Of a DNA stretch of 64,000 bases, positions 1 through 64,000 are shown in pieces. How positions within the stretch are numbered: position 1 is the first letter of the stretch; each line of letters starts with the position of its first letter. Made by a program: the position numbers and the translations under genes. Source of the stretch: an uncultured Lutibacter sp. (GTDB lineage Bacteria; Bacteroidota; Bacteroidia; Flavobacteriales; Flavobacteriaceae); assembly GCF_947493565.1 (NCBI RefSeq), contig NZ_CANLRG010000007.1, positions 1 through 64,000 of the forward strand, read 5' to 3'. The notes under the pieces were generated by a model, which did not search any database, was not told the DNA's origin, and saw only the letters and a list, made by a program, of their open reading frames with translations.

Positions 1-317
1 TAAACAATGTGATTCTTACAGTAACTGATACCAATGGGCAATCCGCTACAGGGAATGCCACGGTAACGGTTGAGGATGTAACGGCTCCGAATGTAATTAC
101 TCAAAACATAACAGTTCAGTTAGATACAACGGGCATTGTAACGATAGCAGAAGATGCAGTCAACAATGGTTCAACAGATGCTTGTGGCGGTTTAACGTAC
201 GATACAGATATTACTTCATTTGATTGTTCAAATGTAGGCGTAAACAATGTGATTCTTACAGTAACTGATACCAATGGGCAATCCGCTACAGGGAATGCCA
301 CGGTAACGGTTGAGGAT
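1..317 (+). repeat. Near-identical 240-bp tandem coding repeat (HYR-type domain)
   Basis: Bases 1-77 and 241-317 are identical, giving a 240-bp (80-codon) period inside the giant surface protein. Identity stops at base 78/318, where the last repeat unit diverges. The array presumably continues upstream of the window. Identity at the DNA level, including third codon positions, points to recent duplication or gene conversion. Confidence 0.9.
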
Positions 318-3300
318 ACAACACCTCCAATAACACCAACTTTAGCTACAATTAACGAACAATGTAGTGCTACAGTTCCTATACCTACAACAACAGATAA
401 TTGTGGAAAAACTATTACTGGAACAACAAATGACCCATTAACTTATACAACCCAAGGAGCTCATAATATAGATTGGACTTTTGATGATGGTAATGGTAAT
501 AGTATTACAGTTACACAAACTGTTGTTATAAATGATACTGAAGATCCAATAGCTTCTTGTAAGGATATTACAGTACAATTAAGTGATACTGATGGTACAG
601 TTTCAATAACTGCGGCTCAATTAGATAATGGATCTTCAGATAATTGTAATTTTACAATTACGCTTAGTAAAACAGATTTTGACTGTACCGATATTGGGGA
701 TAATTTTGTGGTTTTTACTGTAACTGATAACAAGGGTAATAAAGATACCTGTACCTCGAAAGTTACAGTTACAAGTCCAAATATTGACGGAGGGACTTTA
801 ACAGGTTATCTTGATAATACTGAAACAAGTGCAGATGCGGATGATATTATAGAAGTGACTGCTTGTCCTGAAGGGGAGTTAAAAAATGCCTATTTAAATT
901 TAACAGGAGAACAAGGAACAATTTCACATTGGGAATCTTCTACAGATGGTGGTTTAAATTGGGCGGTAATAAACAATACCAGTGATAATTATTACTTAAC
1001 AGATATAACAGAAACAACTTTAGTTAGAGCAGTTGTTGAAATAGGCTCTTGTAAAGCAGCATCTACTATTGTTTTAATATCAGTAATACCTCCAGATATT
1101 AAACCTACCATTGTTGGCCCTTCACAATATGATACATGTATAGGAACGGCTGTAACTATACAGGCACAAAGTGAGTTTGGTGTAACTCCAGATTTTAATG
1201 AAGGAGGACTTTTTAACCAAGCTAATCTTAATACTTTAGGCTGGACTGTTGATGGTGCCGCTGATATGTCTGCTGCAGGTAGTACTACAAATGATACCTA
1301 TTGGAAAGAAACTACAGGACCTAAAAAATTTAACGGACGTTGTTATGGTTCACCTGATGGAACTAAATTTGCAATTGCAAGTGGAATTCCACCTTATGAA
1401 ACAGATCATACCATTACTCCAATAAGTACATTAGAAACATCAGTATTTAATACATTAGGTTTAACAACGGCAAGCTTAGAATTTGATCAAGCTTATTTTT
1501 TAGAAAGTGGAGCTTGGGTAAAAATTGAATTATCTTTAGACAATGGGGCAACTTATCCTATAACTCTTGACCCAGGGGCTTCCTATGATTATACAGGACC
1601 AAGCGATACTGGATTTTCAGATCAAGGGTTTACAGGACAATGTAAAAATTCTTTAGGAACTTTAGTAGATAACCATGTGTCAATTGATTTATCTGATTAT
1701 ATAGGTCTAATAGGATTGCGGATTAAATTCACCTATTCTGGAACCGCTAATAGTGCTTGGGCTTTAGAAAATATTTCAATACCACAAGCACCAGTTGATG
1801 AAGTAATTGAATGGACAGATGAAAATGGGGTTGTTGTTTCAACAGGAAGTACGGTGAATATAACTCCAGTAACTCCAGGTATTCAAACTTATGGGGTAAC
1901 TTCATTAATAAATGGTTGTAGAGCTAATGGAGATGAAGGGACGGAGTATATTACTATGAATGTTAGTTCAGCATATGCGGGAGAAGACATTATACCAATT
2001 GCAGGTGAGTGTGGTCTTTCAATTGTTACTTTAGCAGCATATGACAATTCTTTATCAGCACTTCAAAATTATGCCAATGGAGTTTGGGATAGCGCCTACA
2101 CTTTGCCAGATTTAAGTGCTGGGGATACAGATTATCCAGGAACAGGTGAAAGTGGATATTGGAGTTTGGTTTCTGCCAATGGAGTTTGTGCTAGTGCAAG
2201 TCCAGTATTTTCGGATATTAATAGTCCTAATTCTACATTTGCTGCTGAGCCTGGAGTTTATACTTTATCATGGAATGTAGCAGGTTGTTCAACTACAGTT
2301 GAAGTTACTATTGATAGTTGTGATAGCGTAGATTTTGATGGAAATAATGATTATATAACTTTTAAAGATAATTTTAATTTTAATGCTAATTTTAGTGTTG
2401 AGCTTTGGGTGAAGCCAGAATCAGTAAGTGGAAATCAAACATTATTTTCTAAAAGAGATGTTAATGACACTTCGAATGGGTACGATTTAACATTAAATAA
2501 TGCAACTTTAGAATTTAATTGGAATAATTCTGGATCAATAAATTCTTCTACATATAATCTTGATACAAGCAGATGGTATCATATAGGTATTGTTTATGAT
2601 TCTGGAACTTATATAATGTATGTAGATGGCATAGAGATTGAATCTACTTCAGGATCTTTACCAATTTCAAATAACGTGGAATGTTTATTAGGAGCTATAA
2701 AAGATGCATCTGTGTCAACTAATAATTTTAGCGGTTGGATAGATGAAGTAAGAATTTGGAATACTGCTATAACTCAAGAACAGCTTCAACAAATGATGAA
2801 TCAAGAAATTAAAGATAATTCTTTGGTAGCAGGAGAAGTAATTCCTTTAGATGTCAATGGTTTAAACTGGTCAAATTTAGAAGGATATTATCGAATGAAT
2901 ATTAATTGTGGTTCTATTTTACCGTATGCAGGTTTAGTAAGTGGTAAACTGAGAAACATGTATTCATCACAAACAGAAAATGCACCAATTCCTTACGTAT
3001 CTGCTAACAATGGAAAATGGAATACAAATACCACTTGGGCTGAGCCTATAGATTGGGATGTGCCAAATAGTCAAGGGATTGATGGTAGCTCAATAGATTG
3101 GAATATAGTGAAAACCAACCATACAATAAATGCTTCTAGAGATCTAAAGTTATTAGGCTTATTAGTTGAAAGCGAAGAATTACAAATGGATGGAACAACT
3201 ACCTTGGGTTCTAGTTCAACAAGTTCAGGAACGGGGTATGGATTGTATATTTCCCATTATTTAAAGTTAGATGGAATTATTGATTTGGAAGGAGAATCTC

Positions 3301-4874
3301 AATTAATACAAAAAAGATATACACCTACTCAATTTAGTGAAAGTATTTTAGACGCAGCTAGTTCAGGTTATATAGAAAGAGATCAACAGGGAGATGGAAA
3401 TAAATTCAGATATAATGATTGGTCATCTCCAGTACAGCAAATATTTAATGGAAGTACTTATTCAATTCCAGGAAACAACACTTATAATATTTGGGGGGTT
3501 TTACGAGATGGAACAACACCTTCAAACCCAAAGAAAATTACATTTATTGGAGGTTTGGATGGACAAAATACCGATCCAATAAAAATTTCAAATTTTTGGT
3601 TATATGTTTATACCAATTTTACACATGACGATTATTACAGTTGGTTACGAGCAGGAAGCAATTCAATTTTAAAAGTTGGAGAAGGTTTCTTAATGAAAGG
3701 AACAGGTGTGGGGTCAATAGATCAAAACTATGTATTTGTTGGTAGGCCAAATAATGGAGATATTGAATTAACAGTTAGTGGAGATAATGATTATTTAATT
3801 GGGAATCCATATCCTTCAGCCATAGACGCAAATCAATTTATATTAGATAATAAAACTTCTATAACAGGAACTCTGTATTTTTGGGATCATTATGGGGGCG
3901 ATTCACATTATTTATTAGACTATCAAGCAGGTTTTGCAACGTATAATTTATCAGGAGGAATAGGAATTGGTACTGCAGCAGAAGTCCATCCAATCAATGA
4001 CCCTACAGCACCAGACGGAACAAAAGTTCCTGAGCGGTATATAGCAGTTGGTCAAGGATTTTTTATTCAAGGAGCTGGAGGTGCAAGCCAAACCATTGAA
4101 TTTAATAATAATCAAAGAATATTTCAAACCGAAGGAAGTGGAAATTCAATTTTTATGAGGCCTTCAAAAACTGCAACCTCAAAAGATGTTTCAAATGGAG
4201 ATACAAGAACAAAATTTAGAATTGGGTTTAGTACTTCAGAAATTCACAAACAGTTGTTATTAACGATTGATGAGAATGCGTCTGATGAGGTAGACTATGG
4301 GTATGATGCGAAAATATATGAAATTACTCCAGAAGATATGTATTGGTTAATAGATGATGAAAAGTTTGTGATTCAAGGAACAAATACTATATCTAATGAT
4401 AAAGAGTTTCCAATTGGTTTAGAATTGAGTAAAAAATCAAAAATATCAATACATATAGATAGATTAGAAAATAACGAACAATTTGATAAATTATATATAA
4501 AAGATGCTTCAACAGGTGAGACCTTTGAAATAACAAATCAACCATTTGAAATTGAATTGGAATCAGGTATTTATTCAGATAGATTTAAGTTAGTGTTCCA
4601 ACCAAGGTTAAAAAGATTGGATGAAATTTCTTTAGAAAAAGGGATATATGTGTACATGAATAATGCTATTTCAGAATTAGAATTTAATAAAATAGTAGAT
4701 ACAGATATCAAAGGAATTACCCTATTCAACTATTTAGGACAACATATAAAAAATTGGAATTCTGGATTTTCCAATAGAAGGTTTTCGTTGCCATTAAATG
4801 AAGCTGCAGGTGTTTATATTGTTAAAATAGCCACTACTAATGGAGCAATAACTAAAAAAATTGTTGTAGAGTAA
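3..4874 (+). CDS. Giant T9SS-secreted adhesin-like protein with HYR-type repeats and a LamG domain (5' end outside window)
   Basis: The reading frame is open from base 3, so the gene starts upstream of the window; 1623 codons are visible. The N-terminal visible part holds about 80-residue beta-sandwich repeats of the HYR/Ig-like type, each with two Cys and a T(A/P)P linker. Residues about 770-925 form a LamG/concanavalin-like domain (FSVELWVKPES ... WIDEVRIWNTA). The last 80 residues look like a T9SS C-terminal sorting domain, with KGITLFNYLGQ and a terminal GVYIVKI ... KKIVVE. There is no catalytic motif. By family knowledge such proteins are exported by T9SS and act as surface adhesins or matrix proteins; the ligand is unknown. 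A strong hairpin just downstream, inside the convergent GNAT gene, probably terminates transcription. Confidence 0.85.
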   Translation, partial: NNVILTVTDTNGQSATGNATVTVEDVTAPNVITQNITVQLDTTGIVTIAEDAVNNGSTDACGGLTYDTDITSFDCSNVGVNNVILTVTDTNGQSATGNATVTVEDTTPPITPTLATINEQCSATVPIPTTTDNCGKTITGTTNDPLTYTTQGAHNIDWTFDDGNGNSITVTQTVVINDTEDPIASCKDITVQLSDTDGTVSITAAQLDNGSSDNCNFTITLSKTDFDCTDIGDNFVVFTVTDNKGNKDTCTSKVTVTSPNIDGGTLTGYLDNTETSADADDIIEVTACPEGELKNAYLNLTGEQGTISHWESSTDGGLNWAVINNTSDNYYLTDITETTLVRAVVEIGSCKAASTIVLISVIPPDIKPTIVGPSQYDTCIGTAVTIQAQSEFGVTPDFNEGGLFNQANLNTLGWTVDGAADMSAAGSTTNDTYWKETTGPKKFNGRCYGSPDGTKFAIASGIPPYETDHTITPISTLETSVFNTLGLTTASLEFDQAYFLESGAWVKIELSLDNGATYPITLDPGASYDYTGPSDTGFSDQGFTGQCKNSLGTLVDNHVSIDLSDYIGLIGLRIKFTYSGTANSAWALENISIPQAPVDEVIEWTDENGVVVSTGSTVNITPVTPGIQTYGVTSLINGCRANGDEGTEYITMNVSSAYAGEDIIPIAGECGLSIVTLAAYDNSLSALQNYANGVWDSAYTLPDLSAGDTDYPGTGESGYWSLVSANGVCASASPVFSDINSPNSTFAAEPGVYTLSWNVAGCSTTVEVTIDSCDSVDFDGNNDYITFKDNFNFNANFSVELWVKPESVSGNQTLFSKRDVNDTSNGYDLTLNNATLEFNWNNSGSINSSTYNLDTSRWYHIGIVYDSGTYIMYVDGIEIESTSGSLPISNNVECLLGAIKDASVSTNNFSGWIDEVRIWNTAITQEQLQQMMNQEIKDNSLVAGEVIPLDVNGLNWSNLEGYYRMNINCGSILPYAGLVSGKLRNMYSSQTENAPIPYVSANNGKWNTNTTWAEPIDWDVPNSQGIDGSSIDWNIVKTNHTINASRDLKLLGLLVESEELQMDGTTTLGSSSTSSGTGYGLYISHYLKLDGIIDLEGESQLIQKRYTPTQFSESILDAASSGYIERDQQGDGNKFRYNDWSSPVQQIFNGSTYSIPGNNTYNIWGVLRDGTTPSNPKKITFIGGLDGQNTDPIKISNFWLYVYTNFTHDDYYSWLRAGSNSILKVGEGFLMKGTGVGSIDQNYVFVGRPNNGDIELTVSGDNDYLIGNPYPSAIDANQFILDNKTSITGTLYFWDHYGGDSHYLLDYQAGFATYNLSGGIGIGTAAEVHPINDPTAPDGTKVPERYIAVGQGFFIQGAGGASQTIEFNNNQRIFQTEGSGNSIFMRPSKTATSKDVSNGDTRTKFRIGFSTSEIHKQLLLTIDENASDEVDYGYDAKIYEITPEDMYWLIDDEKFVIQGTNTISNDKEFPIGLELSKKSKISIHIDRLENNEQFDKLYIKDASTGETFEITNQPFEIELESGIYSDRFKLVFQPRLKRLDEISLEKGIYVYMNNAISELEFNKIVDTDIKGITLFNYLGQHIKNWNSGFSNRRFSLPLNEAAGVYIVKIATTNGAITKKIVVE

Positions 4875-4890
4875 AGGATATTATAAAAAA

Positions 4891-5340
4891 TTAAGGTATA
4901 TAGGTTAATAACCATTCTTTTAAAAATGGATTTGAACTTTCTTTTAGAAGTTCAAATCCATTTTTTTTATAAAAAGAAGCTAATGAAAATTCTTCAATTG
5001 TAAGCCAATACTTTTGTTTTGGATGCTTGGTTTTTAAACTTAACAACCATTTTGATGCCAATTGTTGATTTCGTTTAGAAGGAATTACCCATACATAACC
5101 AATATAAAAATAACTGAGTTTGTATAAATAATCGTTTGAAATTTCAAATTCGTTTTTATGAGGATGGTTTTTTGAAAAAACAATGCCCCCAGCTATAATA
5201 GTATTGTTTTCTTTTAAAACATAAATTGTAGCAGAATTTTTAAAAATTGACCAATAAGGAACAATTAAATTTTGCCACTCTTTGGGTAAAATGTTAAAAA
5301 ATGGTATTGGATTATTTATTTTATAAAATTTTGGAATCAT
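4891..5340 (-). CDS. GNAT family N-acetyltransferase
   Basis: This 149-residue protein has the size and layout of a single-domain GCN5-related acetyltransferase. A central acyl-CoA-binding motif A-like segment (YVWVIPSKRNQQLASKWL) is followed by the C-terminal FYKKNGFE turn that is usual in this superfamily. The substrate is unknown. It starts with ATG 21 bp after the stop of the PurD-like ATP-grasp gene, so the two are probably co-transcribed and may act on a common metabolite (inference). Its 3' end contains the perfect hairpin that terminates the convergent gene; that hairpin encodes the residues around FELLKESSNP. The hairpin could also reduce this gene's own full-length transcript. Confidence 0.75.
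   Translation of the reverse strand: MIPKFYKINNPIPFFNILPKEWQNLIVPYWSIFKNSATIYVLKENNTIIAGGIVFSKNHPHKNEFEISNDYLYKLSYFYIGYVWVIPSKRNQQLASKWLLSLKTKHPKQKYWLTIEEFSLASFYKKNGFELLKESSNPFLKEWLLTYIP
4922..4968 (+). terminator. Perfect 18-bp hairpin plus T-run, terminator of the giant T9SS gene inside the GNAT coding region
   Basis: The left arm at 4922-4939 and right arm at 4948-4965 are perfect reverse complements with an 8-nt loop (4940-4947), and a run of eight T follows the right arm on the plus strand. It lies 48 bp after the stop of the T9SS gene but within the last 25 or so codons of the convergent GNAT gene, so the coding sequence doubles as an antisense terminator. Confidence 0.85.
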
Positions 5341-5361
5341 TTTAATTAATTTAAACTAAAA

Positions 5362-6675
5362 TTAAAGCAAGCCCCAAGACCAAAGTTTATCAGAATCTTC
5401 AAACCATCTATCTCCAATGTCAGTTCTGTAATAACTGTTGTTTACAATAATATTATTGATCCTGTTATACATCATTTTTTGAGCGTCTTTCATAGTTGTT
5501 CCAGTACCAGAAATTAATAAAGCAATGCCAGTATTACCTGTAATTAACCATTCATCATTAATATTTTTTAAATGCATTGGATGCACACCTTCTTTTAATT
5601 CTTTTTTAAAAATAACTACAGAATCTTTTGAAAATAAATTGAATGTTTTTTTGTCTTCAAAAGGAAAAGGAGGAACTACAATAAAAGCACCAATTTGAAA
5701 TCCTTTTTTTACGTTGATAGTAAATTTTTCTCCATTCGCAATTTTATAAAGCAAATTACCAATAGGCTCATTTATACCAGCTCGTTGAATAAATATTTGA
5801 GGAAACCCAAACCTAGAAGTAAACTCTAAAGGGTAAATGCCATTGCCATTAACAATACAATTAAGGTCAATATGCCCAATAAAATGATTTTTCTCTAAAG
5901 TTTTTTCAAATTTCTTTAAGGTTGCTTCAAAAATTGGAGAGCTTTTTACCCAAAACATGCTAGTACCCATTTCTCCAGTAGAGACTCCCAATTCTTTAGG
6001 AAACAATTTTTTATGTTCAAAAGTAATGTTTAATGGTAACAAAAATTCTTTTCCATTAAAAAATGCTGAAACAGAAACCTCCACTCCTTTTACTTTGCGT
6101 TGGAGTTGAAATTTCCCAAAGTTATTTCCCCAAGATTTTTCATATGCTTGTAAAACCCTAATTACATCTAGCCCAGATTCATCGTTGCCAACAAATAATA
6201 GTTGTTTTAATTCTTGAATTTCACCGCAAGGTTTAATAACATACATATCTGGGTTTTGTTTGATGTACTTAATGGCATCTTCAAAATTTTGAAACTCTTT
6301 TGAAGGAAGTACTTTTACCTTATGTTTTTTAAGTTCATTTTGTCCAAAGTTTCTATCGAGTTCTAAAGAGTCTGTATATTGAGAACCTCCAAAAACAATT
6401 TTTTTTGCAGCTCTCAATTCTTCACAAATTTCACCATATCCAGTATAATCAAATACTACAATATCAGCCCATTGAAGATGTTTTTTCCAATCTTGAACTT
6501 TTTGAACAAAACCATGCCCAATTTCTTTTGAGGGTTTGTCTTCAATAAATAATTTTACAGAATTACCTTCTTGCTGTGTAGTATAAGCAATATCTAAAGA
6601 TTCACCCCAACGAGATATAAATAAAAAATTTCTTTTAGAGTTTCCTATTTTTAATTGATGTGTAGTTTTTTTCAC
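5362..6675 (-). CDS. PurD-like ATP-grasp ligase (phosphoribosylamine-glycine ligase paralogue)
   Basis: This 437-residue protein resembles phosphoribosylglycinamide synthetase in length and in several places: an ATP-grasp core (MYVIKPCGE, an IGHIDLNCIV ... PLEFTSRFGFPQ metal-binding segment) and a PurD-like C-terminus with YYRTDIGDRW. The N-terminal GGREHA signature of genuine PurD is replaced by FLFISRWGESLDIAY, so I read it as a paralogue and not the housekeeping purine enzyme. The predicted reaction is ATP-dependent C-N ligation; substrates are unknown. Translation probably starts at GTG 6675, because a TAG stop lies immediately upstream in frame and no internal ATG occurs before the ATP-grasp core. 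It precedes the GNAT gene by 21 bp, suggesting a two-gene operon. Confidence 0.7.
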   Translation of the reverse strand: MKKTTHQLKIGNSKRNFLFISRWGESLDIAYTTQQEGNSVKLFIEDKPSKEIGHGFVQKVQDWKKHLQWADIVVFDYTGYGEICEELRAAKKIVFGGSQYTDSLELDRNFGQNELKKHKVKVLPSKEFQNFEDAIKYIKQNPDMYVIKPCGEIQELKQLLFVGNDESGLDVIRVLQAYEKSWGNNFGKFQLQRKVKGVEVSVSAFFNGKEFLLPLNITFEHKKLFPKELGVSTGEMGTSMFWVKSSPIFEATLKKFEKTLEKNHFIGHIDLNCIVNGNGIYPLEFTSRFGFPQIFIQRAGINEPIGNLLYKIANGEKFTINVKKGFQIGAFIVVPPFPFEDKKTFNLFSKDSVVIFKKELKEGVHPMHLKNINDEWLITGNTGIALLISGTGTTMKDAQKMMYNRINNIIVNNSYYRTDIGDRWFEDSDKLWSWGLL

Positions 6676-6716
6676 CTACTTATTTTTTAACTTCATTTGA
6701 TTATTTTTTAAGAATA

Positions 6717-6743
6717 TAAAAAATGGGAGGTTTAACTCCCATT
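6717..6743 (-). terminator. Hairpin terminator after the small secreted protein gene
   Basis: Arms at 6722-6729 and 6736-6743 form an 8-bp GC-containing stem (AATGGGAG / CTCCCATT) with a 6-nt loop. On the minus strand it is followed by a T-rich tail. It sits directly after the stop codon of the gene that ends at 6747. Confidence 0.75.
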
Positions 6744-6746
6744 AAA

Positions 6747-7052
6747 TTATTCTTCCATTTCTAAATTAACAATAACATAGGCCTCATATTCTTCATCATA
6801 TTCATCGGTCTTTGTTACAATTTTATAGGTTATTTTAAAATTTTTACCAATATATTTTTCTTCTGTTAGATTGTATTTTTTACTAGTTTCTTCGTTAATT
6901 TCTTCAAAACTATAAGTATTGTCATCTGTATCTGAAAAGTAATAATAGCCCTCTTCAAATCCGTCAAAAGCAGCTTTTACAGTTAAATTGTCTTGTGTAT
7001 TTTTTACTGTAATTAATGAAATAAATGCAACTATTGTTAAGAGTGTTTTCAT
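6747..7052 (-). CDS. Small secreted protein of unknown function
   Basis: I chose ATG 7052 as the start because it opens a typical signal sequence (MKTLLTIVAFISLITV). The longer in-frame extension to 7145 has no such feature. The mature part is about 80 residues, acidic and tyrosine-rich (repeated EEGYYYF, DEYDEEYEAYVIV), with no cysteine and no recognised domain, so it is probably a small periplasmic or surface beta protein. It is isolated: 450 bp separate it from the upstream M19 peptidase gene and a hairpin terminator follows it. No family is recognised and no function is proposed. Confidence 0.6.
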   Translation of the reverse strand: MKTLLTIVAFISLITVKNTQDNLTVKAAFDGFEEGYYYFSDTDDNTYSFEEINEETSKKYNLTEEKYIGKNFKITYKIVTKTDEYDEEYEAYVIVNLEMEE

Positions 7053-7502
7053 TGTTTTTAATTTTAAATTAGGGTAATAAAATAAGTTGTAAATTAATTT
7101 TGAATTATAAGATTTAATAATTCTTGAGCTTACTTTACACATCATTAGGATATGCTTTCAACTCTAGTTCTAGGATGAGAGATAAAAAATTTATTTAGCT
7201 AGAAAAGTTATAAAGTTAAACTTAGAAAAAGTTAATACATTAGCAAAGCTCAAATGAGTTGAAGTGTATTTTTGGATAGAAGTTAACTGTATGATTTGGC
7301 ATTTTACACCGAAAATAATTTTTGAAAATAACTTCTGAATTTTCAAAAAACCAAATCTGAAAATTGTTTTCACGTTTTAAATCAACATGCTAAAATAGCA
7401 ATTGAACAACACAAAGATAATTTAAAAACAAATAGGTTTTAAAAATATTTTTACAATATTTTAAAGAAATTTAACAAGTGTTAGTTATTGATATATAATA
7501 GG
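7053..7502. other. Gene-poor AT-rich stretch
   Basis: I see no convincing gene here. A GTG-started 60-codon frame at 7191-7373 (minus) is basic, Phe/Lys/Ile-rich and lacks a signal peptide or recognisable domain, so it is more likely chance in AT-rich DNA. The part near 7053-7150 should hold the promoter of the small secreted protein, but no clear TAnnTTTG box was found. The 7440-7465 AT-only inverted repeat may be a weak terminator for the M19 gene. Confidence 0.5.
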
Positions 7503-8813
7503 TTATAGCTGCTGAATTTCTTTAGCTATTTTTTGAACTTCGTCAAGAACGCGTAATAAATTTTCTCCCCAAAGTTTAGCTATTTCTTCTTCAGTATAAC
7601 CTCTTTTTACCAATTCAATTGTTACATTTAGAGTCTCAGAAGCATCATTCCATCCTTCAACACCACCTCCACCATCAAAATCGGAACTAATACCAACATG
7701 ATTTATTCCAATTTTATTCACTAAATAATCTATGTGATTTACAAAATCTGAAACATCCACAGGTTTAGCAATGTTATAAACTTCTTTCATTCTTGGTTTT
7801 GCAAGTTTTCTAATTTCAGTATACTTATTGAAATATATTTCACGGGCTTCTTTTTCCATTTTTCTAACATCACTCCAAGGTATAATTTTAAAGTTATGAT
7901 CGCTCGCAATTTCATTTAAAATAGATTTAGTAGCATCGTTAAATTTTTTGTTTTTTTCTGAATTAACATAGGTGCCAAATGCTACCGTTTGAACAACGCC
8001 CCCATTTTGTTTTAGCCATTGTAATTGTTCATCATCTAAATTTCTACTGTGATTACACAAGGCTCTTGCTGATGAATGAGAAGCAATAATAGGAGCTTTG
8101 GATAATCTTATCATATCTCGCATTGCTTCTTTTGAAGGGTGAGAAACATCAATCATCATTCCCCATTTATTCATTTCAGTAATTACTTTTTCACCTAATT
8201 TACTAACACCATTATGTAACCAAACATTATCTTCTTCTCCAGTATTTGAATCGCATAACTGACTATGTCCATTATGACTTAACGACATATAGCGAGCACC
8301 TAAATCATAAAATTCTTTAACTCTGCTAATATCTGTTCCAATGGGGTAACCATTTTCTATACCAATCATAGCAACTTTTTTGCCTTTTTTATGAATTTCT
8401 TTCACATCTTTTGAAGTTGTAGCCAATTCAATTTCATTTGGCGCCAGTTCATTTGTTAATTTATGGATGGCATTAAATTTAGAAATGGCATTTTTGTATG
8501 CATTGTCATAACCTTCTTTATTTAATTCACCTTGACCCGTATAAACAATAAACCATGAAACATCAAGCCCTCCTTTTTTCATTTTTGGTAAGTTTACCTG
8601 ATTGTCTAGTTCTTGAGTATAATTAAGACTATCTGTAAAATTTTTGATATTGATATCGTTATGAGTATCAATAGTTAAAACTTTTTCATGAATTTTAGTT
8701 GCTATAGTAAGCAAGTTAGGAGTTTCTTCAGTAGGTTTCACAATTTCTTTTTTTTCATTTTTACAAGAAACATTTAATAATATTAAAGAAAATAATAGCA
8801 AATATTTATTCAT
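7503..8813 (-). CDS. Membrane dipeptidase, peptidase family M19 (lipoprotein)
   Basis: The protein (436 residues) begins with a lipoprotein signal whose lipobox Cys is residue 17 (LLNVSC). It then shows the metal-ligand set of renal-dipeptidase-type zinc enzymes: THND (His51, Asp53), IGIENGYPIG for the bridging Glu, DVSHPS, ASHSSARAL and the late SDFDGGGG segment. It is predicted to hydrolyse dipeptides at the periplasmic face of a membrane. Two insertions (around SEKNKKFNDATK and the EIRKLAKPRMKEV stretch) match the longer Bacteroidota variant. It is monocistronic as far as seen, with 156 bp to the divergent lipoprotein gene. Confidence 0.9.
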   Translation of the reverse strand: MNKYLLLFSLILLNVSCKNEKKEIVKPTEETPNLLTIATKIHEKVLTIDTHNDINIKNFTDSLNYTQELDNQVNLPKMKKGGLDVSWFIVYTGQGELNKEGYDNAYKNAISKFNAIHKLTNELAPNEIELATTSKDVKEIHKKGKKVAMIGIENGYPIGTDISRVKEFYDLGARYMSLSHNGHSQLCDSNTGEEDNVWLHNGVSKLGEKVITEMNKWGMMIDVSHPSKEAMRDMIRLSKAPIIASHSSARALCNHSRNLDDEQLQWLKQNGGVVQTVAFGTYVNSEKNKKFNDATKSILNEIASDHNFKIIPWSDVRKMEKEAREIYFNKYTEIRKLAKPRMKEVYNIAKPVDVSDFVNHIDYLVNKIGINHVGISSDFDGGGGVEGWNDASETLNVTIELVKRGYTEEEIAKLWGENLLRVLDEVQKIAKEIQQL

Positions 8814-8969
8814 TTTTTTATTTTTAAGAGTTTAAAAATAAGTATTTTAAAATAATTTATGGAAATTTATTTCTAATTGTAATATTTTAGGGGTTTACAT
8901 TTAATTTTTCTTAAAAAAAGAGTTGTTGATTTTTATAAAATTAAATGTAACTTGTAAACTTAATAACTA

Positions 8970-9359
8970 ATGCAAATTTTTAAAATGCCATACTTAAAAA
9001 CTTTAATTAAAACTAACTTTAAAATTTTAATAACACTGTTGTTTTTAACTTTTTTTATACAGAGTTGTAAGGTGTATAAAAACCCTACAACATTAAATCA
9101 GGCGGCTTTAAGTGAAGAGGAAGGTTATGTTAAAGTAACCATGTTAAATGGAGATGAATATATTTACGAAAGTATTATTATTCAAAATAATCAATACTAT
9201 GGAATTAGCACAGTAGATGGAAAGAAAGTTGAAACAGCGCTTTTGAATGAACAAGTGCAAGATGTACAAAGAGTAAATAAAAAGTCTTCAAACTTTTTTG
9301 GTTTTTTTGGAATTTTAGTGGGAGTTGGCTCTATTATTTTAGGAGTTACAATGCTTTAG
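8970..9359 (+). CDS. Small lipoprotein with C-terminal membrane segment, unknown function
   Basis: This 129-residue protein has a lipoprotein signal ending in FFIQSC, a mature domain of about 70 residues (VKVTMLNGDEYIYESIII ... IQNNQYYGIS), and a C-terminal hydrophobic glycine-rich segment (FFGILVGVGSIILGVTML) that could cross or dock in a membrane. Two starts are possible, ATG 8970 or ATG 8985; the second gives a more usual signal peptide length. It is the first gene of the long plus-strand run and lies 34 bp before the hybrid kinase, so it may be co-transcribed with the polysaccharide-type cluster. No family is recognised. Confidence 0.6.
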   Translation: MQIFKMPYLKTLIKTNFKILITLLFLTFFIQSCKVYKNPTTLNQAALSEEEGYVKVTMLNGDEYIYESIIIQNNQYYGISTVDGKKVETALLNEQVQDVQRVNKKSSNFFGFFGILVGVGSIILGVTML

Positions 9360-9393
9360 TTTTCTTTAAAATTATTTAACCCCAAATTAAACT

Positions 9394-11730
9394 TTGAATA
9401 GTAATAAAAAAATAGAGCAACTGAAATCAGTAGATTTATCATTAAATGAAATTAATTTAATTGCTGTTTCTTGTGATGAGAATGGTAATATTACCTACGT
9501 TTCTCCTGCTACCGAAAGCATCATTGGATTTAAGCCTGAAAGTTTATTGGGTGATAAATGGTGGGATTTAACCTATTTTTCAAAAGAAGAAGGACAAATT
9601 TTTAAGCAAAAATTATGTAAAACTATTGCAAAAAAGGAGACTTCAAATCCCAAACCATATGATAGAAAATTAAAATGCAAAGATGGAAGTTTAAAATGGA
9701 TTGAATTTAGAGACTCTTTTACAGTAGATAATAGGTTTGTTTCTGTAGGAGTTGATATTACTGAATGGAAAAAAAATGAAGAAATTAAGGTGCAATCAGA
9801 TACTATAATTAATAGTATTGATAGCATCGTTTTAGTTTCCGATATTGATGGAAATGTGATTTTCGCATCTCCTTCAGTAACAAAAATGATTGGCTATGCT
9901 GTTGATGAAATAATGGGTGATAAATGGTGGAAGGTAACCTATGACAATGAACACAATGCAAACTATATTAAAAACTCTATTTATAAAGAAGTATTTCTTG
10001 ATCTGAAAAAAGATGCTAACTTTTCTAGACAAAAAATTAAAACAAGAGAAGGAACTTATAAATGGATAGAATGGCAAATTTCAAAAGGGGTAAATAATAC
10101 CTATATATCAATAGGAACAGATGTTACAAGTAGAAATTTGACTGAAATTGAACTGAAAAAAGCCAAAGAATTTGCCGAAGAGTCTTTAAAAGCTAAAAAT
10201 GAATTTTTAGCCAATATGAGTCATGAAATAAGAACTCCTTTAAACGCAGTTATTGGTTTTACCGACTTGTTATTAGAAACAAATTTAAGTGCTGAACAAA
10301 TTGAGTATTTAAAAACAATGCAAAATTCGGGTAATATTTTACTTTCATTAATCAATAATGTTTTAGACCTTTCTAAATTAGAATCAAATAAATTAACAAT
10401 TGAAGAAATTCCTTTCAATTTGCACAACAAAGTAAAAGAAGTTGTGAAATTAATGAAAATAAAAGCCGATGAAAAAGGAATAAATTTAAATTTAATAGTT
10501 GAAAACGGAACACCTACTCAAGTTAAATCAGACCCTACTAAAATTGGGCAAATTTTACTTAACTTAATTGGTAATGCTGTAAAATTTACCAACGAAGGAT
10601 CCGTAATTCTAACGGTTAAACCATTACAAGAAGAAGGTAAGATTAGAAATGTTTATTTTGAAATTAAGGATACAGGAATAGGTATCGTTTCCAATAAAAT
10701 AAACACTGTTTTTGGAGCTTTTACACAAGCAAAGAGTGATACTTCAAGAATATATGGAGGGACTGGGCTTGGGTTAGCCATTGTAAAAAAATTAGTAAGC
10801 CTTTTAAAAGGAACTATTAAAGTTGAAAGTGTTTTTGGAAAAGGAAGTGTATTTAAATTAACCTTGCCATTAAAGCAAATTTCAAAACAAGTAAGTGATG
10901 ATAAATTAAATTTAAATCATTCGCAAGAACAACAGTTAGATTTAAAGGTATTATTAGTTGAAGATAATAAAACCAATCAGTTGTTAGCTAAAATTAGATT
11001 AGAAAAATGGGGATGTAAAGTTGCCATTGCTAACAATGGGATAGAAGGAGTTAAGCTAACACAAAAAGAGGATTTTGACATTATTTTAATGGATATTCAA
11101 ATGCCTGTAATGGATGGTTTTGAAGCTACAAAAATTATTAAGAATGATATTTCAGAAAAAGCTTCCAAAATACCAATTATAGCGATGACAGCTTACACCT
11201 CCAATGCTGAAATTAATAGAGCTATGAATTATGGGATGGAAGATTATATTTTTAAACCATTTAAGCCAACCGAACTATTTGATATCCTTAAAAAATATGG
11301 GAATATAGTAAAAGCTAATCATGATAAAGAAAAGGAAAAAGAAGAAGTTCAAGTAACTCCAAAAAACAATAACTATAAAAAATATACAGATTTAAAATTT
11401 TTGAAAGAAGAGTCATTAAATGAAGATTCTATCTTAATTTTATTAATTGAAATTTTTATAAAAGATTTTGAAGAATATTTAAAAACATTTGAAATAGAGT
11501 TTAAAAATAAAAATTGGGAAAAATTACATGCTGCCACACACAAAATTAAACCTAATATTAGTATGTTTGGAATAGTAAAATTAGATCCAATAATTTTTTC
11601 TTTAGACACAAAGTTTAAAAATGAAACAAATTTAGAAGATGTAGAAATACTCTTTGAAAAGTGCAAAGAAATTTTTAAAATTGTTAAAGTTGAGCTTTTA
11701 AACGAACTAAAATCATTAAACCATGAATAA
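9394..11730 (+). CDS. Hybrid sensor histidine kinase (PAS-PAS-HisKA-HATPase-REC-Hpt)
   Basis: Domain order over 778 residues: PAS 1 (about 15-125), PAS 2 (about 130-250), a short coiled coil, HisKA with phospho-acceptor His277 in FLANMSHEIRTPLN, HATPase with DTGIGI and GGTGLGLAIV, a receiver with phospho-acceptor Asp567 in ILMDIQMPVMDGFE, and an Hpt domain with His716 in ATHKIKPNISMFG. There is no membrane segment, so it senses a cytoplasmic signal. The start must be TTG 9394: an in-frame stop lies at 9388 and no ATG precedes PAS 1. The gene overlaps the next receiver gene by 8 bp, so that receiver is the obvious phosphorelay partner (inference). Confidence 0.9.
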   Translation: MNSNKKIEQLKSVDLSLNEINLIAVSCDENGNITYVSPATESIIGFKPESLLGDKWWDLTYFSKEEGQIFKQKLCKTIAKKETSNPKPYDRKLKCKDGSLKWIEFRDSFTVDNRFVSVGVDITEWKKNEEIKVQSDTIINSIDSIVLVSDIDGNVIFASPSVTKMIGYAVDEIMGDKWWKVTYDNEHNANYIKNSIYKEVFLDLKKDANFSRQKIKTREGTYKWIEWQISKGVNNTYISIGTDVTSRNLTEIELKKAKEFAEESLKAKNEFLANMSHEIRTPLNAVIGFTDLLLETNLSAEQIEYLKTMQNSGNILLSLINNVLDLSKLESNKLTIEEIPFNLHNKVKEVVKLMKIKADEKGINLNLIVENGTPTQVKSDPTKIGQILLNLIGNAVKFTNEGSVILTVKPLQEEGKIRNVYFEIKDTGIGIVSNKINTVFGAFTQAKSDTSRIYGGTGLGLAIVKKLVSLLKGTIKVESVFGKGSVFKLTLPLKQISKQVSDDKLNLNHSQEQQLDLKVLLVEDNKTNQLLAKIRLEKWGCKVAIANNGIEGVKLTQKEDFDIILMDIQMPVMDGFEATKIIKNDISEKASKIPIIAMTAYTSNAEINRAMNYGMEDYIFKPFKPTELFDILKKYGNIVKANHDKEKEKEEVQVTPKNNNYKKYTDLKFLKEESLNEDSILILLIEIFIKDFEEYLKTFEIEFKNKNWEKLHAATHKIKPNISMFGIVKLDPIIFSLDTKFKNETNLEDVEILFEKCKEIFKIVKVELLNELKSLNHE

Positions 11731-12091
11731 TCTTAAAAAAGTTGTTTTAGCAGAAGATAATTCTACCCTTTCTTTATTATTAAAATTTAGGTTAGAAAAA
11801 GAAGGCTATGAACTTTTAATAGCTGAAGATGGTAAAGAAGCTATAGAGCTTATTGAAACGCATGAACCACAGCTTATATTAACAGATATTATGATGCCGT
11901 TTATAAGTGGCCTTGAAGTAATTAGTCATGTAAGAAATAAGCTGAAAGTTCAAACACCAATTATTGTTTTTTCAGCTGCAGGTCAAGAAGAAATGGTTTT
12001 AAAAGCATTTAATTTGGGGGCTAATGATTTTATGGGAAAGCCTTTTAGCCCAAATGAATTGGTGATAAGAGTTAAGCGACTTTTAGCATAA
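11723..12091 (+). CDS. Single-domain response regulator (CheY-like receiver)
   Basis: The 122 residues are a stand-alone receiver domain with the acidic pair Glu11/Asp12, phospho-acceptor Asp55 (LILTDIMMP), the signalling Ser84 and the conserved Lys106 (GKPFSPNEL). There is no output domain, so it must act by protein contact. Its start overlaps the end of the hybrid kinase by 8 bp, and a HEAT-repeat membrane protein plus a polymerase-type glycosyltransferase follow at once. A role as post-translational switch of the downstream polysaccharide machinery is a reasonable inference but is not shown by the sequence. Confidence 0.9.
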   Translation: MNNLKKVVLAEDNSTLSLLLKFRLEKEGYELLIAEDGKEAIELIETHEPQLILTDIMMPFISGLEVISHVRNKLKVQTPIIVFSAAGQEEMVLKAFNLGANDFMGKPFSPNELVIRVKRLLA

Positions 12092-12114
12092 TTTATTTTA
12101 ATTTTAAGATTATA

Positions 12115-13215
12115 ATGATCGATTTTCAACATCTTTTAACGTATTTAGAACAACTGCCATTGTTGGTAAAAGTCGTTTGGATTTTGATAGGGTTTTTAAT
12201 TATTTTCATTATTCTTCTAATTTTTTACCTTAAATATTTAAGAGGGTATTTAAGAAAAAAAGAAACCATATCAAAAAAGCTCTTCACTGAATATGAAGCC
12301 AATCTCATTAATTTTTTATATTCTCAAACGGAAGAAGAAATTAATGAGGAACAACAAATAATAGTTGATAAAATGAAAACTTGTATTACAAACAAGTTTA
12401 AAAGAAAAATATTTATTTCGGTAATGTCTAAATTAAAAAATGACATTTCTGGGGAAATGGCTGATTCAATTAATAATTTATACATTAAAACAAATCTTAT
12501 CAATCATTCCATTACAAAACTTAAAAGCAATAAATGGTATGTAATTACTGCTGGAATTAAAGAATTAAACCTTTTTGAAATAACCAATGTATTTGAACAG
12601 GTAAAAAAACATGAAAATCATCCAAAACAAGAAGTTAGAAATGAGGTTCAACTATATTTTGTTAGTTTATTTCACTTCAAAGGGTTAGATTTTTTAAATA
12701 CGTTAAAATCTCCCATTTCTGAATGGAATCAAATACAACTATTAGAAATACTTCAAAAATTTGATGATCAAGAAATTTCTGACATCACTCCTTGGTTAAA
12801 ATCAAGTAATGAGTCCGTGGTTTTGTTTAGCTTAAAATTAGCCAAAATTTACAATCAATTTCAAATAATTGATACCCTTTTAGAATTATTAAATCATCAA
12901 AGTAAAATAATAAGGTTAAAAACTATTGAGGTTCTTAATTATTTTCAAGTAAATGAAGCTAAGAAAATACTAAAAAATAATTTCAAAAATAGCAGTGAAG
13001 ATGAGCAAATAGCCTTTTTTCAAATGCTAGAAAATACAGTTGAGATAACAGATGAAGAATTTATAGTGCATAACACAAAGCACGTTAATTTTCAAGTGAG
13101 AGTTTTAGCGTTAAAAATTTTAAAACGTTTAAATAATAAAAAATTACTAGATTTAAAAAATAAAGCAACCAATGATGAGGATAAGTTAATATTTAACTAT
13201 TTGGAAAACAATTAA
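12115..13215 (+). CDS. Membrane-anchored HEAT-repeat protein
   Basis: The protein (366 residues) has one N-terminal transmembrane helix (about residues 16-42, VWILIGFLIIFIILLIFYL) followed by a basic stop-transfer sequence, then an all-helical cytoplasmic part with HEAT-like helical pairs, clearest near the C-terminus (IRLKTIEVLNYF, FQVRVLALKILKRL). Such repeats are protein-protein scaffolds. It lies 23 bp after the receiver gene and 2 bp before the glycosyltransferase gene, suggesting that it couples the receiver to the synthase at the inner membrane (inference). No enzymatic motif is seen. Confidence 0.75.
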   Translation: MIDFQHLLTYLEQLPLLVKVVWILIGFLIIFIILLIFYLKYLRGYLRKKETISKKLFTEYEANLINFLYSQTEEEINEEQQIIVDKMKTCITNKFKRKIFISVMSKLKNDISGEMADSINNLYIKTNLINHSITKLKSNKWYVITAGIKELNLFEITNVFEQVKKHENHPKQEVRNEVQLYFVSLFHFKGLDFLNTLKSPISEWNQIQLLEILQKFDDQEISDITPWLKSSNESVVLFSLKLAKIYNQFQIIDTLLELLNHQSKIIRLKTIEVLNYFQVNEAKKILKNNFKNSSEDEQIAFFQMLENTVEITDEEFIVHNTKHVNFQVRVLALKILKRLNNKKLLDLKNKATNDEDKLIFNYLENN

Positions 13216-13217
13216 TT

Positions 13218-14645
13218 ATGGATAGTAATACGGTAAGAATCATTCTCTTAATAATACATTATTTATTTTTTATTTATGCCTTCTCTGTTGTAGTATCTTA
13301 TATTTTATTGGCAATAATTTCAGCTATTGAATCATTTCATTATATGAAAAAAAATAGCTTTGTTAATTATAATGAAATTTTATCTTCAAATATTTCACCT
13401 TCTATTTCAATTATAGCTCCTGCCTATAATGAAAGCTTAAATATTGTTGAAAATGTTCGATCATTGCTCTCAAATCACTATGTAAATTACGATGTAATTG
13501 TGGTTAATGATGGAAGTAAAGATGATAGTTTAGAAAAACTTATTGAAGCCTACGATTTGGTAAAAATTGACTATTTAATCAATCCTCAAATTAAAACTCA
13601 ACCGCTTAGAAATGGAATTTTTAAATCTACCAATCCAGCATTTGAAAAATTAATAGTTATTGATAAAGAAAATGGAGGAAAAGCAGACGCTTTAAATTTT
13701 GGGTTAAATATTTCGAACAATCAGTATGTTGTTTGCATAGATGTAGATTGTTTACTGTTAGAAGATTCGCTTCAAAAAATGATTAAACCATTTTTAGAAG
13801 TTACAGATTCTAAAGTAATAGCTTCAGGTGGAGTTATTAGAATTGCAAATTCTTGTACCATAAAAGAAGGAAAATTGTTAGACGTTAATTTGCCTAAAAA
13901 ATTTATTGAAATTTCACAAATTTTAGAATACTTAAGATCGTTTTTGTTAGGTAGAATGGCTTGGAGTAGATTAAATGGTTTATTAGTAATTTCAGGTGCA
14001 TTTGGTATGTTTGAAAAAAAATCTGCCATTGCTGTTGGAGGATATGATACTAGTACTGTAGGAGAAGATATGGAAATTATTGTTCGAATGAGAAGACATA
14101 TGGAAGAACAAAAAGTGAACTATAAAGTTGCTTATATCCCTGACCCTTTATGTTGGACGGAAGCCCCAGATAATTATAAAATCTTAATTTCTCAAAGAAA
14201 TAGATGGACAAGAGGAACTATTGAAGTACTAAAAAAACACAGAAAAATTGGTTTTAATCCAAAATATAACCTCTTGGGAATGCTTAGTTATCCTTACTGG
14301 TTTTTTTATGAGCGTTTAGCACCAATTATTGAGGTGGTAGGAATTATTTATTTTATCATATTAATAACGCTTAAAAATGTACGTTGGGATTATGCTTTTG
14401 CATTTTTTATTTTAGCATATTTATTTTCAGTTTTTTTTACTATCGTTGCTATCCTTTCAGAAGAATTAACCTATCATCAATATAAAAAGAAAAAAACGGG
14501 TTTTAAATTAATAGTGGCTACATTTTTAGAGCCATTCATTTTACATCCTGCAATTTTATACGCTGCCATTAAAGGCAATATAGATTACTATTTCAATAAA
14601 AAATTAAAATGGGGAGAAATGAAAAGAAAAGGATTATCAAATTAA
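13218..14645 (+). CDS. Membrane glycosyltransferase family 2, processive-type
   Basis: This 475-residue protein has one N-terminal transmembrane helix, a GT-A catalytic domain and three to four C-terminal helices. Motifs of BcsA/HasA/PgaC-like synthases are all present: SIIAPAYNES, Asp98 in NDGS, DVD at 175-177, GED at 282-284 and QRNRW at 326-330. The Q-x-x-R-W motif usually marks processive polymerising enzymes that extrude the product through their own membrane domain. The sugar cannot be predicted. It sits between the HEAT protein and the LtaS/sulfatase-TPR protein with gaps of 2 and 15 bp, so it is the likely synthase of this cluster. Confidence 0.9.
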   Translation: MDSNTVRIILLIIHYLFFIYAFSVVVSYILLAIISAIESFHYMKKNSFVNYNEILSSNISPSISIIAPAYNESLNIVENVRSLLSNHYVNYDVIVVNDGSKDDSLEKLIEAYDLVKIDYLINPQIKTQPLRNGIFKSTNPAFEKLIVIDKENGGKADALNFGLNISNNQYVVCIDVDCLLLEDSLQKMIKPFLEVTDSKVIASGGVIRIANSCTIKEGKLLDVNLPKKFIEISQILEYLRSFLLGRMAWSRLNGLLVISGAFGMFEKKSAIAVGGYDTSTVGEDMEIIVRMRRHMEEQKVNYKVAYIPDPLCWTEAPDNYKILISQRNRWTRGTIEVLKKHRKIGFNPKYNLLGMLSYPYWFFYERLAPIIEVVGIIYFIILITLKNVRWDYAFAFFILAYLFSVFFTIVAILSEELTYHQYKKKKTGFKLIVATFLEPFILHPAILYAAIKGNIDYYFNKKLKWGEMKRKGLSN

Positions 14646-14660
14646 ATTATACAATTACAA

Positions 14661-17087
14661 ATGAGATTTGAAATTTTAACAAAAGGTGTAAATAAAAATA
14701 TTTATTTAATTCTTTCATTAATTGTAACCTTTTGGATGTTAAGTTTATATGAGGTTTATATGACAATTTCAAATGGAATCGAAATTTCAAATATTGGAAC
14801 GCATATAGCCTTTAAATTTATAAATGATTTTTGGACAGGATTGATAATTGGATTGATACTATTACCTTTTCAGCTATTAATTAGTTTTTTATTTAAACGT
14901 ACAGGAATACTATTTTTTAAAATAATATTTATAATTGTTGTAATTTCTCAGTATGCTCTTGTTAAATATAGTTTAACCACTTTATTAAATTTAGGAGGAG
15001 ATTTACTAGGTTATTCATTCAATGATATTAAACTTACTGTTGCTACTTCAAAAGAAGTATCAATATTATCAAGTATCCAAATTTTTATATTTCCAGTATT
15101 ATTTATTGTTAGTTATTATTTATTAAAGAAAAGTATAAATAAAAGTCAATCTGTAATTTTATTATTAGTATTTGCAATTTTTTTAGGAAGTTTTAAACTA
15201 GTAATTCCTAAACTATCAGAAGATGCTTATAAAAATAAAATTAGCTTTTTGGCAACGGATATTATTAGAGTACAAAGAGAAAAAAGTAGAATAAATTCGT
15301 ATAATTTAAGTAGTAGGAATGACTATCCTTTTCTTAAGCCTAACAACCAAACAACAGATGTTTTATCTCCCTTTTTTAACTCAGGTGTTGATAAACCAAA
15401 TATTGCTTTTTTAATAGTTGAAGGTTTAGGAAGTGAATTTATGGATGATAATAAATATAGTGGGTTTACACCATTTATTGACTCTCTAATAACAAAATCT
15501 CTTTACTGGGAGAATTTTTTAAGTACCACTGGAAGAACTTTTGGAGTTTTGCCATCACTTATGGGATCGCTTCCCTTTGGTGAAAATGGTTTTTTAGAAC
15601 TTAAAAACACACCTTCTCATATTTCGCTAATTAGTGTTTTAAAAGCCAATGGTTATACTACTTCATTTTACTCAGGAGATAATTCTAGTTTTGATAGAAA
15701 AATTAATTTTTTAGAATACAATGGAATAGATAATGTAATTGATAAAAGTAAATTTGGAAATGAATATATAAGTACCAAAGAAAATGAAGGAGGATTTTCT
15801 TGGGGGTTCCCAGATAAAGAAATGTTTAAAAAAACCTTGAAAACTTTCGATAATTTAAAACTACCAAGGTTAGATATACTTATGACATTAACAAACCATG
15901 AACCTTTTGAATTTCCTTCTAAAGAAAAATATTTAACTAAGATAGATAGTATTTTAAACTCAAGTAATCATGTGAAAATTGAGGATGAAGAGGTAAATAC
16001 ATATAAAGAAATTTTTGCAGCATTATTATATACAGATGATGCTATAAAGAATTTTATAACAGCTTATAAAGAAAGACCTGAGTTTAATAATACCATTTTT
16101 ATAATTACGGGAGATCATAGATTAATACCAATAACCCAAAAAGATAAATTATGTAGATTTCATGTTCCGTTATTAATTTACAGCCCAATGCTTAAAAAAG
16201 CTGAAAGGTTTAAATCAATATCGTCACATTTTAATGTAGCGCCTAGTTTGCTCGCTTATTTAATGAATAACTATAAATTTACCAGAATGGATGAAATATC
16301 TTGGATGGGTAAAAATTTAGATACAGCCAAACAATTTAGAAATATTCACCAAATACCTTTAATGAGGTATAAAGGAAATATTAATGATTTTGTATATAAA
16401 GAATATATATTATCAGATGAAAAACTATATGAAATCAATGAAAATATGGGGTTAAATAATATTATTGATGACCAACTGTTAAAAACAGTATCAGATTCAT
16501 TATCAGAATTTAAAAAATTAAATGCCTATGTAACTTCTCAAAACAAAATTTTCCCAGATTCACTAAATATTTATATAGTGCCAAAATTAGAATTTACAAG
16601 CGAACAAACTGCTGAAATTGAAAAACTGACAAAAGATTTAAATTTTGATGAAATTTTTAATTTAGCTAGAAATTTAGCATTTGATAAAAAATATATAAAA
16701 GCGCGTTTATTGTGTGATTATATTTTAAATGAATTACCAAACCATGCAGATGCTAGAACATTAAAAGGTAGAACACTTGCCTGGGAAGGAAACTATGAAG
16801 AGGCCGAAAAAGAATTATTAAATGTAATAAAAAGAGCTCCTTATTATTACGATTGTTACCTAGCCTTGTTAGATCTTTATTGGTGGTCTGAGAAAGATGA
16901 AAAATCAATAGAAATCGCAAAAATAGCATACAATAATGAGTTAGATAATAGTGAAATTAGTTTTAAATTGGCAAAAGCCTATCAAAGGCTAAATAATACT
17001 GATAAGGCAATTAAAATAATGGATAGTTTAGTTAATTTATATCCAGAAAATATTACGTATCAATCTTATAAACAATCATTAAATTAA
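14661..17087 (+). CDS. LtaS/sulfatase-like membrane transferase fused to C-terminal TPRs
   Basis: Residues 1-195 hold about five transmembrane helices. Residues 247-590 are an alkaline-phosphatase-superfamily domain like LtaS or phosphoethanolamine transferases: metal-ligand Glu254 (LIVEGLG), candidate nucleophile Thr293 (TTGRTFG, aligning with GKTSD of LtaS), NHEPFEFP, and GDH at 484-486. From about residue 670 to the end come TPRs (DARTLKGRTLAWEGNYEEAEKE). The catalytic domain and TPRs should face the periplasm. A role adding phosphoglycerol, phosphoethanolamine or a similar group to the polymer made by the neighbouring GT2 is inferred; sulfatase chemistry is less likely because the Cys/Ser-x-Pro-x-Arg motif is absent. 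The TPR part resembles the TPRs of the next gene, 1 bp downstream. Confidence 0.8.
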   Translation: MRFEILTKGVNKNIYLILSLIVTFWMLSLYEVYMTISNGIEISNIGTHIAFKFINDFWTGLIIGLILLPFQLLISFLFKRTGILFFKIIFIIVVISQYALVKYSLTTLLNLGGDLLGYSFNDIKLTVATSKEVSILSSIQIFIFPVLFIVSYYLLKKSINKSQSVILLLVFAIFLGSFKLVIPKLSEDAYKNKISFLATDIIRVQREKSRINSYNLSSRNDYPFLKPNNQTTDVLSPFFNSGVDKPNIAFLIVEGLGSEFMDDNKYSGFTPFIDSLITKSLYWENFLSTTGRTFGVLPSLMGSLPFGENGFLELKNTPSHISLISVLKANGYTTSFYSGDNSSFDRKINFLEYNGIDNVIDKSKFGNEYISTKENEGGFSWGFPDKEMFKKTLKTFDNLKLPRLDILMTLTNHEPFEFPSKEKYLTKIDSILNSSNHVKIEDEEVNTYKEIFAALLYTDDAIKNFITAYKERPEFNNTIFIITGDHRLIPITQKDKLCRFHVPLLIYSPMLKKAERFKSISSHFNVAPSLLAYLMNNYKFTRMDEISWMGKNLDTAKQFRNIHQIPLMRYKGNINDFVYKEYILSDEKLYEINENMGLNNIIDDQLLKTVSDSLSEFKKLNAYVTSQNKIFPDSLNIYIVPKLEFTSEQTAEIEKLTKDLNFDEIFNLARNLAFDKKYIKARLLCDYILNELPNHADARTLKGRTLAWEGNYEEAEKELLNVIKRAPYYYDCYLALLDLYWWSEKDEKSIEIAKIAYNNELDNSEISFKLAKAYQRLNNTDKAIKIMDSLVNLYPENITYQSYKQSLN

Positions 17088-17088
17088 A

Positions 17089-18351
17089 ATGAAAAAGTTC
17101 AAGATATTATTAGTTTTTGTGTTGTTATTAAGTATTAATTTATCAATATTTTCTCAACAAAAAGAGTTTAAAGGAAACCCAGATACGGCATTTGAGGTTG
17201 CAAGAGAACTAGCATTTAATGGAAAGCGTAAACAAGCTCAAGATTCGTTATTATTAATTTTAACCAAGTACCCTAACTACCATGACATCCGTTCATTTTT
17301 AGCAAGCACCTATTCTTGGGATGGAAATTACAAACAAGCAAAACAAGAATTTAAATATATTTTAGATAGAGATCCTAAAATTAAAACTACTTGGGTTGCT
17401 GCAATTAATAATGAGTTATGGTCAGATGCACCTTACAACGCTTTAAAAATGGCAAATGAAGCTTTAAAACACTTCACAAAGGATGAAGAAATTTTATTAT
17501 TGAAAGCCAAAGCAGAACAAAATTCAGAAAACCCAGAAAATGCCTTAAAAACAGTAGAATCTATTTTAAAAAATAATCCAGAAAGCGAAAAAGGGAAAGC
17601 TTATAAAGCTAATTTAAATCAAGTACTACGATTTAATGCAATAGGAATAAGTTCATCGGTAGATTTATACTCTGAAGTTTTTGACCCAATGCAATATCAT
17701 ACATTCAAATATAAAAGACTTACAAAGTATGGAAGTATTATTGCTAAAATTAATTTTAATAGAAGATTTAATGATAATGGAGCGCAATTTGAAGTAGATT
17801 TATACCCAAGAATAGCCAAAGGATTGTATGCCTATTTAAATATTGGATTTTCAAACTCATATCTTTATCCTGATGTTCGATTTGGAGCAGAGTTGCACAA
17901 ATCATTACCGCATAGTTTTGAAATGTCATTAGGAATTAGAACGTTAAAATATTCTTCAACAACAAATATATATACAGGTTCTATAGGTTGGTATACAGGA
18001 AATAGTTATTGGTCTTTCAGGCCATACATAACTCCAGGCGACTCTGGGTCAAGCGTTTCAGGTACTTTAAATTATCGTAAATATAGAAGTGATGCTGATA
18101 ACTATTTTAGCATAGCAGCAGGAATCGGATTTTCACCAGAATTTAATCGTTTTAAATTTGATGGAGAAGAAGAAGAAATTATTAAGTTACAATCTCAAAA
18201 AATTAATTTAGGGTATTATTTTACTTCTAAAAATAAACAACATGCATGGGGAACCAAATTTGGAGTTGCTCATCAAGAAATTAGTTTTAATCCAGGCAGC
18301 TATTTTTGGATATATTCATTAGCACTTTCTTGGGAGTTAAAATTTAAATAA
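17089..18351 (+). CDS. yaiO: TPR plus YaiO-family outer-membrane beta-barrel protein
   Basis: The protein (420 residues) has a signal peptide (about 1-22, ending SIFSQQ), a periplasmic TPR region (about 30-180, including LASTYSWDGNYKQAKQEF) and a C-terminal beta-barrel with alternating aromatic strands that ends in YSLALSWELKFK. This is the layout of the YaiO outer-membrane family. In E. coli, yaiO lies beside the glycosyltransferase gene yaiP, and here it follows a GT2 gene. TPR-plus-barrel proteins export several polysaccharides, so I infer an outer-membrane export or modification role. The TPRs closely resemble those at the end of the preceding LtaS-like protein. Confidence 0.8.
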   Translation: MKKFKILLVFVLLLSINLSIFSQQKEFKGNPDTAFEVARELAFNGKRKQAQDSLLLILTKYPNYHDIRSFLASTYSWDGNYKQAKQEFKYILDRDPKIKTTWVAAINNELWSDAPYNALKMANEALKHFTKDEEILLLKAKAEQNSENPENALKTVESILKNNPESEKGKAYKANLNQVLRFNAIGISSSVDLYSEVFDPMQYHTFKYKRLTKYGSIIAKINFNRRFNDNGAQFEVDLYPRIAKGLYAYLNIGFSNSYLYPDVRFGAELHKSLPHSFEMSLGIRTLKYSSTTNIYTGSIGWYTGNSYWSFRPYITPGDSGSSVSGTLNYRKYRSDADNYFSIAAGIGFSPEFNRFKFDGEEEEIIKLQSQKINLGYYFTSKNKQHAWGTKFGVAHQEISFNPGSYFWIYSLALSWELKFK

Positions 18352-18360
18352 CACAAATAA

Positions 18361-18834
18361 ATGAGCAAAGAAATTGAACGGAAATTCTTGATTGTCAATA
18401 CAAGTTTTAAAAAAGAAGCAATTAAAAGTTATAAAATTGCCCAAGGTTTTTTATCAACGGTACCTGAAAGAACGGTTAGAATTAGAATACAAGATAATCA
18501 AGGTTTTATCACTATAAAAGGTATTGGTAATAAAACTGGAACCACTCGTTTTGAATGGGAAAAAGAAATTGATATCAATGAAGCCAATAGCTTATTAGCA
18601 ATCTGTGAACCTTCAATCATTGAAAAAATAAGGTATATAATACCAACTAATAATCAACTTTTTTTTGAAGTTGATGAATTTTTGGGCTTAAATAATGGAC
18701 TTATAATTGCCGAAATTGAATTACCATCTGAAGATGCCGACTTTAATAAACCTTATTGGTTAGGCAAAGAAGTTACAGGAAAAGCATCGTACTACAATTC
18801 AATGTTGACAAAAAAACCGTTTACTAAGTGGTAA
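18361..18834 (+). CDS. CYTH-domain protein (triphosphate tunnel metalloenzyme family)
   Basis: The 157 residues form one CYTH domain starting with the diagnostic ExExK-type motif (KEIERKFL). The alternating basic and acidic strand residues that line the tunnel are present (RTVRIRI, GFITIKG, FEWEKEI, FFEVDEF, IAEIELP). Bacterial members are inorganic triphosphatases, thiamine triphosphatases or, in a few cases, adenylate cyclases; short stand-alone forms like this one are mostly triphosphatases. It lies 9 bp behind the yaiO-like gene, so it may be in the same transcript, but a functional link to the export system is not evident. Confidence 0.9.
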   Translation: MSKEIERKFLIVNTSFKKEAIKSYKIAQGFLSTVPERTVRIRIQDNQGFITIKGIGNKTGTTRFEWEKEIDINEANSLLAICEPSIIEKIRYIIPTNNQLFFEVDEFLGLNNGLIIAEIELPSEDADFNKPYWLGKEVTGKASYYNSMLTKKPFTKW

Positions 18835-18883
18835 ATAATATTTATATTGCAAATCTTATAAAAAAGCACCATAAAAATAGACT

Positions 18884-20701
18884 ATGATTGAACTTGCAGG
18901 AATTATAATTTTAGGAATTATTGCACAATGGTTTGCTTGGAAATTTAAAATCCCTGCTATTTTACCACTTATTTTAATAGGTTTAATAGTAGGACCGCTT
19001 TCAACATTAGTTTCTTATGATGGTACTAAATGGTTAGAGCCTGTATGGAATGGAACGGAAGGACTATTCCCCGATGAAAAATTATTTAGTTTTGTTTCAC
19101 TAGCCATAAGTATTATCCTTTTTGAAGGAGGTTTAACCTTAAAAAAAGAGGAGATTTTAAATGTTGGCCCCGCAATTGTTAAGTTAATTTCTATAGGCGC
19201 ATTAATTACATTTTTAGGTGCTGGAATTGCCGCTCATTATGTTTTTGATTTAAGTTGGTCAATTTCTTTTTTGTTTTCGGCTTTAATTATTGTTACAGGA
19301 CCAACTGTAATTGCCCCAATTTTAAGAAATATACCTCTTAAAAAAGATATTTCAGCTGTTTTAAAATGGGAAGGTATTTTGATTGATCCAATAGGTGCTT
19401 TGGTAGCGGTATTAGTATTTGAATTTATAAGTGTTGAAGCCGGTTATGAATACACCAAAGAAGCTTTAATTGAATTTGGAAAAATTGTAATCATAGGGCT
19501 TTCCATAGGTTTTACATCTGCTTATGCTTTGTTTTATGCAATTAAATTTAATATAATTCCTAGGTATTTATTAAATGTAATTACACTGGCAGGAGTATTA
19601 ACAGTATTTGTTTTATCAGATTTATTTGCACACGAATCAGGCCTTTTAGCAGTAGTTGTAATGGGAATGGTACTTGGAAATATGAAAGTAAAAGAGTTAA
19701 AAGAAATTTTATATTTTAAAGAGTCCCTAAGCATTTTATTAATATCTATTCTATTTATTTTATTGGCAGCAAATATCAACTTAGATGATATGTTACTATT
19801 GTACAAATGGGAAACTTTAGTACTTTTTGCAATTGTAATTTTTGTGCTAAGACCATTATCAGTATTTTTAAGTACTTCAGGTTCTGGATTAAAATTGAAT
19901 GAAAAATTATTTATTAGTTGGGTAGGGCCTAGGGGTATTGTAGCCGCTGGAATAGCTTCATTGTTTGGTTTAAAACTAGCTATGCAAGGTGAATCAGATG
20001 CAGAATATATTACGCCATTGGTGTTTATGATTGTTTTAGGAACCGTTTTGTTAAATGCTACAACAGCTCGTTTATTTGCTAAATTAGCAGGAGTGTTTTT
20101 AAAATCTTCTGAAGGTATTATTATTGTTGGCTCTTCAAATTTTGCAAGATTAATAGCTACTTATTTAAAGAAAAATAATAGAAGAGTTGTACTAATTGAT
20201 AGTAATATTGAAAATATAAACAAAGCTAAATCTTTAGGATTAGAGGCTATTGAAGGAAATGTTTACTCTGATGAGTTATTAGAAGATATTGAACTAAACG
20301 ATATTGGATTTTTACTAGCCCTAACCGGAAGCCCTGCAGTTAATAATTATGTAATAGAAAAATTCTCACCAATTTTTGGTGAGAATGGTGCTTTTAGATT
20401 AATCTCTACAGATGAAATGAAACAAGGAGAAGATGTTAAAAGCAATCAATTATTCACCCATAATGACGATTATATTAACTTAAGTGAAGTGGTGCGTGAC
20501 TTTCCATTAGTAAATGAAGTAACTATAAATTCTCCTGAACATTATAAAAGTTTATTAAAAGAAATTAACGAAGAAACACACTCTATACCTATGTTTATTA
20601 AGGATAAGAAAGGTGAAATTCATATTATTTCTTCTTTAGATATGTCTTTTGTTATAGAAAAAGGAGATATTTTAATGTATTTAGGAAAAACAATTATATA
20701 A
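18884..20701 (+). CDS. CPA1-type Na+/H+ antiporter with C-terminal TrkA-N/RCK domain
   Basis: About twelve transmembrane helices fill residues 1-400, with antiporter motifs LFEGGLTLKKEE, TGPTVIAPILRN, GILIDPIGALVAV (the ion-binding Asp) and WVGPRGIVAAGIASL. Residues about 405-520 are a Rossmann-like TrkA-N domain (GIIIVGSSNFARLIATYL, VVLIDSN) that binds NAD(H) or another nucleotide, followed by a short TrkA-C-like tail. The predicted role is exchange of cytoplasmic Na+ or K+ for H+ under nucleotide control. In a genome with a Na+-pumping decarboxylase it would help balance the Na+ and H+ gradients (inference). It lies 49 bp behind the CYTH gene. Confidence 0.9.
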   Translation: MIELAGIIILGIIAQWFAWKFKIPAILPLILIGLIVGPLSTLVSYDGTKWLEPVWNGTEGLFPDEKLFSFVSLAISIILFEGGLTLKKEEILNVGPAIVKLISIGALITFLGAGIAAHYVFDLSWSISFLFSALIIVTGPTVIAPILRNIPLKKDISAVLKWEGILIDPIGALVAVLVFEFISVEAGYEYTKEALIEFGKIVIIGLSIGFTSAYALFYAIKFNIIPRYLLNVITLAGVLTVFVLSDLFAHESGLLAVVVMGMVLGNMKVKELKEILYFKESLSILLISILFILLAANINLDDMLLLYKWETLVLFAIVIFVLRPLSVFLSTSGSGLKLNEKLFISWVGPRGIVAAGIASLFGLKLAMQGESDAEYITPLVFMIVLGTVLLNATTARLFAKLAGVFLKSSEGIIIVGSSNFARLIATYLKKNNRRVVLIDSNIENINKAKSLGLEAIEGNVYSDELLEDIELNDIGFLLALTGSPAVNNYVIEKFSPIFGENGAFRLISTDEMKQGEDVKSNQLFTHNDDYINLSEVVRDFPLVNEVTINSPEHYKSLLKEINEETHSIPMFIKDKKGEIHIISSLDMSFVIEKGDILMYLGKTII

Positions 20702-20723
20702 GAAGTTTTTCATTAATATTTTT

Positions 20724-21323
20724 ATGGATTTATTTAATAACAATCCTAATCAAAACCTACTCCCTTTTGATGGAGAAGTTTTTTTGAGCCAGAATGTATT
20801 AAACATTGCCGAAATTGATTTTTTTTACCACACTTTATTGAATGCTAATTTTTGGAAACAGGATGAACTAATAATTTTCGGTAAACGAATAACTACTTCT
20901 AGAAAAGTTGCTTGGTTTGGTGACTTTAATTACAAATATTCGTATTCTAAAATTATAAAAAAGGCAAGGCTTTGGACTCCTGAATTACAATCCCTAAAAA
21001 AACTTATTGAACTAAAAACCGAAGAGAGTTTTAATTCATGTTTATTAAACTTGTATCATAATGGAAGTGAAGGAATGTCTTGGCATTCAGATAATGAAAA
21101 AGAACTAGGAGAAAATCCTATAATAGCTTCATTAAGTCTAGGTGCAGCAAGAAAATTTTCTTTAAAACATAAATTCAAAAACTATAAAGTAGATATTATT
21201 TTAGAATCTGGAGACTTATTGTTAATGAAAGGTGAAACTCAAACAAAATGGTTACATTGTTTACCTAAAACAAAAAAAGTAACTACTCCAAGAATCAATT
21301 TAACTTTTCGAAACATCATTTAA
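20724..21323 (+). CDS. alkB: AlkB-type 2-oxoglutarate/Fe(II) dioxygenase (alkylated nucleic acid repair)
   Basis: The protein (199 residues) has the AlkB double-stranded beta-helix signature: iron ligands His121 and Asp123 (MSWHSDNE) and His178 (KWLHCLP), and the 2-oxoglutarate/substrate arginines in PRINLTFR (Arg190, Arg196). LYHNGSEGMSWHSD matches the ALKBH2/3-like and short bacterial forms that repair 1-methyladenine and 3-methylcytosine. It lies 22 bp behind the antiporter gene; I see no functional connection to it. Confidence 0.92.
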   Translation: MDLFNNNPNQNLLPFDGEVFLSQNVLNIAEIDFFYHTLLNANFWKQDELIIFGKRITTSRKVAWFGDFNYKYSYSKIIKKARLWTPELQSLKKLIELKTEESFNSCLLNLYHNGSEGMSWHSDNEKELGENPIIASLSLGAARKFSLKHKFKNYKVDIILESGDLLLMKGETQTKWLHCLPKTKKVTTPRINLTFRNII

Positions 21324-21391
21324 AATAACAGAGGTTTTGTTAACCAATAAGTAATAGTTTTTAAACTTTTTAATAACATACAAGTTGTTAA

Positions 21392-22294
21392 TTGCGGTAT
21401 AAAATTATAAGGGTACAAATAAAATTATTTGTGAATAATAAAAAAAACAAAAGAAAAATAGATATTGTAGTTATTTCTGATGTGCATTTAGGAACTTATG
21501 GTTGCCATGCAAAAGAATTATTACAATATTTAAAAAGTATCGATCCTACAATTGTAATTCTTAATGGTGATATTATTGATATTTGGCAGTTTAGTAAACG
21601 GTATTGGCCAAATTCTCATATGAAAGTTATAAAATATATTTTTGAATGGATTTCTGAAGGAAAAGAAACCTATTATATAACAGGTAATCATGATGAAATG
21701 CTTAGAAAATTTGTAGATTTTGAATTAGGTACTTTCACAATAAAAAATAAATTAGTCCTTAATATTAATGGAAAAAAAGCTTGGTTTTTTCATGGAGATG
21801 TATTTGATGTTACTATGCAACATTCTAAATGGTTAGCAAAATTAGGGGCAATTGGGTACGATACACTCATTTTATTAAATAAAGGTGCAAATTATTGTAG
21901 TAATTTATTGGGAAAAGGTAAAATATCACTTTCAAAAAGAATAAAAAACAGTGTGAAGTCTGCTGTTAAATTTGTCAATAATTTTGAAGAAACAGCAACA
22001 AATATTGCTATTGATAATTATTACAATTATGTAATTTGTGGTCACATTCATCAACCAGTTATTAAAAATTTCAAAAATAATAAAGGAAGTGTTCAATATT
22101 TAAATTCTGGAGATTGGGTTGAAAATTTAACAGCTTTAGAATTTGTGGAAAATAAGTGGAGTATTTATAAATATGACGACTCTCATTTTAATAATGTTGA
22201 ATATACTTCAATTTCTGATGAAGTAGATGTTATAGATAAATCTACTAAAGAACTTTTTGGGGAGCTTGTTGCAGATTTTTATATTCATAAGTAA
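21392..22294 (+). CDS. LpxH-like metallophosphoesterase (UDP-2,3-diacylglucosamine diphosphatase family)
   Basis: Calcineurin-like phosphoesterase motifs are complete: Asp30/His32 in ISDVHLG, NGDIID, TGNHDE, FFHGDVFD and CGHIHQP. This is the pattern of LpxH-related enzymes of Bacteroidota, which cleave nucleotide-diphospho-lipid or sugar bonds; whether it makes lipid X or acts on another glycolipid cannot be told. The start is uncertain: the longest frame begins at TTG 21392, and GTG 21431 is an alternative that begins just before the first beta strand. It precedes a MurG-like glycosyltransferase gene by 16 bp, so the pair may act on the same glycolipid (inference). Confidence 0.8.
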   Translation: MRYKIIRVQIKLFVNNKKNKRKIDIVVISDVHLGTYGCHAKELLQYLKSIDPTIVILNGDIIDIWQFSKRYWPNSHMKVIKYIFEWISEGKETYYITGNHDEMLRKFVDFELGTFTIKNKLVLNINGKKAWFFHGDVFDVTMQHSKWLAKLGAIGYDTLILLNKGANYCSNLLGKGKISLSKRIKNSVKSAVKFVNNFEETATNIAIDNYYNYVICGHIHQPVIKNFKNNKGSVQYLNSGDWVENLTALEFVENKWSIYKYDDSHFNNVEYTSISDEVDVIDKSTKELFGELVADFYIHK

Positions 22295-22310
22295 TAATTA
22301 GCATCTATTT

Positions 22311-23321
22311 ATGAAAATATTATACGCAATACAAGGAACTGGAAATGGACATTTGAGCCGAGCAAAAGAAATTATTCCTGCATTATTAAAAAGAGCTCAA
22401 GTCGATATCTTAGTTAGTGGAACACAGGCTGAAGTTACGTTACCATATAAAATAAAATACAAATTAAAAGGTCTTAGTTTTTATTTTGGAAAAAATGGAG
22501 GGGTTGATATTGCACAAACTTTAAATAAAAATAGCATTTTAAATGTATTTTCTGAAATTAAAAATTGCCCAGTAAAACAATACGATTTAGTCATCAATGA
22601 TTTTGAACCTATTACTGCTTGGGCTTGTAAATTTAAAGGAGTAAAATGCATTTCTTTAAGCCATCAAGGAGCTTTATTTACTAAAGGTGTACCTAAGCCT
22701 TCACATAAAGATTTTATAGGGAGTTTTATCATAAAAAATTATGCAAAATGCAATCAAAATTTCGGATTTCATTTTAAAAAATACAATAATAAGGTTTATA
22801 CACCTATAATTAGATCTGATATAAGATTATTGAAAAAAGTTGAAAAAGATCATTATACAGTTTATTTACCTTCTTATTCCGATGAAAAAATCATTCAGGT
22901 ATTATCAAAAATTAAAGGAATAAAATGGAAAGTGTTTTCAAAAAATGCTAAAAAATATTATCAGAAAAAAAATGTATATATAAAGCCTGTGAACAGTAAA
23001 AAGTTTGAAAAAAGCTTGGCCTCCTGTAAAGGTATTTTATGTGGTGCTGGTTTTGAGACACCTGCTGAAGCTATTTACTTGAAAAAGAAATTGATGGTAA
23101 TTCCAATGAAAAATCAATACGAGCAGCATTTTAATGCTACAGCTTTACAAGAATTAGGGGTGCCAGTTATAAAATCATTAAAAAAGAAACACCTTCCAAC
23201 AATAGAACAATGGATAGAAAGAGGAACTACTATTAATCTAGATTTTCCTAATGAAACCCAACAACTAGTTGATCATATTTTACATGAATTTATTATTACT
23301 GAAGCATTGCAGTTGACCTAG
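22311..23321 (+). CDS. GT-B fold glycosyltransferase (MurG/MGT-like)
   Basis: This 336-residue protein begins with a glycine-rich N-terminal motif, AIQGTGNGHLSRAKEIIPAL, typical of GT28-like GT-B enzymes. It has a C-terminal nucleotide-sugar site with ILCGAGFETPAEAIYLKKKLMVIP and a QYEQHFNA segment, as in MurG and uncharacterised Glyco_trans_1_3 proteins. It should be a cytoplasmic, membrane-associated transferase using a UDP-sugar. Its position 16 bp after the LpxH-like gene suggests glycolipid synthesis. Its TAG stop abuts the stop of the convergent gene at 23322 with no intergenic base and no visible terminator. Confidence 0.8.
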   Translation: MKILYAIQGTGNGHLSRAKEIIPALLKRAQVDILVSGTQAEVTLPYKIKYKLKGLSFYFGKNGGVDIAQTLNKNSILNVFSEIKNCPVKQYDLVINDFEPITAWACKFKGVKCISLSHQGALFTKGVPKPSHKDFIGSFIIKNYAKCNQNFGFHFKKYNNKVYTPIIRSDIRLLKKVEKDHYTVYLPSYSDEKIIQVLSKIKGIKWKVFSKNAKKYYQKKNVYIKPVNSKKFEKSLASCKGILCGAGFETPAEAIYLKKKLMVIPMKNQYEQHFNATALQELGVPVIKSLKKKHLPTIEQWIERGTTINLDFPNETQQLVDHILHEFIITEALQLT

Positions 23322-23648
23322 TTATTTTGAATTTTTCCAATATTGAGGATTTGTCTCTTCAGTTTTTTGATTCCAATAATCTGGAGTTACTTTATGACCA
23401 TCAAATGTTTTTAGTTTTCGTTCATATACCCATATTGTTGGATTGAACACCATGTCTGTAACTGCTATAGTGTATAATTGGGGATCTTCTTCTGATTTTC
23501 TTTTTTCTTCATCAACCACTACTTCAAAACCATTATGTTCTAATAGTTTTTTTAGAAAATCCATGCGAGTTTCGTCAATTTTTTTTTCAACAAAAGTTAC
23601 TCTTGTATCTCCAATATTTCCAAAAGAATGTTTACCTTCTAAACCCAT
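23322..23648 (-). CDS. Small soluble protein of unknown function, last gene of the nuo operon
   Basis: This 108-residue protein has no signal peptide or membrane segment. It is rich in charged residues, with an alpha/beta pattern (RMDFLKKLLEHNGFEVVV ... YTIAVTDMVFNPTIWVYER) and a hydrophilic tail (VTPDYWNQKTEETNPQYW). It starts 7 bp after nuoN and is the final gene of the complex I transcript. No domain is recognised. A role as a complex I accessory or assembly factor is only suggested by position. Confidence 0.65.
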   Translation of the reverse strand: MGLEGKHSFGNIGDTRVTFVEKKIDETRMDFLKKLLEHNGFEVVVDEEKRKSEEDPQLYTIAVTDMVFNPTIWVYERKLKTFDGHKVTPDYWNQKTEETNPQYWKNSK

Positions 23649-23655
23649 AATTTTT

Positions 23656-25083
23656 TTAATTATAAATACTACTTAATTCATAAATGTAGTCGTATAGCGG
23701 ACTGTATAAGCCTAAAACTAAAATACCAATTACTGTAATTAATAAGCCTAAACGCATATAAAGTTTATTTTTAAAGAAAGGAATTGGATGGTCATTTTTT
23801 CTAATAAACATAGCTCTAACAACTAATAGATAATAATATAATGAAATGGTAACATTTACCACCGCTAAGAAAACTAATAGGTAATAACCTTTACTTGCAG
23901 CTGCAGTAAATAAGAAAAACTTACCAAAAAACCCAGCAACAGGAGGTATTCCTGCTAATGAAAATAGGGCTAACATCATTACCAAACTTAAGTTTGGATT
24001 GGTGCGATACAACCCATTGTAATCATCCATATTTTCTTTACCTGTTTTTAATGAAATAGCTTGTACTACCCCAAAAGCAGCTAAATTTGAGAAAATATAA
24101 ATCAATATAAAATAAACTACTGTAGCAGTTCCTAATTGAGTTCCTGTAATTAACCCTAACAATATAAAACCCGCTTGAGCTATAGATGAAAAGGCTAAAA
24201 AGCGTTTCATATTTTGTTGGCGTAGTGCAAATAAGTTACCAATAAACATTGTAGCTAATGCAACTATATAAACAATGTTTTCCCAAGTATGTATTAAAGG
24301 TTTAAAAATAGTAAACATTAAAACCATTAAAATAAATGCTGCAGCTCCTTTTGAAATTACCGATAAGTAAGAGGCAACACTAATAGGTGCACCTTCATAT
24401 ACATCTGCGGTCCAAAAATGGAATGGCACTAAAGATATTTTAAATGATAAACCAGCAAAAAATAAGATAAATCCTAAAATTGTTAAGTTGGTTGAAGTGA
24501 TAACCTCAATAATATTATGAAAAAATATGGAACCAGATGTGGCATATAATAATGAAATACCAAAAAGCGAAACACCTGAAGCTAACGCTGCTGAAAGTAT
24601 TAATTTGATACCAGCTTCACTTGATTTTCTTTTTAGGGTTTCATAAGATGCCAACGCTGCAACAGGTAAAGTTGATAATTCAAGACCAATGTAAAACATT
24701 AAAAAGTCACCTGCGGAAATCATAAAATACATTCCCAATAATGAGGTGAATAATAATATAAAAAATTCAGTTCCTCTATTTTGATTAACGATCTTTTCTT
24801 GGATCCAATCTGCAGATTGTAGCAACAAGGTAAATACTCCAATATTTAATACGTTTTTAAAAAGATGAATTAAATTATTTGTTTGAAACGAGCCTCCAAA
24901 AATGCTACATTCATCAATGGCAAAAAAGCCAATAGCTGTATGAATTCCAAATAAGAAAATTGCTAAATGGACTAAACTACTTTTTTTGTTTTTGTTTATA
25001 AAAATTTCACCAATCAATAACAATAGTGTAATTGTTAATAGTAAAATCTCGTGTCTCATTAATAAAAAGTTACTAAAATTCAT
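23656..25083 (-). CDS. nuoN: NADH-quinone oxidoreductase (complex I) subunit N
   Basis: This 475-residue antiporter-like membrane subunit has about 14 helices, and the segments MFYIGLELSTLPVAAL (key Glu of TM5) and SLVPFHFWTADVYEGAP are typical of NuoN. It forms one of the three proton-channel modules of the membrane arm. It follows nuoM after 21 bp and precedes the small unknown gene by 7 bp. Confidence 0.95.
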   Translation of the reverse strand: MNFSNFLLMRHEILLLTITLLLLIGEIFINKNKKSSLVHLAIFLFGIHTAIGFFAIDECSIFGGSFQTNNLIHLFKNVLNIGVFTLLLQSADWIQEKIVNQNRGTEFFILLFTSLLGMYFMISAGDFLMFYIGLELSTLPVAALASYETLKRKSSEAGIKLILSAALASGVSLFGISLLYATSGSIFFHNIIEVITSTNLTILGFILFFAGLSFKISLVPFHFWTADVYEGAPISVASYLSVISKGAAAFILMVLMFTIFKPLIHTWENIVYIVALATMFIGNLFALRQQNMKRFLAFSSIAQAGFILLGLITGTQLGTATVVYFILIYIFSNLAAFGVVQAISLKTGKENMDDYNGLYRTNPNLSLVMMLALFSLAGIPPVAGFFGKFFLFTAAASKGYYLLVFLAVVNVTISLYYYLLVVRAMFIRKNDHPIPFFKNKLYMRLGLLITVIGILVLGLYSPLYDYIYELSSIYN

Positions 25084-25104
25084 TTTAGTTATCTGTTTTA
25101 ATTT

Positions 25105-26592
25105 TTATAATACTCCTTTAATAAAAGGATCTAAACTTGCCATTATCATGTCGCTTAACCAAAGTGGTGCAACACCCATTCCTACAATTGGAATTAATAA
25201 TAATAAAATACCTGTTTTTTCATACCAAGTAACTTTCGGTAAATTTTTAAAATCTTCATTAACTAAGGGACCCATCATAATTTTCCCTACCAATCTAAGA
25301 ATATAAACAGCCGTAACAACTATTGATGAAACAGCTAAAACTGTTAAAACTCTTTGAAACATATCAGGATTTTGAAATGCGCCAACAAAAATGTTCATCT
25401 CAGCAACAAAACCACTAAATCCAGGAAGTCCTAAGTAAGCCATACCTGTTATAACATAAATAGCTCCAATAAAAGGTACTATTTTCATTAAACCTCCTAA
25501 TTTATGAATGTCACGCGTGTGAGTTCTTCCGTAAACCATTCCAATCAAGGCAAAGAACATGGCGGTTAATAACCCATGTGATAGTGATTGAAGAATTGCT
25601 CCGTTCCAAGCTATTTTATTTAAAGTTAACAAAGCAAACAGCACTAGACCTAGGTGACTTACCGAGGCGTATGCATTAATGTATTTTAAATCGGTTTGTT
25701 TAATAGCTCCAAAAGCACCATAAACTACACCTATTGCTGCTAATATAATAAAGAACCATGACCAATGGATAGTTCCTTCAGGTAGTAAAAACATGGCAAC
25801 TCTAAAAACACCATATCCACCTAATTTCATCAGTACACCTGCATGGAGCATTGATACTGCTGTTGGTGCTGAGGCATGACCATCAGGTGACCAAGTATGA
25901 AATGGAAATAAAGCTCCTAAAACTGCAAATCCAATAAAAGTTAAAGGAAAAAACAACTTTTGAGCTTCAAAAGGAATGTTTACTTGAGCAATTTCTAAGA
26001 TGTTAAAAGTTAAAGCTCCTCCATCAGCATTTGAATTGAAATAAATTCCAAAAATACCAACCATTAGCACTGCAGATGCTCCCATTAACATTAAGGTTAA
26101 TTTCATTGCGGAGTATTCTTTTGGTCCGCTTCCCCAAATCCCAATTAACAAATACATTGGTATTACGGCTATTTCATAAAAAAGGAACATGGTAAATAAA
26201 TCTATTGAAATGAAGAATCCATACACACCAGTTGATAAAACTAATAATGAGATAAAAAATTCTTTAGGTAGGTCTGCCATTTTCCAAGAAATAAATACAC
26301 CAGCAAGTACAACAATTGTAGTTAATACTATTAAGGCTACAGAAATACCATCTACACCAATTGAGTAATGGATGTTAAACTGCTCAAACCAAACAAAATC
26401 TTTGGTAAAAACCATAATACTATCATTAATAGCTCGTTCTTTAAAATAAGCTATAACTAAATTTATTGCCATTCCCAGTTGAAATATACTTCCAACCATT
26501 GAGACTAAACGAGCCTGTTTTAAACCTTTGGTAAATAACAAAGCGATAATTGTTAAAACAGGTACAATTACAAAAAGTGATAAAATATCCAT
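25105..26592 (-). CDS. nuoM: NADH-quinone oxidoreductase (complex I) subunit M
   Basis: This 495-residue polytopic subunit carries the conserved Glu in TMFLFYEIAVIPMYLLIG and the Lys/His region FPFHTWSPDGHASAPTAVSM. It is a proton-translocating antiporter-like subunit of the membrane arm. It lies between nuoL (9-bp gap) and nuoN (21-bp gap), the usual complex I order. Confidence 0.95.
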   Translation of the reverse strand: MDILSLFVIVPVLTIIALLFTKGLKQARLVSMVGSIFQLGMAINLVIAYFKERAINDSIMVFTKDFVWFEQFNIHYSIGVDGISVALIVLTTIVVLAGVFISWKMADLPKEFFISLLVLSTGVYGFFISIDLFTMFLFYEIAVIPMYLLIGIWGSGPKEYSAMKLTLMLMGASAVLMVGIFGIYFNSNADGGALTFNILEIAQVNIPFEAQKLFFPLTFIGFAVLGALFPFHTWSPDGHASAPTAVSMLHAGVLMKLGGYGVFRVAMFLLPEGTIHWSWFFIILAAIGVVYGAFGAIKQTDLKYINAYASVSHLGLVLFALLTLNKIAWNGAILQSLSHGLLTAMFFALIGMVYGRTHTRDIHKLGGLMKIVPFIGAIYVITGMAYLGLPGFSGFVAEMNIFVGAFQNPDMFQRVLTVLAVSSIVVTAVYILRLVGKIMMGPLVNEDFKNLPKVTWYEKTGILLLLIPIVGMGVAPLWLSDMIMASLDPFIKGVL

Positions 26593-26601
26593 ATTAATTT
26601 G

Positions 26602-28521
26602 TTAGTTTGTCCATAAATAAATAAAAACCAATGCTAAAACTACTGCCCCAGCTATGAAGGATAATGCGTAGTCTTGTACTTTACCAGATTGGATACCCTT
26701 AATTTTTTTGGAAATCACTACGGTTTTATTTCCTATGCCTTCCATAGTTCCATCAACTACTTTTTTATCGAACCTAGCTATAGGTCCAGCTATTCTATTA
26801 AAGATTATTTTTTTGGTGACAAATAAGTAAATTTCATCAAAATAAAATTTGTTAAACGTCCATTTGTAAAATATTCCAAAAGCATTTGAAAATCTATCAG
26901 CTAAATCATTTTCTTTTTTATAGAAAATATAAGCTAAACCTATTCCTATTAAACCTATAATGGTAGCAACAATTGCTAAAGGAATATTTAAATGAGCTTC
27001 AAAACCAGCTTTATCAGGAGTTATTAATTCGCTAAAAGGAATGAATCCACTAAAAATGCTAATAAAAGCAAGAATCATCAAAGGAAAAGTCATTGAAATT
27101 GGAGACTCGTGAGGGGTGTGTTTATACGTTGTATTTTTACCCCAAAAAATTCCAAAGTACAATCTGAACATGTAAAAAGCTGTTAAGCCAGCAACAAAAA
27201 TTCCAACAAAGTAGATAAGTTTATTGTGTTCAAAAGCCGCAACTAAAATTTCATCTTTACTCCAAAACCCTGATAAAGGAAAAACTCCTGAAATGGCCAA
27301 AGCAGCCACTAAAAATGTGATATTAGTAATTGGCATATACTTGCGTAAGCTACCCATATCTTTTAAATAATTACTATGTACGGCGTGTATAACAGAACCT
27401 GCACCTAAAAATAATAACGCTTTGAACATGGCATGAGTAAATAAATGGAACATAGATGCCATATAACCTACACCCTCATGACCATCGTACCCAGAAACAC
27501 CTAAAGCCAACATCATATATCCTAATTGCGACATGGTTGAAAATGCGAGTACACGTTTGATATCTGTTTGTGTGATGGCTATTATTGCTGCAAATAATGA
27601 TGAAAAAGCTCCTACATAAGCTACAATATTTAAAGCAAAGCCATCTTCAACAAAATAATACATTGGGAATAATCTTGCTACTAAGTATACCCCAGCAACA
27701 ACCATAGTTGCTGCGTGAATTAATGCAGATACAGGGGTTGGCCCTTCCATAGCATCGGGCAACCAAATATGTAATGGAAACATTGCAGATTTCCCAGCAC
27801 CTCCCATAAAAATTAAGATCAATGCCCAAGTTATAATAGACAATCCCATAAAAGAAGATGAAGCCCAATTTAAAATAGTACTTCCTTCAGGGTTGTTTAG
27901 AGTTTCAAAATCGTAGGTTCCTGTATAATATCCGATGATTAAAATTCCTATTAAAAAACCTAAATCAGCAAAACGAGTTACTATAAAAGCTTTTTTAGCG
28001 GCAGCTACTGCTGAACTTTTAGTATAATAATATCCAATTAATAAAAAGGAAGAAACCCCTACTAATTCCCAAAAAATATAAATTTGGAATAAATTAGTTG
28101 CCAATACTAAGCCAAACATAGAGAATGAGAACAAGCCTAAAAATGCAAAGAAACGTGTATAACCATCATCTCCTTTCATATAACCTCGGCTATAAATATG
28201 AACCATTAGTGATATTGTAGATACAACCACCAACATCATTACTGAAATAGGATCGATTAAAATTCCCATATCAATAGCTAAAGTGTCGGTGAAATTCATC
28301 CAGGTTATTTTCTCAACAAATGTTTGATAAACACCATCTACTTTTCCTATTGTAAAAAAATAGGTATAAGCAGTATAAAAAGATAATGCTGCTGAAGTTG
28401 ACAAGCCAGCTACACCTATATATCCAGATATGCCTGGTTTAATTTTTTTATTAAATATTCCTAATAGTAAAAATGATACTAGTGGAATTAAAGGTATTAA
28501 TATTATGTAAGTAAAATTCAT
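26602..28521 (-). CDS. nuoL: NADH-quinone oxidoreductase (complex I) subunit L
   Basis: This 639-residue subunit has the NuoL layout: an antiporter core with MVHIYSRGYMKGDDGYTRFF, FWELVGVSSFLLIGYYY and FPLHIWLPDAMEGPTPVSAL, then a long C-terminal amphipathic lateral-helix region (after about residue 500) and a final transmembrane anchor. The length is normal. It is the distal proton-pumping subunit. The gap to nuoK is 12 bp. Confidence 0.95.
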   Translation of the reverse strand: MNFTYIILIPLIPLVSFLLLGIFNKKIKPGISGYIGVAGLSTSAALSFYTAYTYFFTIGKVDGVYQTFVEKITWMNFTDTLAIDMGILIDPISVMMLVVVSTISLMVHIYSRGYMKGDDGYTRFFAFLGLFSFSMFGLVLATNLFQIYIFWELVGVSSFLLIGYYYTKSSAVAAAKKAFIVTRFADLGFLIGILIIGYYTGTYDFETLNNPEGSTILNWASSSFMGLSIITWALILIFMGGAGKSAMFPLHIWLPDAMEGPTPVSALIHAATMVVAGVYLVARLFPMYYFVEDGFALNIVAYVGAFSSLFAAIIAITQTDIKRVLAFSTMSQLGYMMLALGVSGYDGHEGVGYMASMFHLFTHAMFKALLFLGAGSVIHAVHSNYLKDMGSLRKYMPITNITFLVAALAISGVFPLSGFWSKDEILVAAFEHNKLIYFVGIFVAGLTAFYMFRLYFGIFWGKNTTYKHTPHESPISMTFPLMILAFISIFSGFIPFSELITPDKAGFEAHLNIPLAIVATIIGLIGIGLAYIFYKKENDLADRFSNAFGIFYKWTFNKFYFDEIYLFVTKKIIFNRIAGPIARFDKKVVDGTMEGIGNKTVVISKKIKGIQSGKVQDYALSFIAGAVVLALVFIYLWTN

Positions 28522-28533
28522 AATTTCAACATA

Positions 28534-28851
28534 TTAATATTTCATAGTTTCAGTGTCTTTCACTTCTACTGAAGCAATTTGTCGATATAAATTAATTATA
28601 ATTGCTACGGCTAATGCAGTTTCAGCTGCGGCAACTGCAATAATAAATATTGAAAAGAAGACCCCTTGTAATAAATCTGGATATAAGTATTTATTGATAA
28701 CAACAAAGTTTATAACGGATGCATTCAATATTAATTCAATAGACATTAAAATTGAAATCAAGTTTTTTCTAGTAATAAAACCGTATACACCAATAAAAAA
28801 TAAAATAGAGGTAACAGTTAAAATTTCATAAATGCTAATTCCGGCGATCAT
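28534..28851 (-). CDS. nuoK: NADH-quinone oxidoreductase (complex I) subunit K
   Basis: This 105-residue protein has three transmembrane helices with the conserved buried glutamates (SIELILNASVINFV). It has the MrpC/NuoK fold and takes part in proton transfer at the base of the membrane arm. Its ATG overlaps the nuoJ stop by 4 bp, so translational coupling is likely. Confidence 0.95.
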   Translation of the reverse strand: MIAGISIYEILTVTSILFFIGVYGFITRKNLISILMSIELILNASVINFVVINKYLYPDLLQGVFFSIFIIAVAAAETALAVAIIINLYRQIASVEVKDTETMKY

Positions 28852-29372
28852 AATGTTGAATCATTTTTATCGGTTAATTTCTTTCCTTTTGCTATTACAA
28901 TTGCTCCAATCATTGATGCTAACAAAAGCACACTAATTACTTCAAATGGTAAAATAAAGCCACCTGTTTCATAACTTAATAAGCCTAAACCAATATCTTC
29001 AGTAGTGGTAGTAATATTATTTTCAACCACGTTAAATGGGTGAGAATAAATAGTGGTTAAAAATACTCCTAAACCTATTAAACAGGCTAATCCTACTAAA
29101 ATTTGCTTAGATTTTTTAGCAAGTTCTAATTCCATTTCAATATGATGAACTAGCACCACTGAAAATATAATTAGTACAATAATTCCACCAGCATATACGG
29201 TTAATTGAATAGCAGCAAGGAAATTATAATCTATTAAAAAATAGATTCCTGCAATACCACATAAAACAAATAATAAGTAAATCACTGATCGAAGCATTTT
29301 TTTGCTAGTTACAGATGCAATTGCAAAAACAATCATTATTAAAGCTAAGATGTAAAATATATATCTTTCCAT
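28848..29372 (-). CDS. nuoJ: NADH-quinone oxidoreductase (complex I) subunit J
   Basis: This 174-residue protein has five transmembrane helices and the TM3 segment FLAAIQLTVYAGGIIVLIIF, which contains the pi-bulge region typical of NuoJ. A 35-residue extracytoplasmic loop rich in Thr and Asn (NVVENNITTTTEDIG) lies between helices 4 and 5. It is 4 bp after nuoI and overlaps nuoK. Confidence 0.93.
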   Translation of the reverse strand: MERYIFYILALIMIVFAIASVTSKKMLRSVIYLLFVLCGIAGIYFLIDYNFLAAIQLTVYAGGIIVLIIFSVVLVHHIEMELELAKKSKQILVGLACLIGLGVFLTTIYSHPFNVVENNITTTTEDIGLGLLSYETGGFILPFEVISVLLLASMIGAIVIAKGKKLTDKNDSTL

Positions 29373-29376
29373 AAGT

Positions 29377-29853
29377 TTAATCTTCTACACCAGGCATTAA
29401 TTTAGAACCTGGTTTGTTTAAAACTCTTGTCAATTTTGTTCTGTCATAAACAGAATTTTCGAAATTTTGAGCCCATTTTATGGCGTCAGTTGGGCAAGCT
29501 TCAATGCATAAACCACACATAGTACACATTCCTAAATGGTAAATGTGTTTGTCTATCATTTTTTTCTTTTTACCTGTTTCAGGATCAATTTGTCTATCCC
29601 AAATAATTTCAATAGTTCCGTTTGGACAAGCCAATTCACATTTTTGACAACCAGTACAACGATGTTCGTTATTTTCATTATGTGGCATGACTACTTCGCC
29701 ACGAAAACGATCAAACATTTTCAAATTATCTCTGTTGTCTGGATATTGTTGCGTAATGGCTCCTTTGCGTGAGGTTATAAAATACTTTCCGGTAACACTC
29801 ATACCAGTAAGTAGTGTTTTTATTCCTTTATAGATGTCTCCAAAATAACTCAT
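29377..29853 (-). CDS. nuoI: NADH-quinone oxidoreductase (complex I) subunit I, 2[4Fe-4S]
   Basis: I use ATG 29853 (158 residues), 5 bp after the nuoH stop. The longer frame to 29943 would run into nuoH and lacks NuoI homology. Two ferredoxin motifs bind clusters N6a and N6b: CTGCQKCELACP and CTMCGLCIEACP. In a complex lacking NuoEFG, these clusters are the entry path for electrons from an external donor, probably reduced ferredoxin (inference from family knowledge). Confidence 0.95.
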   Translation of the reverse strand: MSYFGDIYKGIKTLLTGMSVTGKYFITSRKGAITQQYPDNRDNLKMFDRFRGEVVMPHNENNEHRCTGCQKCELACPNGTIEIIWDRQIDPETGKKKKMIDKHIYHLGMCTMCGLCIEACPTDAIKWAQNFENSVYDRTKLTRVLNKPGSKLMPGVED

Positions 29854-29858
29854 AATCT

Positions 29859-30923
29859 TTAAAATTGAATTGTTAGGTTTAACCAAACAATTAATGCCAT
29901 TAAAATGATGTTTAGTAAGTTTAACGGTAATAAATATTTCCACTCAAGGGTTAGTAATTGATCAACTCTTAATCTTGGGAAAGTCCATCTAAACCACATC
30001 ATTAAAAAGACCAATAACAAGGTTTTTCCTAAAAACCAAAAAGCACCTAACCAAGGAATAGCATCGGTAATTCCAAAAGGAGATAACCAACCGCCAAAAA
30101 ATATGGTAGTTGCAATGGCTGCAATAATGAACATGTTTATAAACTCGGCTAAAAAGAAGTAAGCGAATTTCATTCCTGAATATTCTGTATGGAAACCAGC
30201 TCCCAATTCACTTTCAGCTTCAACCATATCAAATGGAGCTCTATTAGTTTCAGCAGTTCCTGCAATCATATATATCATAAATGCAATAACAGCAGGGATA
30301 TGACCTTGTACAATTAACCAACCATTTTTTTGAACTTCAATAATTTCGGAAAGTTGTAAAGTGCCAGTAATTAAAACCATGGTTAAAAGTGAAAGTCCTA
30401 CAGAAAGTTCGTAACTTATTGTTTGAACGCCACTTCTCATTGCACCAATTAAAGCAAATTTGTTATTACTTGCCCAACCTCCTAATAAAATTCCGATAAC
30501 ACCAATTGATGAAATGGCAATTAAAAAGAAGATTCCAATATTGATATCAAATGCTTGAAATTCTTTAGTGAAAGGAAAAACAGCCAATGCCATTAATGAT
30601 GAAACTATTACAAAATAGGGTGCTAAATTGTATAAAAATTTATCTGCTTTTACAGTTCCTGTTAACTCTTTTGAAACCAGTTTTAATGCATCTGCCATTG
30701 TTTGTAGCAAACCCCACCAACCAACTCTGTTAGGTCCAATTCTTAATTGAAACCAAGCGGCAACTTTTCTTTCTAATAAAACTAAGTACAAACCAGCAAC
30801 GGCAAAAATGGCTAAATAAATGAATGCAATTGTAACCATTGTACCTATGTTAGCTGCTCCTTCAGACATATATTCTGAAAGAAATTTGTAAATAGTTGTT
30901 GTAATACTTAATGTTATATTCAT
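29859..30923 (-). CDS. nuoH: NADH-quinone oxidoreductase (complex I) subunit H
   Basis: This eight-helix subunit forms part of the quinone chamber. Signatures are RIGPNRVGWWGLLQTMADA and RAPFDMVEAESELGAGFHTE. ATG 30923 (354 residues, 10 bp after the nuoD stop) is preferred over TTG 30944, which would overlap nuoD. The length is normal for the family. Confidence 0.95.
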   Translation of the reverse strand: MNITLSITTTIYKFLSEYMSEGAANIGTMVTIAFIYLAIFAVAGLYLVLLERKVAAWFQLRIGPNRVGWWGLLQTMADALKLVSKELTGTVKADKFLYNLAPYFVIVSSLMALAVFPFTKEFQAFDINIGIFFLIAISSIGVIGILLGGWASNNKFALIGAMRSGVQTISYELSVGLSLLTMVLITGTLQLSEIIEVQKNGWLIVQGHIPAVIAFMIYMIAGTAETNRAPFDMVEAESELGAGFHTEYSGMKFAYFFLAEFINMFIIAAIATTIFFGGWLSPFGITDAIPWLGAFWFLGKTLLLVFLMMWFRWTFPRLRVDQLLTLEWKYLLPLNLLNIILMALIVWLNLTIQF

Positions 30924-30933
30924 AGTATTAAAT

Positions 30934-32055
30934 TTATCTGTCAATATCTGGTACTACAATATCTAATGTTGCCATAGTAGCAACTAAATCTCCAATTTTA
31001 CCACCTACTGTTATATGATTTAACAGTGAAATATTTGAAAACCCAGGAGATCTAAATTTTACACGATAAGGATTTTTGGTTCCAGTGCTAACTACATATA
31101 CCCCTAGTTCTCCTCTGGCAGTTTCTACTTTTTGATAAAATTCACCTTTAGGTAATTTTATAACCGCATTGGTAGCAACTTTATAATCACCTTCTGGAAT
31201 ATTATCAATTAATTGCTCAATTATTGAAAGAGATTCCCACATTTCTTCAACTCTTACTTGATAACGGGCAAATGTATCACCTTCAGTTTTTAAAATTTCT
31301 TTAAACTTTACTTTGTCTAAGGCACTATATGGATGGTGTTTTCTAACATCACAAGAATACCCCGATCCACGTCCAACTGGACCCGAAGCTCCAAATGAAA
31401 TAGCATCTTCTTTGGTTAAAATACCCACTCCTTTTGTTCTTTTTTGAAAAATAACATTTCCAGAAAGCAAGGTGTCATATTCAGGTAATTTTGTCTTAAA
31501 GTGAGCAATAAAATCTTTAACTCTTTTTACAAAATTTGGATGAATATCAAACATTAAACCTCCAGGAATGTTGTAGTTCATGGTTAATCGTGCTCCACAA
31601 GTTTCCTCAAAAATATCGTTAATCATTTCACGATCTCTAAAGCCATAAAAATAAGTGGTAAGCGCACCAACATCCATTCCCATAACTCCCCACCAAAGTG
31701 TGTGTGATGCAATACGTGTTAATTCACCAATAATGGTTCTAATTACTTTTACACGTTCAGGAACTTCTAGCTCTAAAGCTTTTTCAACAGTTAAACAAAC
31801 GGCTTCATTATTTATATGAGAAGATAAATAATCCATTCGATCTGTTAAATGCACAATTTGCTGATAGCTATCACGTTCACACATTTTTTCTATAGATCGA
31901 TGAATATAACCTAAATCTGGTTCTACTTTTTTAATAATTTCACCATCAATGGTTAATAATAAACGCAAAACACCATGGGTAGCAGGGTGTTGAGGTCCCA
32001 TATTAATAAAATATTCTTCAGATTTTAAGTTGCTATTTTTAATAGTTGTATCCAT
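30934..32055 (-). CDS. nuoD: NADH-quinone oxidoreductase (complex I) subunit D
   Basis: This 373-residue 49-kDa-type subunit starts near MGPQHPATHGVLRLLL, the quinone-site His region, and continues with RIASHTLWWGVMGMD and GPVGRGSGYSCDVRKHHPY. It is unfused to NuoC, unlike in E. coli. It forms the quinone-reduction site with NuoB. It is 5 bp after nuoC. Confidence 0.95.
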   Translation of the reverse strand: MDTTIKNSNLKSEEYFINMGPQHPATHGVLRLLLTIDGEIIKKVEPDLGYIHRSIEKMCERDSYQQIVHLTDRMDYLSSHINNEAVCLTVEKALELEVPERVKVIRTIIGELTRIASHTLWWGVMGMDVGALTTYFYGFRDREMINDIFEETCGARLTMNYNIPGGLMFDIHPNFVKRVKDFIAHFKTKLPEYDTLLSGNVIFQKRTKGVGILTKEDAISFGASGPVGRGSGYSCDVRKHHPYSALDKVKFKEILKTEGDTFARYQVRVEEMWESLSIIEQLIDNIPEGDYKVATNAVIKLPKGEFYQKVETARGELGVYVVSTGTKNPYRVKFRSPGFSNISLLNHITVGGKIGDLVATMATLDIVVPDIDR

Positions 32056-32060
32056 AATTA

Positions 32061-32522
32061 CTATTTGATAACCATATTAATTTCATCTACATAATCTTTT
32101 CTAAGTGGATATCCGTCCCAATCTTCAGTTAAAAAAAGTCTTTTTAAATTAGGATGGTTGTTAAACTTAATTCCAAAAAAATCAAAAACTTCACGTTCAT
32201 GAAATTCTGCAGTTTTCCAAATATCACACACTGTATCAAACTCAGGATTATCTCTATCAGTTGTTTTTACTTTTACAACAATAATATGTCTGTGAGTTGT
32301 AGATTCTAAATGATAAACTACGCCTAATTCTTTTCCCCAATCCATACCAGTTAAGCAAAACAAGTAATCGAAATTTGTTTCTTTATTGCTTTTTAATTGG
32401 TTCATTAATTGGTGTAAATTTTCAGGTTTTACTGAAATGGTTAAGAATTCTGAGCCTTCTTCTGTAAATTCCAATTCTGGAATCCAGCTGCTTATTATAT
32501 TTTGTAATGCTTCGTTTTTCAT
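32061..32522 (-). CDS. nuoC: NADH-quinone oxidoreductase (complex I) subunit C
   Basis: This 30-kDa-type subunit carries the signature FHEREVFDFFGIKFNNHPNL and the terminal TEDWDGYPLRKDY. I prefer ATG 32522 (154 residues), 10 bp after the nuoB stop. ATG 32546 and TTG 32558 are in-frame alternatives that overlap nuoB. It is a structural subunit of the peripheral arm. Confidence 0.92.
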   Translation of the reverse strand: MKNEALQNIISSWIPELEFTEEGSEFLTISVKPENLHQLMNQLKSNKETNFDYLFCLTGMDWGKELGVVYHLESTTHRHIIVVKVKTTDRDNPEFDTVCDIWKTAEFHEREVFDFFGIKFNNHPNLKRLFLTEDWDGYPLRKDYVDEINMVIK

Positions 32523-32532
32523 AACTTCAGTT

Positions 32533-33093
32533 TTATAATCCTTCATCAAATCCTTCAATAGGATTTTCTTTATGTTTCATATTTTCAGTTCGGATTTTAT
32601 CTTGAAGCATTAACATACCTTCCAATAAAGCTTCAGGACGAGGAGGACAACCAGGAACGTAAACATCAACAGGTATTACGTGATCGGCTCCTTTTACTAC
32701 CGAATAAGAGTTGTAAAAGAATGGACCTCCAGAAATTGCACAAGCTCCCATGGCTATCACATATTTTGGCTCTGCCATTTGATCGTATAAACGGCGTAAA
32801 ACAGGTGCCATTTTATTTACAATGGTTCCTGCAATTATAATTAAATCTGCTTGTCGCGGGGAAGGTCTAGCAACTTCAAATCCAAATCGAGAATAATCAT
32901 GGCGTGCTGCTCCAGTTTGCATCATTTCAATGGCGCAACAACTTGTGCCAAAGTAAAGCGACCAAAGTGAATTTGATCGCCCCCAATTAATTATTTTATC
33001 TAATGAAGTAACAATTACGTTAGCTCCATTTCCTGCAGGAATTACTTTTCCTGGGAAATCTTCTGGAATTTCTTGTGTTTTTTCTATTCCCAT
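32533..33093 (-). CDS. nuoB: NADH-quinone oxidoreductase (complex I) subunit B, cluster N2
   Basis: This PSST-type subunit holds the four Cys of cluster N2: the vicinal pair in [10 protein letters not shown], one in MGACAISGG and one in [12 protein letters not shown]. The start is ATG 33093 (186 residues), overlapping nuoA by 10 bp; the longer TTG start at 33114 is less likely. It delivers electrons to quinone. Confidence 0.95.
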
Positions 33094-33434
33094 TTTAATG
33101 CTCCTTTTTTCCAAGCGTATAATAGTCCTAATCCTAAAATTACTAAGAAGATGGTTATTTCAATAAAAGCAACAGCTCCTACATCTTTAAAAACCACTGC
33201 CCATGGAATTAAAAATGCTACCTCTACATCAAATATTAAAAATAAGATGGCAAAAAGGTAATAACCTACTTTAAACTGAACCCAGGTTGGCCCAATTGTA
33301 GTCATACCACTTTCATAAGGTTCTCTTTTTTGAGGGTTATCTGATTTGTGCGAAATTAGATTTGATAAAAAATTTGCTCCCGCAACCAAAACAATCCCAG
33401 CAATTAAAAATACAATAATGGCTTCTGATCCCAT
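33084..33434 (-). CDS. nuoA: NADH-quinone oxidoreductase (complex I) subunit A, first gene of the operon
   Basis: This 116-residue protein has three helices and the signatures [13 protein letters not shown] and [19 protein letters not shown]. It is the promoter-proximal gene of an operon A-B-C-D-H-I-J-K-L-M-N with a small extra gene at the end. nuoE, nuoF and nuoG, which would normally lie between D and H, are absent. A Crp/Fnr-like palindrome and -7 box lie about 85-130 bp upstream. Confidence 0.95.
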
Positions 33435-33494
33435 TTTTTAAACGCTTTTTATTAATCTACAAAAGTAGTAGAATATATAGATTTATTAAGAATT

Positions 33495-33566
33495 TTTTAA
33501 AGTTTTAAGAAATACGAATACAAATGTATATTAATATAAGAAAACGATAGCTGATAAAAATCAGTT
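33495..33566. repeat. Imperfect direct repeat, copy A (holds the nuoA promoter)
   Basis: It shares with copy B at 33850-33920 the order TTTTTTAAA, (A)TAAGAAA, TACA-A-GTA and GATAGCTGAT followed by the second palindrome arm. Copy A keeps an intact CAAATGTA (-7 box on the minus strand); in copy B the matching position reads CAGAGGTA and is 3 nt closer to the palindrome. Confidence 0.55.
33521..33563 (-). promoter_or_regulatory. nuoA promoter with Crp/Fnr-like operator
   Basis: On the minus strand a perfect palindrome TGATAAAAATCA (33552-33563, inside a 14-bp perfect repeat from 33551 to 33564) is followed after 23 nt by TACATTTG (33528-33521), which matches the Bacteroidota -7 element TAnnTTTG. 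No -33 TTG is evident, as expected for an activator-dependent promoter. A second -7-like box, TACTTTTG, lies closer to nuoA at 33467-33460 without an operator. The operator centre would sit near -40, the class II activator position. Confidence 0.65.
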
Positions 33567-33849
33567 ATTCATGTTACATTTATCACTTAAAGTTTATAGG
33601 TTCTAATTGATAAGAATAAAACATCAGTTTTTTAAAGTTTAGAGTTATTTTACTTGCCTATTTAATGCCTTTGATCTTTTAACTAATATTGTATATTAAT
33701 TAGTATTATTCCAATTATAATAAGCTATTGTGAAAAGTTAATTGGTTTAATATTGGTCTTTTTCTATGGAGATATAGAAAAAGTAAGCCCACTTAAATTA
33801 AGTATATTAAATATAATTTGTAATCTAAAATAGAGGATTAAATAGTTAG

Positions 33850-33920
33850 ATTTTTTTAAATTATAAGAAACATAAGTACAGAGGTAAATCAATTAAAAAA
33901 GATAGCTGATTTTTATCAGC
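33850..33920. repeat. Imperfect direct repeat, copy B (now part of the korB terminator)
   Basis: This copy of the nuoA promoter segment has a degenerate -7 box (33879-33886) but an extended palindrome, GATAGCTGAT/ATCAGCTATC, that forms the terminator stem behind korB. It suggests an ancient duplication of the promoter region with one copy reused as a terminator (inference). Confidence 0.5.
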
Positions 33921-33930
33921 TATCTTTTTT
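33895..33930 (-). terminator. korB terminator hairpin
   Basis: A perfect 10-bp stem (33901-33910 with 33915-33924) and a TTTT loop are flanked by six A and six T, so it would work in both directions. It starts 7 bp beyond the korB stop. It separates korAB from the nuo operon, which then needs its own promoter. Confidence 0.9.
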
Positions 33931-33937
33931 ACAATGA

Positions 33938-34951
33938 TTATTTAACTTCATAGGTTTCGCCAGAGAAGAACAAATCATCAGTTTTTTTGAAATTTGAATT
34001 TGCTTTTACTTGTGCAGTTAGGGCATCTTCTCTTTCTTCAAGTGTTACATCATTATAACTTCTTATAATTCCAGTTGCAATAGGATACTCTAATCGAACT
34101 AACATTTGGTGTAATGTTGGATCTTTTTCTTTGGCATTATGTACTAAAATATCGTCTTCGGTAATTCCATTTTCGCCAATGGTAACTACTTCTAATTTAA
34201 GTCCGTTTAATACCAAACCTTTATTACGATCTTTACCAAAAATCATTGGTTTGCCATCTTCAAGAAATATTTGTTTGTCTTCTTTAACTGCTTTATCCGT
34301 TATATTGGTAAAACAACCATCATTAAAGATTACACAATTTTGTAAAACTTCAATTAATGAAGTTCCTTTAAATTTATGTGCTTCAACAAAAATATTAGAC
34401 ATTTCTTTAGGGTTATTTCCACCAATTCTTGCAAAAAAACGAGCTTGAGCTCCTAATGCTAATTCACCTGGAGAAAAAGGTGGTTGTGTATTTCCATAAG
34501 GAGATGATTTTGTTTTCTGCCCAACTAATGAAGTAGGTGAAAACTGACCCTTTGTTAAACCGTAAATTTCATTGTTAAATAGTACAATATTTAAATCAAT
34601 ATTTCTACGTAACACATGAATAAAGTGGTTTCCACCAATAGCCATAGCATCACCATCGCCTGTCATAACCCAAACACTTAAGTTAGGGTTTGCTAATTTA
34701 ACTCCTGAAGCTATTCCGGGCGCTCTACCGTGAATACTGTGCATTCCATAAGTATTCATATAGTATGGAAAACGAGATGAGCATCCAATACCTGAAATAA
34801 ATACAACTTCTTCTTTTTTAACCCCCATTTCTGGAAGTGCTTTTTGCATAGAACGTAAAATAACATAGTCATCGCAACCAGGACACCATCTTACTTCTTG
34901 ATCGCTAGCAAAATCTTTAAATGTATATTTTTTTACAGCTGTTGTTTCCAT
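33938..34951 (-). CDS. korB: 2-oxoacid:ferredoxin oxidoreductase, beta subunit (KorB type)
   Basis: The protein (337 residues) holds the thiamine pyrophosphate site (VMTGDGDAMAIGGNH ... NNEIYGLTKGQ) and the Cys ligands of a [4Fe-4S] cluster (Cys23 and Cys26 in WCPGCDD, Cys57 in GIGCSSR, and a late Cys near CVIFNDGCF). With KorA it catalyses CoA-dependent oxidative decarboxylation of a 2-oxoacid, most likely 2-oxoglutarate, reducing ferredoxin. Substrate assignment rests on overall similarity to KorB/OforB-type pairs and is not certain. It is 2 bp after korA. It is transcribed towards the nuo operon but is separated from it by a terminator. Confidence 0.9.
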   Translation of the reverse strand: METTAVKKYTFKDFASDQEVRWCPGCDDYVILRSMQKALPEMGVKKEEVVFISGIGCSSRFPYYMNTYGMHSIHGRAPGIASGVKLANPNLSVWVMTGDGDAMAIGGNHFIHVLRRNIDLNIVLFNNEIYGLTKGQFSPTSLVGQKTKSSPYGNTQPPFSPGELALGAQARFFARIGGNNPKEMSNIFVEAHKFKGTSLIEVLQNCVIFNDGCFTNITDKAVKEDKQIFLEDGKPMIFGKDRNKGLVLNGLKLEVVTIGENGITEDDILVHNAKEKDPTLHQMLVRLEYPIATGIIRSYNDVTLEEREDALTAQVKANSNFKKTDDLFFSGETYEVK

Positions 34952-34953
34952 AA

Positions 34954-36813
34954 TTATTTTACTAATTGTTTAAATTTTTCAATTAATTCAGTGTTTCCAA
35001 ATGGTAAGCCTTGAACTTTGTTATATTGTAAAAATTCAAACCCATTAAAATTCATTTTTAATACTTTAGAGAATTGTCCATTGTTTAATTCACAAACAAC
35101 AATTTTTTTGAATTTAGTTAAAATTTCTTCCGTATTTTTAGGAAGAGGATTTATGTAATTAAAATGAGCAAAACCAATATTTTTATAACCTTCTTCTTCG
35201 TTTAGTTGTTTTACAGCTGAATGAAGAGAACCGTAAGTTCCTCCCCAGCCAATTACCAATAAATCACCAGTTTCTGCAAATTCAGTTTCTAAGTTTGGAA
35301 TGTAATTTTGAACACGTTTAACTTTTTCTGCTCTAATATTAGTCATATATTCGTGGTTTTCAGGAACATAAGAAACATTGCCTGTAACCTTGTCTTTTTC
35401 TAAACCACCAATTCTATGTTCTAAACCTGGTGTTCCAGGAATGGCCCAATTTCTAGCTAAAGACTCTTCGTTTCTATCGTACGGGTGCCAGTTTTCTGTA
35501 ACGTCTTTTACAATATTATTTTTTATTTCTGGCATTTCACTAACAGATTTCACTTTCCAAGGAGCGGAACCGTTTGCTATATAACCATCTGTAAGTAAAA
35601 TTACAGGAGTCATATGTTCTAAGGCTAATTTTGCAGCTTGGTAAGCGTAATTAAAACAGTTAGCAGGAGTACTTGCAGCAATTACAATTACAGGACTTTC
35701 ACCATTTCTACCGTATAATGCTTGCAATAAATCAGATTGTTCTGTTTTTGTAGGTAAACCAGTAGAAGGACCACCACGTTGAACATTTACAACCACTAAA
35801 GGTAATTCTACCATCATTGCCAAGCCTAAAGCTTCACCTTTTAAAGCTAATCCAGGACCAGAAGTTGTTGTAATTGCTAAATCTCCAGCAAATGAAGCAC
35901 CAATTGCAGAAGCGATGCCAGCTATTTCATCTTCGGCTTGAAAAGCCTTAACACCAAAATGTTTATGCTTTACTAATTCGTGTAAAATATCTGTAGCTGG
36001 TGTAATTGGATAAGAACCTAAAAATAATTCTAACCCAGATTTCTCAGCTGCAGCTAAAAACCCCCAAGCAGTTGCTGTATTACCCATAATAATTCTATAG
36101 GTTCCAGAAGCCATTTTGGCTGGAGTAATGGTGTAAGCATTTGGAATTAATTCTAAAGTTTCAGCAAAATAAAAGCCTGCATTTAAAACTTTAGTATTAG
36201 CTTCAATGATGTTTGGTTTAGATTTAAATTTTTTGTTGAAAAAATCTATGGTATGCTGAGTAGATCTATCATACATCCAATATACCATACCTAAAGCAAA
36301 CATGTTTTTACTTCGGGTAATACTTTTATTATCTAAACCTTCAACGTCTTTTAAAGCTTCTTTGGTTAAGCTAGACATTGCTACCTCAATAACTCTATAG
36401 TTTTCAAGAGAGCCATCTTCTAAAGGATTAGTTTGGTATTGAGCTTTTTCTAAATTTTTTTTGGTAAAAGCATCAGTATCAATAATAATTGTGTGCCCTG
36501 GTTTTACGGCATGTAAATTGGTTTTTAAACCAGCAGGGTTCATTGCTACCAATAAATCAACATTATCTCCCGGGGTGCTTATTTCTACACTACCTATGTG
36601 AACTTGAAACCCAGAAACTCCATATAAACTTCCTTGTGGAGCTCTAATTTCTGAAGGATAGTTTGGGAAGGTTGCTATGTCATTTCCAAACATTGCAGAG
36701 GTGTCAGAAAACTGAGTTCCTGTCAACTGCATTCCATCACCTGAATCACCAACAAATCGGATAACTACTGCCTCCAATATTTCGGGTTGATGCTTTGTTT
36801 TAGCTGTAACCAT
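34954..36813 (-). CDS. korA: 2-oxoacid:ferredoxin oxidoreductase, fused gamma-alpha subunit (KorA type)
   Basis: The N-terminal about 190 residues are the gamma domain (RFVGDSGDGMQLTGTQFSD, VAMNPAGLKTNLHAVKPG). From about residue 220 the alpha domain follows, with LGSYPITPATDILHELV and TTSGPGLALKGEALGLAMM. The 619-residue gamma-alpha fusion is the usual architecture of aerobic-type and Bacteroidota KorA/OforA. It oxidises a 2-oxoacid with KorB and passes low-potential electrons to ferredoxin. It is divergent from the ferredoxin gene across 171 bp, and both promoters share one palindrome. Confidence 0.92.
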   Translation of the reverse strand: MVTAKTKHQPEILEAVVIRFVGDSGDGMQLTGTQFSDTSAMFGNDIATFPNYPSEIRAPQGSLYGVSGFQVHIGSVEISTPGDNVDLLVAMNPAGLKTNLHAVKPGHTIIIDTDAFTKKNLEKAQYQTNPLEDGSLENYRVIEVAMSSLTKEALKDVEGLDNKSITRSKNMFALGMVYWMYDRSTQHTIDFFNKKFKSKPNIIEANTKVLNAGFYFAETLELIPNAYTITPAKMASGTYRIIMGNTATAWGFLAAAEKSGLELFLGSYPITPATDILHELVKHKHFGVKAFQAEDEIAGIASAIGASFAGDLAITTTSGPGLALKGEALGLAMMVELPLVVVNVQRGGPSTGLPTKTEQSDLLQALYGRNGESPVIVIAASTPANCFNYAYQAAKLALEHMTPVILLTDGYIANGSAPWKVKSVSEMPEIKNNIVKDVTENWHPYDRNEESLARNWAIPGTPGLEHRIGGLEKDKVTGNVSYVPENHEYMTNIRAEKVKRVQNYIPNLETEFAETGDLLVIGWGGTYGSLHSAVKQLNEEEGYKNIGFAHFNYINPLPKNTEEILTKFKKIVVCELNNGQFSKVLKMNFNGFEFLQYNKVQGLPFGNTELIEKFKQLVK

Positions 36814-36880
36814 AATTTATGCTAATTAAAAAATTTTATTTAAATTTATTGAATTAAATTTTATGTTTAAATTTAAGAGT

Positions 36881-36923
36881 CAAATATATAGTTACTTTTT
36901 ATAACAGTAAATGACTTTTGTCA
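36881..36923 (-). promoter_or_regulatory. korA promoter with Crp/Fnr-like operator
   Basis: On the minus strand the palindrome TGACAAAAGTCA (36923-36912) is followed after 23 nt by TATATTTG (36888-36881), a match to TAnnTTTG. The palindrome is the same one that precedes the divergent ferredoxin promoter. There is no clear -33 TTG on this side. Confidence 0.65.
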
Positions 36924-36953
36924 CATTGACTTGCATAAAAATGTATAATTTTG
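36912..36953 (+). promoter_or_regulatory. Ferredoxin gene promoter with shared Crp/Fnr-like operator
   Basis: The palindrome TGACTTTTGTCA (36912-36923) is followed after 22 nt by TAATTTTG (36946-36953), with a -33 TTG at 36926-36928 (17-nt spacing to the -7 box). This is a good Bacteroidota promoter. The operator centre lies about 40 nt before the expected start site. Confidence 0.7.
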
Positions 36954-36984
36954 TAGAATAAATAAATATTAAAAATTAGTAAAC

Positions 36985-37335
36985 ATGGCTATTAAAATAA
37001 CAGATGAATGTATAAACTGTGATGCTTGTATTTCTGAGTGTCCTAACAATGCAATTTACGAACCAGATAGTGAATGGGCGTATTCAGATGAAACAGCTTT
37101 AAGCGGAACTGTGACTTTACCTAGTGGAGGTGAAGCGGATGCTGATGAAATGAATGAACCATTATCTGATGAATTTTACTTTATTGTAACTGATAAGTGT
37201 ACTGAATGTAAAGGTTTCCATGATGAACCACAATGTGCTTCTGTTTGTCCAGTTGATTGTTGTGTTCCTGATGAAGATCATGAAGAAACAGAAGAACAGT
37301 TATTAGGCAAAAAAGCTTGGTTACACGGAGAATAA
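36985..37335 (+). CDS. 2[4Fe-4S] ferredoxin, Alvin type
   Basis: The 116 residues bind two [4Fe-4S] clusters: Cys9, 12, 15, 19 in CINCDACISECP, and the extended second set Cys72, 75, 84, 88 in CTECKGFHDEPQCASVCP, whose CX2CX8CX3CP spacing is that of Chromatium-type low-potential ferredoxins. An acidic 45-residue linker separates the motifs, longer than in the classical protein. It lies divergent from korA, so it is the probable electron acceptor of KorAB and a candidate donor to the NuoEFG-less complex I (inference). A strong terminator follows, so it is monocistronic. Confidence 0.93.
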   Translation: MAIKITDECINCDACISECPNNAIYEPDSEWAYSDETALSGTVTLPSGGEADADEMNEPLSDEFYFIVTDKCTECKGFHDEPQCASVCPVDCCVPDEDHEETEEQLLGKKAWLHGE

Positions 37336-37354
37336 TTTATCATCATTTAATTAT

Positions 37355-37403
37355 AAAGAAGCAGTCTAAAAAGGAAATTAATTTCTTTTTAGACTGCTTC
37401 TTT
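37355..37403 (+). terminator. Ferredoxin gene terminator
   Basis: The arms at 37355-37378 and 37381-37403 pair along their whole length with a single bulged G at 37374 or 37373 and a 2-nt loop. The stem is GC-containing in the middle (GCAGTCT) and T-rich sequence follows. It starts 20 bp beyond the ferredoxin stop codon. Confidence 0.88.
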
Positions 37404-37426
37404 ATTTTCAATTATTTTTGTAATTA

Positions 37427-37906
37427 ATGAAAAATAAAAAATCATATACAGTAGATGAAGCTACTAAGGTGTTAGAATATTTTTGTAGTTATCAGGAAAG
37501 AAGCCATAAAGAGGTTGAAAAAAAGTTATATGATTTAAAGATGATACCAGCTGCAAAAGAAAAAATTATCCTTCATCTAATACAACATAACTTTTTAAAT
37601 GAAGAACGTTTTTCTAAAGCATTTGCAAGAGGGAAATTTTCAATAAAAAAATGGGGTAAACTTAAAATTATTAATGAACTAAAGTTTAGAGATATTTCTT
37701 CTTATAATATTATAACAGCATTAAAAGAAATTGATGATCAAGAATATAAAAATACATTACAAGCGTTAGCAGAAAAAAAAATAAAATTGATAAAAGAAAC
37801 TAACTATTTTAAAAAAAGAGCGAAGCTTTCAGCTTTTTTAATTTCTAAGGGATATGAAACATCATTGGTTTATGAAATAGTTAATCAATTATTTTCAGAG
37901 GAATAA
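37427..37906 (+). CDS. recX: RecX regulatory protein (RecA modulator)
   Basis: The protein (159 residues, normal length) is built of three-helix RecX repeats with the typical first-repeat segment YTVDEATKVLEYFCSYQERSHKEVEKKL, the second-repeat LIQHNFLNEERFSKAFARGKF and the conserved KKWGKLKIINELKFRDIS. It binds RecA filaments and inhibits or modulates recombination. recA is not in this window. It converges with the lipoprotein gene, sharing a bidirectional terminator. Confidence 0.93.
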   Translation: MKNKKSYTVDEATKVLEYFCSYQERSHKEVEKKLYDLKMIPAAKEKIILHLIQHNFLNEERFSKAFARGKFSIKKWGKLKIINELKFRDISSYNIITALKEIDDQEYKNTLQALAEKKIKLIKETNYFKKRAKLSAFLISKGYETSLVYEIVNQLFSEE

Positions 37907-37937
37907 AAAGAGGTAAATTAATTTACCTCTTTTTATT
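37902..37937. terminator. Bidirectional terminator between recX and the convergent lipoprotein gene
   Basis: A perfect 36-nt palindrome (17-bp arms 37902-37918 and 37921-37937, TA centre) has an AGAGGTAAAT core flanked by A and T runs on both sides. It overlaps the recX stop codon and ends 5 bp before the stop of the minus-strand gene. Confidence 0.9.
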
Positions 37938-37942
37938 ATAAA

Positions 37943-38641
37943 CTAGTTTATAATTTTAAATTGAAAAATTTCAGAAGTTGATGAGTTATTACTATTGTCT
38001 TTAGTAATCACGTTCCAATAATAAGTGTTTCCTTGGCTAACAACAACGTTCTCTATTTTTTGAGTGGATGTAGTGCTTAGTAATTCAGTTGGTGGATTTA
38101 CAGTTCCAAAATATACATCATATTCTTTTATATCGCCATCAACATCACTTCCATTCCATTCTAAAGTAACATTTTCACCGCTTATGGATGAGCCTAAACT
38201 AGGGTTAATTACTTCTGCAGGGAATGGGGCATAAGATTTTACAGCATCTCCAGCATTGTAGAATTTCCACTCAGAGCTTTTAGCAGTGTTGGTGGCTTCG
38301 GAATTTTTTGAAATAACCCACCATTTATAAGGAGTATTTTTATTTAATATAGCTGTGCTAAAGTTACTTGTGGTATTGGTATTGAAATTTGTATTGGTCA
38401 ATAAATTTCTAATTACTAAGGTATATGAAGTGGTGTTGGTTGAAACATTCCATTCAAAATTTATTTTGCTTTGTGTACTATTAATGCTTTCACCAGTGTT
38501 ACATTCTTCATTATTAATTGGAAAAGTTAGTATAGCAGCAGTTGGAGGATCTACAATTACTGGATCCGGATTGTCTTTACCGCCACAACTTAAAAAGATA
38601 CTGATAATCCCTAAATTAAAAAGGATGTTTAATTTTTTCAT
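37943..38641 (-). CDS. Lipoprotein with two fibronectin-III-like domains
   Basis: ATG 38641 opens a lipoprotein signal with lipobox IFLSCGG, followed by a Pro-rich linker and two FN3-like beta-sandwich domains (INFEWNVSTNTTSYTLVI ... YKWWVIS, and VTLEWNGSDVDGDIKEYDVYF ... YYWNVITKDNSNNSS). There is no enzymatic motif. It starts 1 bp after the stop of the giant Asp-box/TSP3 protein, so the two are co-transcribed and the lipoprotein may anchor or assist that surface protein (inference). The longer TTG start at 38650 would overlap the upstream gene and is less likely. Confidence 0.75.
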   Translation of the reverse strand: MKKLNILFNLGIISIFLSCGGKDNPDPVIVDPPTAAILTFPINNEECNTGESINSTQSKINFEWNVSTNTTSYTLVIRNLLTNTNFNTNTTSNFSTAILNKNTPYKWWVISKNSEATNTAKSSEWKFYNAGDAVKSYAPFPAEVINPSLGSSISGENVTLEWNGSDVDGDIKEYDVYFGTVNPPTELLSTTSTQKIENVVVSQGNTYYWNVITKDNSNNSSTSEIFQFKIIN

Positions 38642-38642
38642 A

Positions 38643-41600
38643 TTATTCAATTATTATATTGAAGCTTCTAGTTACTTCTTTAGATTCTAAATTTAATATA
38701 TACATTCCTTTAGGTAAATGTTTGGTGCTGATTTCAATTCTTTTTTGTGGATTGTTTAAATAAATATTGGTTGATAATATACTACCTAAAGTATTTAGAA
38801 TTGAAATTTTAATGTTATTTGATTTGATATATCCAGTAGTTAAAAATAAGCTTCTATGTTGTTTTACAGGGTTTGGATATAATTTAATTCCTTCAAAAGG
38901 AACTATAAATGATTCCAAATGCTCACCTTGGCAAGCAGTTTCTGTAGTTACTTTAAGTTTGTTGATGCCTGGTTTTAATGCTAATTTTAACGAAGATTCA
39001 AATGTTTTGGTAGTTACTCCGTTTAAAGTTACAAAGTAATTGGTGCTACCGTTTAAGGTAACGATAACTGATTTTGAATGTGCATTAACTTTGGATGAAA
39101 CAGCTAAATCTTCAGGTTCTGTTATTACTGCATTAAAGCAAATTTCATAGTCAGGTTGATCTTCAACAGTTATACATATCGTATAATTACCAGCTTCTAG
39201 GTTATTAAATGTAATGTTATTTGTAAATTCTTTAGAAGTTGAACTTCCACTTCCTGTAATTATTGCTGTGTAATTTAAATTTTCTGTAGCTTTTAATACA
39301 ATATATCCATTATTATTTGCTCTACAAGTTTCTCCATAAATTTCTAATAAAAAGTTGGTTGTTGGTAAGCTAAATAAAGTACAGCCATTTACATCCACTG
39401 AATCATTAATAGGTGTATCGTTACAGCTATCATAATAATTCAGTACACCATCATTATCTATATCATCATCACAAATGTCGCCAATTCCATCATTATCAAA
39501 ATCTTCTTGATTTGGATTTACTTTATAAGGACAATTATCGGTATCATTTGTAATACCATCTCCATCAATATCCTCATCACAAACATCACCTATCCCATCA
39601 TTATCTGTATCTTCTTGGTTAGGGTTTGCAGTTAATGGACAATTGTCATTTGCATCTAATATTCCATCATCGTCATCATCGTCATCACATATGTTTCCAA
39701 TTCCATCATTATCTGTATCTTCTTGGTTAGGGTTAACAGTTAATGGGCAATTGTCATTGTTGTCAAAAATAGTATCATTATCAGAATCTTCACAAACATC
39801 ACCAACCCCGTTATTGTTAAAGTCATTTTGATCAGGATTGTAATTAAATGGACAATTGTCATTTACATCGAATATTCCATCGTTGTCGTCATCCTCATCA
39901 CAAACATCACCTATCCCATCATTATCATTGTCTAGTTGATCTATATTAGCATTTTCAGGACAGTTGTCAATAAGGTTAACTATTCCGTCTTCATCACTAT
40001 CTTCACAAATATCTCCAATACCATTGTTATTAAGATCAATTTGATTAGTGTTTGGGGTTAGTGGACAATTGTCATTCACATCTAAAATTCCATCATTGTC
40101 GTCATCTTCATCACAAACATCACCTATTCCGTCGGCATCAGTATCTAGCTGATTTTCATTTGGAGTGTATGGGCAATTGTCAATATCGTCAACTATTCCA
40201 TCATTGTCAGCATCTTCATCACAAACATCACCAATTCCATCATTATCGGAGTCTTCTTGGTTTGGATTGGCTATTGTAGGACAATTATCATTTACATCTA
40301 AAATTCCATCATTATCGTCATCGGTATCATTTATTCCTTCTTCAACAATAATAAAATCATCAATTACAATACCTTCTTGGTTTTCTGCGGTATCAGAATG
40401 AAAAACAAATCTGAATAACACATTTCCTTTAGAGTTTAATGAAGATAAATTGTATGAATATTCTTTCATTTCAGTATCGGTACCTGTCCATTGGGCACCA
40501 GGACAATTTTGACAATCATTTGAAAAGCCAGAAGAAGCATTTGTTCTATTACTATTGTACCAACTAGGATCGTTATTAGTTCCTAAAATTTCCCAGTTTT
40601 TCCCATTATTTAATGAATATTCAATATAAATAATATCCCAATTTTCTTCTAAATCGTAAATCATTTTAAATTTAAAGGTAGGAGAAATTAATGAGGATAA
40701 ATCATAGTATTTAGAAACTATGTAGCTCTTTTTTAAGTCGTTGTAATTTCCTGTTAAATTTGTTGCGTAAGCATTAGTCCCTGAACCTGTTGTATTAAGT
40801 AATGTTCCGTTTGGGTTACCAATGCTCCATTCTGTTGAAAAAATATCGTCTTCATTGTAGGATAGTAATTCTTCGTTTTCATCTTCAAAAGAATTTAAAA
40901 TATTAGGTACTGTTTTTCTGTTTGAAACAAAAGAAGTTGATAAAGTGTTGTTTTCTGGGAAAGCATCTCCATCTACAGTTACTTCAATATTTAAGCTATG
41001 CTTTCCATATTCTATGGGTATATTAGGGATGGTAATAATACCCGTAGAGTTTTTACCAATTAAGCCATTCCATTGGTAACTTTTTTCTTCGTTAGTATCT
41101 AATTTATACTTAACAAAAACTTTATCTATAGGCTTTATACCTTTGTTTTCAGCTTTTAACTTAATAGTAAAATTGTCTTCTAAAATATTAGATATTGTAG
41201 GAGATACAATTTCTAATAATCTTATTTCAGATTCAGGAAGTTCCACAGAAATATCCGATTGCCAAATACCTCTACCATAGGTTCCTGCAGTTATTTTAGC
41301 ATCATCTAGCGAAATTTCTAAATCTCGTATTGGTACTGTAGGTAAATTATTAGAAAAAGAAGCCCACTCATTAGCGGTGTCATCTAACCTAAAAACACCT
41401 AAACTTGTTCCAATATAAATAGGGTTATCTTTATGTCTTCCCTGATGTACTATGTCAAAAAAAGCTTGATTTGTTGGTAGATTGTAAGTAATATTAGTAA
41501 ATGTTTCTCCATTGTCTACAGATTTATAAATACCTCTTTGTCCATATCCTGATGTACATACATAAATGATATTGCTATTACTACTATGAACAGCGATTGA

Positions 41601-43478
41601 TGAAATATTAGCTTCAAAAGAGTGTTTTAAATTAAAATTTAAACCTTTATCAATACTTTGATAAAAGTTTTTATCTACACCTACATAAATACTATTAGTA
41701 TCATTAGCATCAATTTCTAATTCATCAATTTTGCCTTCAAAAGTAGATGATACTTTAATAAATTCAGAGCCAGTAAAATGATATAAGCTTGTATAACCGG
41801 CGTAAAGTTCTCCATCCTTATTAATTTCTAAAGGAGTTACCCAATTACCTTCTTCTGGGCCTCCAAAACTAGAGATTCTATTTTCACCAGCATTGGTTGA
41901 AATGTTTAATGAACCTCCATACTGGGTAAACCCATAATATTTATTTTCATTATTTGGATCTACTGCATTGTCCATTCCATCACCTCCGTGATAATTACTC
42001 CAATCTCCATTATTTGTTAAGCCAAAGCCTCCATTGTCTTGTAATCCACCCGCAATTTTATTTGAATTTCTTGCTGAAACAGAAATTTTATAAAATTGTC
42101 CAATTTGCATGCCTTGAGTATAATCTTGAAAAGTAGTACCATGATCAGTACTTTTATAAAACCCACCATCAGTTCCTGCAAATAGTTCATTATTATAAAA
42201 ACGTAAAAAATGGATATCTGCATGTGTAAATGAGGCTGTATGGTGCGACCAATTATTTAGTTTGTTAAAGCCTACACCACCAGACATAGATCTCCAAATA
42301 TTTAAACAACCTACATATATTTCTTCAGGGTTTGTATCTGAAACAGCTAAAGCTAGGTCATACCAAGCCTGATCACTTTCTAATATATTTACAGTATTAG
42401 ATGTTTTTGAAAAATTTTCACCACTATCTATTGATTTGTAAATGCCTTGATAATTATATTCTAAATCAGCACTTAATACATATAAATAACTAGGGTTTGC
42501 AGGTGTAACGTCTATAACTAATCTACCAGATGTAACTGGTAATCCAATAGTTTTTTGTTCAAAATTATTACCTCCATCAATCGATTTAAAAATTTTAGAT
42601 TTAGTTGCAATATAAATAGTATTTGGATCTAAAGGTTTTAACTTAATATCTTTAATATTACCTGCAATTTTTTGGAGCCAAGTATCTCCTCCATTAGTTG
42701 TTTTATATAATCCATTATTTGTAGCTACCCATAATACTTCAGGGTTGTCAGGGTGGATATAAATATCATTCATTGAATCAGGTGTGTTGTTAGGATTTAA
42801 ACCTGTTTCGTTCCAAGTTTTTCCACCATCAATTGATTTAAAGACTCCTGCACTATAAGTATCAGAGGCATCATCATCTCCTGTAGCAATGTAAATGGTA
42901 TTGGAATCACTAGGATGAATTGCTATTCCTGAAACACCTATTTGTGGTAAGTTGTCTGAAAGAGGAACCCAGGTTAAACCTTTATCAATTGATTTCCAGA
43001 TACCTCCAGCCGGAGTGCCTACATATATGATATTTTCATTATTAGGATCAGGAAGTATTACGTTTACCCTTCCTAAATTTGCAGTTGAAGTTTTATGATT
43101 AATTAATGTGTTAGGCCCAAAAGGCATCCAATTACTATCGTTAGAATTAGCATTTGTTTCAAAAGTTTGAATATTAGTTTTCCATGAATTCCATAATTTA
43201 GAAGAGTTTGGTAAATAACCATTTTTATCGGTAAAATGCTTCCAAAATTCTTCCCATCTTTTAAAAGGTTTGTAACCACTCCCTTTTTTAGTATAATCTT
43301 TACCTTTCCAATATTCATTAAACATTGATGATATTTCAGTTAATGAAAGTTGATCTGTACCTCCTTTTTTAAATTGGGTTTTATATTTGGATTGCATCCA
43401 AGGCGCTGTTTCATTGTACTGAGCTTGAACACTAGTAAAAGAAATAAACAACCCGAGCAATAGTAGAAAATTTTTCAT
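38643..43478 (-). CDS. Giant T9SS-secreted protein with Asp-box (BNR) propeller, TSP3 repeats and sorting domain
   Basis: ATG 43478 opens a clean signal peptide (FLLLLGLFISFTSVQAQ), so it is preferred over TTG 43496. Residues about 130-740 hold at least nine Asp-box motifs (for example GGIWKSIDKGLTWVPLS, AGVFKSIDGGKTWNE, RGIYKSVDNGETFTN), the pattern of sialidase or sortilin-like propellers. Next come a CARDB-like beta domain, a carbohydrate-binding-like jelly roll (EENWDIIYIEYSLNNGKNWE), eight full plus one partial thrombospondin type 3 repeats rich in DxDxDG, and a C-terminal T9SS sorting domain (GIKLYPNPV ... GMYILNLESKEVTRSFNIIIE). No catalytic residues of a known hydrolase are evident. 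It is likely a Ca2+-stabilised surface binding protein. Confidence 0.88.
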   Translation of the reverse strand: MKNFLLLLGLFISFTSVQAQYNETAPWMQSKYKTQFKKGGTDQLSLTEISSMFNEYWKGKDYTKKGSGYKPFKRWEEFWKHFTDKNGYLPNSSKLWNSWKTNIQTFETNANSNDSNWMPFGPNTLINHKTSTANLGRVNVILPDPNNENIIYVGTPAGGIWKSIDKGLTWVPLSDNLPQIGVSGIAIHPSDSNTIYIATGDDDASDTYSAGVFKSIDGGKTWNETGLNPNNTPDSMNDIYIHPDNPEVLWVATNNGLYKTTNGGDTWLQKIAGNIKDIKLKPLDPNTIYIATKSKIFKSIDGGNNFEQKTIGLPVTSGRLVIDVTPANPSYLYVLSADLEYNYQGIYKSIDSGENFSKTSNTVNILESDQAWYDLALAVSDTNPEEIYVGCLNIWRSMSGGVGFNKLNNWSHHTASFTHADIHFLRFYNNELFAGTDGGFYKSTDHGTTFQDYTQGMQIGQFYKISVSARNSNKIAGGLQDNGGFGLTNNGDWSNYHGGDGMDNAVDPNNENKYYGFTQYGGSLNISTNAGENRISSFGGPEEGNWVTPLEINKDGELYAGYTSLYHFTGSEFIKVSSTFEGKIDELEIDANDTNSIYVGVDKNFYQSIDKGLNFNLKHSFEANISSIAVHSSNSNIIYVCTSGYGQRGIYKSVDNGETFTNITYNLPTNQAFFDIVHQGRHKDNPIYIGTSLGVFRLDDTANEWASFSNNLPTVPIRDLEISLDDAKITAGTYGRGIWQSDISVELPESEIRLLEIVSPTISNILEDNFTIKLKAENKGIKPIDKVFVKYKLDTNEEKSYQWNGLIGKNSTGIITIPNIPIEYGKHSLNIEVTVDGDAFPENNTLSTSFVSNRKTVPNILNSFEDENEELLSYNEDDIFSTEWSIGNPNGTLLNTTGSGTNAYATNLTGNYNDLKKSYIVSKYYDLSSLISPTFKFKMIYDLEENWDIIYIEYSLNNGKNWEILGTNNDPSWYNSNRTNASSGFSNDCQNCPGAQWTGTDTEMKEYSYNLSSLNSKGNVLFRFVFHSDTAENQEGIVIDDFIIVEEGINDTDDDNDGILDVNDNCPTIANPNQEDSDNDGIGDVCDEDADNDGIVDDIDNCPYTPNENQLDTDADGIGDVCDEDDDNDGILDVNDNCPLTPNTNQIDLNNNGIGDICEDSDEDGIVNLIDNCPENANIDQLDNDNDGIGDVCDEDDDNDGIFDVNDNCPFNYNPDQNDFNNNGVGDVCEDSDNDTIFDNNDNCPLTVNPNQEDTDNDGIGNICDDDDDDDGILDANDNCPLTANPNQEDTDNDGIGDVCDEDIDGDGITNDTDNCPYKVNPNQEDFDNDGIGDICDDDIDNDGVLNYYDSCNDTPINDSVDVNGCTLFSLPTTNFLLEIYGETCRANNNGYIVLKATENLNYTAIITGSGSSTSKEFTNNITFNNLEAGNYTICITVEDQPDYEICFNAVITEPEDLAVSSKVNAHSKSVIVTLNGSTNYFVTLNGVTTKTFESSLKLALKPGINKLKVTTETACQGEHLESFIVPFEGIKLYPNPVKQHRSLFLTTGYIKSNNIKISILNTLGSILSTNIYLNNPQKRIEISTKHLPKGMYILNLESKEVTRSFNIIIE
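39380..40330 (-). repeat. Thrombospondin type 3 calcium-binding repeat array (8 full plus 1 partial)
   Basis: About 36-residue units with the pattern DxDxDGIxDxxDNCPxxxNxxQxDxDxDGIGDxC are encoded in tandem inside the giant protein. Units differ at the DNA level, so this is an older array than the HYR repeats at the window start. Each unit is expected to bind Ca2+ ions. Confidence 0.9.
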
Positions 43479-43655
43479 AAAAAATAATTTCACCAAATGT
43501 AAAATAATATTTTTTTAAACGTATCTTAATATGCTAATTCAAATGAGTAATTATTAATTTTTATGAAATTAAAACTTGATTTCAAATTCAAGTATAACAT
43601 TTATAATGAAAATTTAAAAACTTTCTTTTTTAATGAATAGTTGTACTTAGGGTGC

Positions 43656-43698
43656 TGATTTTAATCACAATTTATAATCTAGTTATTTAATAAATTTG
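43656..43698 (+). promoter_or_regulatory. Promoter of the MORN-like gene with Crp/Fnr-like operator
   Basis: The palindrome TGATTTTAATCA (43656-43667) is followed after 23 nt by TAAATTTG (43691-43698), matching TAnnTTTG. This is the same spacing as at nuoA, korA and the methylmalonyl-CoA operon. The gene starts 34 bp further on at 43733. Confidence 0.6.
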
Positions 43699-43732
43699 AG
43701 TAATTATTTATGGTTGATCAAAATTATTAGTT

Positions 43733-44089
43733 ATGAAAAAAATAGTTACACTTGTTTTACTAGCTTTAGCATCTATTAGCTATGCTCAAAATACATCATT
43801 AAAAGAAATCAATATTAAAGGAAATTTAACCGAAGTTACTCTGTTTTATGAAAATGGAATGGTCATGCAACATGGGTTTTATACAAAAGAAGGAAAATTA
43901 CATGCTTCATGGGAAAGTTATAATCTAGATGGAAGTTTGAAATGTTATGCCACCTATAATAATGGTATTAAAGTTGGTGTTTGGACCTATTGGAGTGAAA
44001 ATAAAATAACTAAGGTGAAATATAAAGACAATAGAATAATTAATATTATTGAGGTTGATAAAGATAAGCGAATCAAAAACAGTTATTAA
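43733..44089 (+). CDS. Secreted MORN-repeat-like (YwqK-type) small protein
   Basis: This 118-residue protein has a signal peptide (MKKIVTLVLLALASISYAQ) and short beta-hairpin repeats in the MORN/YwqK style: VTLFYENGMVMQHGFYTKEGKLH, WESYNLDGSLKCYATYNNG and KVGVWTYWSENKITKVKY. Such repeats are structural and common in Bacteroidota periplasmic or surface proteins; no reaction can be assigned. The gene is monocistronic and its stop lies 1 bp from the stop of the convergent lipoprotein gene. Its promoter has the same operator layout as the energy-metabolism genes in this window, which is unexpected for a structural protein. Confidence 0.75.
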   Translation: MKKIVTLVLLALASISYAQNTSLKEINIKGNLTEVTLFYENGMVMQHGFYTKEGKLHASWESYNLDGSLKCYATYNNGIKVGVWTYWSENKITKVKYKDNRIINIIEVDKDKRIKNSY

Positions 44090-44090
44090 T

Positions 44091-44693
44091 TTAATTGTCT
44101 TTTTTTGAAGAGACCCTAGTAGGAATTTTTCTAATAGTTGGTTTTCTATGTTCAGGCTCTAATTCAATAGGTGTTTCGATATCAATTTCTAAAGAGTTTT
44201 GTAAGTCTTCAGCTTTGTAAATGGTATTAATTTTTGAATTAACGGACGCATATAAATTCAAAATTTTTCCAACTTCTTCATTTACTTCTTCTTCTGTAAT
44301 AGATGGTATTTTTGCCATATCGGCCAATCGTAATGCTTCATTATGGAGCACATTAAAACGTGCAATAACATTTAAGGTATTTAGTTTATCAACTCTAATG
44401 GTATCTTTCATTAATTTTACTAAATCTGATAGTTCTTTAGAATATACCAAAGCTTCCATTGTTGAAATATTGTAATATTTCAACATAAACTCATCTAAGT
44501 TTTGATATTCTTTCCAATTAGCTAGCTCTTTTTTTGCTTTTGGTATTAAGGTTTCCCCAATAGTATTAACTATTCTACTCGAATCAATTTTTATTGAATC
44601 AATTACTTCATTAACATTTTTTGTCGTTTTGTTTTTATTGCACGAAGTATTTAAACTTAAAATAATGATTAAAAAACCAATTAGATATTTCAT
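44091..44693 (-). CDS. Lipoprotein of unknown function, mainly helical
   Basis: This 200-residue protein has a lipoprotein signal (IIILSLNTSCNKN) and a predicted helical mature part (ELANWKEYQNLDEFMLKYYN, LARFN/VLHNEALRLADMAKI-like segment, EEEVNEEVGKILNLYASVNSK), ending in a basic tail (RKPTIRKIPTRVSSKKDN). No domain is recognised. A TACTTTTG box at 44720-44713 on the minus strand may be its -7 element. The gene is divergent from tdh and convergent with the MORN-like gene. Confidence 0.65.
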   Translation of the reverse strand: MKYLIGFLIIILSLNTSCNKNKTTKNVNEVIDSIKIDSSRIVNTIGETLIPKAKKELANWKEYQNLDEFMLKYYNISTMEALVYSKELSDLVKLMKDTIRVDKLNTLNVIARFNVLHNEALRLADMAKIPSITEEEVNEEVGKILNLYASVNSKINTIYKAEDLQNSLEIDIETPIELEPEHRKPTIRKIPTRVSSKKDN

Positions 44694-44836
44694 AATTATA
44701 GCTTAGAATTGTCAAAAGTACTAATAAATCTACTTTTAATTTTTAAAAATTCATTTTTAATAAAATTGCTAATAAAATAACTATAAATTTTAATTTTCAG
44801 TATCTTTGAAGCTAAATTAAACTGTTTTTTTATCAA

Positions 44837-45793
44837 ATGAATAAGCGTATATTAATTATTGGTGCATGTGGACAAATAGGTACAGAATTAACTTTGAAAT
44901 TGCGTGAAATTAATGGAGAAAATGCTGTAGTAGCTTCAGATATTAGAGAAGGTAATGAAGAGTTGATGAGCTCTGGTCCATTTGAATTTATAAACGCAAT
45001 GGACTATAATTCAATTTTAAAAATTATTGAAAAATACCAAATCAATGAAGTTTATTTAATGGCCGCTATGCTTTCAGCCACAGGTGAAAAATACCCAGCA
45101 AAAGCTTGGGAATTAAATATGACCTCGTTATTTAATGTTTTAAATTTGGCTAAAGAAGGAAAAATTGAAAAACTATTTTGGCCAAGTTCAATAGCGGTTT
45201 TTGGACCAACAACCCCAAAAGAAAATACTCCACAAGAAACCATTATGGAACCTTCAACAGTATATGGTATTAGCAAACAAGCAGGTGAGCGTTGGTGTGA
45301 GTACTATTTTAATAAATTTGGAGTTGATGTAAGAAGTATAAGATATCCTGGAATCATCAGTTGGAAAGCGGATCCAGGAGGAGGGACTACGGATTATGCT
45401 GTAGAAATTTACCACAATGCATTGTTACACGGTAAATACGATTCTTTTTTGAGTAAAGATACAAAGCTACCAATGATGTATATGGATGATGCTATTGATG
45501 CAACTATTAAAATTATGGATGCTGATGCATCAACAATTAAGGTAAGATCATCTTATAATTTAGCAGCAATGAGTTTTACTCCTGAAGAAATAGCCATTGA
45601 AATTAAAAAAATTGTTCCAAAATTTGAAATTACCTACCATTCTGATTTTAGACAAAATATAGCAGATAGTTGGCCAAAAAGTATTGACGATTCTAGAGCA
45701 AGAGAAGATTGGGGATGGAAACATAACTTTAATCTTGAAAAAATGTCAAAAAACATGATTGAGAGTCTTCACATTAGATATGATGAAATGTAG
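44837..45793 (+). CDS. tdh: SDR-type L-threonine 3-dehydrogenase
   Basis: This 318-residue extended-SDR protein has the NAD motif GACGQIG (8-14), the catalytic YGISK, and the family-specific segment RYPGIISWKADPGGGTTDYA found in the short-chain threonine dehydrogenases of Flavobacterium and Cupriavidus. That segment separates it from UDP-sugar epimerases. It oxidises L-threonine to 2-amino-3-ketobutyrate with NAD+, the first step to glycine plus acetyl-CoA. No kbl gene lies beside it. A TATCTTTG box at 44801-44808 may be its -7 element, and a hairpin terminator follows. Confidence 0.9.
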   Translation: MNKRILIIGACGQIGTELTLKLREINGENAVVASDIREGNEELMSSGPFEFINAMDYNSILKIIEKYQINEVYLMAAMLSATGEKYPAKAWELNMTSLFNVLNLAKEGKIEKLFWPSSIAVFGPTTPKENTPQETIMEPSTVYGISKQAGERWCEYYFNKFGVDVRSIRYPGIISWKADPGGGTTDYAVEIYHNALLHGKYDSFLSKDTKLPMMYMDDAIDATIKIMDADASTIKVRSSYNLAAMSFTPEEIAIEIKKIVPKFEITYHSDFRQNIADSWPKSIDDSRAREDWGWKHNFNLEKMSKNMIESLHIRYDEM

Positions 45794-45816
45794 TTAAATT
45801 ATTAATATTTAATTAG

Positions 45817-45845
45817 AAAGGCTCGAAGAATTTTGAGCCTTTTTT
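45817..45845 (+). terminator. tdh terminator
   Basis: An 8-bp stem AAAGGCTC / GAGCCTTT (45817-45824 and 45835-45842) with a 10-nt loop and a T-run on the plus strand starts 23 bp after the tdh stop. Confidence 0.85.
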
Positions 45846-45994
45846 GTTAAAAGTTATTACATGCAACGTTGTTTTATAAACAACTTTATTAACATTGAAA
45901 ACAATAATTTAATTAAAATTATATGTAGTAGTCTATCAGCTATTTAAGTGTTTAAAAAATTTAATAAAACGTTTTAGTAATTTAATTTAAATTA

Positions 45995-46037
45995 TGATAT
46001 CTGTCATCTTTTTAAAATTTAGGATACCCTAATTTTG
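45995..46037 (+). promoter_or_regulatory. Promoter of the methylmalonyl-CoA operon with Crp/Fnr-like operator
   Basis: The palindrome-like site TGATATCTGTCA (45995-46006; ATGAY...RTCAT with flanks) is followed after 23 nt by TAATTTTG (46030-46037). No -33 TTG lies 17-23 nt upstream of the -7 box, consistent with dependence on an activator. Confidence 0.65.
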
Positions 46038-46117
46038 TTATTCAATTAGATAATAGATAAAATTCTAGCCTTTTTTTTAGGTATGGTATAAAAATAACTT
46101 ACAAAAATATATTATTT

Positions 46118-46525
46118 ATGAATATTTCACATATAGAACACATCGGGATAGCCGTAGAAAATTTAGACGAATCCATTAAATATTATGAAGAGGTCTTAGG
46201 AATGAAATGCTATGCGATAGAAGAGGTTGTTGATCAAAAGGTGAAAACAGCCTTTTTTTTGGTAGGTAACACAAAAATTGAATTATTAGAAAGCACTTCT
46301 CCAGAAGGACCAATAGGAAAATTTATAGAAAAGAAAGGGCAAGGCATTCATCACATTGCGTTTGCAGTTGATAATGCTACTGAAGCTTTAAAGTTAGCTG
46401 AAGAAAGAGGAGTAAAATTAGTGGATAAGGTTTCAAGAAAAGGTGCTGAAGGATTAAACATAGGTTTTCTTCATCCAAAATCAACACAAGGAGTGTTAAC
46501 AGAACTATGTTCTAAAGAAGAGTAA
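46118..46525 (+). CDS. mce: Methylmalonyl-CoA epimerase
   Basis: This 135-residue vicinal-oxygen-chelate protein has the metal ligands spread over two beta-alpha-beta3 modules ([32 protein letters not shown], and the late Glu in GVLTELC). Length and motifs match methylmalonyl-CoA epimerase closely, not glyoxalase I. It interconverts the (R) and (S) forms of methylmalonyl-CoA, linking the mutase to the decarboxylase. It is the first gene of the operon, 17 bp before the carboxyltransferase gene, which supports the assignment. Confidence 0.93.
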
Positions 46526-46542
46526 AAAGAAAAAATATTACA

Positions 46543-48102
46543 ATGGCAAATCAAGATAAAATTAACGAACTCATTGAAAAGAGAGTTAAAGCAAAACTAG
46601 GTGGAGGTGAAAAAAGAATTGAATCTCAACACGCTAAAGGAAAATTAACTGCGCGTGAGAGAATTGAAATTCTTTTAGATGAAGATAGTTTTGAAGAATT
46701 TGACATGTTTGTAACTCACAGAACTAAATCATTTGGGTTAGATAAACAAGTTTACCTATCGGATGGTGTAGTTACAGGGCATGGAACAATTGATGGAAGA
46801 ATAGTTTATGTATTCTCTCAAGACTTTACCGTTTTTGGAGGTTCATTATCGGAAACTTATGCGTTAAAAATTTGTAAAATTATGGATATGGCCATGAAAA
46901 TTGGTGTACCTGTAATTGGGTTAAATGATAGTGGTGGAGCTCGTATTCAAGAAGGAGTTAGATCTTTAGCGGGATATGCAGAAATTTTCCAAAGAAATAT
47001 CATGGCATCAGGTGTAATTCCACAAATTTCATCAATATTAGGCCCTTGTGCTGGTGGAGCTGTATATTCTCCTGCGTTAACAGATTTTACAGTGATGACC
47101 GATCAAACTAGTTATATGTTTGTTACCGGACCAAAGGTGGTACAAGCTGTAACTGGTGAAGTCGTTACAACTGAGCAATTAGGTGGGGCAAATATTCACT
47201 CTACTAAATCTGGAGTTTCTCACTTTTTAGCCGAAACTGATGAAGAAAACTTAATGCTTATTAGAAAGTTAATGAGCTACCTTCCATCTAATAATTTAGA
47301 AGACCCTCCAGCAATTAAATGTGATGATCCAATTGATAGATTGGACGATATTTTAAATGAAATAATTCCAGAAAACCCAAATCAACCATATGATATAGTT
47401 GATGTGATTGCTACCATAGTTGATAATGGTGAGTTTACAGAAGTTCATAGAAATTATGCAAGAAATATTTGTGTTGGATTTGCCCGTTTTAATGGACGTT
47501 CTGTTGGTATTGTTGCAAATCAACCAAAATATTATGCGGGTGTTTTAGATACAGAAGCATCTAGAAAAGCAGCAAGATTTGTTCGTTTTTGTGACGCGTT
47601 TAACATTCCAATTGTAACATTAGTTGATGTGCCTGGTTTCTTACCGGGAACAGGGCAAGAATATGGAGGGATTATTTTACATGGAGCAAAATTATTATTT
47701 GCTTATGGTGAAGCGACAGTACCAAAAGTAACCATTACTTTACGCAAATCATATGGTGGAGCACATGATGTAATGAGTTGTAAACAATTACGAGGAGATT
47801 TAAACTATGCTTGGCCAACAGCAGAGATAGCTGTAATGGGAGCTAAAGGTGCAGTTGAAGTATTAGAAGGTTCTAACATAAGAAAAATTGAAGATGCAGA
47901 AGAAAAATTAGAATACATCGAAAAGAAAGAAGATGAGTATAACGATAAATTTGCAAACCCTTATGAAGCTGCCAAATATGGTTTTATAGATGATGTAATT
48001 GAACCTAGAAATACTCGTTTCAGAGTTATTAGAGCGTTGGAGTTATTAGCCAATAAAAAGGAAATAAATCCACCAAAAAAACATTCAAATATTCCATTAT
48101 AA
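46543..48102 (+). CDS. mmdA: Methylmalonyl-CoA decarboxylase/propionyl-CoA carboxylase carboxyltransferase subunit
   Basis: This 519-residue acyl-CoA carboxyltransferase has both crotonase-like halves: [20 protein letters not shown] and [16 protein letters not shown] in the N-half, and [18 protein letters not shown] and [13 protein letters not shown] in the C-half. It moves the carboxyl group between methylmalonyl-CoA and carrier-bound biotin. The downstream OadG-like, biotin-carrier and OadB subunits, and the lack of a biotin carboxylase gene, indicate a Na+-pumping decarboxylase and not an ATP-driven carboxylase. Its stop overlaps the next start by 1 bp. Confidence 0.92.
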
Positions 48103-48461
48103 TGTCACATATGCTTTTATATATAGATCAAATAAGTGAAGGTTATATTATCCTAATAACAGGATTGTTAATTGTTTTTAGTGCATTATTAACTCTTGCA
48201 GTGTTTTTTAAGTTTGGATTACCAGTTTTATTGTACATATACAAGGTAATAACCAAAAGAAAAGATAAGAAAATTAAAGACATATCTATTGAAGCCGATG
48301 AAAGTTTTACAGGTGAAGTTGCAGCAGCTATTTCAGCAGCAATTCATTTATATCTTCATGAACAACACGATAATGAAAATGCTATATTAACTATAAAACA
48401 AGCAAGAAAATTGTACTCTCCTTGGAGTTCTAAAATATACGGAACTCACAATAGGCTTTAA
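48102..48461 (+). CDS. OadG-family small membrane subunit of the Na+-translocating decarboxylase
   Basis: The 119 residues have one N-terminal transmembrane helix (about 15-45, GYIILITGLLIVFSALLTLAVFF), a basic stop-transfer stretch, and a C-terminal cytoplasmic part with GEVAAAISAAIHLYLHE. This matches the gamma/delta (OadG, MmdD) subunits, which anchor and assemble the complex. It overlaps the carboxyltransferase gene by 1 bp and is 64 bp before the biotin-carrier gene. Confidence 0.85.
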   Translation: MSHMLLYIDQISEGYIILITGLLIVFSALLTLAVFFKFGLPVLLYIYKVITKRKDKKIKDISIEADESFTGEVAAAISAAIHLYLHEQHDNENAILTIKQARKLYSPWSSKIYGTHNRL

Positions 48462-48525
48462 CTGAATTATAGATTATTTGTTAATGGTTTTAAGTTAAAA
48501 CTATCAACAAACAAACATAAAGAAA

Positions 48526-48945
48526 ATGAAAAATTTTAAATTTAGAATACACGATAACAATTACAATGTTAGAATTGTATCGCATGAAGATAATATCATA
48601 GATTTAGAAGTAAACGGTACTTCTTATTCTGTTAAAATGAAGGAGGAAATCAAAAAAACGAAAACTCCTACTTTAGTTCGTTCAGCCTCTAAAAGACCAT
48701 CTGAACCTTTAAAGGTTAATCCGAGTTCATCAACTACTAAAATTGTAGCTCCAATACCAGGAGTAGTTTTATCATTAGATGTAAAAGTTGGTGATACTAT
48801 TAAAGTTGGTGATAGAATGTTAGTGTTAGAAGCTATGAAAATGGAAAACAATATTGTTTCTGAAAAAGCAGGTACTATTACTGCTGTTAATATTTCTGTT
48901 GGACAACAAGTATTGCAAAATGAAGTAATGATTGAACTAGAGTAA
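48526..48945 (+). CDS. Biotin carboxyl carrier subunit
   Basis: This 139-residue protein has a C-terminal biotinyl domain with the attachment site EAMKMEN (biotinylated Lys105) preceded by APIPGVVLSLDVKVGD. It has an N-terminal about 40-residue beta region and a flexible Ser/Pro/Lys linker (VRSASKRPSEPLKVNPSSS). It shuttles CO2 from the carboxyltransferase to the OadB-like membrane subunit. A holocarboxylase synthetase must act in trans; none is in this window. Confidence 0.93.
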   Translation: MKNFKFRIHDNNYNVRIVSHEDNIIDLEVNGTSYSVKMKEEIKKTKTPTLVRSASKRPSEPLKVNPSSSTTKIVAPIPGVVLSLDVKVGDTIKVGDRMLVLEAMKMENNIVSEKAGTITAVNISVGQQVLQNEVMIELE

Positions 48946-49000
48946 AAATTACACAATTATAGGTTTTTTTTAAGACGTATAATTCGTAAAAAATAAAAAA

Positions 49001-50323
49001 ATGAAAAAAGTATTATTAATATTTGGAGTGATATCCTTGCTAGTTTTTATTAGACCTGCTTTAGGGTTAAACAAAGATATAAATCCAAATAATACCATCA
49101 CATCAGTTCAAGCTGATCAAGTAAATCAGGTAGAAGAAGGGGTCTATGATGGAGCCTTTAAAGGAATCAAACAATTTTATAATTACACTGGTTTTGCAAA
49201 TGCTTCTGCAGGCAATTTAATTATGATACTTATTGGTATTATATTTATATATTTAGGCATTAAGTTTGATTACGAACCCTTACTTTTAATCCCTATAGGG
49301 GCTGGTGTAATTATTGGTAATGTGCCATTTGTTGCAGGAAATCAAACAGGAATTTATGAAGCAGGTTCTGTTTTAAATTACTTGTATTTTGGAGTAGTAA
49401 AAGGTATATATCCACCATTAATCTTTTTAGGAATTGGTGCAATGACAGATTTTTCGTCGTTAATTGCAAATCCAAAATTAATGTTGTTAGGTGCAGCGGC
49501 ACAAATTGGTGTATTTGCAACATTTTTAGGAGCACTTTATTTAGGTTTTAATTTACCTGAAGCTGGGGCTATAGGAATTATTGGCGGAGCAGATGGTCCA
49601 ACAGCAATTTTCCTTTCTTCAAAATTAGCCAATGGGATAAATCTTTTAGCTGATGGAACAGTTGTAAAAAACTTGATTGGTCCAATTGCAATTGCCGCTT
49701 ATTCTTATATGGCATTAGTACCAGTAATTCAACCTCCTTTAATGAGATTGTTGATTTCTAAAGAGGATAGAAAAATAAAAATGAAACCACCTAGAGCTGT
49801 ATCTCAAAAAGAAAAAATGATTTTTCCAATTGTTGCTTTATTATTAACAACATTTATTTCTCCAAGTGCATTACCATTATTAGGAATGCTATTCTTTGGT
49901 AATTTATTAAAAGAATCTGGAAGAACGGAACGATTAGCAGATACAGCACGTACTAAATTAATTGATATTGTAACCATCCTTTTAGGAGTTACGGTAGGTG
50001 CATCAACGCAAGCAGACATTTTTATCACTAAAGATTCATTAATGATATTTGGTCTTGGGGCAATATCATTCGTAATTGCAACTATGGGAGGACTATTCTT
50101 TGCCAAGTTTATGAACTTGTTCTTAAAAGGTGATGATAAAATTAATCCATTAATAGGAGCTGCTGGAGTTTCTGCAGTTCCTGATAGTGCAAGAGTCGTT
50201 CATCATGAAGGGTTAAAATCGGATCCAACAAATTATTTATTGATGCATGCAATGGCACCAAATGTATCTGGTGTAATTGGTTCTGCAATTGCTGCGGGTA
50301 TCATATTGAGCTTTTTAGGATAA
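49001..50323 (+). CDS. oadB: Na+-translocating decarboxylase beta subunit (OadB/MmdB/GcdB family)
   Basis: This 440-residue polytopic protein has the two hallmark regions: GIIGGADGPTAIFLSSKLA, with the Na+-binding Asp, and NPLIGAAGVSAVPDSARVVHHEG. It decarboxylates carboxybiotin and uses the free energy to export Na+. A signal-peptide-like extension of about 60 residues (LLVFIRPALG, then a polar stretch) precedes the first core helix; this resembles the longer Bacteroidota forms. In reverse, a Na+ gradient could drive propionyl-CoA carboxylation. Confidence 0.93.
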   Translation: MKKVLLIFGVISLLVFIRPALGLNKDINPNNTITSVQADQVNQVEEGVYDGAFKGIKQFYNYTGFANASAGNLIMILIGIIFIYLGIKFDYEPLLLIPIGAGVIIGNVPFVAGNQTGIYEAGSVLNYLYFGVVKGIYPPLIFLGIGAMTDFSSLIANPKLMLLGAAAQIGVFATFLGALYLGFNLPEAGAIGIIGGADGPTAIFLSSKLANGINLLADGTVVKNLIGPIAIAAYSYMALVPVIQPPLMRLLISKEDRKIKMKPPRAVSQKEKMIFPIVALLLTTFISPSALPLLGMLFFGNLLKESGRTERLADTARTKLIDIVTILLGVTVGASTQADIFITKDSLMIFGLGAISFVIATMGGLFFAKFMNLFLKGDDKINPLIGAAGVSAVPDSARVVHHEGLKSDPTNYLLMHAMAPNVSGVIGSAIAAGIILSFLG

Positions 50324-50376
50324 ATATAATTTTGATAAGTTGAAAAAATAAACAGCACATTTAAAGTTTTAATAAA

Positions 50377-51666
50377 ATGAAAATACCAAATGTAATGACA
50401 GCCAAAGAAGCTGTTAAATTAATACAATCAGGAAATAGGGTTTTAATTCAAGGAGGGTCAGCAACACCACAAACTTTAGTCAAAGCAATGGTTGAAAGAG
50501 CTCCTGAGTTAAAAGGAGTTGAAATAGTACACCTTCATACAGAAGGAGAATGTGGTTATACAGCACCAGAACTAAGTGAAAGCTTTAGAACAAACGCTTT
50601 CTTTATTGGAGGAAACGTAAGAAAAATGGTAGGAGAAACGGTTGATTATATTCCAATTTTTTTGAGTGATATTCCAAGTTTGTTTCGTCAAGGATATATG
50701 GATTTAGATGTAGTTTTGGTAAACGTTTCACCACCAGACAAACATGGTTTTTGTTCTTTAGGTGTTTCAGTTGATATTGTTATTTCAGGAATTGAGCAAG
50801 GAAAAAAAGTGATTGCACAAATTAATCCACGTATGCCACGTACTTTTGGAGATGCTTTAGTACACGTTAATAATTTTGATGCTTGTGTACTAGTTGAAGA
50901 AGAAATTTATGAGATGAAATTTGTGGAACCTACTGAAGAAGAAAAAGCAATAGGTAAAAATATTGCCGAAATTATAGATGATGGGGCTACACTTCAAATG
51001 GGAATTGGAGGAATTCCAAATGCAGTTTTAACATTCTTACACAATCATAAAGATTTAGGAATACACACAGAAATGTTTTCTGAAGGCATTGTAGATTTAG
51101 TTGAAAAAGGTGTTGTAAATGGCTCTAAGAAAAAACTAAATCCTTATAAAATTATTTCAGGATTTGCAATGGGAACTCGTCGATTATATGACTTTATGGA
51201 TGACAACCCAGAAATTGAAATGAATGATATTGCTTATGTAAACGATACGGCTGTTATACGTCAAAATCCAAAAGTTACAGCCATTAACTCTGCGATTGAA
51301 ATTGATATTACGGGTCAAGTTTGTGCTGATTCAATAGGTTCTAGAATGTTCTCTGGAGTTGGTGGCCAAATGGACTTTATGCGTGGAGCTGCTTTATCAA
51401 TGGGAGGAAAACCAATTATAGCAGTTACTTCAACTACGCACAAAGGAGTTTCTAAAATTGTTCCTATGCTTAAACAGGGAGCAGGTGTGGTAACAACCAG
51501 AGCTCATGCTAGATTTGTTGCTACAGAATATGGCGTTGCAGAGCTGTTTGGAAGAAACTTAAAACAACGAGCTCAATCTTTAAGAGATGTTGCACACCCA
51601 GACCATAGAGAGGATTTAGACAAAGCTATTTTTGAAAGATTTGGAAGTAGTTTAATGGTTAAATAA
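50377..51666 (+). CDS. Acetyl-CoA hydrolase/transferase family CoA-transferase
   Basis: This 429-residue class I-type CoA-transferase has the oxyanion/CoA segment QMGIGGIPNAVL, the catalytic-Glu region HTEMFSEGIVDL and the C-terminal GGQMDFMRGA. Members move CoA among acetate, propionate, succinate or 4-hydroxybutyrate. Located between oadB and the mutase genes, the most economical reading is a propionyl-CoA:succinate (or acetate) CoA-transferase that closes the succinate-propionate cycle. Substrate choice is an inference. Confidence 0.88.
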   Translation: MKIPNVMTAKEAVKLIQSGNRVLIQGGSATPQTLVKAMVERAPELKGVEIVHLHTEGECGYTAPELSESFRTNAFFIGGNVRKMVGETVDYIPIFLSDIPSLFRQGYMDLDVVLVNVSPPDKHGFCSLGVSVDIVISGIEQGKKVIAQINPRMPRTFGDALVHVNNFDACVLVEEEIYEMKFVEPTEEEKAIGKNIAEIIDDGATLQMGIGGIPNAVLTFLHNHKDLGIHTEMFSEGIVDLVEKGVVNGSKKKLNPYKIISGFAMGTRRLYDFMDDNPEIEMNDIAYVNDTAVIRQNPKVTAINSAIEIDITGQVCADSIGSRMFSGVGGQMDFMRGAALSMGGKPIIAVTSTTHKGVSKIVPMLKQGAGVVTTRAHARFVATEYGVAELFGRNLKQRAQSLRDVAHPDHREDLDKAIFERFGSSLMVK

Positions 51667-51707
51667 TTTTATTTAAATTACGCATATCACAATTAATATA
51701 AACTATT

Positions 51708-53516
51708 ATGAACGATAAAAACAAAACGCTTTTCTCTGAATTCAATCCTGTTTCAAAACAAGAATGGATGGACAAAGTGAACATTGATTTAAAAGGTGCA
51801 GATTTTGACAAAAAATTAGTTTGGAAAAACTTAAGCAAAATTGCAATTCAGCCTTTTTATACAAATGAAGATACCATAAATTGTTTAACAAATACTGGAG
51901 AAAACTCTCAGGCTTTAACAAACTACCGTGCTATTAGGGTTCAAAATGCTGAAAACGCAAATAAATTAGCGTTAAAAGCTATTGAAGAAGGAATGAACGG
52001 AATAATATTTGAAGTGGTTGAGCATATTGCTGTTTCTGAGCTTTTAAAAAATATTAATTTGAATGAAATTTCAGTTTCATTCATCCTATTTTCAAATGAA
52101 CTTTCATTTGCAACGGAATTTATTTCATTTGTAAAACAAAATAATGTAGCTTCTCATAATTTGAAAGGGTATTTTGATACTCAACTAATTTCAAATTATG
52201 TTACAACTGGAAAATTAGACAATACCAATTTTGATGTAATTGCAGCTTTGATTAACTTAACAGCGGAGTTTCCTAACTTTAAAGCAATAACTTTATCAGG
52301 AAGTGAGTATTTAGACGCTGGTGCTAACCAAGTTCAAGAAATTGCATATACGCTAAATTCATTAGTTTATTTAATTGATGAACTTACCCAAAAAGAGATA
52401 AAAGTTCAAACTATTTTTGATAATTTAAACATCAATTTTGCAATTGGATTAGAGTATTTTATTGAAATTGGAAAATTTAGAGCATTTAACAATTTATTAC
52501 AAGAAATTGCTACTAAATATGGGATTGTAGAATTTTCTAAAACAGTAACAGCTAAAACATCAATTTGGAGCAAATCTGTTACAGATGCCCATACCAATAT
52601 GTTACGTGCTACTACAGAAGCTATGTCTGCTATTTTAGGAAATGTTGACGGTGTTTTAATTGATCCGTATGATAAAGAATTTAATAATCCTTCAGATTTT
52701 TCAAGTAGAATAGCAGGAAATATTTCAACTATTTTAAAAGAAGAATCTTACTTTGGAAAAGTTAGTAACCCTGTTGATGGTTCTTATTATATAGAAGAAG
52801 TTACATTTAAAATTGCAGAAAAAGCTTTAGAACTTTTCAAAGCAATTGAAGCAAACGGAGGTTTTTATACTTCATTTGAAGGAGAATTAATTCAAGAGCA
52901 TATTGCTCAAATTCGTCAAGAAAAAGTAAAATTAATAAGTCAAAGAAGATTGCCTTTAGTTGGAGTAAATAAATATCCTAACTTAATGGAAAAAGTATCT
53001 TCAGAAATTCTTTCTGATAGTTACAAAATAACATCTACTAAGATTTTAAAACCTAGAAGAGCTTCTTTGGAAATTGAAGCTATTAGAAAAGCAACAGAAG
53101 AATTGGTTGCTGCAACCAACAAACGCCCAATAGTTGAATTGGCAAGTTTTGGAAATTTAACAATGCGTAAAGCTAGAGCGGCTTTTTCATATGATTTTAT
53201 TGGAGTAAGCGGATTTAATGTACAGCAAGAAGAAAGTTACGCTTCTGCATTAGAAGCTGCTGAAACTAGTGCAAATTCTGAAGCAGATGTTGTGGTAATT
53301 TGTAGTTCAGATGAGGATTATAACGAGAGTGCCATTGCTTTTGTAAAAGCCTTTAGAGCCTTAAATAATACCAAAGTATTGTTATTAGCAGGAGCGCCAA
53401 GTAATATAGATGAATTAACTGAAGCTGGTTTAGATGGTGTTGTAAATATGAGATCAGATGTGATTACAACCATAGCTAGTATTCAGAAAAAAATTCAGCA
53501 AACAATTAAAGCTTAA
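51708..53516 (+). CDS. mutA: Methylmalonyl-CoA mutase small subunit
   Basis: This 602-residue protein is homologous to the large subunit but with a degenerate active site and B12 domain, as expected of the beta subunit of heterodimeric mutases. Typical segments are [46 protein letters not shown] and the late [12 protein letters not shown]. The DxHxxG cobalamin motif is absent. It pairs with the protein encoded 5 bp downstream to interconvert succinyl-CoA and (R)-methylmalonyl-CoA. Confidence 0.92.
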
Positions 53517-53521
53517 GAGGT

Positions 53522-55654
53522 ATGAAACCAGATTTTTCAGATATAACATTAAACTCAGCAGTAAAACAAACTACTGCAACTTCAGAGAATCAAGAAGTTT
53601 GGAATACTCCTGAAGGAATTCCTGTAAAAAAACATTTTTCTAAAGACGACATATCAGAAGCTGAACATTTAGGTTTTGCAGCAGGTATTCCTCCATTTTT
53701 AAGAGGTCCTTATAGTGCTATGTATGCTATGCGTCCTTGGACAGTACGTCAATATGCAGGTTTCTCAACAGCAGAAGAATCCAATGCTTTTTACAGAAGA
53801 AACTTAGCGGCTGGTCAAAAAGGACTTTCAGTTGCTTTTGATTTAGCTACCCACCGTGGTTATGATTCGGATCATCCACGTGTAACGGGTGATGTTGGTA
53901 AAGCAGGTGTTGCTATAGATTCTATTTTAGATATGGAAATTTTGTTCGATCAAATTCCTTTAGATAAAATGTCGGTTTCTATGACTATGAATGGAGCTGT
54001 TTTGCCAATTATGGCTTTTTATATTGCTGCTGCAAAAAAACAAGGGGTTTCTTTGGATAAACTTTCTGGAACCATTCAAAATGATATTTTAAAAGAGTTT
54101 ATGGTGCGTAATACATATATTTACCCACCATTACCTTCTATGAAAATAATTGGAGATATTTTTGAATATACTACTCAAAATATGCCGAAGTTTAATTCCA
54201 TTTCAATTAGTGGTTACCATATGCAAGAAGCTGGTGCGACCGCTGATATTGAGTTAGCATATACTTTAGCAGATGGTTTGGAGTATATTAGAACTGGATT
54301 AAAATCTGGTTTAAAAATTGATGAATTTGCTCCGCGTTTATCTTTCTTTTGGGCGGTAGGAATGAATCACTTTATGGAAATTGCTAAAATGCGTGCAGGG
54401 CGTATGTTGTGGGCAAAAATTATAAAGCAATTCAATCCAAAAAATCCAAAATCAATGGCATTGCGTACACATAGTCAAACTTCAGGTTGGAGTTTAAGTG
54501 AACAAGATCCATTTAACAATGTAGCACGTACGTGTATTGAAGCAATGGCGGCCGGTTTTGGAGGAACTCAATCACTTCATACCAATGCATTAGATGAAGC
54601 AATTGCGTTACCAACTGATTTCTCTGCTAGAATTGCGCGTAATACGCAAATTTTTATCCAAGATGAAACACAAATGACCAAAGCGGTTGATCCGTGGGCA
54701 GGTTCTTATTATGTAGAATATTTAACTCAAGAAATTGCAAAAAAAGCTTGGAAATTAATTGAAGAGGTTGAAGAGCTTGGAGGAATGGCGAAAGCTATTG
54801 AATCAGGTGTTCCTAAAATGAGAATTGAAGAAGCTTCAGCACGAAAACAAGCTCGTTTAGATTCTGGTCAAGATATTTTGGTGGGTGTAAACAAATATCA
54901 AACAAAAGAAGAGTCTAATATTGAAATTTTAGAAGTTGATAACACAGTTGTTAGAAATTCTCAAATAGAACGTTTGAAAAAATTAAAAGCAAACAGAGAT
55001 CAAGCAATCGTTGACGCTAATTTAGCAGCGTTATCAAAATGTGCAGAAACTGGAAAAGGAAATTTATTAGCATTGGCTGTTGAAGCTGCAGAAAATTTTG
55101 CAACTTTAGGTGAAATTTCAGATGCTTTAGAAGTTCATTTTGGAAGACATAAAGCAAATACTAATTTAATAAGTGGTGTGTATAGTAAAGAAGTAAATAA
55201 CGATAGTACATTTGTAAAAGCTCAAAAGTTGGCAGATAAATTTGCTGAAATTGAAGGACGTAGACCAAGAGTAATGATTGCCAAAATGGGTCAAGATGGG
55301 CATGATAGAGGAGCCAAAGTTGTGGCTTCAAGTTTTGCAGATTTAGGTTTTGATGTTGATATGGGATCATTATTCCAAACTCCTGAAGAAGTTGCGAAAC
55401 AAGCTATAGAAAATGATGTGCATTTTGTGGGAGCTTCAAGTTTGGCAGCTGGTCATAAAACATTAATTCCTCAACTAATTGAAGAATTAGAAAAATTAGG
55501 AAGACCAGATATTATGGTATTTGCAGGAGGAGTAATTCCTGCTCAGGACTACAATTACTTATTAGAAAGAAAAGTAGCAGCCATTTTTGGACCTGGTACG
55601 GTAATTTCTGAATCAGCAATTACTATTATGGAAAAATATTTAGAACAAGAATAA
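53522..55654 (+). CDS. mutB: Methylmalonyl-CoA mutase large (catalytic) subunit
   Basis: The 710-residue catalytic subunit has the substrate barrel ([55 protein letters not shown]) and a C-terminal B12 domain with Asp592-x-His594-x-x-Gly597 in [11 protein letters not shown]. It uses adenosylcobalamin to interconvert succinyl-CoA and methylmalonyl-CoA. It is the last gene of the operon, followed by a bidirectional terminator and the convergent meaB. Confidence 0.96.
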
Positions 55655-55672
55655 TTTCTAAATAATGAATAG

Positions 55673-55704
55673 AAAAGCCCAGCATTTTAATGCTGGGCTT
55701 TTTT
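55673..55704. terminator. Bidirectional terminator between mutB and meaB
   Basis: A perfect 14-bp stem (55673-55686 with 55689-55702; core GCCCAGCATT) with a 2-nt loop is flanked by A and T runs. It serves both convergent genes. Confidence 0.93.
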
Positions 55705-55722
55705 GGTTTTAAGTAAGTTGCT

Positions 55723-56736
55723 TTAAAGTTTTAAAAATGATTTTTTAAATTCTTCAATAATAAATTGAGCGGCTTTAACAGGAGATATTTTTGCAGAGAT
55801 AATAGCTTCTTCTAAAGTGTTTAATTGTGCTGCAATATTTTTAGAGCCGTAAAATAAATGTTTCAATTCTTCATTAATATTATTGTACATCCACTGTATT
55901 TGTTGATGATTTCTGTTTTTTTCAAAATAACCATTATCGGTTACTAGCTTTTTAAATTTTGTAATTTCTGTCCAAACTTTATCAATTCCAATATTTTTTA
56001 TGGCAGAAGCGGTACTAACCACTGGAGTCCAGTCAGACTCGGATTGTGGAAATATGTGTAAAGCATTTTGATATTGAATTCGAGCTTTTTCACTCATTCT
56101 GATATTATCTCCATCGGCTTTGTTAATGACTACCATGTCAGCCATTTCCATAATTCCTTTTTTAATACCTTGTAATTCATCACCAGCACCAGCGAGCATT
56201 AATAATAAAAAGAAATCGGTCATGCCATGTACAGCTGTTTCAGATTGTCCAACACCTACAGTTTCTATTAAAATAACATCATAACCTGCAGCTTCACAGA
56301 GTAGCATAGTTTCTCCAGTTTTGTTGGCAACACCTCCTAAAGTGTCTCCAGAAGCTGATGGACGGATATAAGCTTCTTCAGAATTGGCCAATTCTTCCAT
56401 CCTAGTTTTATCACCCAAGATGCTTCCTTTAGAACGTTGACTACTTGGATCAATTGATAGTATGGCCACTTTATACCCTTGTGTAATTAAATACTTTCCA
56501 AAAGCTTCAATAAAGGTGCTTTTACCTACTCCAGGAACTCCTGTTATTCCAATTCTAATAGAATTTCCGGATTTTGGTAAAATTTCTTGAATAATTTCTT
56601 TAGCTAGTATTTTATCACTTTTTAGGTTACTTTCAATTATAGTAATTGCTCTTGAAAGTAAAACTCTATCTCCTTTTAAAATACCTTCAATATATTCAGA
56701 TGCTGTTAATCTATTTTTTGGTTTGTAGTTTTTCAT
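55723..56736 (-). CDS. meaB: MeaB, methylmalonyl-CoA mutase-associated GTPase
   Basis: This G3E-family GTPase (337 residues) has a P-loop GVPGVGKS (66-73), LSIDPSSQRSKGSILGDKTRM (switch region), ETVGVGQSE and VVINKADGDN. It protects and reactivates adenosylcobalamin-dependent mutase and gates cofactor loading. It lies convergent to mutB across a terminator, so it is transcribed separately. A TATCTTTG box at 56828-56821 on the minus strand could be its -7 element; no Crp/Fnr-like palindrome stands before it. Confidence 0.95.
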   Translation of the reverse strand: MKNYKPKNRLTASEYIEGILKGDRVLLSRAITIIESNLKSDKILAKEIIQEILPKSGNSIRIGITGVPGVGKSTFIEAFGKYLITQGYKVAILSIDPSSQRSKGSILGDKTRMEELANSEEAYIRPSASGDTLGGVANKTGETMLLCEAAGYDVILIETVGVGQSETAVHGMTDFFLLLMLAGAGDELQGIKKGIMEMADMVVINKADGDNIRMSEKARIQYQNALHIFPQSESDWTPVVSTASAIKNIGIDKVWTEITKFKKLVTDNGYFEKNRNHQQIQWMYNNINEELKHLFYGSKNIAAQLNTLEEAIISAKISPVKAAQFIIEEFKKSFLKL

Positions 56737-56906
56737 TAAGTCTTCAATAAATATAAGATAGGTTTTAATTTATCTATAGGTGTTTAAAATATAACATTAG
56801 CAGGTTAAAAACTGCTATAACAAAGATACGGATATTGGTAAAAATTTACTGTTGAGCTTGGTTATTTTTTAAACATTATTTGTTGAAAAAAGGATGAAAT
56901 TAAATG

Positions 56907-57689
56907 TTAAAAATCTTTTCTTTTTAGTTTATGATTCATTCTAAAAATTGGGAATAATACCCAAAGTATAAGTATCGACATTGAAATGAGCATTCCAAAA
57001 TTTGTTCCAAAAAACTTTCTAAAAACGGCTCCTGTGTAACCTAATAAGGCAGAGATATCTAACTTGAGTAAAATTAAAATTCGAGATAAATCTATAGGGT
57101 TAAACATAGTGGCTATTAACGAAAATTTATCTAAAGGATATTCATCAAACATTACTAATGAAATTAAGAAAATACCATCATAAATAACTGCTAAAAATAA
57201 CCACATTAAAATGGCGTAACCAAATCCTTTTATTTTGTTTTCGGTAGAGAGTGCAATATTGTATGATAATGCAACAAAAATAAAATTTAAGAAAGATCCA
57301 ACAACTAATAGTAATGTAAAGTTAAAAATAGCTGTAGATTTTAATAAACCGTATAATACAAAAGGAATTCCTAAGCCAAGAACTAAACTAAGAGTTAAAG
57401 AAAATGAAATACCTACGTATTGTCCCATAAATATTTTTTTTCTGTTAATAGGCTGAGCCAGTAAGAGTTCGGTAAATTCTTTAGAATTGTAATAATACAT
57501 CACTCCAAAAATAGTTCCAATTAAAGGAGTTAATACAATTATAATATTCATTAATGTAATTACAGCTTTATTTACGTCGTTGTTTAAAAAAAGTAATACA
57601 AATCCTAATAGTAAATAAAATATGAAGTAAACATAACTCCAACGGCTTCGCATTAAATCGTAAAAACTATATTTTAATATTTTAAGCAT
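56907..57689 (-). CDS. nosY: NosY, ABC transporter permease for N2O reductase maturation
   Basis: This 260-residue ABC-2-type permease has about six helices (FIFYLLLGFVLLFLNND, VLTPLIGTIFGVMYYYNSKEF, and so on) and the QPINRKKIFMGQY segment typical of NosY. With NosF and NosD it supplies or shapes the CuZ copper-sulfur site of NosZ. Its start overlaps nosF by 8 bp. It is the last visible gene of the nos transcript. Confidence 0.9.
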   Translation of the reverse strand: MLKILKYSFYDLMRSRWSYVYFIFYLLLGFVLLFLNNDVNKAVITLMNIIIVLTPLIGTIFGVMYYYNSKEFTELLLAQPINRKKIFMGQYVGISFSLTLSLVLGLGIPFVLYGLLKSTAIFNFTLLLVVGSFLNFIFVALSYNIALSTENKIKGFGYAILMWLFLAVIYDGIFLISLVMFDEYPLDKFSLIATMFNPIDLSRILILLKLDISALLGYTGAVFRKFFGTNFGMLISMSILILWVLFPIFRMNHKLKRKDF

Positions 57690-58389
57690 ATTGTTTAGAT
57701 ATTAAATTGGCAATAGCATGTTCTAAATTATTGTTGTTGGTTTGTTTTTTAAGGGCATCTATACTTCCTTTGAAATAAATTTTACCATCTAATAAAAACA
57801 CAATTTCATTAGCAACCTCATTTACAAAACTCATAATATGAGTAGTAATTAAAATGGTTTTACCTTTCTCTTTTTCTTTTTGTATAAGTTCTTTAAGGTG
57901 AATTAATGAAATTGGATCTAAACCTGTAGTTGGTTCATCTAAAATAATTAAATCACTATCAAACATAAAAGTTAACACTAAATTTACTTTTTGTTTTGTT
58001 CCGCCTGAAAGATTGCCAAGTTTTTTATTTAAAAAGCTTTTTAATCCAAAAAGCTGAATTAATTCTTGTTCATTTGAACTTTTTGGACGTAAATTTTTTA
58101 CCATATTTACTAGTTCTATGACAGATAAGTTTGGAGGGAAGTTGGCAATTTGTGGTAAATAGTTTAAATTATTGCGATATTCCCATTTTTTTAAAACACT
58201 TTTCCCTTCAAAAAGAATGTCTCCTTTGTTAGGGATTACCATGCCTAATAAGCATTTTATTAACGTTGTTTTTCCAGATCCATTAGGACCTAAAATAGCA
58301 AAAATACCTCCTTCTTTAATATCCAAATCTAAACCATCTAATACGGTTAATTTACCAAAACGTTTATGTAAGTTCTTAAATTGAATCAT
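57682..58389 (-). CDS. nosF: NosF, ABC transporter ATPase
   Basis: The ATPase (235 residues) has Walker A GPNGSGKTTL, signature LSGGTKQK, Walker B DLIILDEPTTGLDP and the H-loop ITTHIM. It powers the NosDFY complex. It overlaps nosD by 14 bp and nosY by 8 bp, indicating tight translational coupling. Confidence 0.93.
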   Translation of the reverse strand: MIQFKNLHKRFGKLTVLDGLDLDIKEGGIFAILGPNGSGKTTLIKCLLGMVIPNKGDILFEGKSVLKKWEYRNNLNYLPQIANFPPNLSVIELVNMVKNLRPKSSNEQELIQLFGLKSFLNKKLGNLSGGTKQKVNLVLTFMFDSDLIILDEPTTGLDPISLIHLKELIQKEKEKGKTILITTHIMSFVNEVANEIVFLLDGKIYFKGSIDALKKQTNNNNLEHAIANLISKQYA

Positions 58390-59614
58390 TATTTTTTTTC
58401 ATTAAAGGTTTTTTATCCATTAAATCATCGGGTGTAAAAACAGGAGATACTTTTTCAGAGAAATTAATAATATCTACAAACAAACTTCTCAACATTACCA
58501 AGGCCTCAGGAGTTTTATTAACCACGTACGAAAATAATTTGACTGGTCTATAAGGAACATCACCAATGCCATCATTATCTAAATCATAACCGGTATATTC
58601 ACTCCAATAATTATTTTCAAATTTATTGTCATTTACCTTGGTGTTGTATGCCAAATCTAATGAATTATGCATAAAATCATTCTTTTCAAAAATATTTGTG
58701 TAACAAGCTCCAGCAATTTTAATAGCCCAACCATTTCTTAAAAAGGTGTTGTTTTTGTAGTTTATGCGAGTGCATCCTTCCCCTTTAATTCCAATGGTAT
58801 TTTCTTGAAAAAGATTATTATAAATTTGTGTGTCGTAAATTTCTTTTAATAGAAGTCCATAAGAAGCTGAACCCCAATTATGAAGAAATTTATTTTGATA
58901 CATAATAATGAATTTAGAAAACATTACAGCAACACCAGCTCCGTTATTTTTAAAAACATTATTGTAATAAGTGTCGTTATTTGAAAACATAAAATGTAAT
59001 CCGTAACGAATGTTATTATGACTTAAATTATTATGAACTTTACTTTCGGTAACAAACTCGAAGTAAATACCATCTCGCATTCCAAAAACCTCATTACCTT
59101 CTACTTCCATATTAGAGCAGTGCCAAATATGAATACCGTTACCAGAATTGGCTTCATCTTTAGCCGTACTAGATAGTTTGTTTTTTAAAATTTTACCGTG
59201 ATGAGATTTCTCAATTAAAATTCCAAAAAAGATTTGATCTAAAATTACATTTTCAATTACAAAATTTTTACATCTTACTACTTTTATGGCAGCGTGATCT
59301 TTTGTATAACTAACACCTACATTAATAATTTTTAAATTTTTAATGATAAAATTATTGGCTGTAATGTGGAGTACGCTTCCATTATTATTTCCATCAATAA
59401 TGGTACCTTCTTCTCCAAAAAGGGTAATTTCTTTATTTACTTCAATATCATTTTCTTTATAAACGCCTTTTCTGATAAAAATTTCATCACCATTTTCAGC
59501 AGCATCAATAGCTTTTTGAATGGATGAATTTTCACAACTATTACAAACTTCAATTTGTTTGGCTTGTATTACTGAATAGGAAAATAATAAAAGAAGAATG
59601 CAGATTTTTTTCAT
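58376..59614 (-). CDS. nosD: NosD, periplasmic right-handed beta-helix maturation factor
   Basis: The protein (412 residues) has a signal peptide (LLLLFSYSVIQA), repeated beta-helix turns of the CASH/PbH1 type (NNFIIKNLKIINVG, NVILDQIFFGILIEKSHHG, FRDN/HNNIRYGLHFMFSN) and the NosD-typical C-terminus with DLDNDGIGDVPYRP and MLRSLFVDIINFSEKVSPVF. It hands copper to NosZ together with NosFY and NosL. Confidence 0.94.
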   Translation of the reverse strand: MKKICILLLLFSYSVIQAKQIEVCNSCENSSIQKAIDAAENGDEIFIRKGVYKENDIEVNKEITLFGEEGTIIDGNNNGSVLHITANNFIIKNLKIINVGVSYTKDHAAIKVVRCKNFVIENVILDQIFFGILIEKSHHGKILKNKLSSTAKDEANSGNGIHIWHCSNMEVEGNEVFGMRDGIYFEFVTESKVHNNLSHNNIRYGLHFMFSNNDTYYNNVFKNNGAGVAVMFSKFIIMYQNKFLHNWGSASYGLLLKEIYDTQIYNNLFQENTIGIKGEGCTRINYKNNTFLRNGWAIKIAGACYTNIFEKNDFMHNSLDLAYNTKVNDNKFENNYWSEYTGYDLDNDGIGDVPYRPVKLFSYVVNKTPEALVMLRSLFVDIINFSEKVSPVFTPDDLMDKKPLMKKNNDSI

Positions 59615-59616
59615 GA

Positions 59617-60063
59617 TTATTTATCAGAAAGTCTTTTTTTGAGAGTTTCCCAAGTGTAAAGCTCTCCTGAAAATTTTTGAAGTAATTCTGTTGCTTTTTC
59701 TTTGCTAGATACAGCTGATAAATTAGCTCCCATAGGGCTTTTTATTTTGGGACTAATTAGATAGGTTGCTGTTTTTGCATCAATCATTTTTCCTGGATCA
59801 GCGTAATCTGCTACTAATATAATTGCCAAATTATCTTCATTTTTTTCGCTTAAATCATTTACTAAACATTCAATGGCATCAAATTTAAACTGTTTACCTT
59901 TTTTAGTAACGTATTGTGCTGCATGAGTTTTGTCTACAATGTTCATAACGCAAAAATTACATTGATCTTTGCCATATTCAATTGGTTGAGGTTCCACCTT
60001 ACAAGAAATGGTAAGCAATAGTATTGTTAAGCCAATAATTGACTTGTATATAGAAGATTTCAT
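59617..60063 (-). CDS. nosL: NosL, copper chaperone lipoprotein
   Basis: ATG 60063 gives 148 residues with a lipoprotein signal (lipobox LTISC, Cys21) and the Cu(I) site CNFCVM (Cys35, Cys38, Met40). It continues with HAAQYVTKKGKQFKFDAIECLV and SPMGANLSAVSSKEKA, as in NosL. The longer frame to 60108 lacks a signal and is rejected. It delivers Cu(I) to NosDFY/NosZ. It starts 2 bp before nosD in the transcript. Confidence 0.93.
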   Translation of the reverse strand: MKSSIYKSIIGLTILLLTISCKVEPQPIEYGKDQCNFCVMNIVDKTHAAQYVTKKGKQFKFDAIECLVNDLSEKNEDNLAIILVADYADPGKMIDAKTATYLISPKIKSPMGANLSAVSSKEKATELLQKFSGELYTWETLKKRLSDK

Positions 60064-60096
60064 TTTTTTGATTTTAATAGTTATGTAAATATACAT

Positions 60097-60126
60097 TAAA
60101 ACGGACATATACGCTATATCCGTTTT
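60097..60126 (-). terminator. Hairpin between the nos membrane-protein gene and nosL
   Basis: AAAACGGA pairs with TCCGTTTT(T) around an AT-rich inner stem, with a T-run on the minus strand. It lies between the two genes and may attenuate expression of the nosLDFY part relative to nosZ. Confidence 0.65.
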
Positions 60127-60145
60127 TGTTATTTTATAATAAAAA

Positions 60146-60733
60146 TTAAGCTTGATGTTCTTTTTTTCCTATAAAAAATGCAACTAAAGTTAATACCATT
60201 CCAACAAATAAAAAGTAGGCACCTGTTCTAGGATAAGAATGCGCTACAAAGTTTAAAATGGTTTTAGTTCCAAATAAAGGAGGTTGATAAGCCAAAGGTG
60301 ATCCATCAGCATTGGTGAATTTAATTGCTGCCTTATCGCTTAAATTGTGTCCATAATCATATTCCCATAAGTAAAAATCATACATGCCAGCAATACCTAA
60401 AACGGTCATTAAAATGAACCAGAATAAATACCATTTATAATTTGCTTTAAATGCAATTAATAAACCAAGTACAATCATAAATCCAATTACAATTGGAAAG
60501 ATATCGAATTCAATCATGTGTTCAGGAATGTCTTTCATTCCAACATAGTGGTTCATTAAATTAATGTTTTTAATGTCGTGAGGGTTCATATCAGCAATTT
60601 TTGTGATATAAATATCCATTCCAATTGGTTCAGGGTATTGAGGAGCCTCAAGTGTTATATTCCAAAGAGGAAATACAAATAATCCAAGTAATAGGAGGGT
60701 TCCTATTAGCATTAATAATTTAGATTTTTTCAT
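60146..60733 (-). CDS. Conserved membrane protein of clade II nos clusters, function unknown
   Basis: This 195-residue protein has four transmembrane helices (KLLMLIGTLLLLGLFVFPLW; FPIVIGFMIVLGLLIAF; YLFWFILMTVLGIAGMYDFYLW; AYFLFVGMVLTLVAFFIG) and a periplasmic loop between helices 1 and 2 (NMNPHDIKNINLMNHYVGMKDI-like region) rich in His and Met. The His/Met content could serve copper handling, which is an inference. Its place between nosZ and nosL is typical of clade II clusters of Bacteroidota. No enzymatic motif is seen. Confidence 0.75.
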   Translation of the reverse strand: MKKSKLLMLIGTLLLLGLFVFPLWNITLEAPQYPEPIGMDIYITKIADMNPHDIKNINLMNHYVGMKDIPEHMIEFDIFPIVIGFMIVLGLLIAFKANYKWYLFWFILMTVLGIAGMYDFYLWEYDYGHNLSDKAAIKFTNADGSPLAYQPPLFGTKTILNFVAHSYPRTGAYFLFVGMVLTLVAFFIGKKEHQA

Positions 60734-60845
60734 TTTATGTACTAAGTTTTAAGATTAATTTAATTTCTGCTGAAAGTTAATTTTAGAAACTTATGTTGAA
60801 AATTAATACTTGGTTTTTTGATTTTTTATGGCATTTTAATTTAAA

Positions 60846-60870
60846 CGGACAAGAAATAATTACTTGTCCG
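60846..60870 (-). terminator. Hairpin after nosZ
   Basis: CGGACAAG at 60846-60853 pairs with CTTGTCCG at 60863-60870 around a 9-nt AT loop. The T-tract on the minus strand is short, so it may only reduce read-through or stabilise the nosZ transcript end. Confidence 0.65.
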
Positions 60871-60901
60871 CTTAATTAGATTTTTAAAAGGAATCATAAA
60901 T

Positions 60902-62881
60902 TTATTCCGCATCAACAGCATCTCCATCAAGTGTATAAGTAATAGGAACACTTGAACCTTTAGGAGAAACTCTTACATATCCTTGCATTTCTTGGTGTAA
61001 TGCTGAACAGAAATCTGTACAATAGAATGGCCATACACCAACTTGTTTAGGTTCCCAAACAAATGTTTCTGTTTGTCCTGGCATAATTAACAATTCTGAG
61101 GTATTAGCACCAATCATTGAAATTCCATGAGGAACATCGTAATCTTGCTCTAAGTTTGTTACGTGGAAATATACTTTATCTCCAACTTGTATACCTTCAA
61201 TATTATCAGGAGCAAAGTGAGAACGTATCATTGTCATATATATATGAACTTCGTTTCCATCTCTTACTACTTTAGCTTCAGCCTCACTTTTAACAGCATA
61301 TTCATGTTCATTTTCTTCTAACTTAAATATTTTTTTAGAGTTAGGTTTTAATAAATCAGCTGGACAACCTGCGGCATAATGAGGTTCACCAATAGTAGGG
61401 AAATCTAATAATAATTCCATTTTTTCTCCAGTAATGTCATATAATTGAGCAGATTGTGTTACTTCAGGGCCAGTTGGTAGGTAACGATCTTTTGTAATTT
61501 TGTTCATTGCTAAAACATATTTACCAAATGGCTTACGGGAATTTCCTCCAGGAATCATTAAATGACCTACAGAATAATAAGTAGGTTTTCTATCTACCAC
61601 TTCCCAAGTTCCTAATTTCCATTTTACAACTTCAGATGAAATAAAGAAAGTAGTATAAGCATTTCCTTGTCCATCAAATTCTGTATGTAATGGTCCTAAT
61701 CCAGGTTGTTTAACTGCTCCAGCTAAAATTTCGTCATATTTTAAAATAGGAATTCCATAAGCTTCACCATCAAATTTTTCACCTTCAATTGCAGCTAACA
61801 TTTTAGTAAATGAATGTGCTGTTAATTCGGCAGCTAATTTACCACTACCAATAATATACTCACCTGAAGGGTCTACATCACAACCATGTGGAGATTTAGG
61901 TGTTGGTAAGAAATATATTGCACCTGGAACTTCAGAAGGGTCTACTACCACTACTTCTTCTTTTATTGTTGAAGTTGCTGTATGAGTAGTTTCATTATAA
62001 ACATTATGTGCATATCTTGTAGGAGCTTTTGTTCCACCACCATTATTTACATATTCTTCAATTTTTTTCCAGTTAATAGCTGCAATAAAATCTTTATCGT
62101 TTTGCGATGCATTTACCTCTAATAATGAATTAGCTTCTTCTGTATTATAGGTAGTAAAGAAAAACCATCCATGAGATTTTCCACGACCAGGGTGTGATAA
62201 ATCATAGTTAAAACCAGGCATCATAATTTGGAATTTTAAATCCATTGCGCCATCTTCTGGATCTACAGAAATGAAGCTTAAAGCACCTTTAAAGTTTCCT
62301 TTGTATTCTTCAATAGGCATATCTCTTTGAGGATAAGGAACAGAAAAACGAGTTCCGGCAACCACATATTCTGTATTTTCAGTTACAAATGAAGAACTGT
62401 GATTCCCTGCAGAATTTGGTATTTCAATAATCTCTGTAGTTTCAAAAGTTGTTAAGTCAATTTTTGCAATACGAGGTGTATTGTTACCATTTATAAATAC
62501 CCAACGACCATCCAATTCACCAGCTGTTTGAGAAATATCTGGGTGGTGTGAATCATCCCAAGGAATAAATCCGTGAGAAGTATTTAACATAGGTTTTGTT
62601 TCTTCGTTAAAACCATAAGCTTTTTCAGCATCAACAGAAAAAACAGGAATTACTTTGAATAAACGTCCAGAAGGTAAACCATAAACAGCTAACTGCCCAC
62701 TAAATCCACCCGAAACAAAAGCATAGAACTCATCGTGTTCTCCTGGAGCTACATAAACTTTTTCTGCAGCACTTCCAGATAAGGCGCCTTGTGCTCCTTT
62801 TTTTGAGCCTCCATTTCCACAACTAGTAAATACTACTGAAAGTACGGTAATTGCTAATAAAGATTTTAAAATTGTTTTCAT
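60902..62881 (-). CDS. nosZ: Nitrous oxide reductase, clade II (Sec-type lipoprotein)
   Basis: The 659-residue protein starts with a lipoprotein signal (Cys21 in VVFTSCGNG) and no twin-arginine motif, which marks clade II (atypical) NosZ. The seven CuZ histidines are visible: His112 and His113 (DDSHHP), His161 (SAGNH), His332 (KSPHG), His399 (GPLHT), His440 (SVGH) and His501 (GEPHYA). CuA ligands are His585 (VPHG), Cys621, Cys625, His629 and Met632 (CTDFCSALHQEM). It reduces N2O to N2 at the periplasmic side. No denitrification reductase (nir, nor) lies in this window. Confidence 0.97.
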   Translation of the reverse strand: MKTILKSLLAITVLSVVFTSCGNGGSKKGAQGALSGSAAEKVYVAPGEHDEFYAFVSGGFSGQLAVYGLPSGRLFKVIPVFSVDAEKAYGFNEETKPMLNTSHGFIPWDDSHHPDISQTAGELDGRWVFINGNNTPRIAKIDLTTFETTEIIEIPNSAGNHSSSFVTENTEYVVAGTRFSVPYPQRDMPIEEYKGNFKGALSFISVDPEDGAMDLKFQIMMPGFNYDLSHPGRGKSHGWFFFTTYNTEEANSLLEVNASQNDKDFIAAINWKKIEEYVNNGGGTKAPTRYAHNVYNETTHTATSTIKEEVVVVDPSEVPGAIYFLPTPKSPHGCDVDPSGEYIIGSGKLAAELTAHSFTKMLAAIEGEKFDGEAYGIPILKYDEILAGAVKQPGLGPLHTEFDGQGNAYTTFFISSEVVKWKLGTWEVVDRKPTYYSVGHLMIPGGNSRKPFGKYVLAMNKITKDRYLPTGPEVTQSAQLYDITGEKMELLLDFPTIGEPHYAAGCPADLLKPNSKKIFKLEENEHEYAVKSEAEAKVVRDGNEVHIYMTMIRSHFAPDNIEGIQVGDKVYFHVTNLEQDYDVPHGISMIGANTSELLIMPGQTETFVWEPKQVGVWPFYCTDFCSALHQEMQGYVRVSPKGSSVPITYTLDGDAVDAE

Positions 62882-62921
62882 ACTATATTTGTTTGTTTGA
62901 TTGTTTTCTAAATTAAGAAAA

Positions 62922-63386
62922 TTATTTTTCTTTTACAGTCCTAAAGTACTCTAAAATTAATCTAGCTTCTTCTTCGGTTAAACTCTGATTTGCCATTGGA
63001 GATAGATATTCTGCTAATAATTTTTTAGCTATTGGATTTTTTTCAACCATTTCTTCAGGATTTAAAATCATATTCATAATCCATTCAGGAGTTCTTCTTT
63101 CCGTTATTCCTGCTAAAGCTGGTCCAACAAATCTTTTACTCATTTTATGACAAGCAGAACATTTAGCTGAAAACACAGCTTTCCCTTTATCTGCCATAGC
63201 TTGGTCAATTTCAGTAAGCGTAACGCTAGTTATTGGACCAATACCTTTGTCTTTCATTGGATCTACTTCAACAACTTCCTTTTTTTCTTCTTTAGGAGCT
63301 GCTTTTTTATCCGATTTTTTTCCATCACTTCCACAACTTGATACCATTGCTACAACCAATGCTACTACTAATACTTTTAACTTCAT
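62922..63386 (-). CDS. Monohaem cytochrome c lipoprotein, probable electron donor to NosZ
   Basis: This 154-residue protein has a lipoprotein signal (Cys18), a 30-residue Lys/Glu linker and a class I cytochrome c domain with CSACH (Cys76, Cys79, His80) and probable axial Met131 (YLSPMANQ). It is 40 bp upstream of nosZ in the transcript. Clade II systems lack NosR and commonly have such a cytochrome, so a donor role is well supported but not proven. Confidence 0.93.
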   Translation of the reverse strand: MKLKVLVVALVVAMVSSCGSDGKKSDKKAAPKEEKKEVVEVDPMKDKGIGPITSVTLTEIDQAMADKGKAVFSAKCSACHKMSKRFVGPALAGITERRTPEWIMNMILNPEEMVEKNPIAKKLLAEYLSPMANQSLTEEEARLILEYFRTVKEK

Positions 63387-63419
63387 TTTTTAGTTATTAT
63401 TAAATTTATAAATTATTGA

Positions 63420-63998
63420 TTATTCGGTTGGAACAAGTACGTTGTCAATTACATGAATCCAACCGTTACTGACTTGTACGGTTTTTAATATTTTTGTTCC
63501 TCCAACATAAATACCATCTTCTTTATTTTCAACGACTAAATATTTTCCAGAAGCCATATATAATTTGCGACCTTTTTTTGCTTCTTTTTTTAATTGCGTG
63601 TCTGGAAAATTTGCTGGAGCTACATGATTTTTTAATATAAAGGCTAATTGCTCTTTGTTTTCAGGTTTTAATAAATTCTCAACAGTTCCTTCAGGTAATT
63701 TTTCAAAGGCAGTGTTCATGGGTGCAAATATGGTTAATGGGCCTACATTTACTACTGCATCTTCAACTCCTGCTGTTTCAATAGCTACTACTAATGTTTT
63801 AAAATCATCTAATGATTTTGCTACTTGTAATGCATTTGCAGACGAAACATCGTCATTGACAGCTGATTGTCCTTTTCCTTCAGGTTGAACCTCTGAAGTT
63901 GTTTCTTCTTTTTCTTGTTTTTTTTCATTTCCCCCACAGGAAACCATAAAAAACACAAGTACTGCTAAAAGTGTAAAGGTTAGTTTGATTTTTTTCAT
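63420..63998 (-). CDS. Fasciclin-domain lipoprotein of the nos cluster
   Basis: This 192-residue protein has a lipoprotein signal (FFMVSCGG, Cys21), an acidic/Gln-rich linker and one FAS1 domain (LKSLDDFKTLVVAIETAGVED-like start, TIFAPMNTAFEKLPEGTVENLL, and the final GWIHVIDNVLVPTE). FAS1 domains bind other proteins or ligands; no redox site is seen. It lies 33 bp before the cytochrome gene. Co-location with nosZ is common in Bacteroidota, but its role there is unknown. It starts at 63998, so the operon promoter lies outside the window. Confidence 0.9.
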   Translation of the reverse strand: MKKIKLTFTLLAVLVFFMVSCGGNEKKQEKEETTSEVQPEGKGQSAVNDDVSSANALQVAKSLDDFKTLVVAIETAGVEDAVVNVGPLTIFAPMNTAFEKLPEGTVENLLKPENKEQLAFILKNHVAPANFPDTQLKKEAKKGRKLYMASGKYLVVENKEDGIYVGGTKILKTVQVSNGWIHVIDNVLVPTE

Positions 63999-64000
63999 TT

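Follow-up and report, generated by a model that had tools for sequence, protein, structure and literature searches.

Do the genes for complex I, a 2-oxoacid:ferredoxin oxidoreductase, a ferredoxin, a MORN-like protein and the methylmalonyl-CoA (mce) operon, all located in a 64,000-nt stretch of Lutibacter DNA (the window), share one promoter architecture, and which regulator would act on it? A sequence-only reading had placed four TGAYnnnnRTCA palindromes in front of these genes, each 22 or 23 nt from a TAnnTTTG -7 box, and had proposed a single regulator, perhaps responding to oxygen. Our scan of the window found all five composites (TGAYnnnnRTCA-N22/23-TAnnTTTG), with every palindrome and box at the positions that reading had given (Table 1) and with measured gaps of 23, 23, 22, 23 and 23 nt. 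The -7 box is of the Bacteroidota primary-sigma type at 5/5 sites.

Table 1. Promoter elements and genes of the window, with the candidate regulator gene located elsewhere in the genome
Feature	Position	Strand	Description
nuoA promoter palindrome	33552..33563	-	FNR-type; TGATTTTTATCA read on the minus strand; gap 23 nt to -7 box
nuoA promoter -7 box	33521..33528	-	TACATTTG
nuoA	33084..33434	-	complex I subunit A; Pfam PF00507
korA/ferredoxin palindrome	36912..36923	.	TGACTTTTGTCA; common to the divergent genes
korA -7 box	36881..36888	-	TATATTTG; gap 23
Ferredoxin gene -7 box	36946..36953	+	TAATTTTG; gap 22
korA	34954..36813	-	2-oxoacid:acceptor oxidoreductase alpha; TIGR03710 over cut-off
korB	33938..34951	-	2-oxoacid:ferredoxin oxidoreductase beta; TIGR02177 (just under cut-off) and PF02775
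Ferredoxin gene	36985..37335	+	YfhL-family 2x[4Fe-4S] ferredoxin; NF033683 over cut-off
MORN-like gene palindrome	43656..43667	+	TGATTTTAATCA; gap 23 nt to -7 box
MORN-like gene -7 box	43691..43698	+	TAAATTTG
MORN-like gene	43733..44089	+	118 aa; PF07661 match below Pfam cut-off
mce palindrome	45995..46006	+	TGATATCTGTCA; gap 23 nt to -7 box
mce operon -7 box	46030..46037	+	TAATTTTG
Probable mce operon	46118..55654	+	mce (46118), mmdA (46543), OAD gamma (48102), biotin carrier (48526), Na+-transporting OAD beta type subunit (49001), acetyl-CoA hydrolase/transferase family protein (50377), two methylmalonyl-CoA mutase subunits (51708, 53522)
FNR-like gene	G000:C1:53765-54448	-	228 aa; outside the window; divergent from cbb3 maturation gene

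Neither half of the composite is clearly enriched in the window, and we dropped both as evidence when taken singly: the palindrome occurs eight times versus 4.61 expected, a number reached by 13 of 100 shuffles, and the box 127 times versus 126.28 expected. It is the pairing that is enriched: five composites stand at N22-23, whereas 400 order-2 simulations of non-ORF sequence (about 3.2 kb, masked with ORFs of at least 100 aa and hence approximate) and 120 simulations covering the whole window produced not a single one. This shuffle check (0/520 versus 5 observed), which the sequence-only reading had suggested, did not refute it. When spacings of 8-38 were allowed, the window yielded the same five composites and none further; the palindromes at 31862, 33907, 37269 and 53863 are thus without a partner box.

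A whole-genome scan, also suggested by that reading, gave 47 composites with spacing free between 8 and 38, versus 5 for the reversed (backward) control pattern. Spacings of 22, 23 and 24 account for 9, 23 and 4 of them (36/47), and the remaining 28 spacings combined for 11. The five window promoters are genuine members of this genome-wide set of about 36 sites. All 24 same-genus genomes scanned with free spacing exceeded their own backward control, among them G007 (30 versus 6) and G008, which with 33 versus 23 is not far above it; in G024, 18 of 38 free-spacing composites lie outside 22-24.

According to the main text of the transcription start map of F. psychrophilum (PMC9723704), the TAnnTTTG box lies at -12 to -5 and oxygen limitation induces the cbb3 oxidase and heme genes, both of which resemble our findings; unlike our analysis, that main text contains neither 'Crp' nor 'palindrom'. 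A box placed there would, at N23, put the palindrome at -47 to -36, and its predicted centre, -41.5, would be the position of class II activators; one putative class II-type Crp/Fnr geometry common to the sites, as the earlier reading suggested, is supported. We also looked at the outer bases of the palindrome, its TGAY-N4-RTCA core being the search pattern itself. FNR carries Ser212 in its E--SR recognition helix and binds TTGAT-N4-ATCAA. Its outer bases are not preferred here: the T was found on the left in 6/36 sites and the A on the right in 0/36. Bacteroidota primary-sigma promoters have a TTG element near -33. At gaps of 14-21, TTG occurred in at most 2/36 composites at any single gap; only one was present among 12 comparison intergenic boxes, which leaves the comparison powerless and a missing TTG unusable as a sign of activator dependence.

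In relatives, the palindrome was present at 74/79 korA loci (absent from 5/79) and the composite in 66/79, all at N23; free spacing gave only 23, save one composite at 38. The ferredoxin-side composite was found in 23/79 loci. For mce, the palindrome occurred in 29/29 usable loci of the genus, own included, TAnnTTTG composites in 20/29, and TAnnTTTR at exactly N23 in 29/29. MORN-like loci of at least 50% identity had the palindrome in 14/14 and the composite in 11/14 cases, while among distant homologues 0/16 had the palindrome and 0/16 the composite. The nuoA composite is modestly conserved (16/67 usable loci), making nuoA a weak member of the set. The reading had also named this comparison, and the conserved korA, mce and MORN-like sites leave it unrefuted; they support the joint control it had predicted for ferredoxin-linked enzymes and the methylmalonyl-CoA operon. 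Judging from short gaps and orientation, the genes from mce through the mutase genes probably form one operon. The gene set for Na+-coupled methylmalonyl-CoA decarboxylase is complete (mmdA, gamma, biotin carrier, Na+-transporting beta, epimerase, mutase); the mmdA model TIGR01117 matched strongly, yet under its curated cut-off.

What else belongs to the set? Other composites precede genes for FeoAB, PEPCK, pyruvate formate-lyase, the cbb3 oxidase and a nitrate reductase, the last of NapA type; PPDK and a NorC-like cytochrome are also counted in the programme. Dipeptidyl peptidase IV, a FadL-like porin, a fasciclin and two MetA-pathway-type proteins are atypical targets for FNR. One composite belongs to a gene for a PAS/GAF protein (L015). 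The 36 or so sites look activated by an FNR-like low-oxygen regulator. Of the earlier suggestion, the link to oxygen limitation is supported by which other genes the regulon contains; the oxygen response itself would be a prediction. On physiology, excerpts of PMC10939381 describe a Lutibacter isolate with slow growth and fermentation without oxygen. Two observations were counted against a low-oxygen reading, namely that VFAs from Lutibacter were negligible after 2 anoxic days (same excerpts) and the lack of anaerobic growth in L. profundi (PMC5219744).

The likeliest candidate for the regulator is the FNR-like protein encoded divergently from the cbb3 cluster. Its gene is present in 38/38 genomes of the genus (E<=1e-40). 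A palindrome lies upstream in 29/30 fnr loci (L269 being without one), and on the side away from fnr the gap is 22 in 28 and 21 in 1. PF00027, PF13545 and PF00325 all score over cut-off, that is, a cNMP-binding-like domain with a Crp-type HTH. The recognition helix reads TATESxIR in 30/30 close orthologues (own: TATESAIR), with E and R invariant and S replaced by I. Two other Crp proteins (L002, L004) were set aside because their helices, reading SRVVVSR, have no E to form the E...R pair. Across 196 genomes of the order, 149 of which have the motif, the 85 with an FNR-like match (E<=1e-40) carry 2.52 sites per Mb (backward control 0.16); the 93 without a match carry 0.73, above their control of 0.14. 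Three genomes with receiver-Crp and no orthologue (G076, G139, G204) together have 18 sites, of which 4 fall within ORFs. At E<=1e-100, the FNR-lacking G076, G139, G204 and G109 gave no match to korA, so korA could not tell which regulator acts there.

The claim of one regulator was not established. Besides the one FNR-like protein, the genome encodes three receiver-Crp fusions, two of which have helices (IATETFIR, IATESLIR) near-identical to that of the FNR-like protein, and a composite directly follows each fusion gene (C8:16364, C2:17698, C1:364070). Several Crp/Fnr proteins with one common recognition helix may thus act on the same palindromes, in a network integrating oxygen (FNR-like) and phosphorelay (receiver-Crp) signals. 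We hold this possible, if somewhat doubtful: the near-identical helices, the PAS/GAF gene with its own composite and the presence of both regulator types in 32/38 genomes of the genus are in its favour, but no subclass of sites could be assigned to either regulator.

FixLJ-FixK exerts microaerobic control in rhizobia, with a Crp-type regulator behind a phosphorelay and cbb3 targets. The fusions resemble this system in both respects, except that receiver and Crp domains form one protein in Lutibacter. That the sites mainly belong to such a relay, with the FNR-like protein controlling a subset, is unlikely. The number of fusions, the two helices and the composites behind the genes, seen likewise in G076 and G204, fit this explanation, as do sites retained without the orthologue before ccoN-like, hemN-like and usp genes in G076, usp also in G204. 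However, fusions occur in 32/38 genomes of the genus (E<=1e-50) versus 38/38 for the FNR-like gene, and in at least 21/196 genomes of the order (E<=1e-60, at most 10 candidates scored per genome) versus 149/196 for the motif. G007 and G017 retain sites, in G017 including the mce composite (L151), with no receiver-Crp at E<=1e-50 among the full set of their candidates; G008, with no fusion among the 54 of its 83 candidates that were scored, retains the mce (L159) and MORN-like (L204) composites. Of the 10 C8-type fusion loci in the genus, that of this genome among them, only 2 are followed by the exact composite.

A CRP-like regulator that senses a metabolite rather than oxygen is less probable still. 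Carbon sensing is predicted for Crp/Fnr homologues of a Flavobacteriales MAG in excerpts of PMC8510549, and orthologues in one family (f5, below) are without the cysteines of the FNR-like protein. As described in excerpts of PMC6989115, MalR/BT4338 of Bacteroides thetaiotaomicron is comparable in being a Crp-family activator of the Bacteroidota whose site precedes a putative -7 box, but it is active under carbon limitation and its proposed site, wwwTATGTTnTAnAACATAwww, is unlike TGAYnnnnRTCA. Anaerobic or microaerobic functions make up much of the regulon, and close orthologues have four invariant cysteines, which also speaks against a metabolite sensor. A chance coincidence of two AT-rich motifs can practically be dismissed: either half singly is about as common in the window as in shuffles, but the sharp spacing peak, the empty simulations and the conservation of sites, with distant homologues as control, contradict it.

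We consider it quite likely that a global regulon of FNR-like type has the five composites among its class II-type activator promoters. When oxygen is limiting, the FNR-like dimer, we infer, would bind TGAYnnnnRTCA, with its centre near -41.5, and make contact with RNA polymerase that carries the primary sigma at the -7 box; one palindrome could serve two divergent promoters, as at korA/ferredoxin and fnr/ccoI. The window's share would be complex I, the 2-oxoacid:ferredoxin oxidoreductase with its ferredoxin, and the Na+-coupled decarboxylation of methylmalonyl-CoA on the way from succinate to propionate. These would join the programme whose other members are given above. Flavobacteriaceae would gain a concrete, testable oxygen regulon of defined grammar, in which a marine bacterium of this family would group ferredoxin enzymes and Na+-pumping propionate formation with the respiration of nitrate and with high-affinity respiration of oxygen. 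The prediction is that, in a sediment bacterium, low oxygen induces both the ferredoxin-linked metabolism of 2-oxoacids and the Na+-pumping conversion of succinate into propionate. The titles and abstracts listed in searches of the open PMC library yielded neither the composite motif nor a Flavobacteriaceae FNR regulon, which is weak evidence of absence with subscription papers mostly outside.

The putative sensor has a cysteine arrangement unlike the textbook protein. C4, C7, C53 and C106 are invariant in 30/30 close orthologues, and all four are present in 10/11 further homologues with CxxC. In a phmmer alignment, C4, C7 and C106 pair with FNR Cys20, Cys23 and Cys122, and C53 falls at about FNR position 70 by hand count. 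The Cys29 equivalent is N in the own protein, S/N/T in 30/30 close orthologues and S, N, T, Q or A in a wider set, with C in 1/40. Since this position is not Cys and the fourth invariant cysteine lies elsewhere, we filed the protein as FNR-like, not as canonical FNR. It shares with E. coli FNR and relatives the Crp/Fnr fold, the TGA half-site core with N4, the predicted -41.5 centre, the three cysteine equivalents and many typical target genes; it differs in the Cys29 position and C53, in I for Ser212, in the outer half-site base and in the TAnnTTTG box. In Acidithiobacillus ferrooxidans FNR, Cys20, 23 and 122 are likewise kept and Cys29 is missing; there, according to excerpts of PMC6659574, Ser29 is the proposed ligand and Cys40 is disfavoured, whereas Lutibacter has the invariant C53.

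We propose that C4, C7, C53 and C106 hold an oxygen-labile Fe-S cluster. It could well be, with the chances nearly balanced, that Flavobacteriales have a distinct FNR lineage with rearranged ligands (CxxC, C53 and C106), the fourth having moved from Cys29 to the beta-roll, and that f5 kept the regulon with the oxygen switch removed. In 6/6 best matches examined (of 28 f5 genomes), all four cysteines were absent together, and the recognition helix was identical; joint loss of the cysteines beside an unchanged helix would mean just such a removal. This lineage appears to have lost the cysteines and retained the DNA code of the regulator: f5 genomes still carry 2.18 sites per Mb, so the motif would not need a cluster.

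The sequence-only reading had proposed composites of a TGAYnnnnRTCA palindrome and a TAnnTTTG -7 box upstream of nuoA, korA, ferredoxin, the MORN-like gene and the methylmalonyl-CoA (mce) operon. All five were present where it had located them, with gaps of 23, 23, 22, 23 and 23 nt. Individually, the two elements were about as frequent in the window as in shuffled DNA: the palindrome occurred 8 times (4.61 expected; 13 of 100 shuffles reached 8) and the -7 box 127 times (126.28 expected). The signal is their pairing. Against the five composites observed, each of 400 simulations of non-ORF DNA and each of 120 simulations of the whole window yielded none, so the shuffling check suggested in that reading came out in its favour. 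A further palindrome, TGATTTTTATCA, has no -7 box at any spacing from 8 to 38.

Throughout the window's genome (3.10 Mb, 37 contigs), free spacing of 8-38 gave 47 matches to the composite and 5 to the backward pattern, the reversed composite counted as a control. Matches concentrated at spacings 22 (n=9), 23 (n=23) and 24 (n=4), while the remaining 28 spacings together held 11. The control was exceeded in all 24 same-genus genomes searched (13-46 matches versus 1-23), most narrowly in G008 (33 versus 23). In another genome of the genus, G024, 20 of 38 matches lay at 22-24 and 18 were scattered.

Coordinates of regulator genes and individual sites (G000, the window's own genome; C, its contigs)
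Feature	Position	Strand	Remark
Receiver-Crp fusion L003	G000:C8:15289-16347		followed by composite promoter
Receiver-Crp fusion L013	G000:C2:17797-18852		followed by composite promoter
Receiver-Crp fusion L011	G000:C1:364150-365193		followed by composite promoter
FNR-like protein (fnr), 228 aa	G000:C1:53765-54448	-	divergent from cbb3 maturation gene
PAS/GAF protein L015	G000:C2:208685		own composite promoter
Tandem pair of composites L017	G000:C2:350588 and 350674		ahead of one 64-aa protein without Pfam match
Extra palindrome	window 33907-33918		just beyond korB stop

The shared promoter architecture is real and conserved, as the comparison with relatives proposed in the earlier reading bore out. 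Among korA loci, 79 of 80 were usable (at least 100 nt upstream), the closest named ones being those of L. litoralis, L. oceani and L. agarilyticus (89-91% identity). The palindrome was found in 74 of the 79 and the full composite in 66, always at N23; opening the spacing to 8-38 added one match, at 38. On the ferredoxin side of these loci the exact composite occurred in 23/79. For mce, we took the best 30 matches from 38 genus genomes, of which 29 were usable, our own included. All 29 had the palindrome and TAnnTTTR at exactly N23, and 20 had the TAnnTTTG composite. The cleanest control of conservation is the MORN-like gene: loci with 50% identity or more, our own among them, carried the palindrome in 14/14 and the composite in 11/14 cases, versus 0/16 for both in homologues of 36-40% identity. 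Outside the genus, nuoA is a weak member. With 67 of 80 loci usable, the palindrome was found in 31 and the composite in 16, the latter in 8/15 Lutibacter-titled loci versus 8/52 others.

Class II Crp/Fnr activators bind sites centred at -41.5. The F. psychrophilum TAnnTTTG box is placed at -12 to -5 in one report (PMC9723704), and a gap of 23 would therefore put the palindrome at -47 to -36, centred at -41.5; with the same box position, a gap of 22 gives a centre of -40.5. A -33 TTG element was rare in the 36 composites of spacing 22-24, but it was rare too in 12 comparison boxes.

An ORF of at least 60 aa started within 330 nt of 34 of these 36 sites, two of which share one gene; the sites L030 and L044 had no such ORF within that distance. 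Targets were identified by Pfam matches and by reading the sequences (HemG, NapA, CcoI and NorC were named from sequence). Predicted targets comprised subunit I and the maturation ATPase of the cbb3 oxidase, a NorC-like cytochrome, a ResB-like protein, an NrfD/Fer4 protein, a molybdopterin reductase of NapA type, PPDK, pyruvate formate-lyase, PEPCK and a ferredoxin with a second 2-oxoacid oxidoreductase behind it. In the window, the sites precede nuoA, korAB, the MORN-like gene, a ferredoxin of YfhL type and a block of eight genes, among them those for an epimerase, for methylmalonyl-CoA decarboxylase with the Na+-transporting beta subunit, for two mutase subunits and for an acetyl-CoA hydrolase/transferase family protein. 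Further predicted targets outside the window were two Usp proteins, a PAS/GAF protein, a HemG-resembling flavodoxin-type protein, a SulP permease, FeoA/FeoB, an ArsR-type regulator and Hsp20. Less expected for FNR were dipeptidyl peptidase IV, a FadL-like porin, a fasciclin protein and two MetA-pathway-type proteins; several further targets had no Pfam family match. A response to oxygen, which the earlier reading had offered as a possibility, is well supported by the gene content of this predicted regulon.

The role suggested here for the propionate operon is neither proved nor excluded by published physiology. One study reports slow growth and fermentation of a Lutibacter isolate without oxygen, and VFAs including propionate and succinate in anoxic cultures after 4 days, there given without species; it also reports several acids in oxic cultures, and negligible VFAs for Lutibacter after 2 days of anoxia (PMC10939381). 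L. profundi is described as having cbb3 and denitrification genes and reducing nitrate, and as not growing by fermentation or anaerobically on nitrate (PMC5219744).

The candidate regulator is an FNR-like protein encoded outside the window, matched at E<=1e-40 in 38/38 genus genomes. The palindrome lay upstream of fnr in 29 of 30 loci examined, own included (L001, L257-L285). The gap away from fnr was 22 in 28 loci and 21 in one; the opposite gene was read as ccoI in our own genome (L001). Toward the fnr-side -7 box the gap was 10 in 14 loci and 33 in 3. At a gap of 10 the centre of the site would fall near -28.5, on top of the fnr promoter, a placement that suggests autorepression. Order-wide, in densities that pool genomes without removing lineage, 196 genomes were compared: sites per Mb were 2.52 (control 0.16) in the 85 that had a match at E<=1e-40, 1.44 (0.08) in 18 with weaker matches and 0.73 (0.14) in 93 without a match. 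For genomes of 1.4-2.6 Mb the corresponding densities were 2.78, 1.04 and 0.81 (n=11, 13 and 42).

In a phmmer comparison with PDB chain 9qlt_A ('FNR type regulator'), C4, C7 and C106 aligned with cysteines 29, 32 and 131, and cysteine 38 faced N13. Once an offset of 9 is subtracted, the chain's cysteines 29, 32, 131 and 38 correspond to FNR Cys20, 23, 122 and 29. The E. coli FNR ligands are listed as Cys20, 23, 29 and 122 (PMC6659574). All 30 close orthologues, own included, share C4, C7, C53 and C106 without exception and have a helix reading TATESxIR; their position 13 is S, N or T. The same source describes an A. ferrooxidans FNR without Cys29, with Ser29 as proposed ligand (PMC6659574). 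Among the FNR-like proteins compared here, conservation extends to C53 but not to Ser, which makes C53 the better candidate ligand, as a prediction. A further 17 homologues, more distant and taken from other genomes, were also compared: ten had all four cysteines (L290-L296, L299-L301), L296 with another at position 13; L302 (32% identity), perhaps a paralogue, lacked C53 only. The other six, orthologues from family f5 (L286-L289, L297, L298; best matches from 6 of 28 f5 genomes), had none of the four and kept TATESAIR, and composites remain common in this family. The FNR regulon is of an already known kind; what varies here is its geometry relative to the Bacteroidota -7 box, the helix and the bases flanking the site, and how the cysteines are arranged.

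The earlier reading inferred one regulator. Besides the FNR-like protein, the genome encodes three receiver-Crp fusions, and the recognition helices of the two that were read are almost the same as its own. Such fusions occurred in 32 of 38 genus genomes, with an exact composite following only 2/10 C8-type loci. The composite sites seem not to depend on them, because genomes in which no fusion was found keep sites: G007 and G017, with all candidates scored, had 30 free-spacing matches versus 6 in the control (G007) and the mce composite (L151, G017), and G008, with 54 of 83 candidates scored, kept the mce (L159) and MORN-like (L204) composites. Conversely, three genomes without an FNR orthologue (G076, G139, G204) carried 18 sites. 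Of these, 4 lie within ORFs, and among the rest are sites upstream of ccoN-like and hemN-like genes (G076) and of usp genes (G076, G204). It is therefore likely that the FNR-like protein and the fusions share the use of some promoters. In this genome a composite comes directly after each of the three fusions; at two of them the next gene is a usp, and the fusion-then-site order recurs in G076 and G204. The PAS/GAF protein L015 is a possible partner of the fusions.
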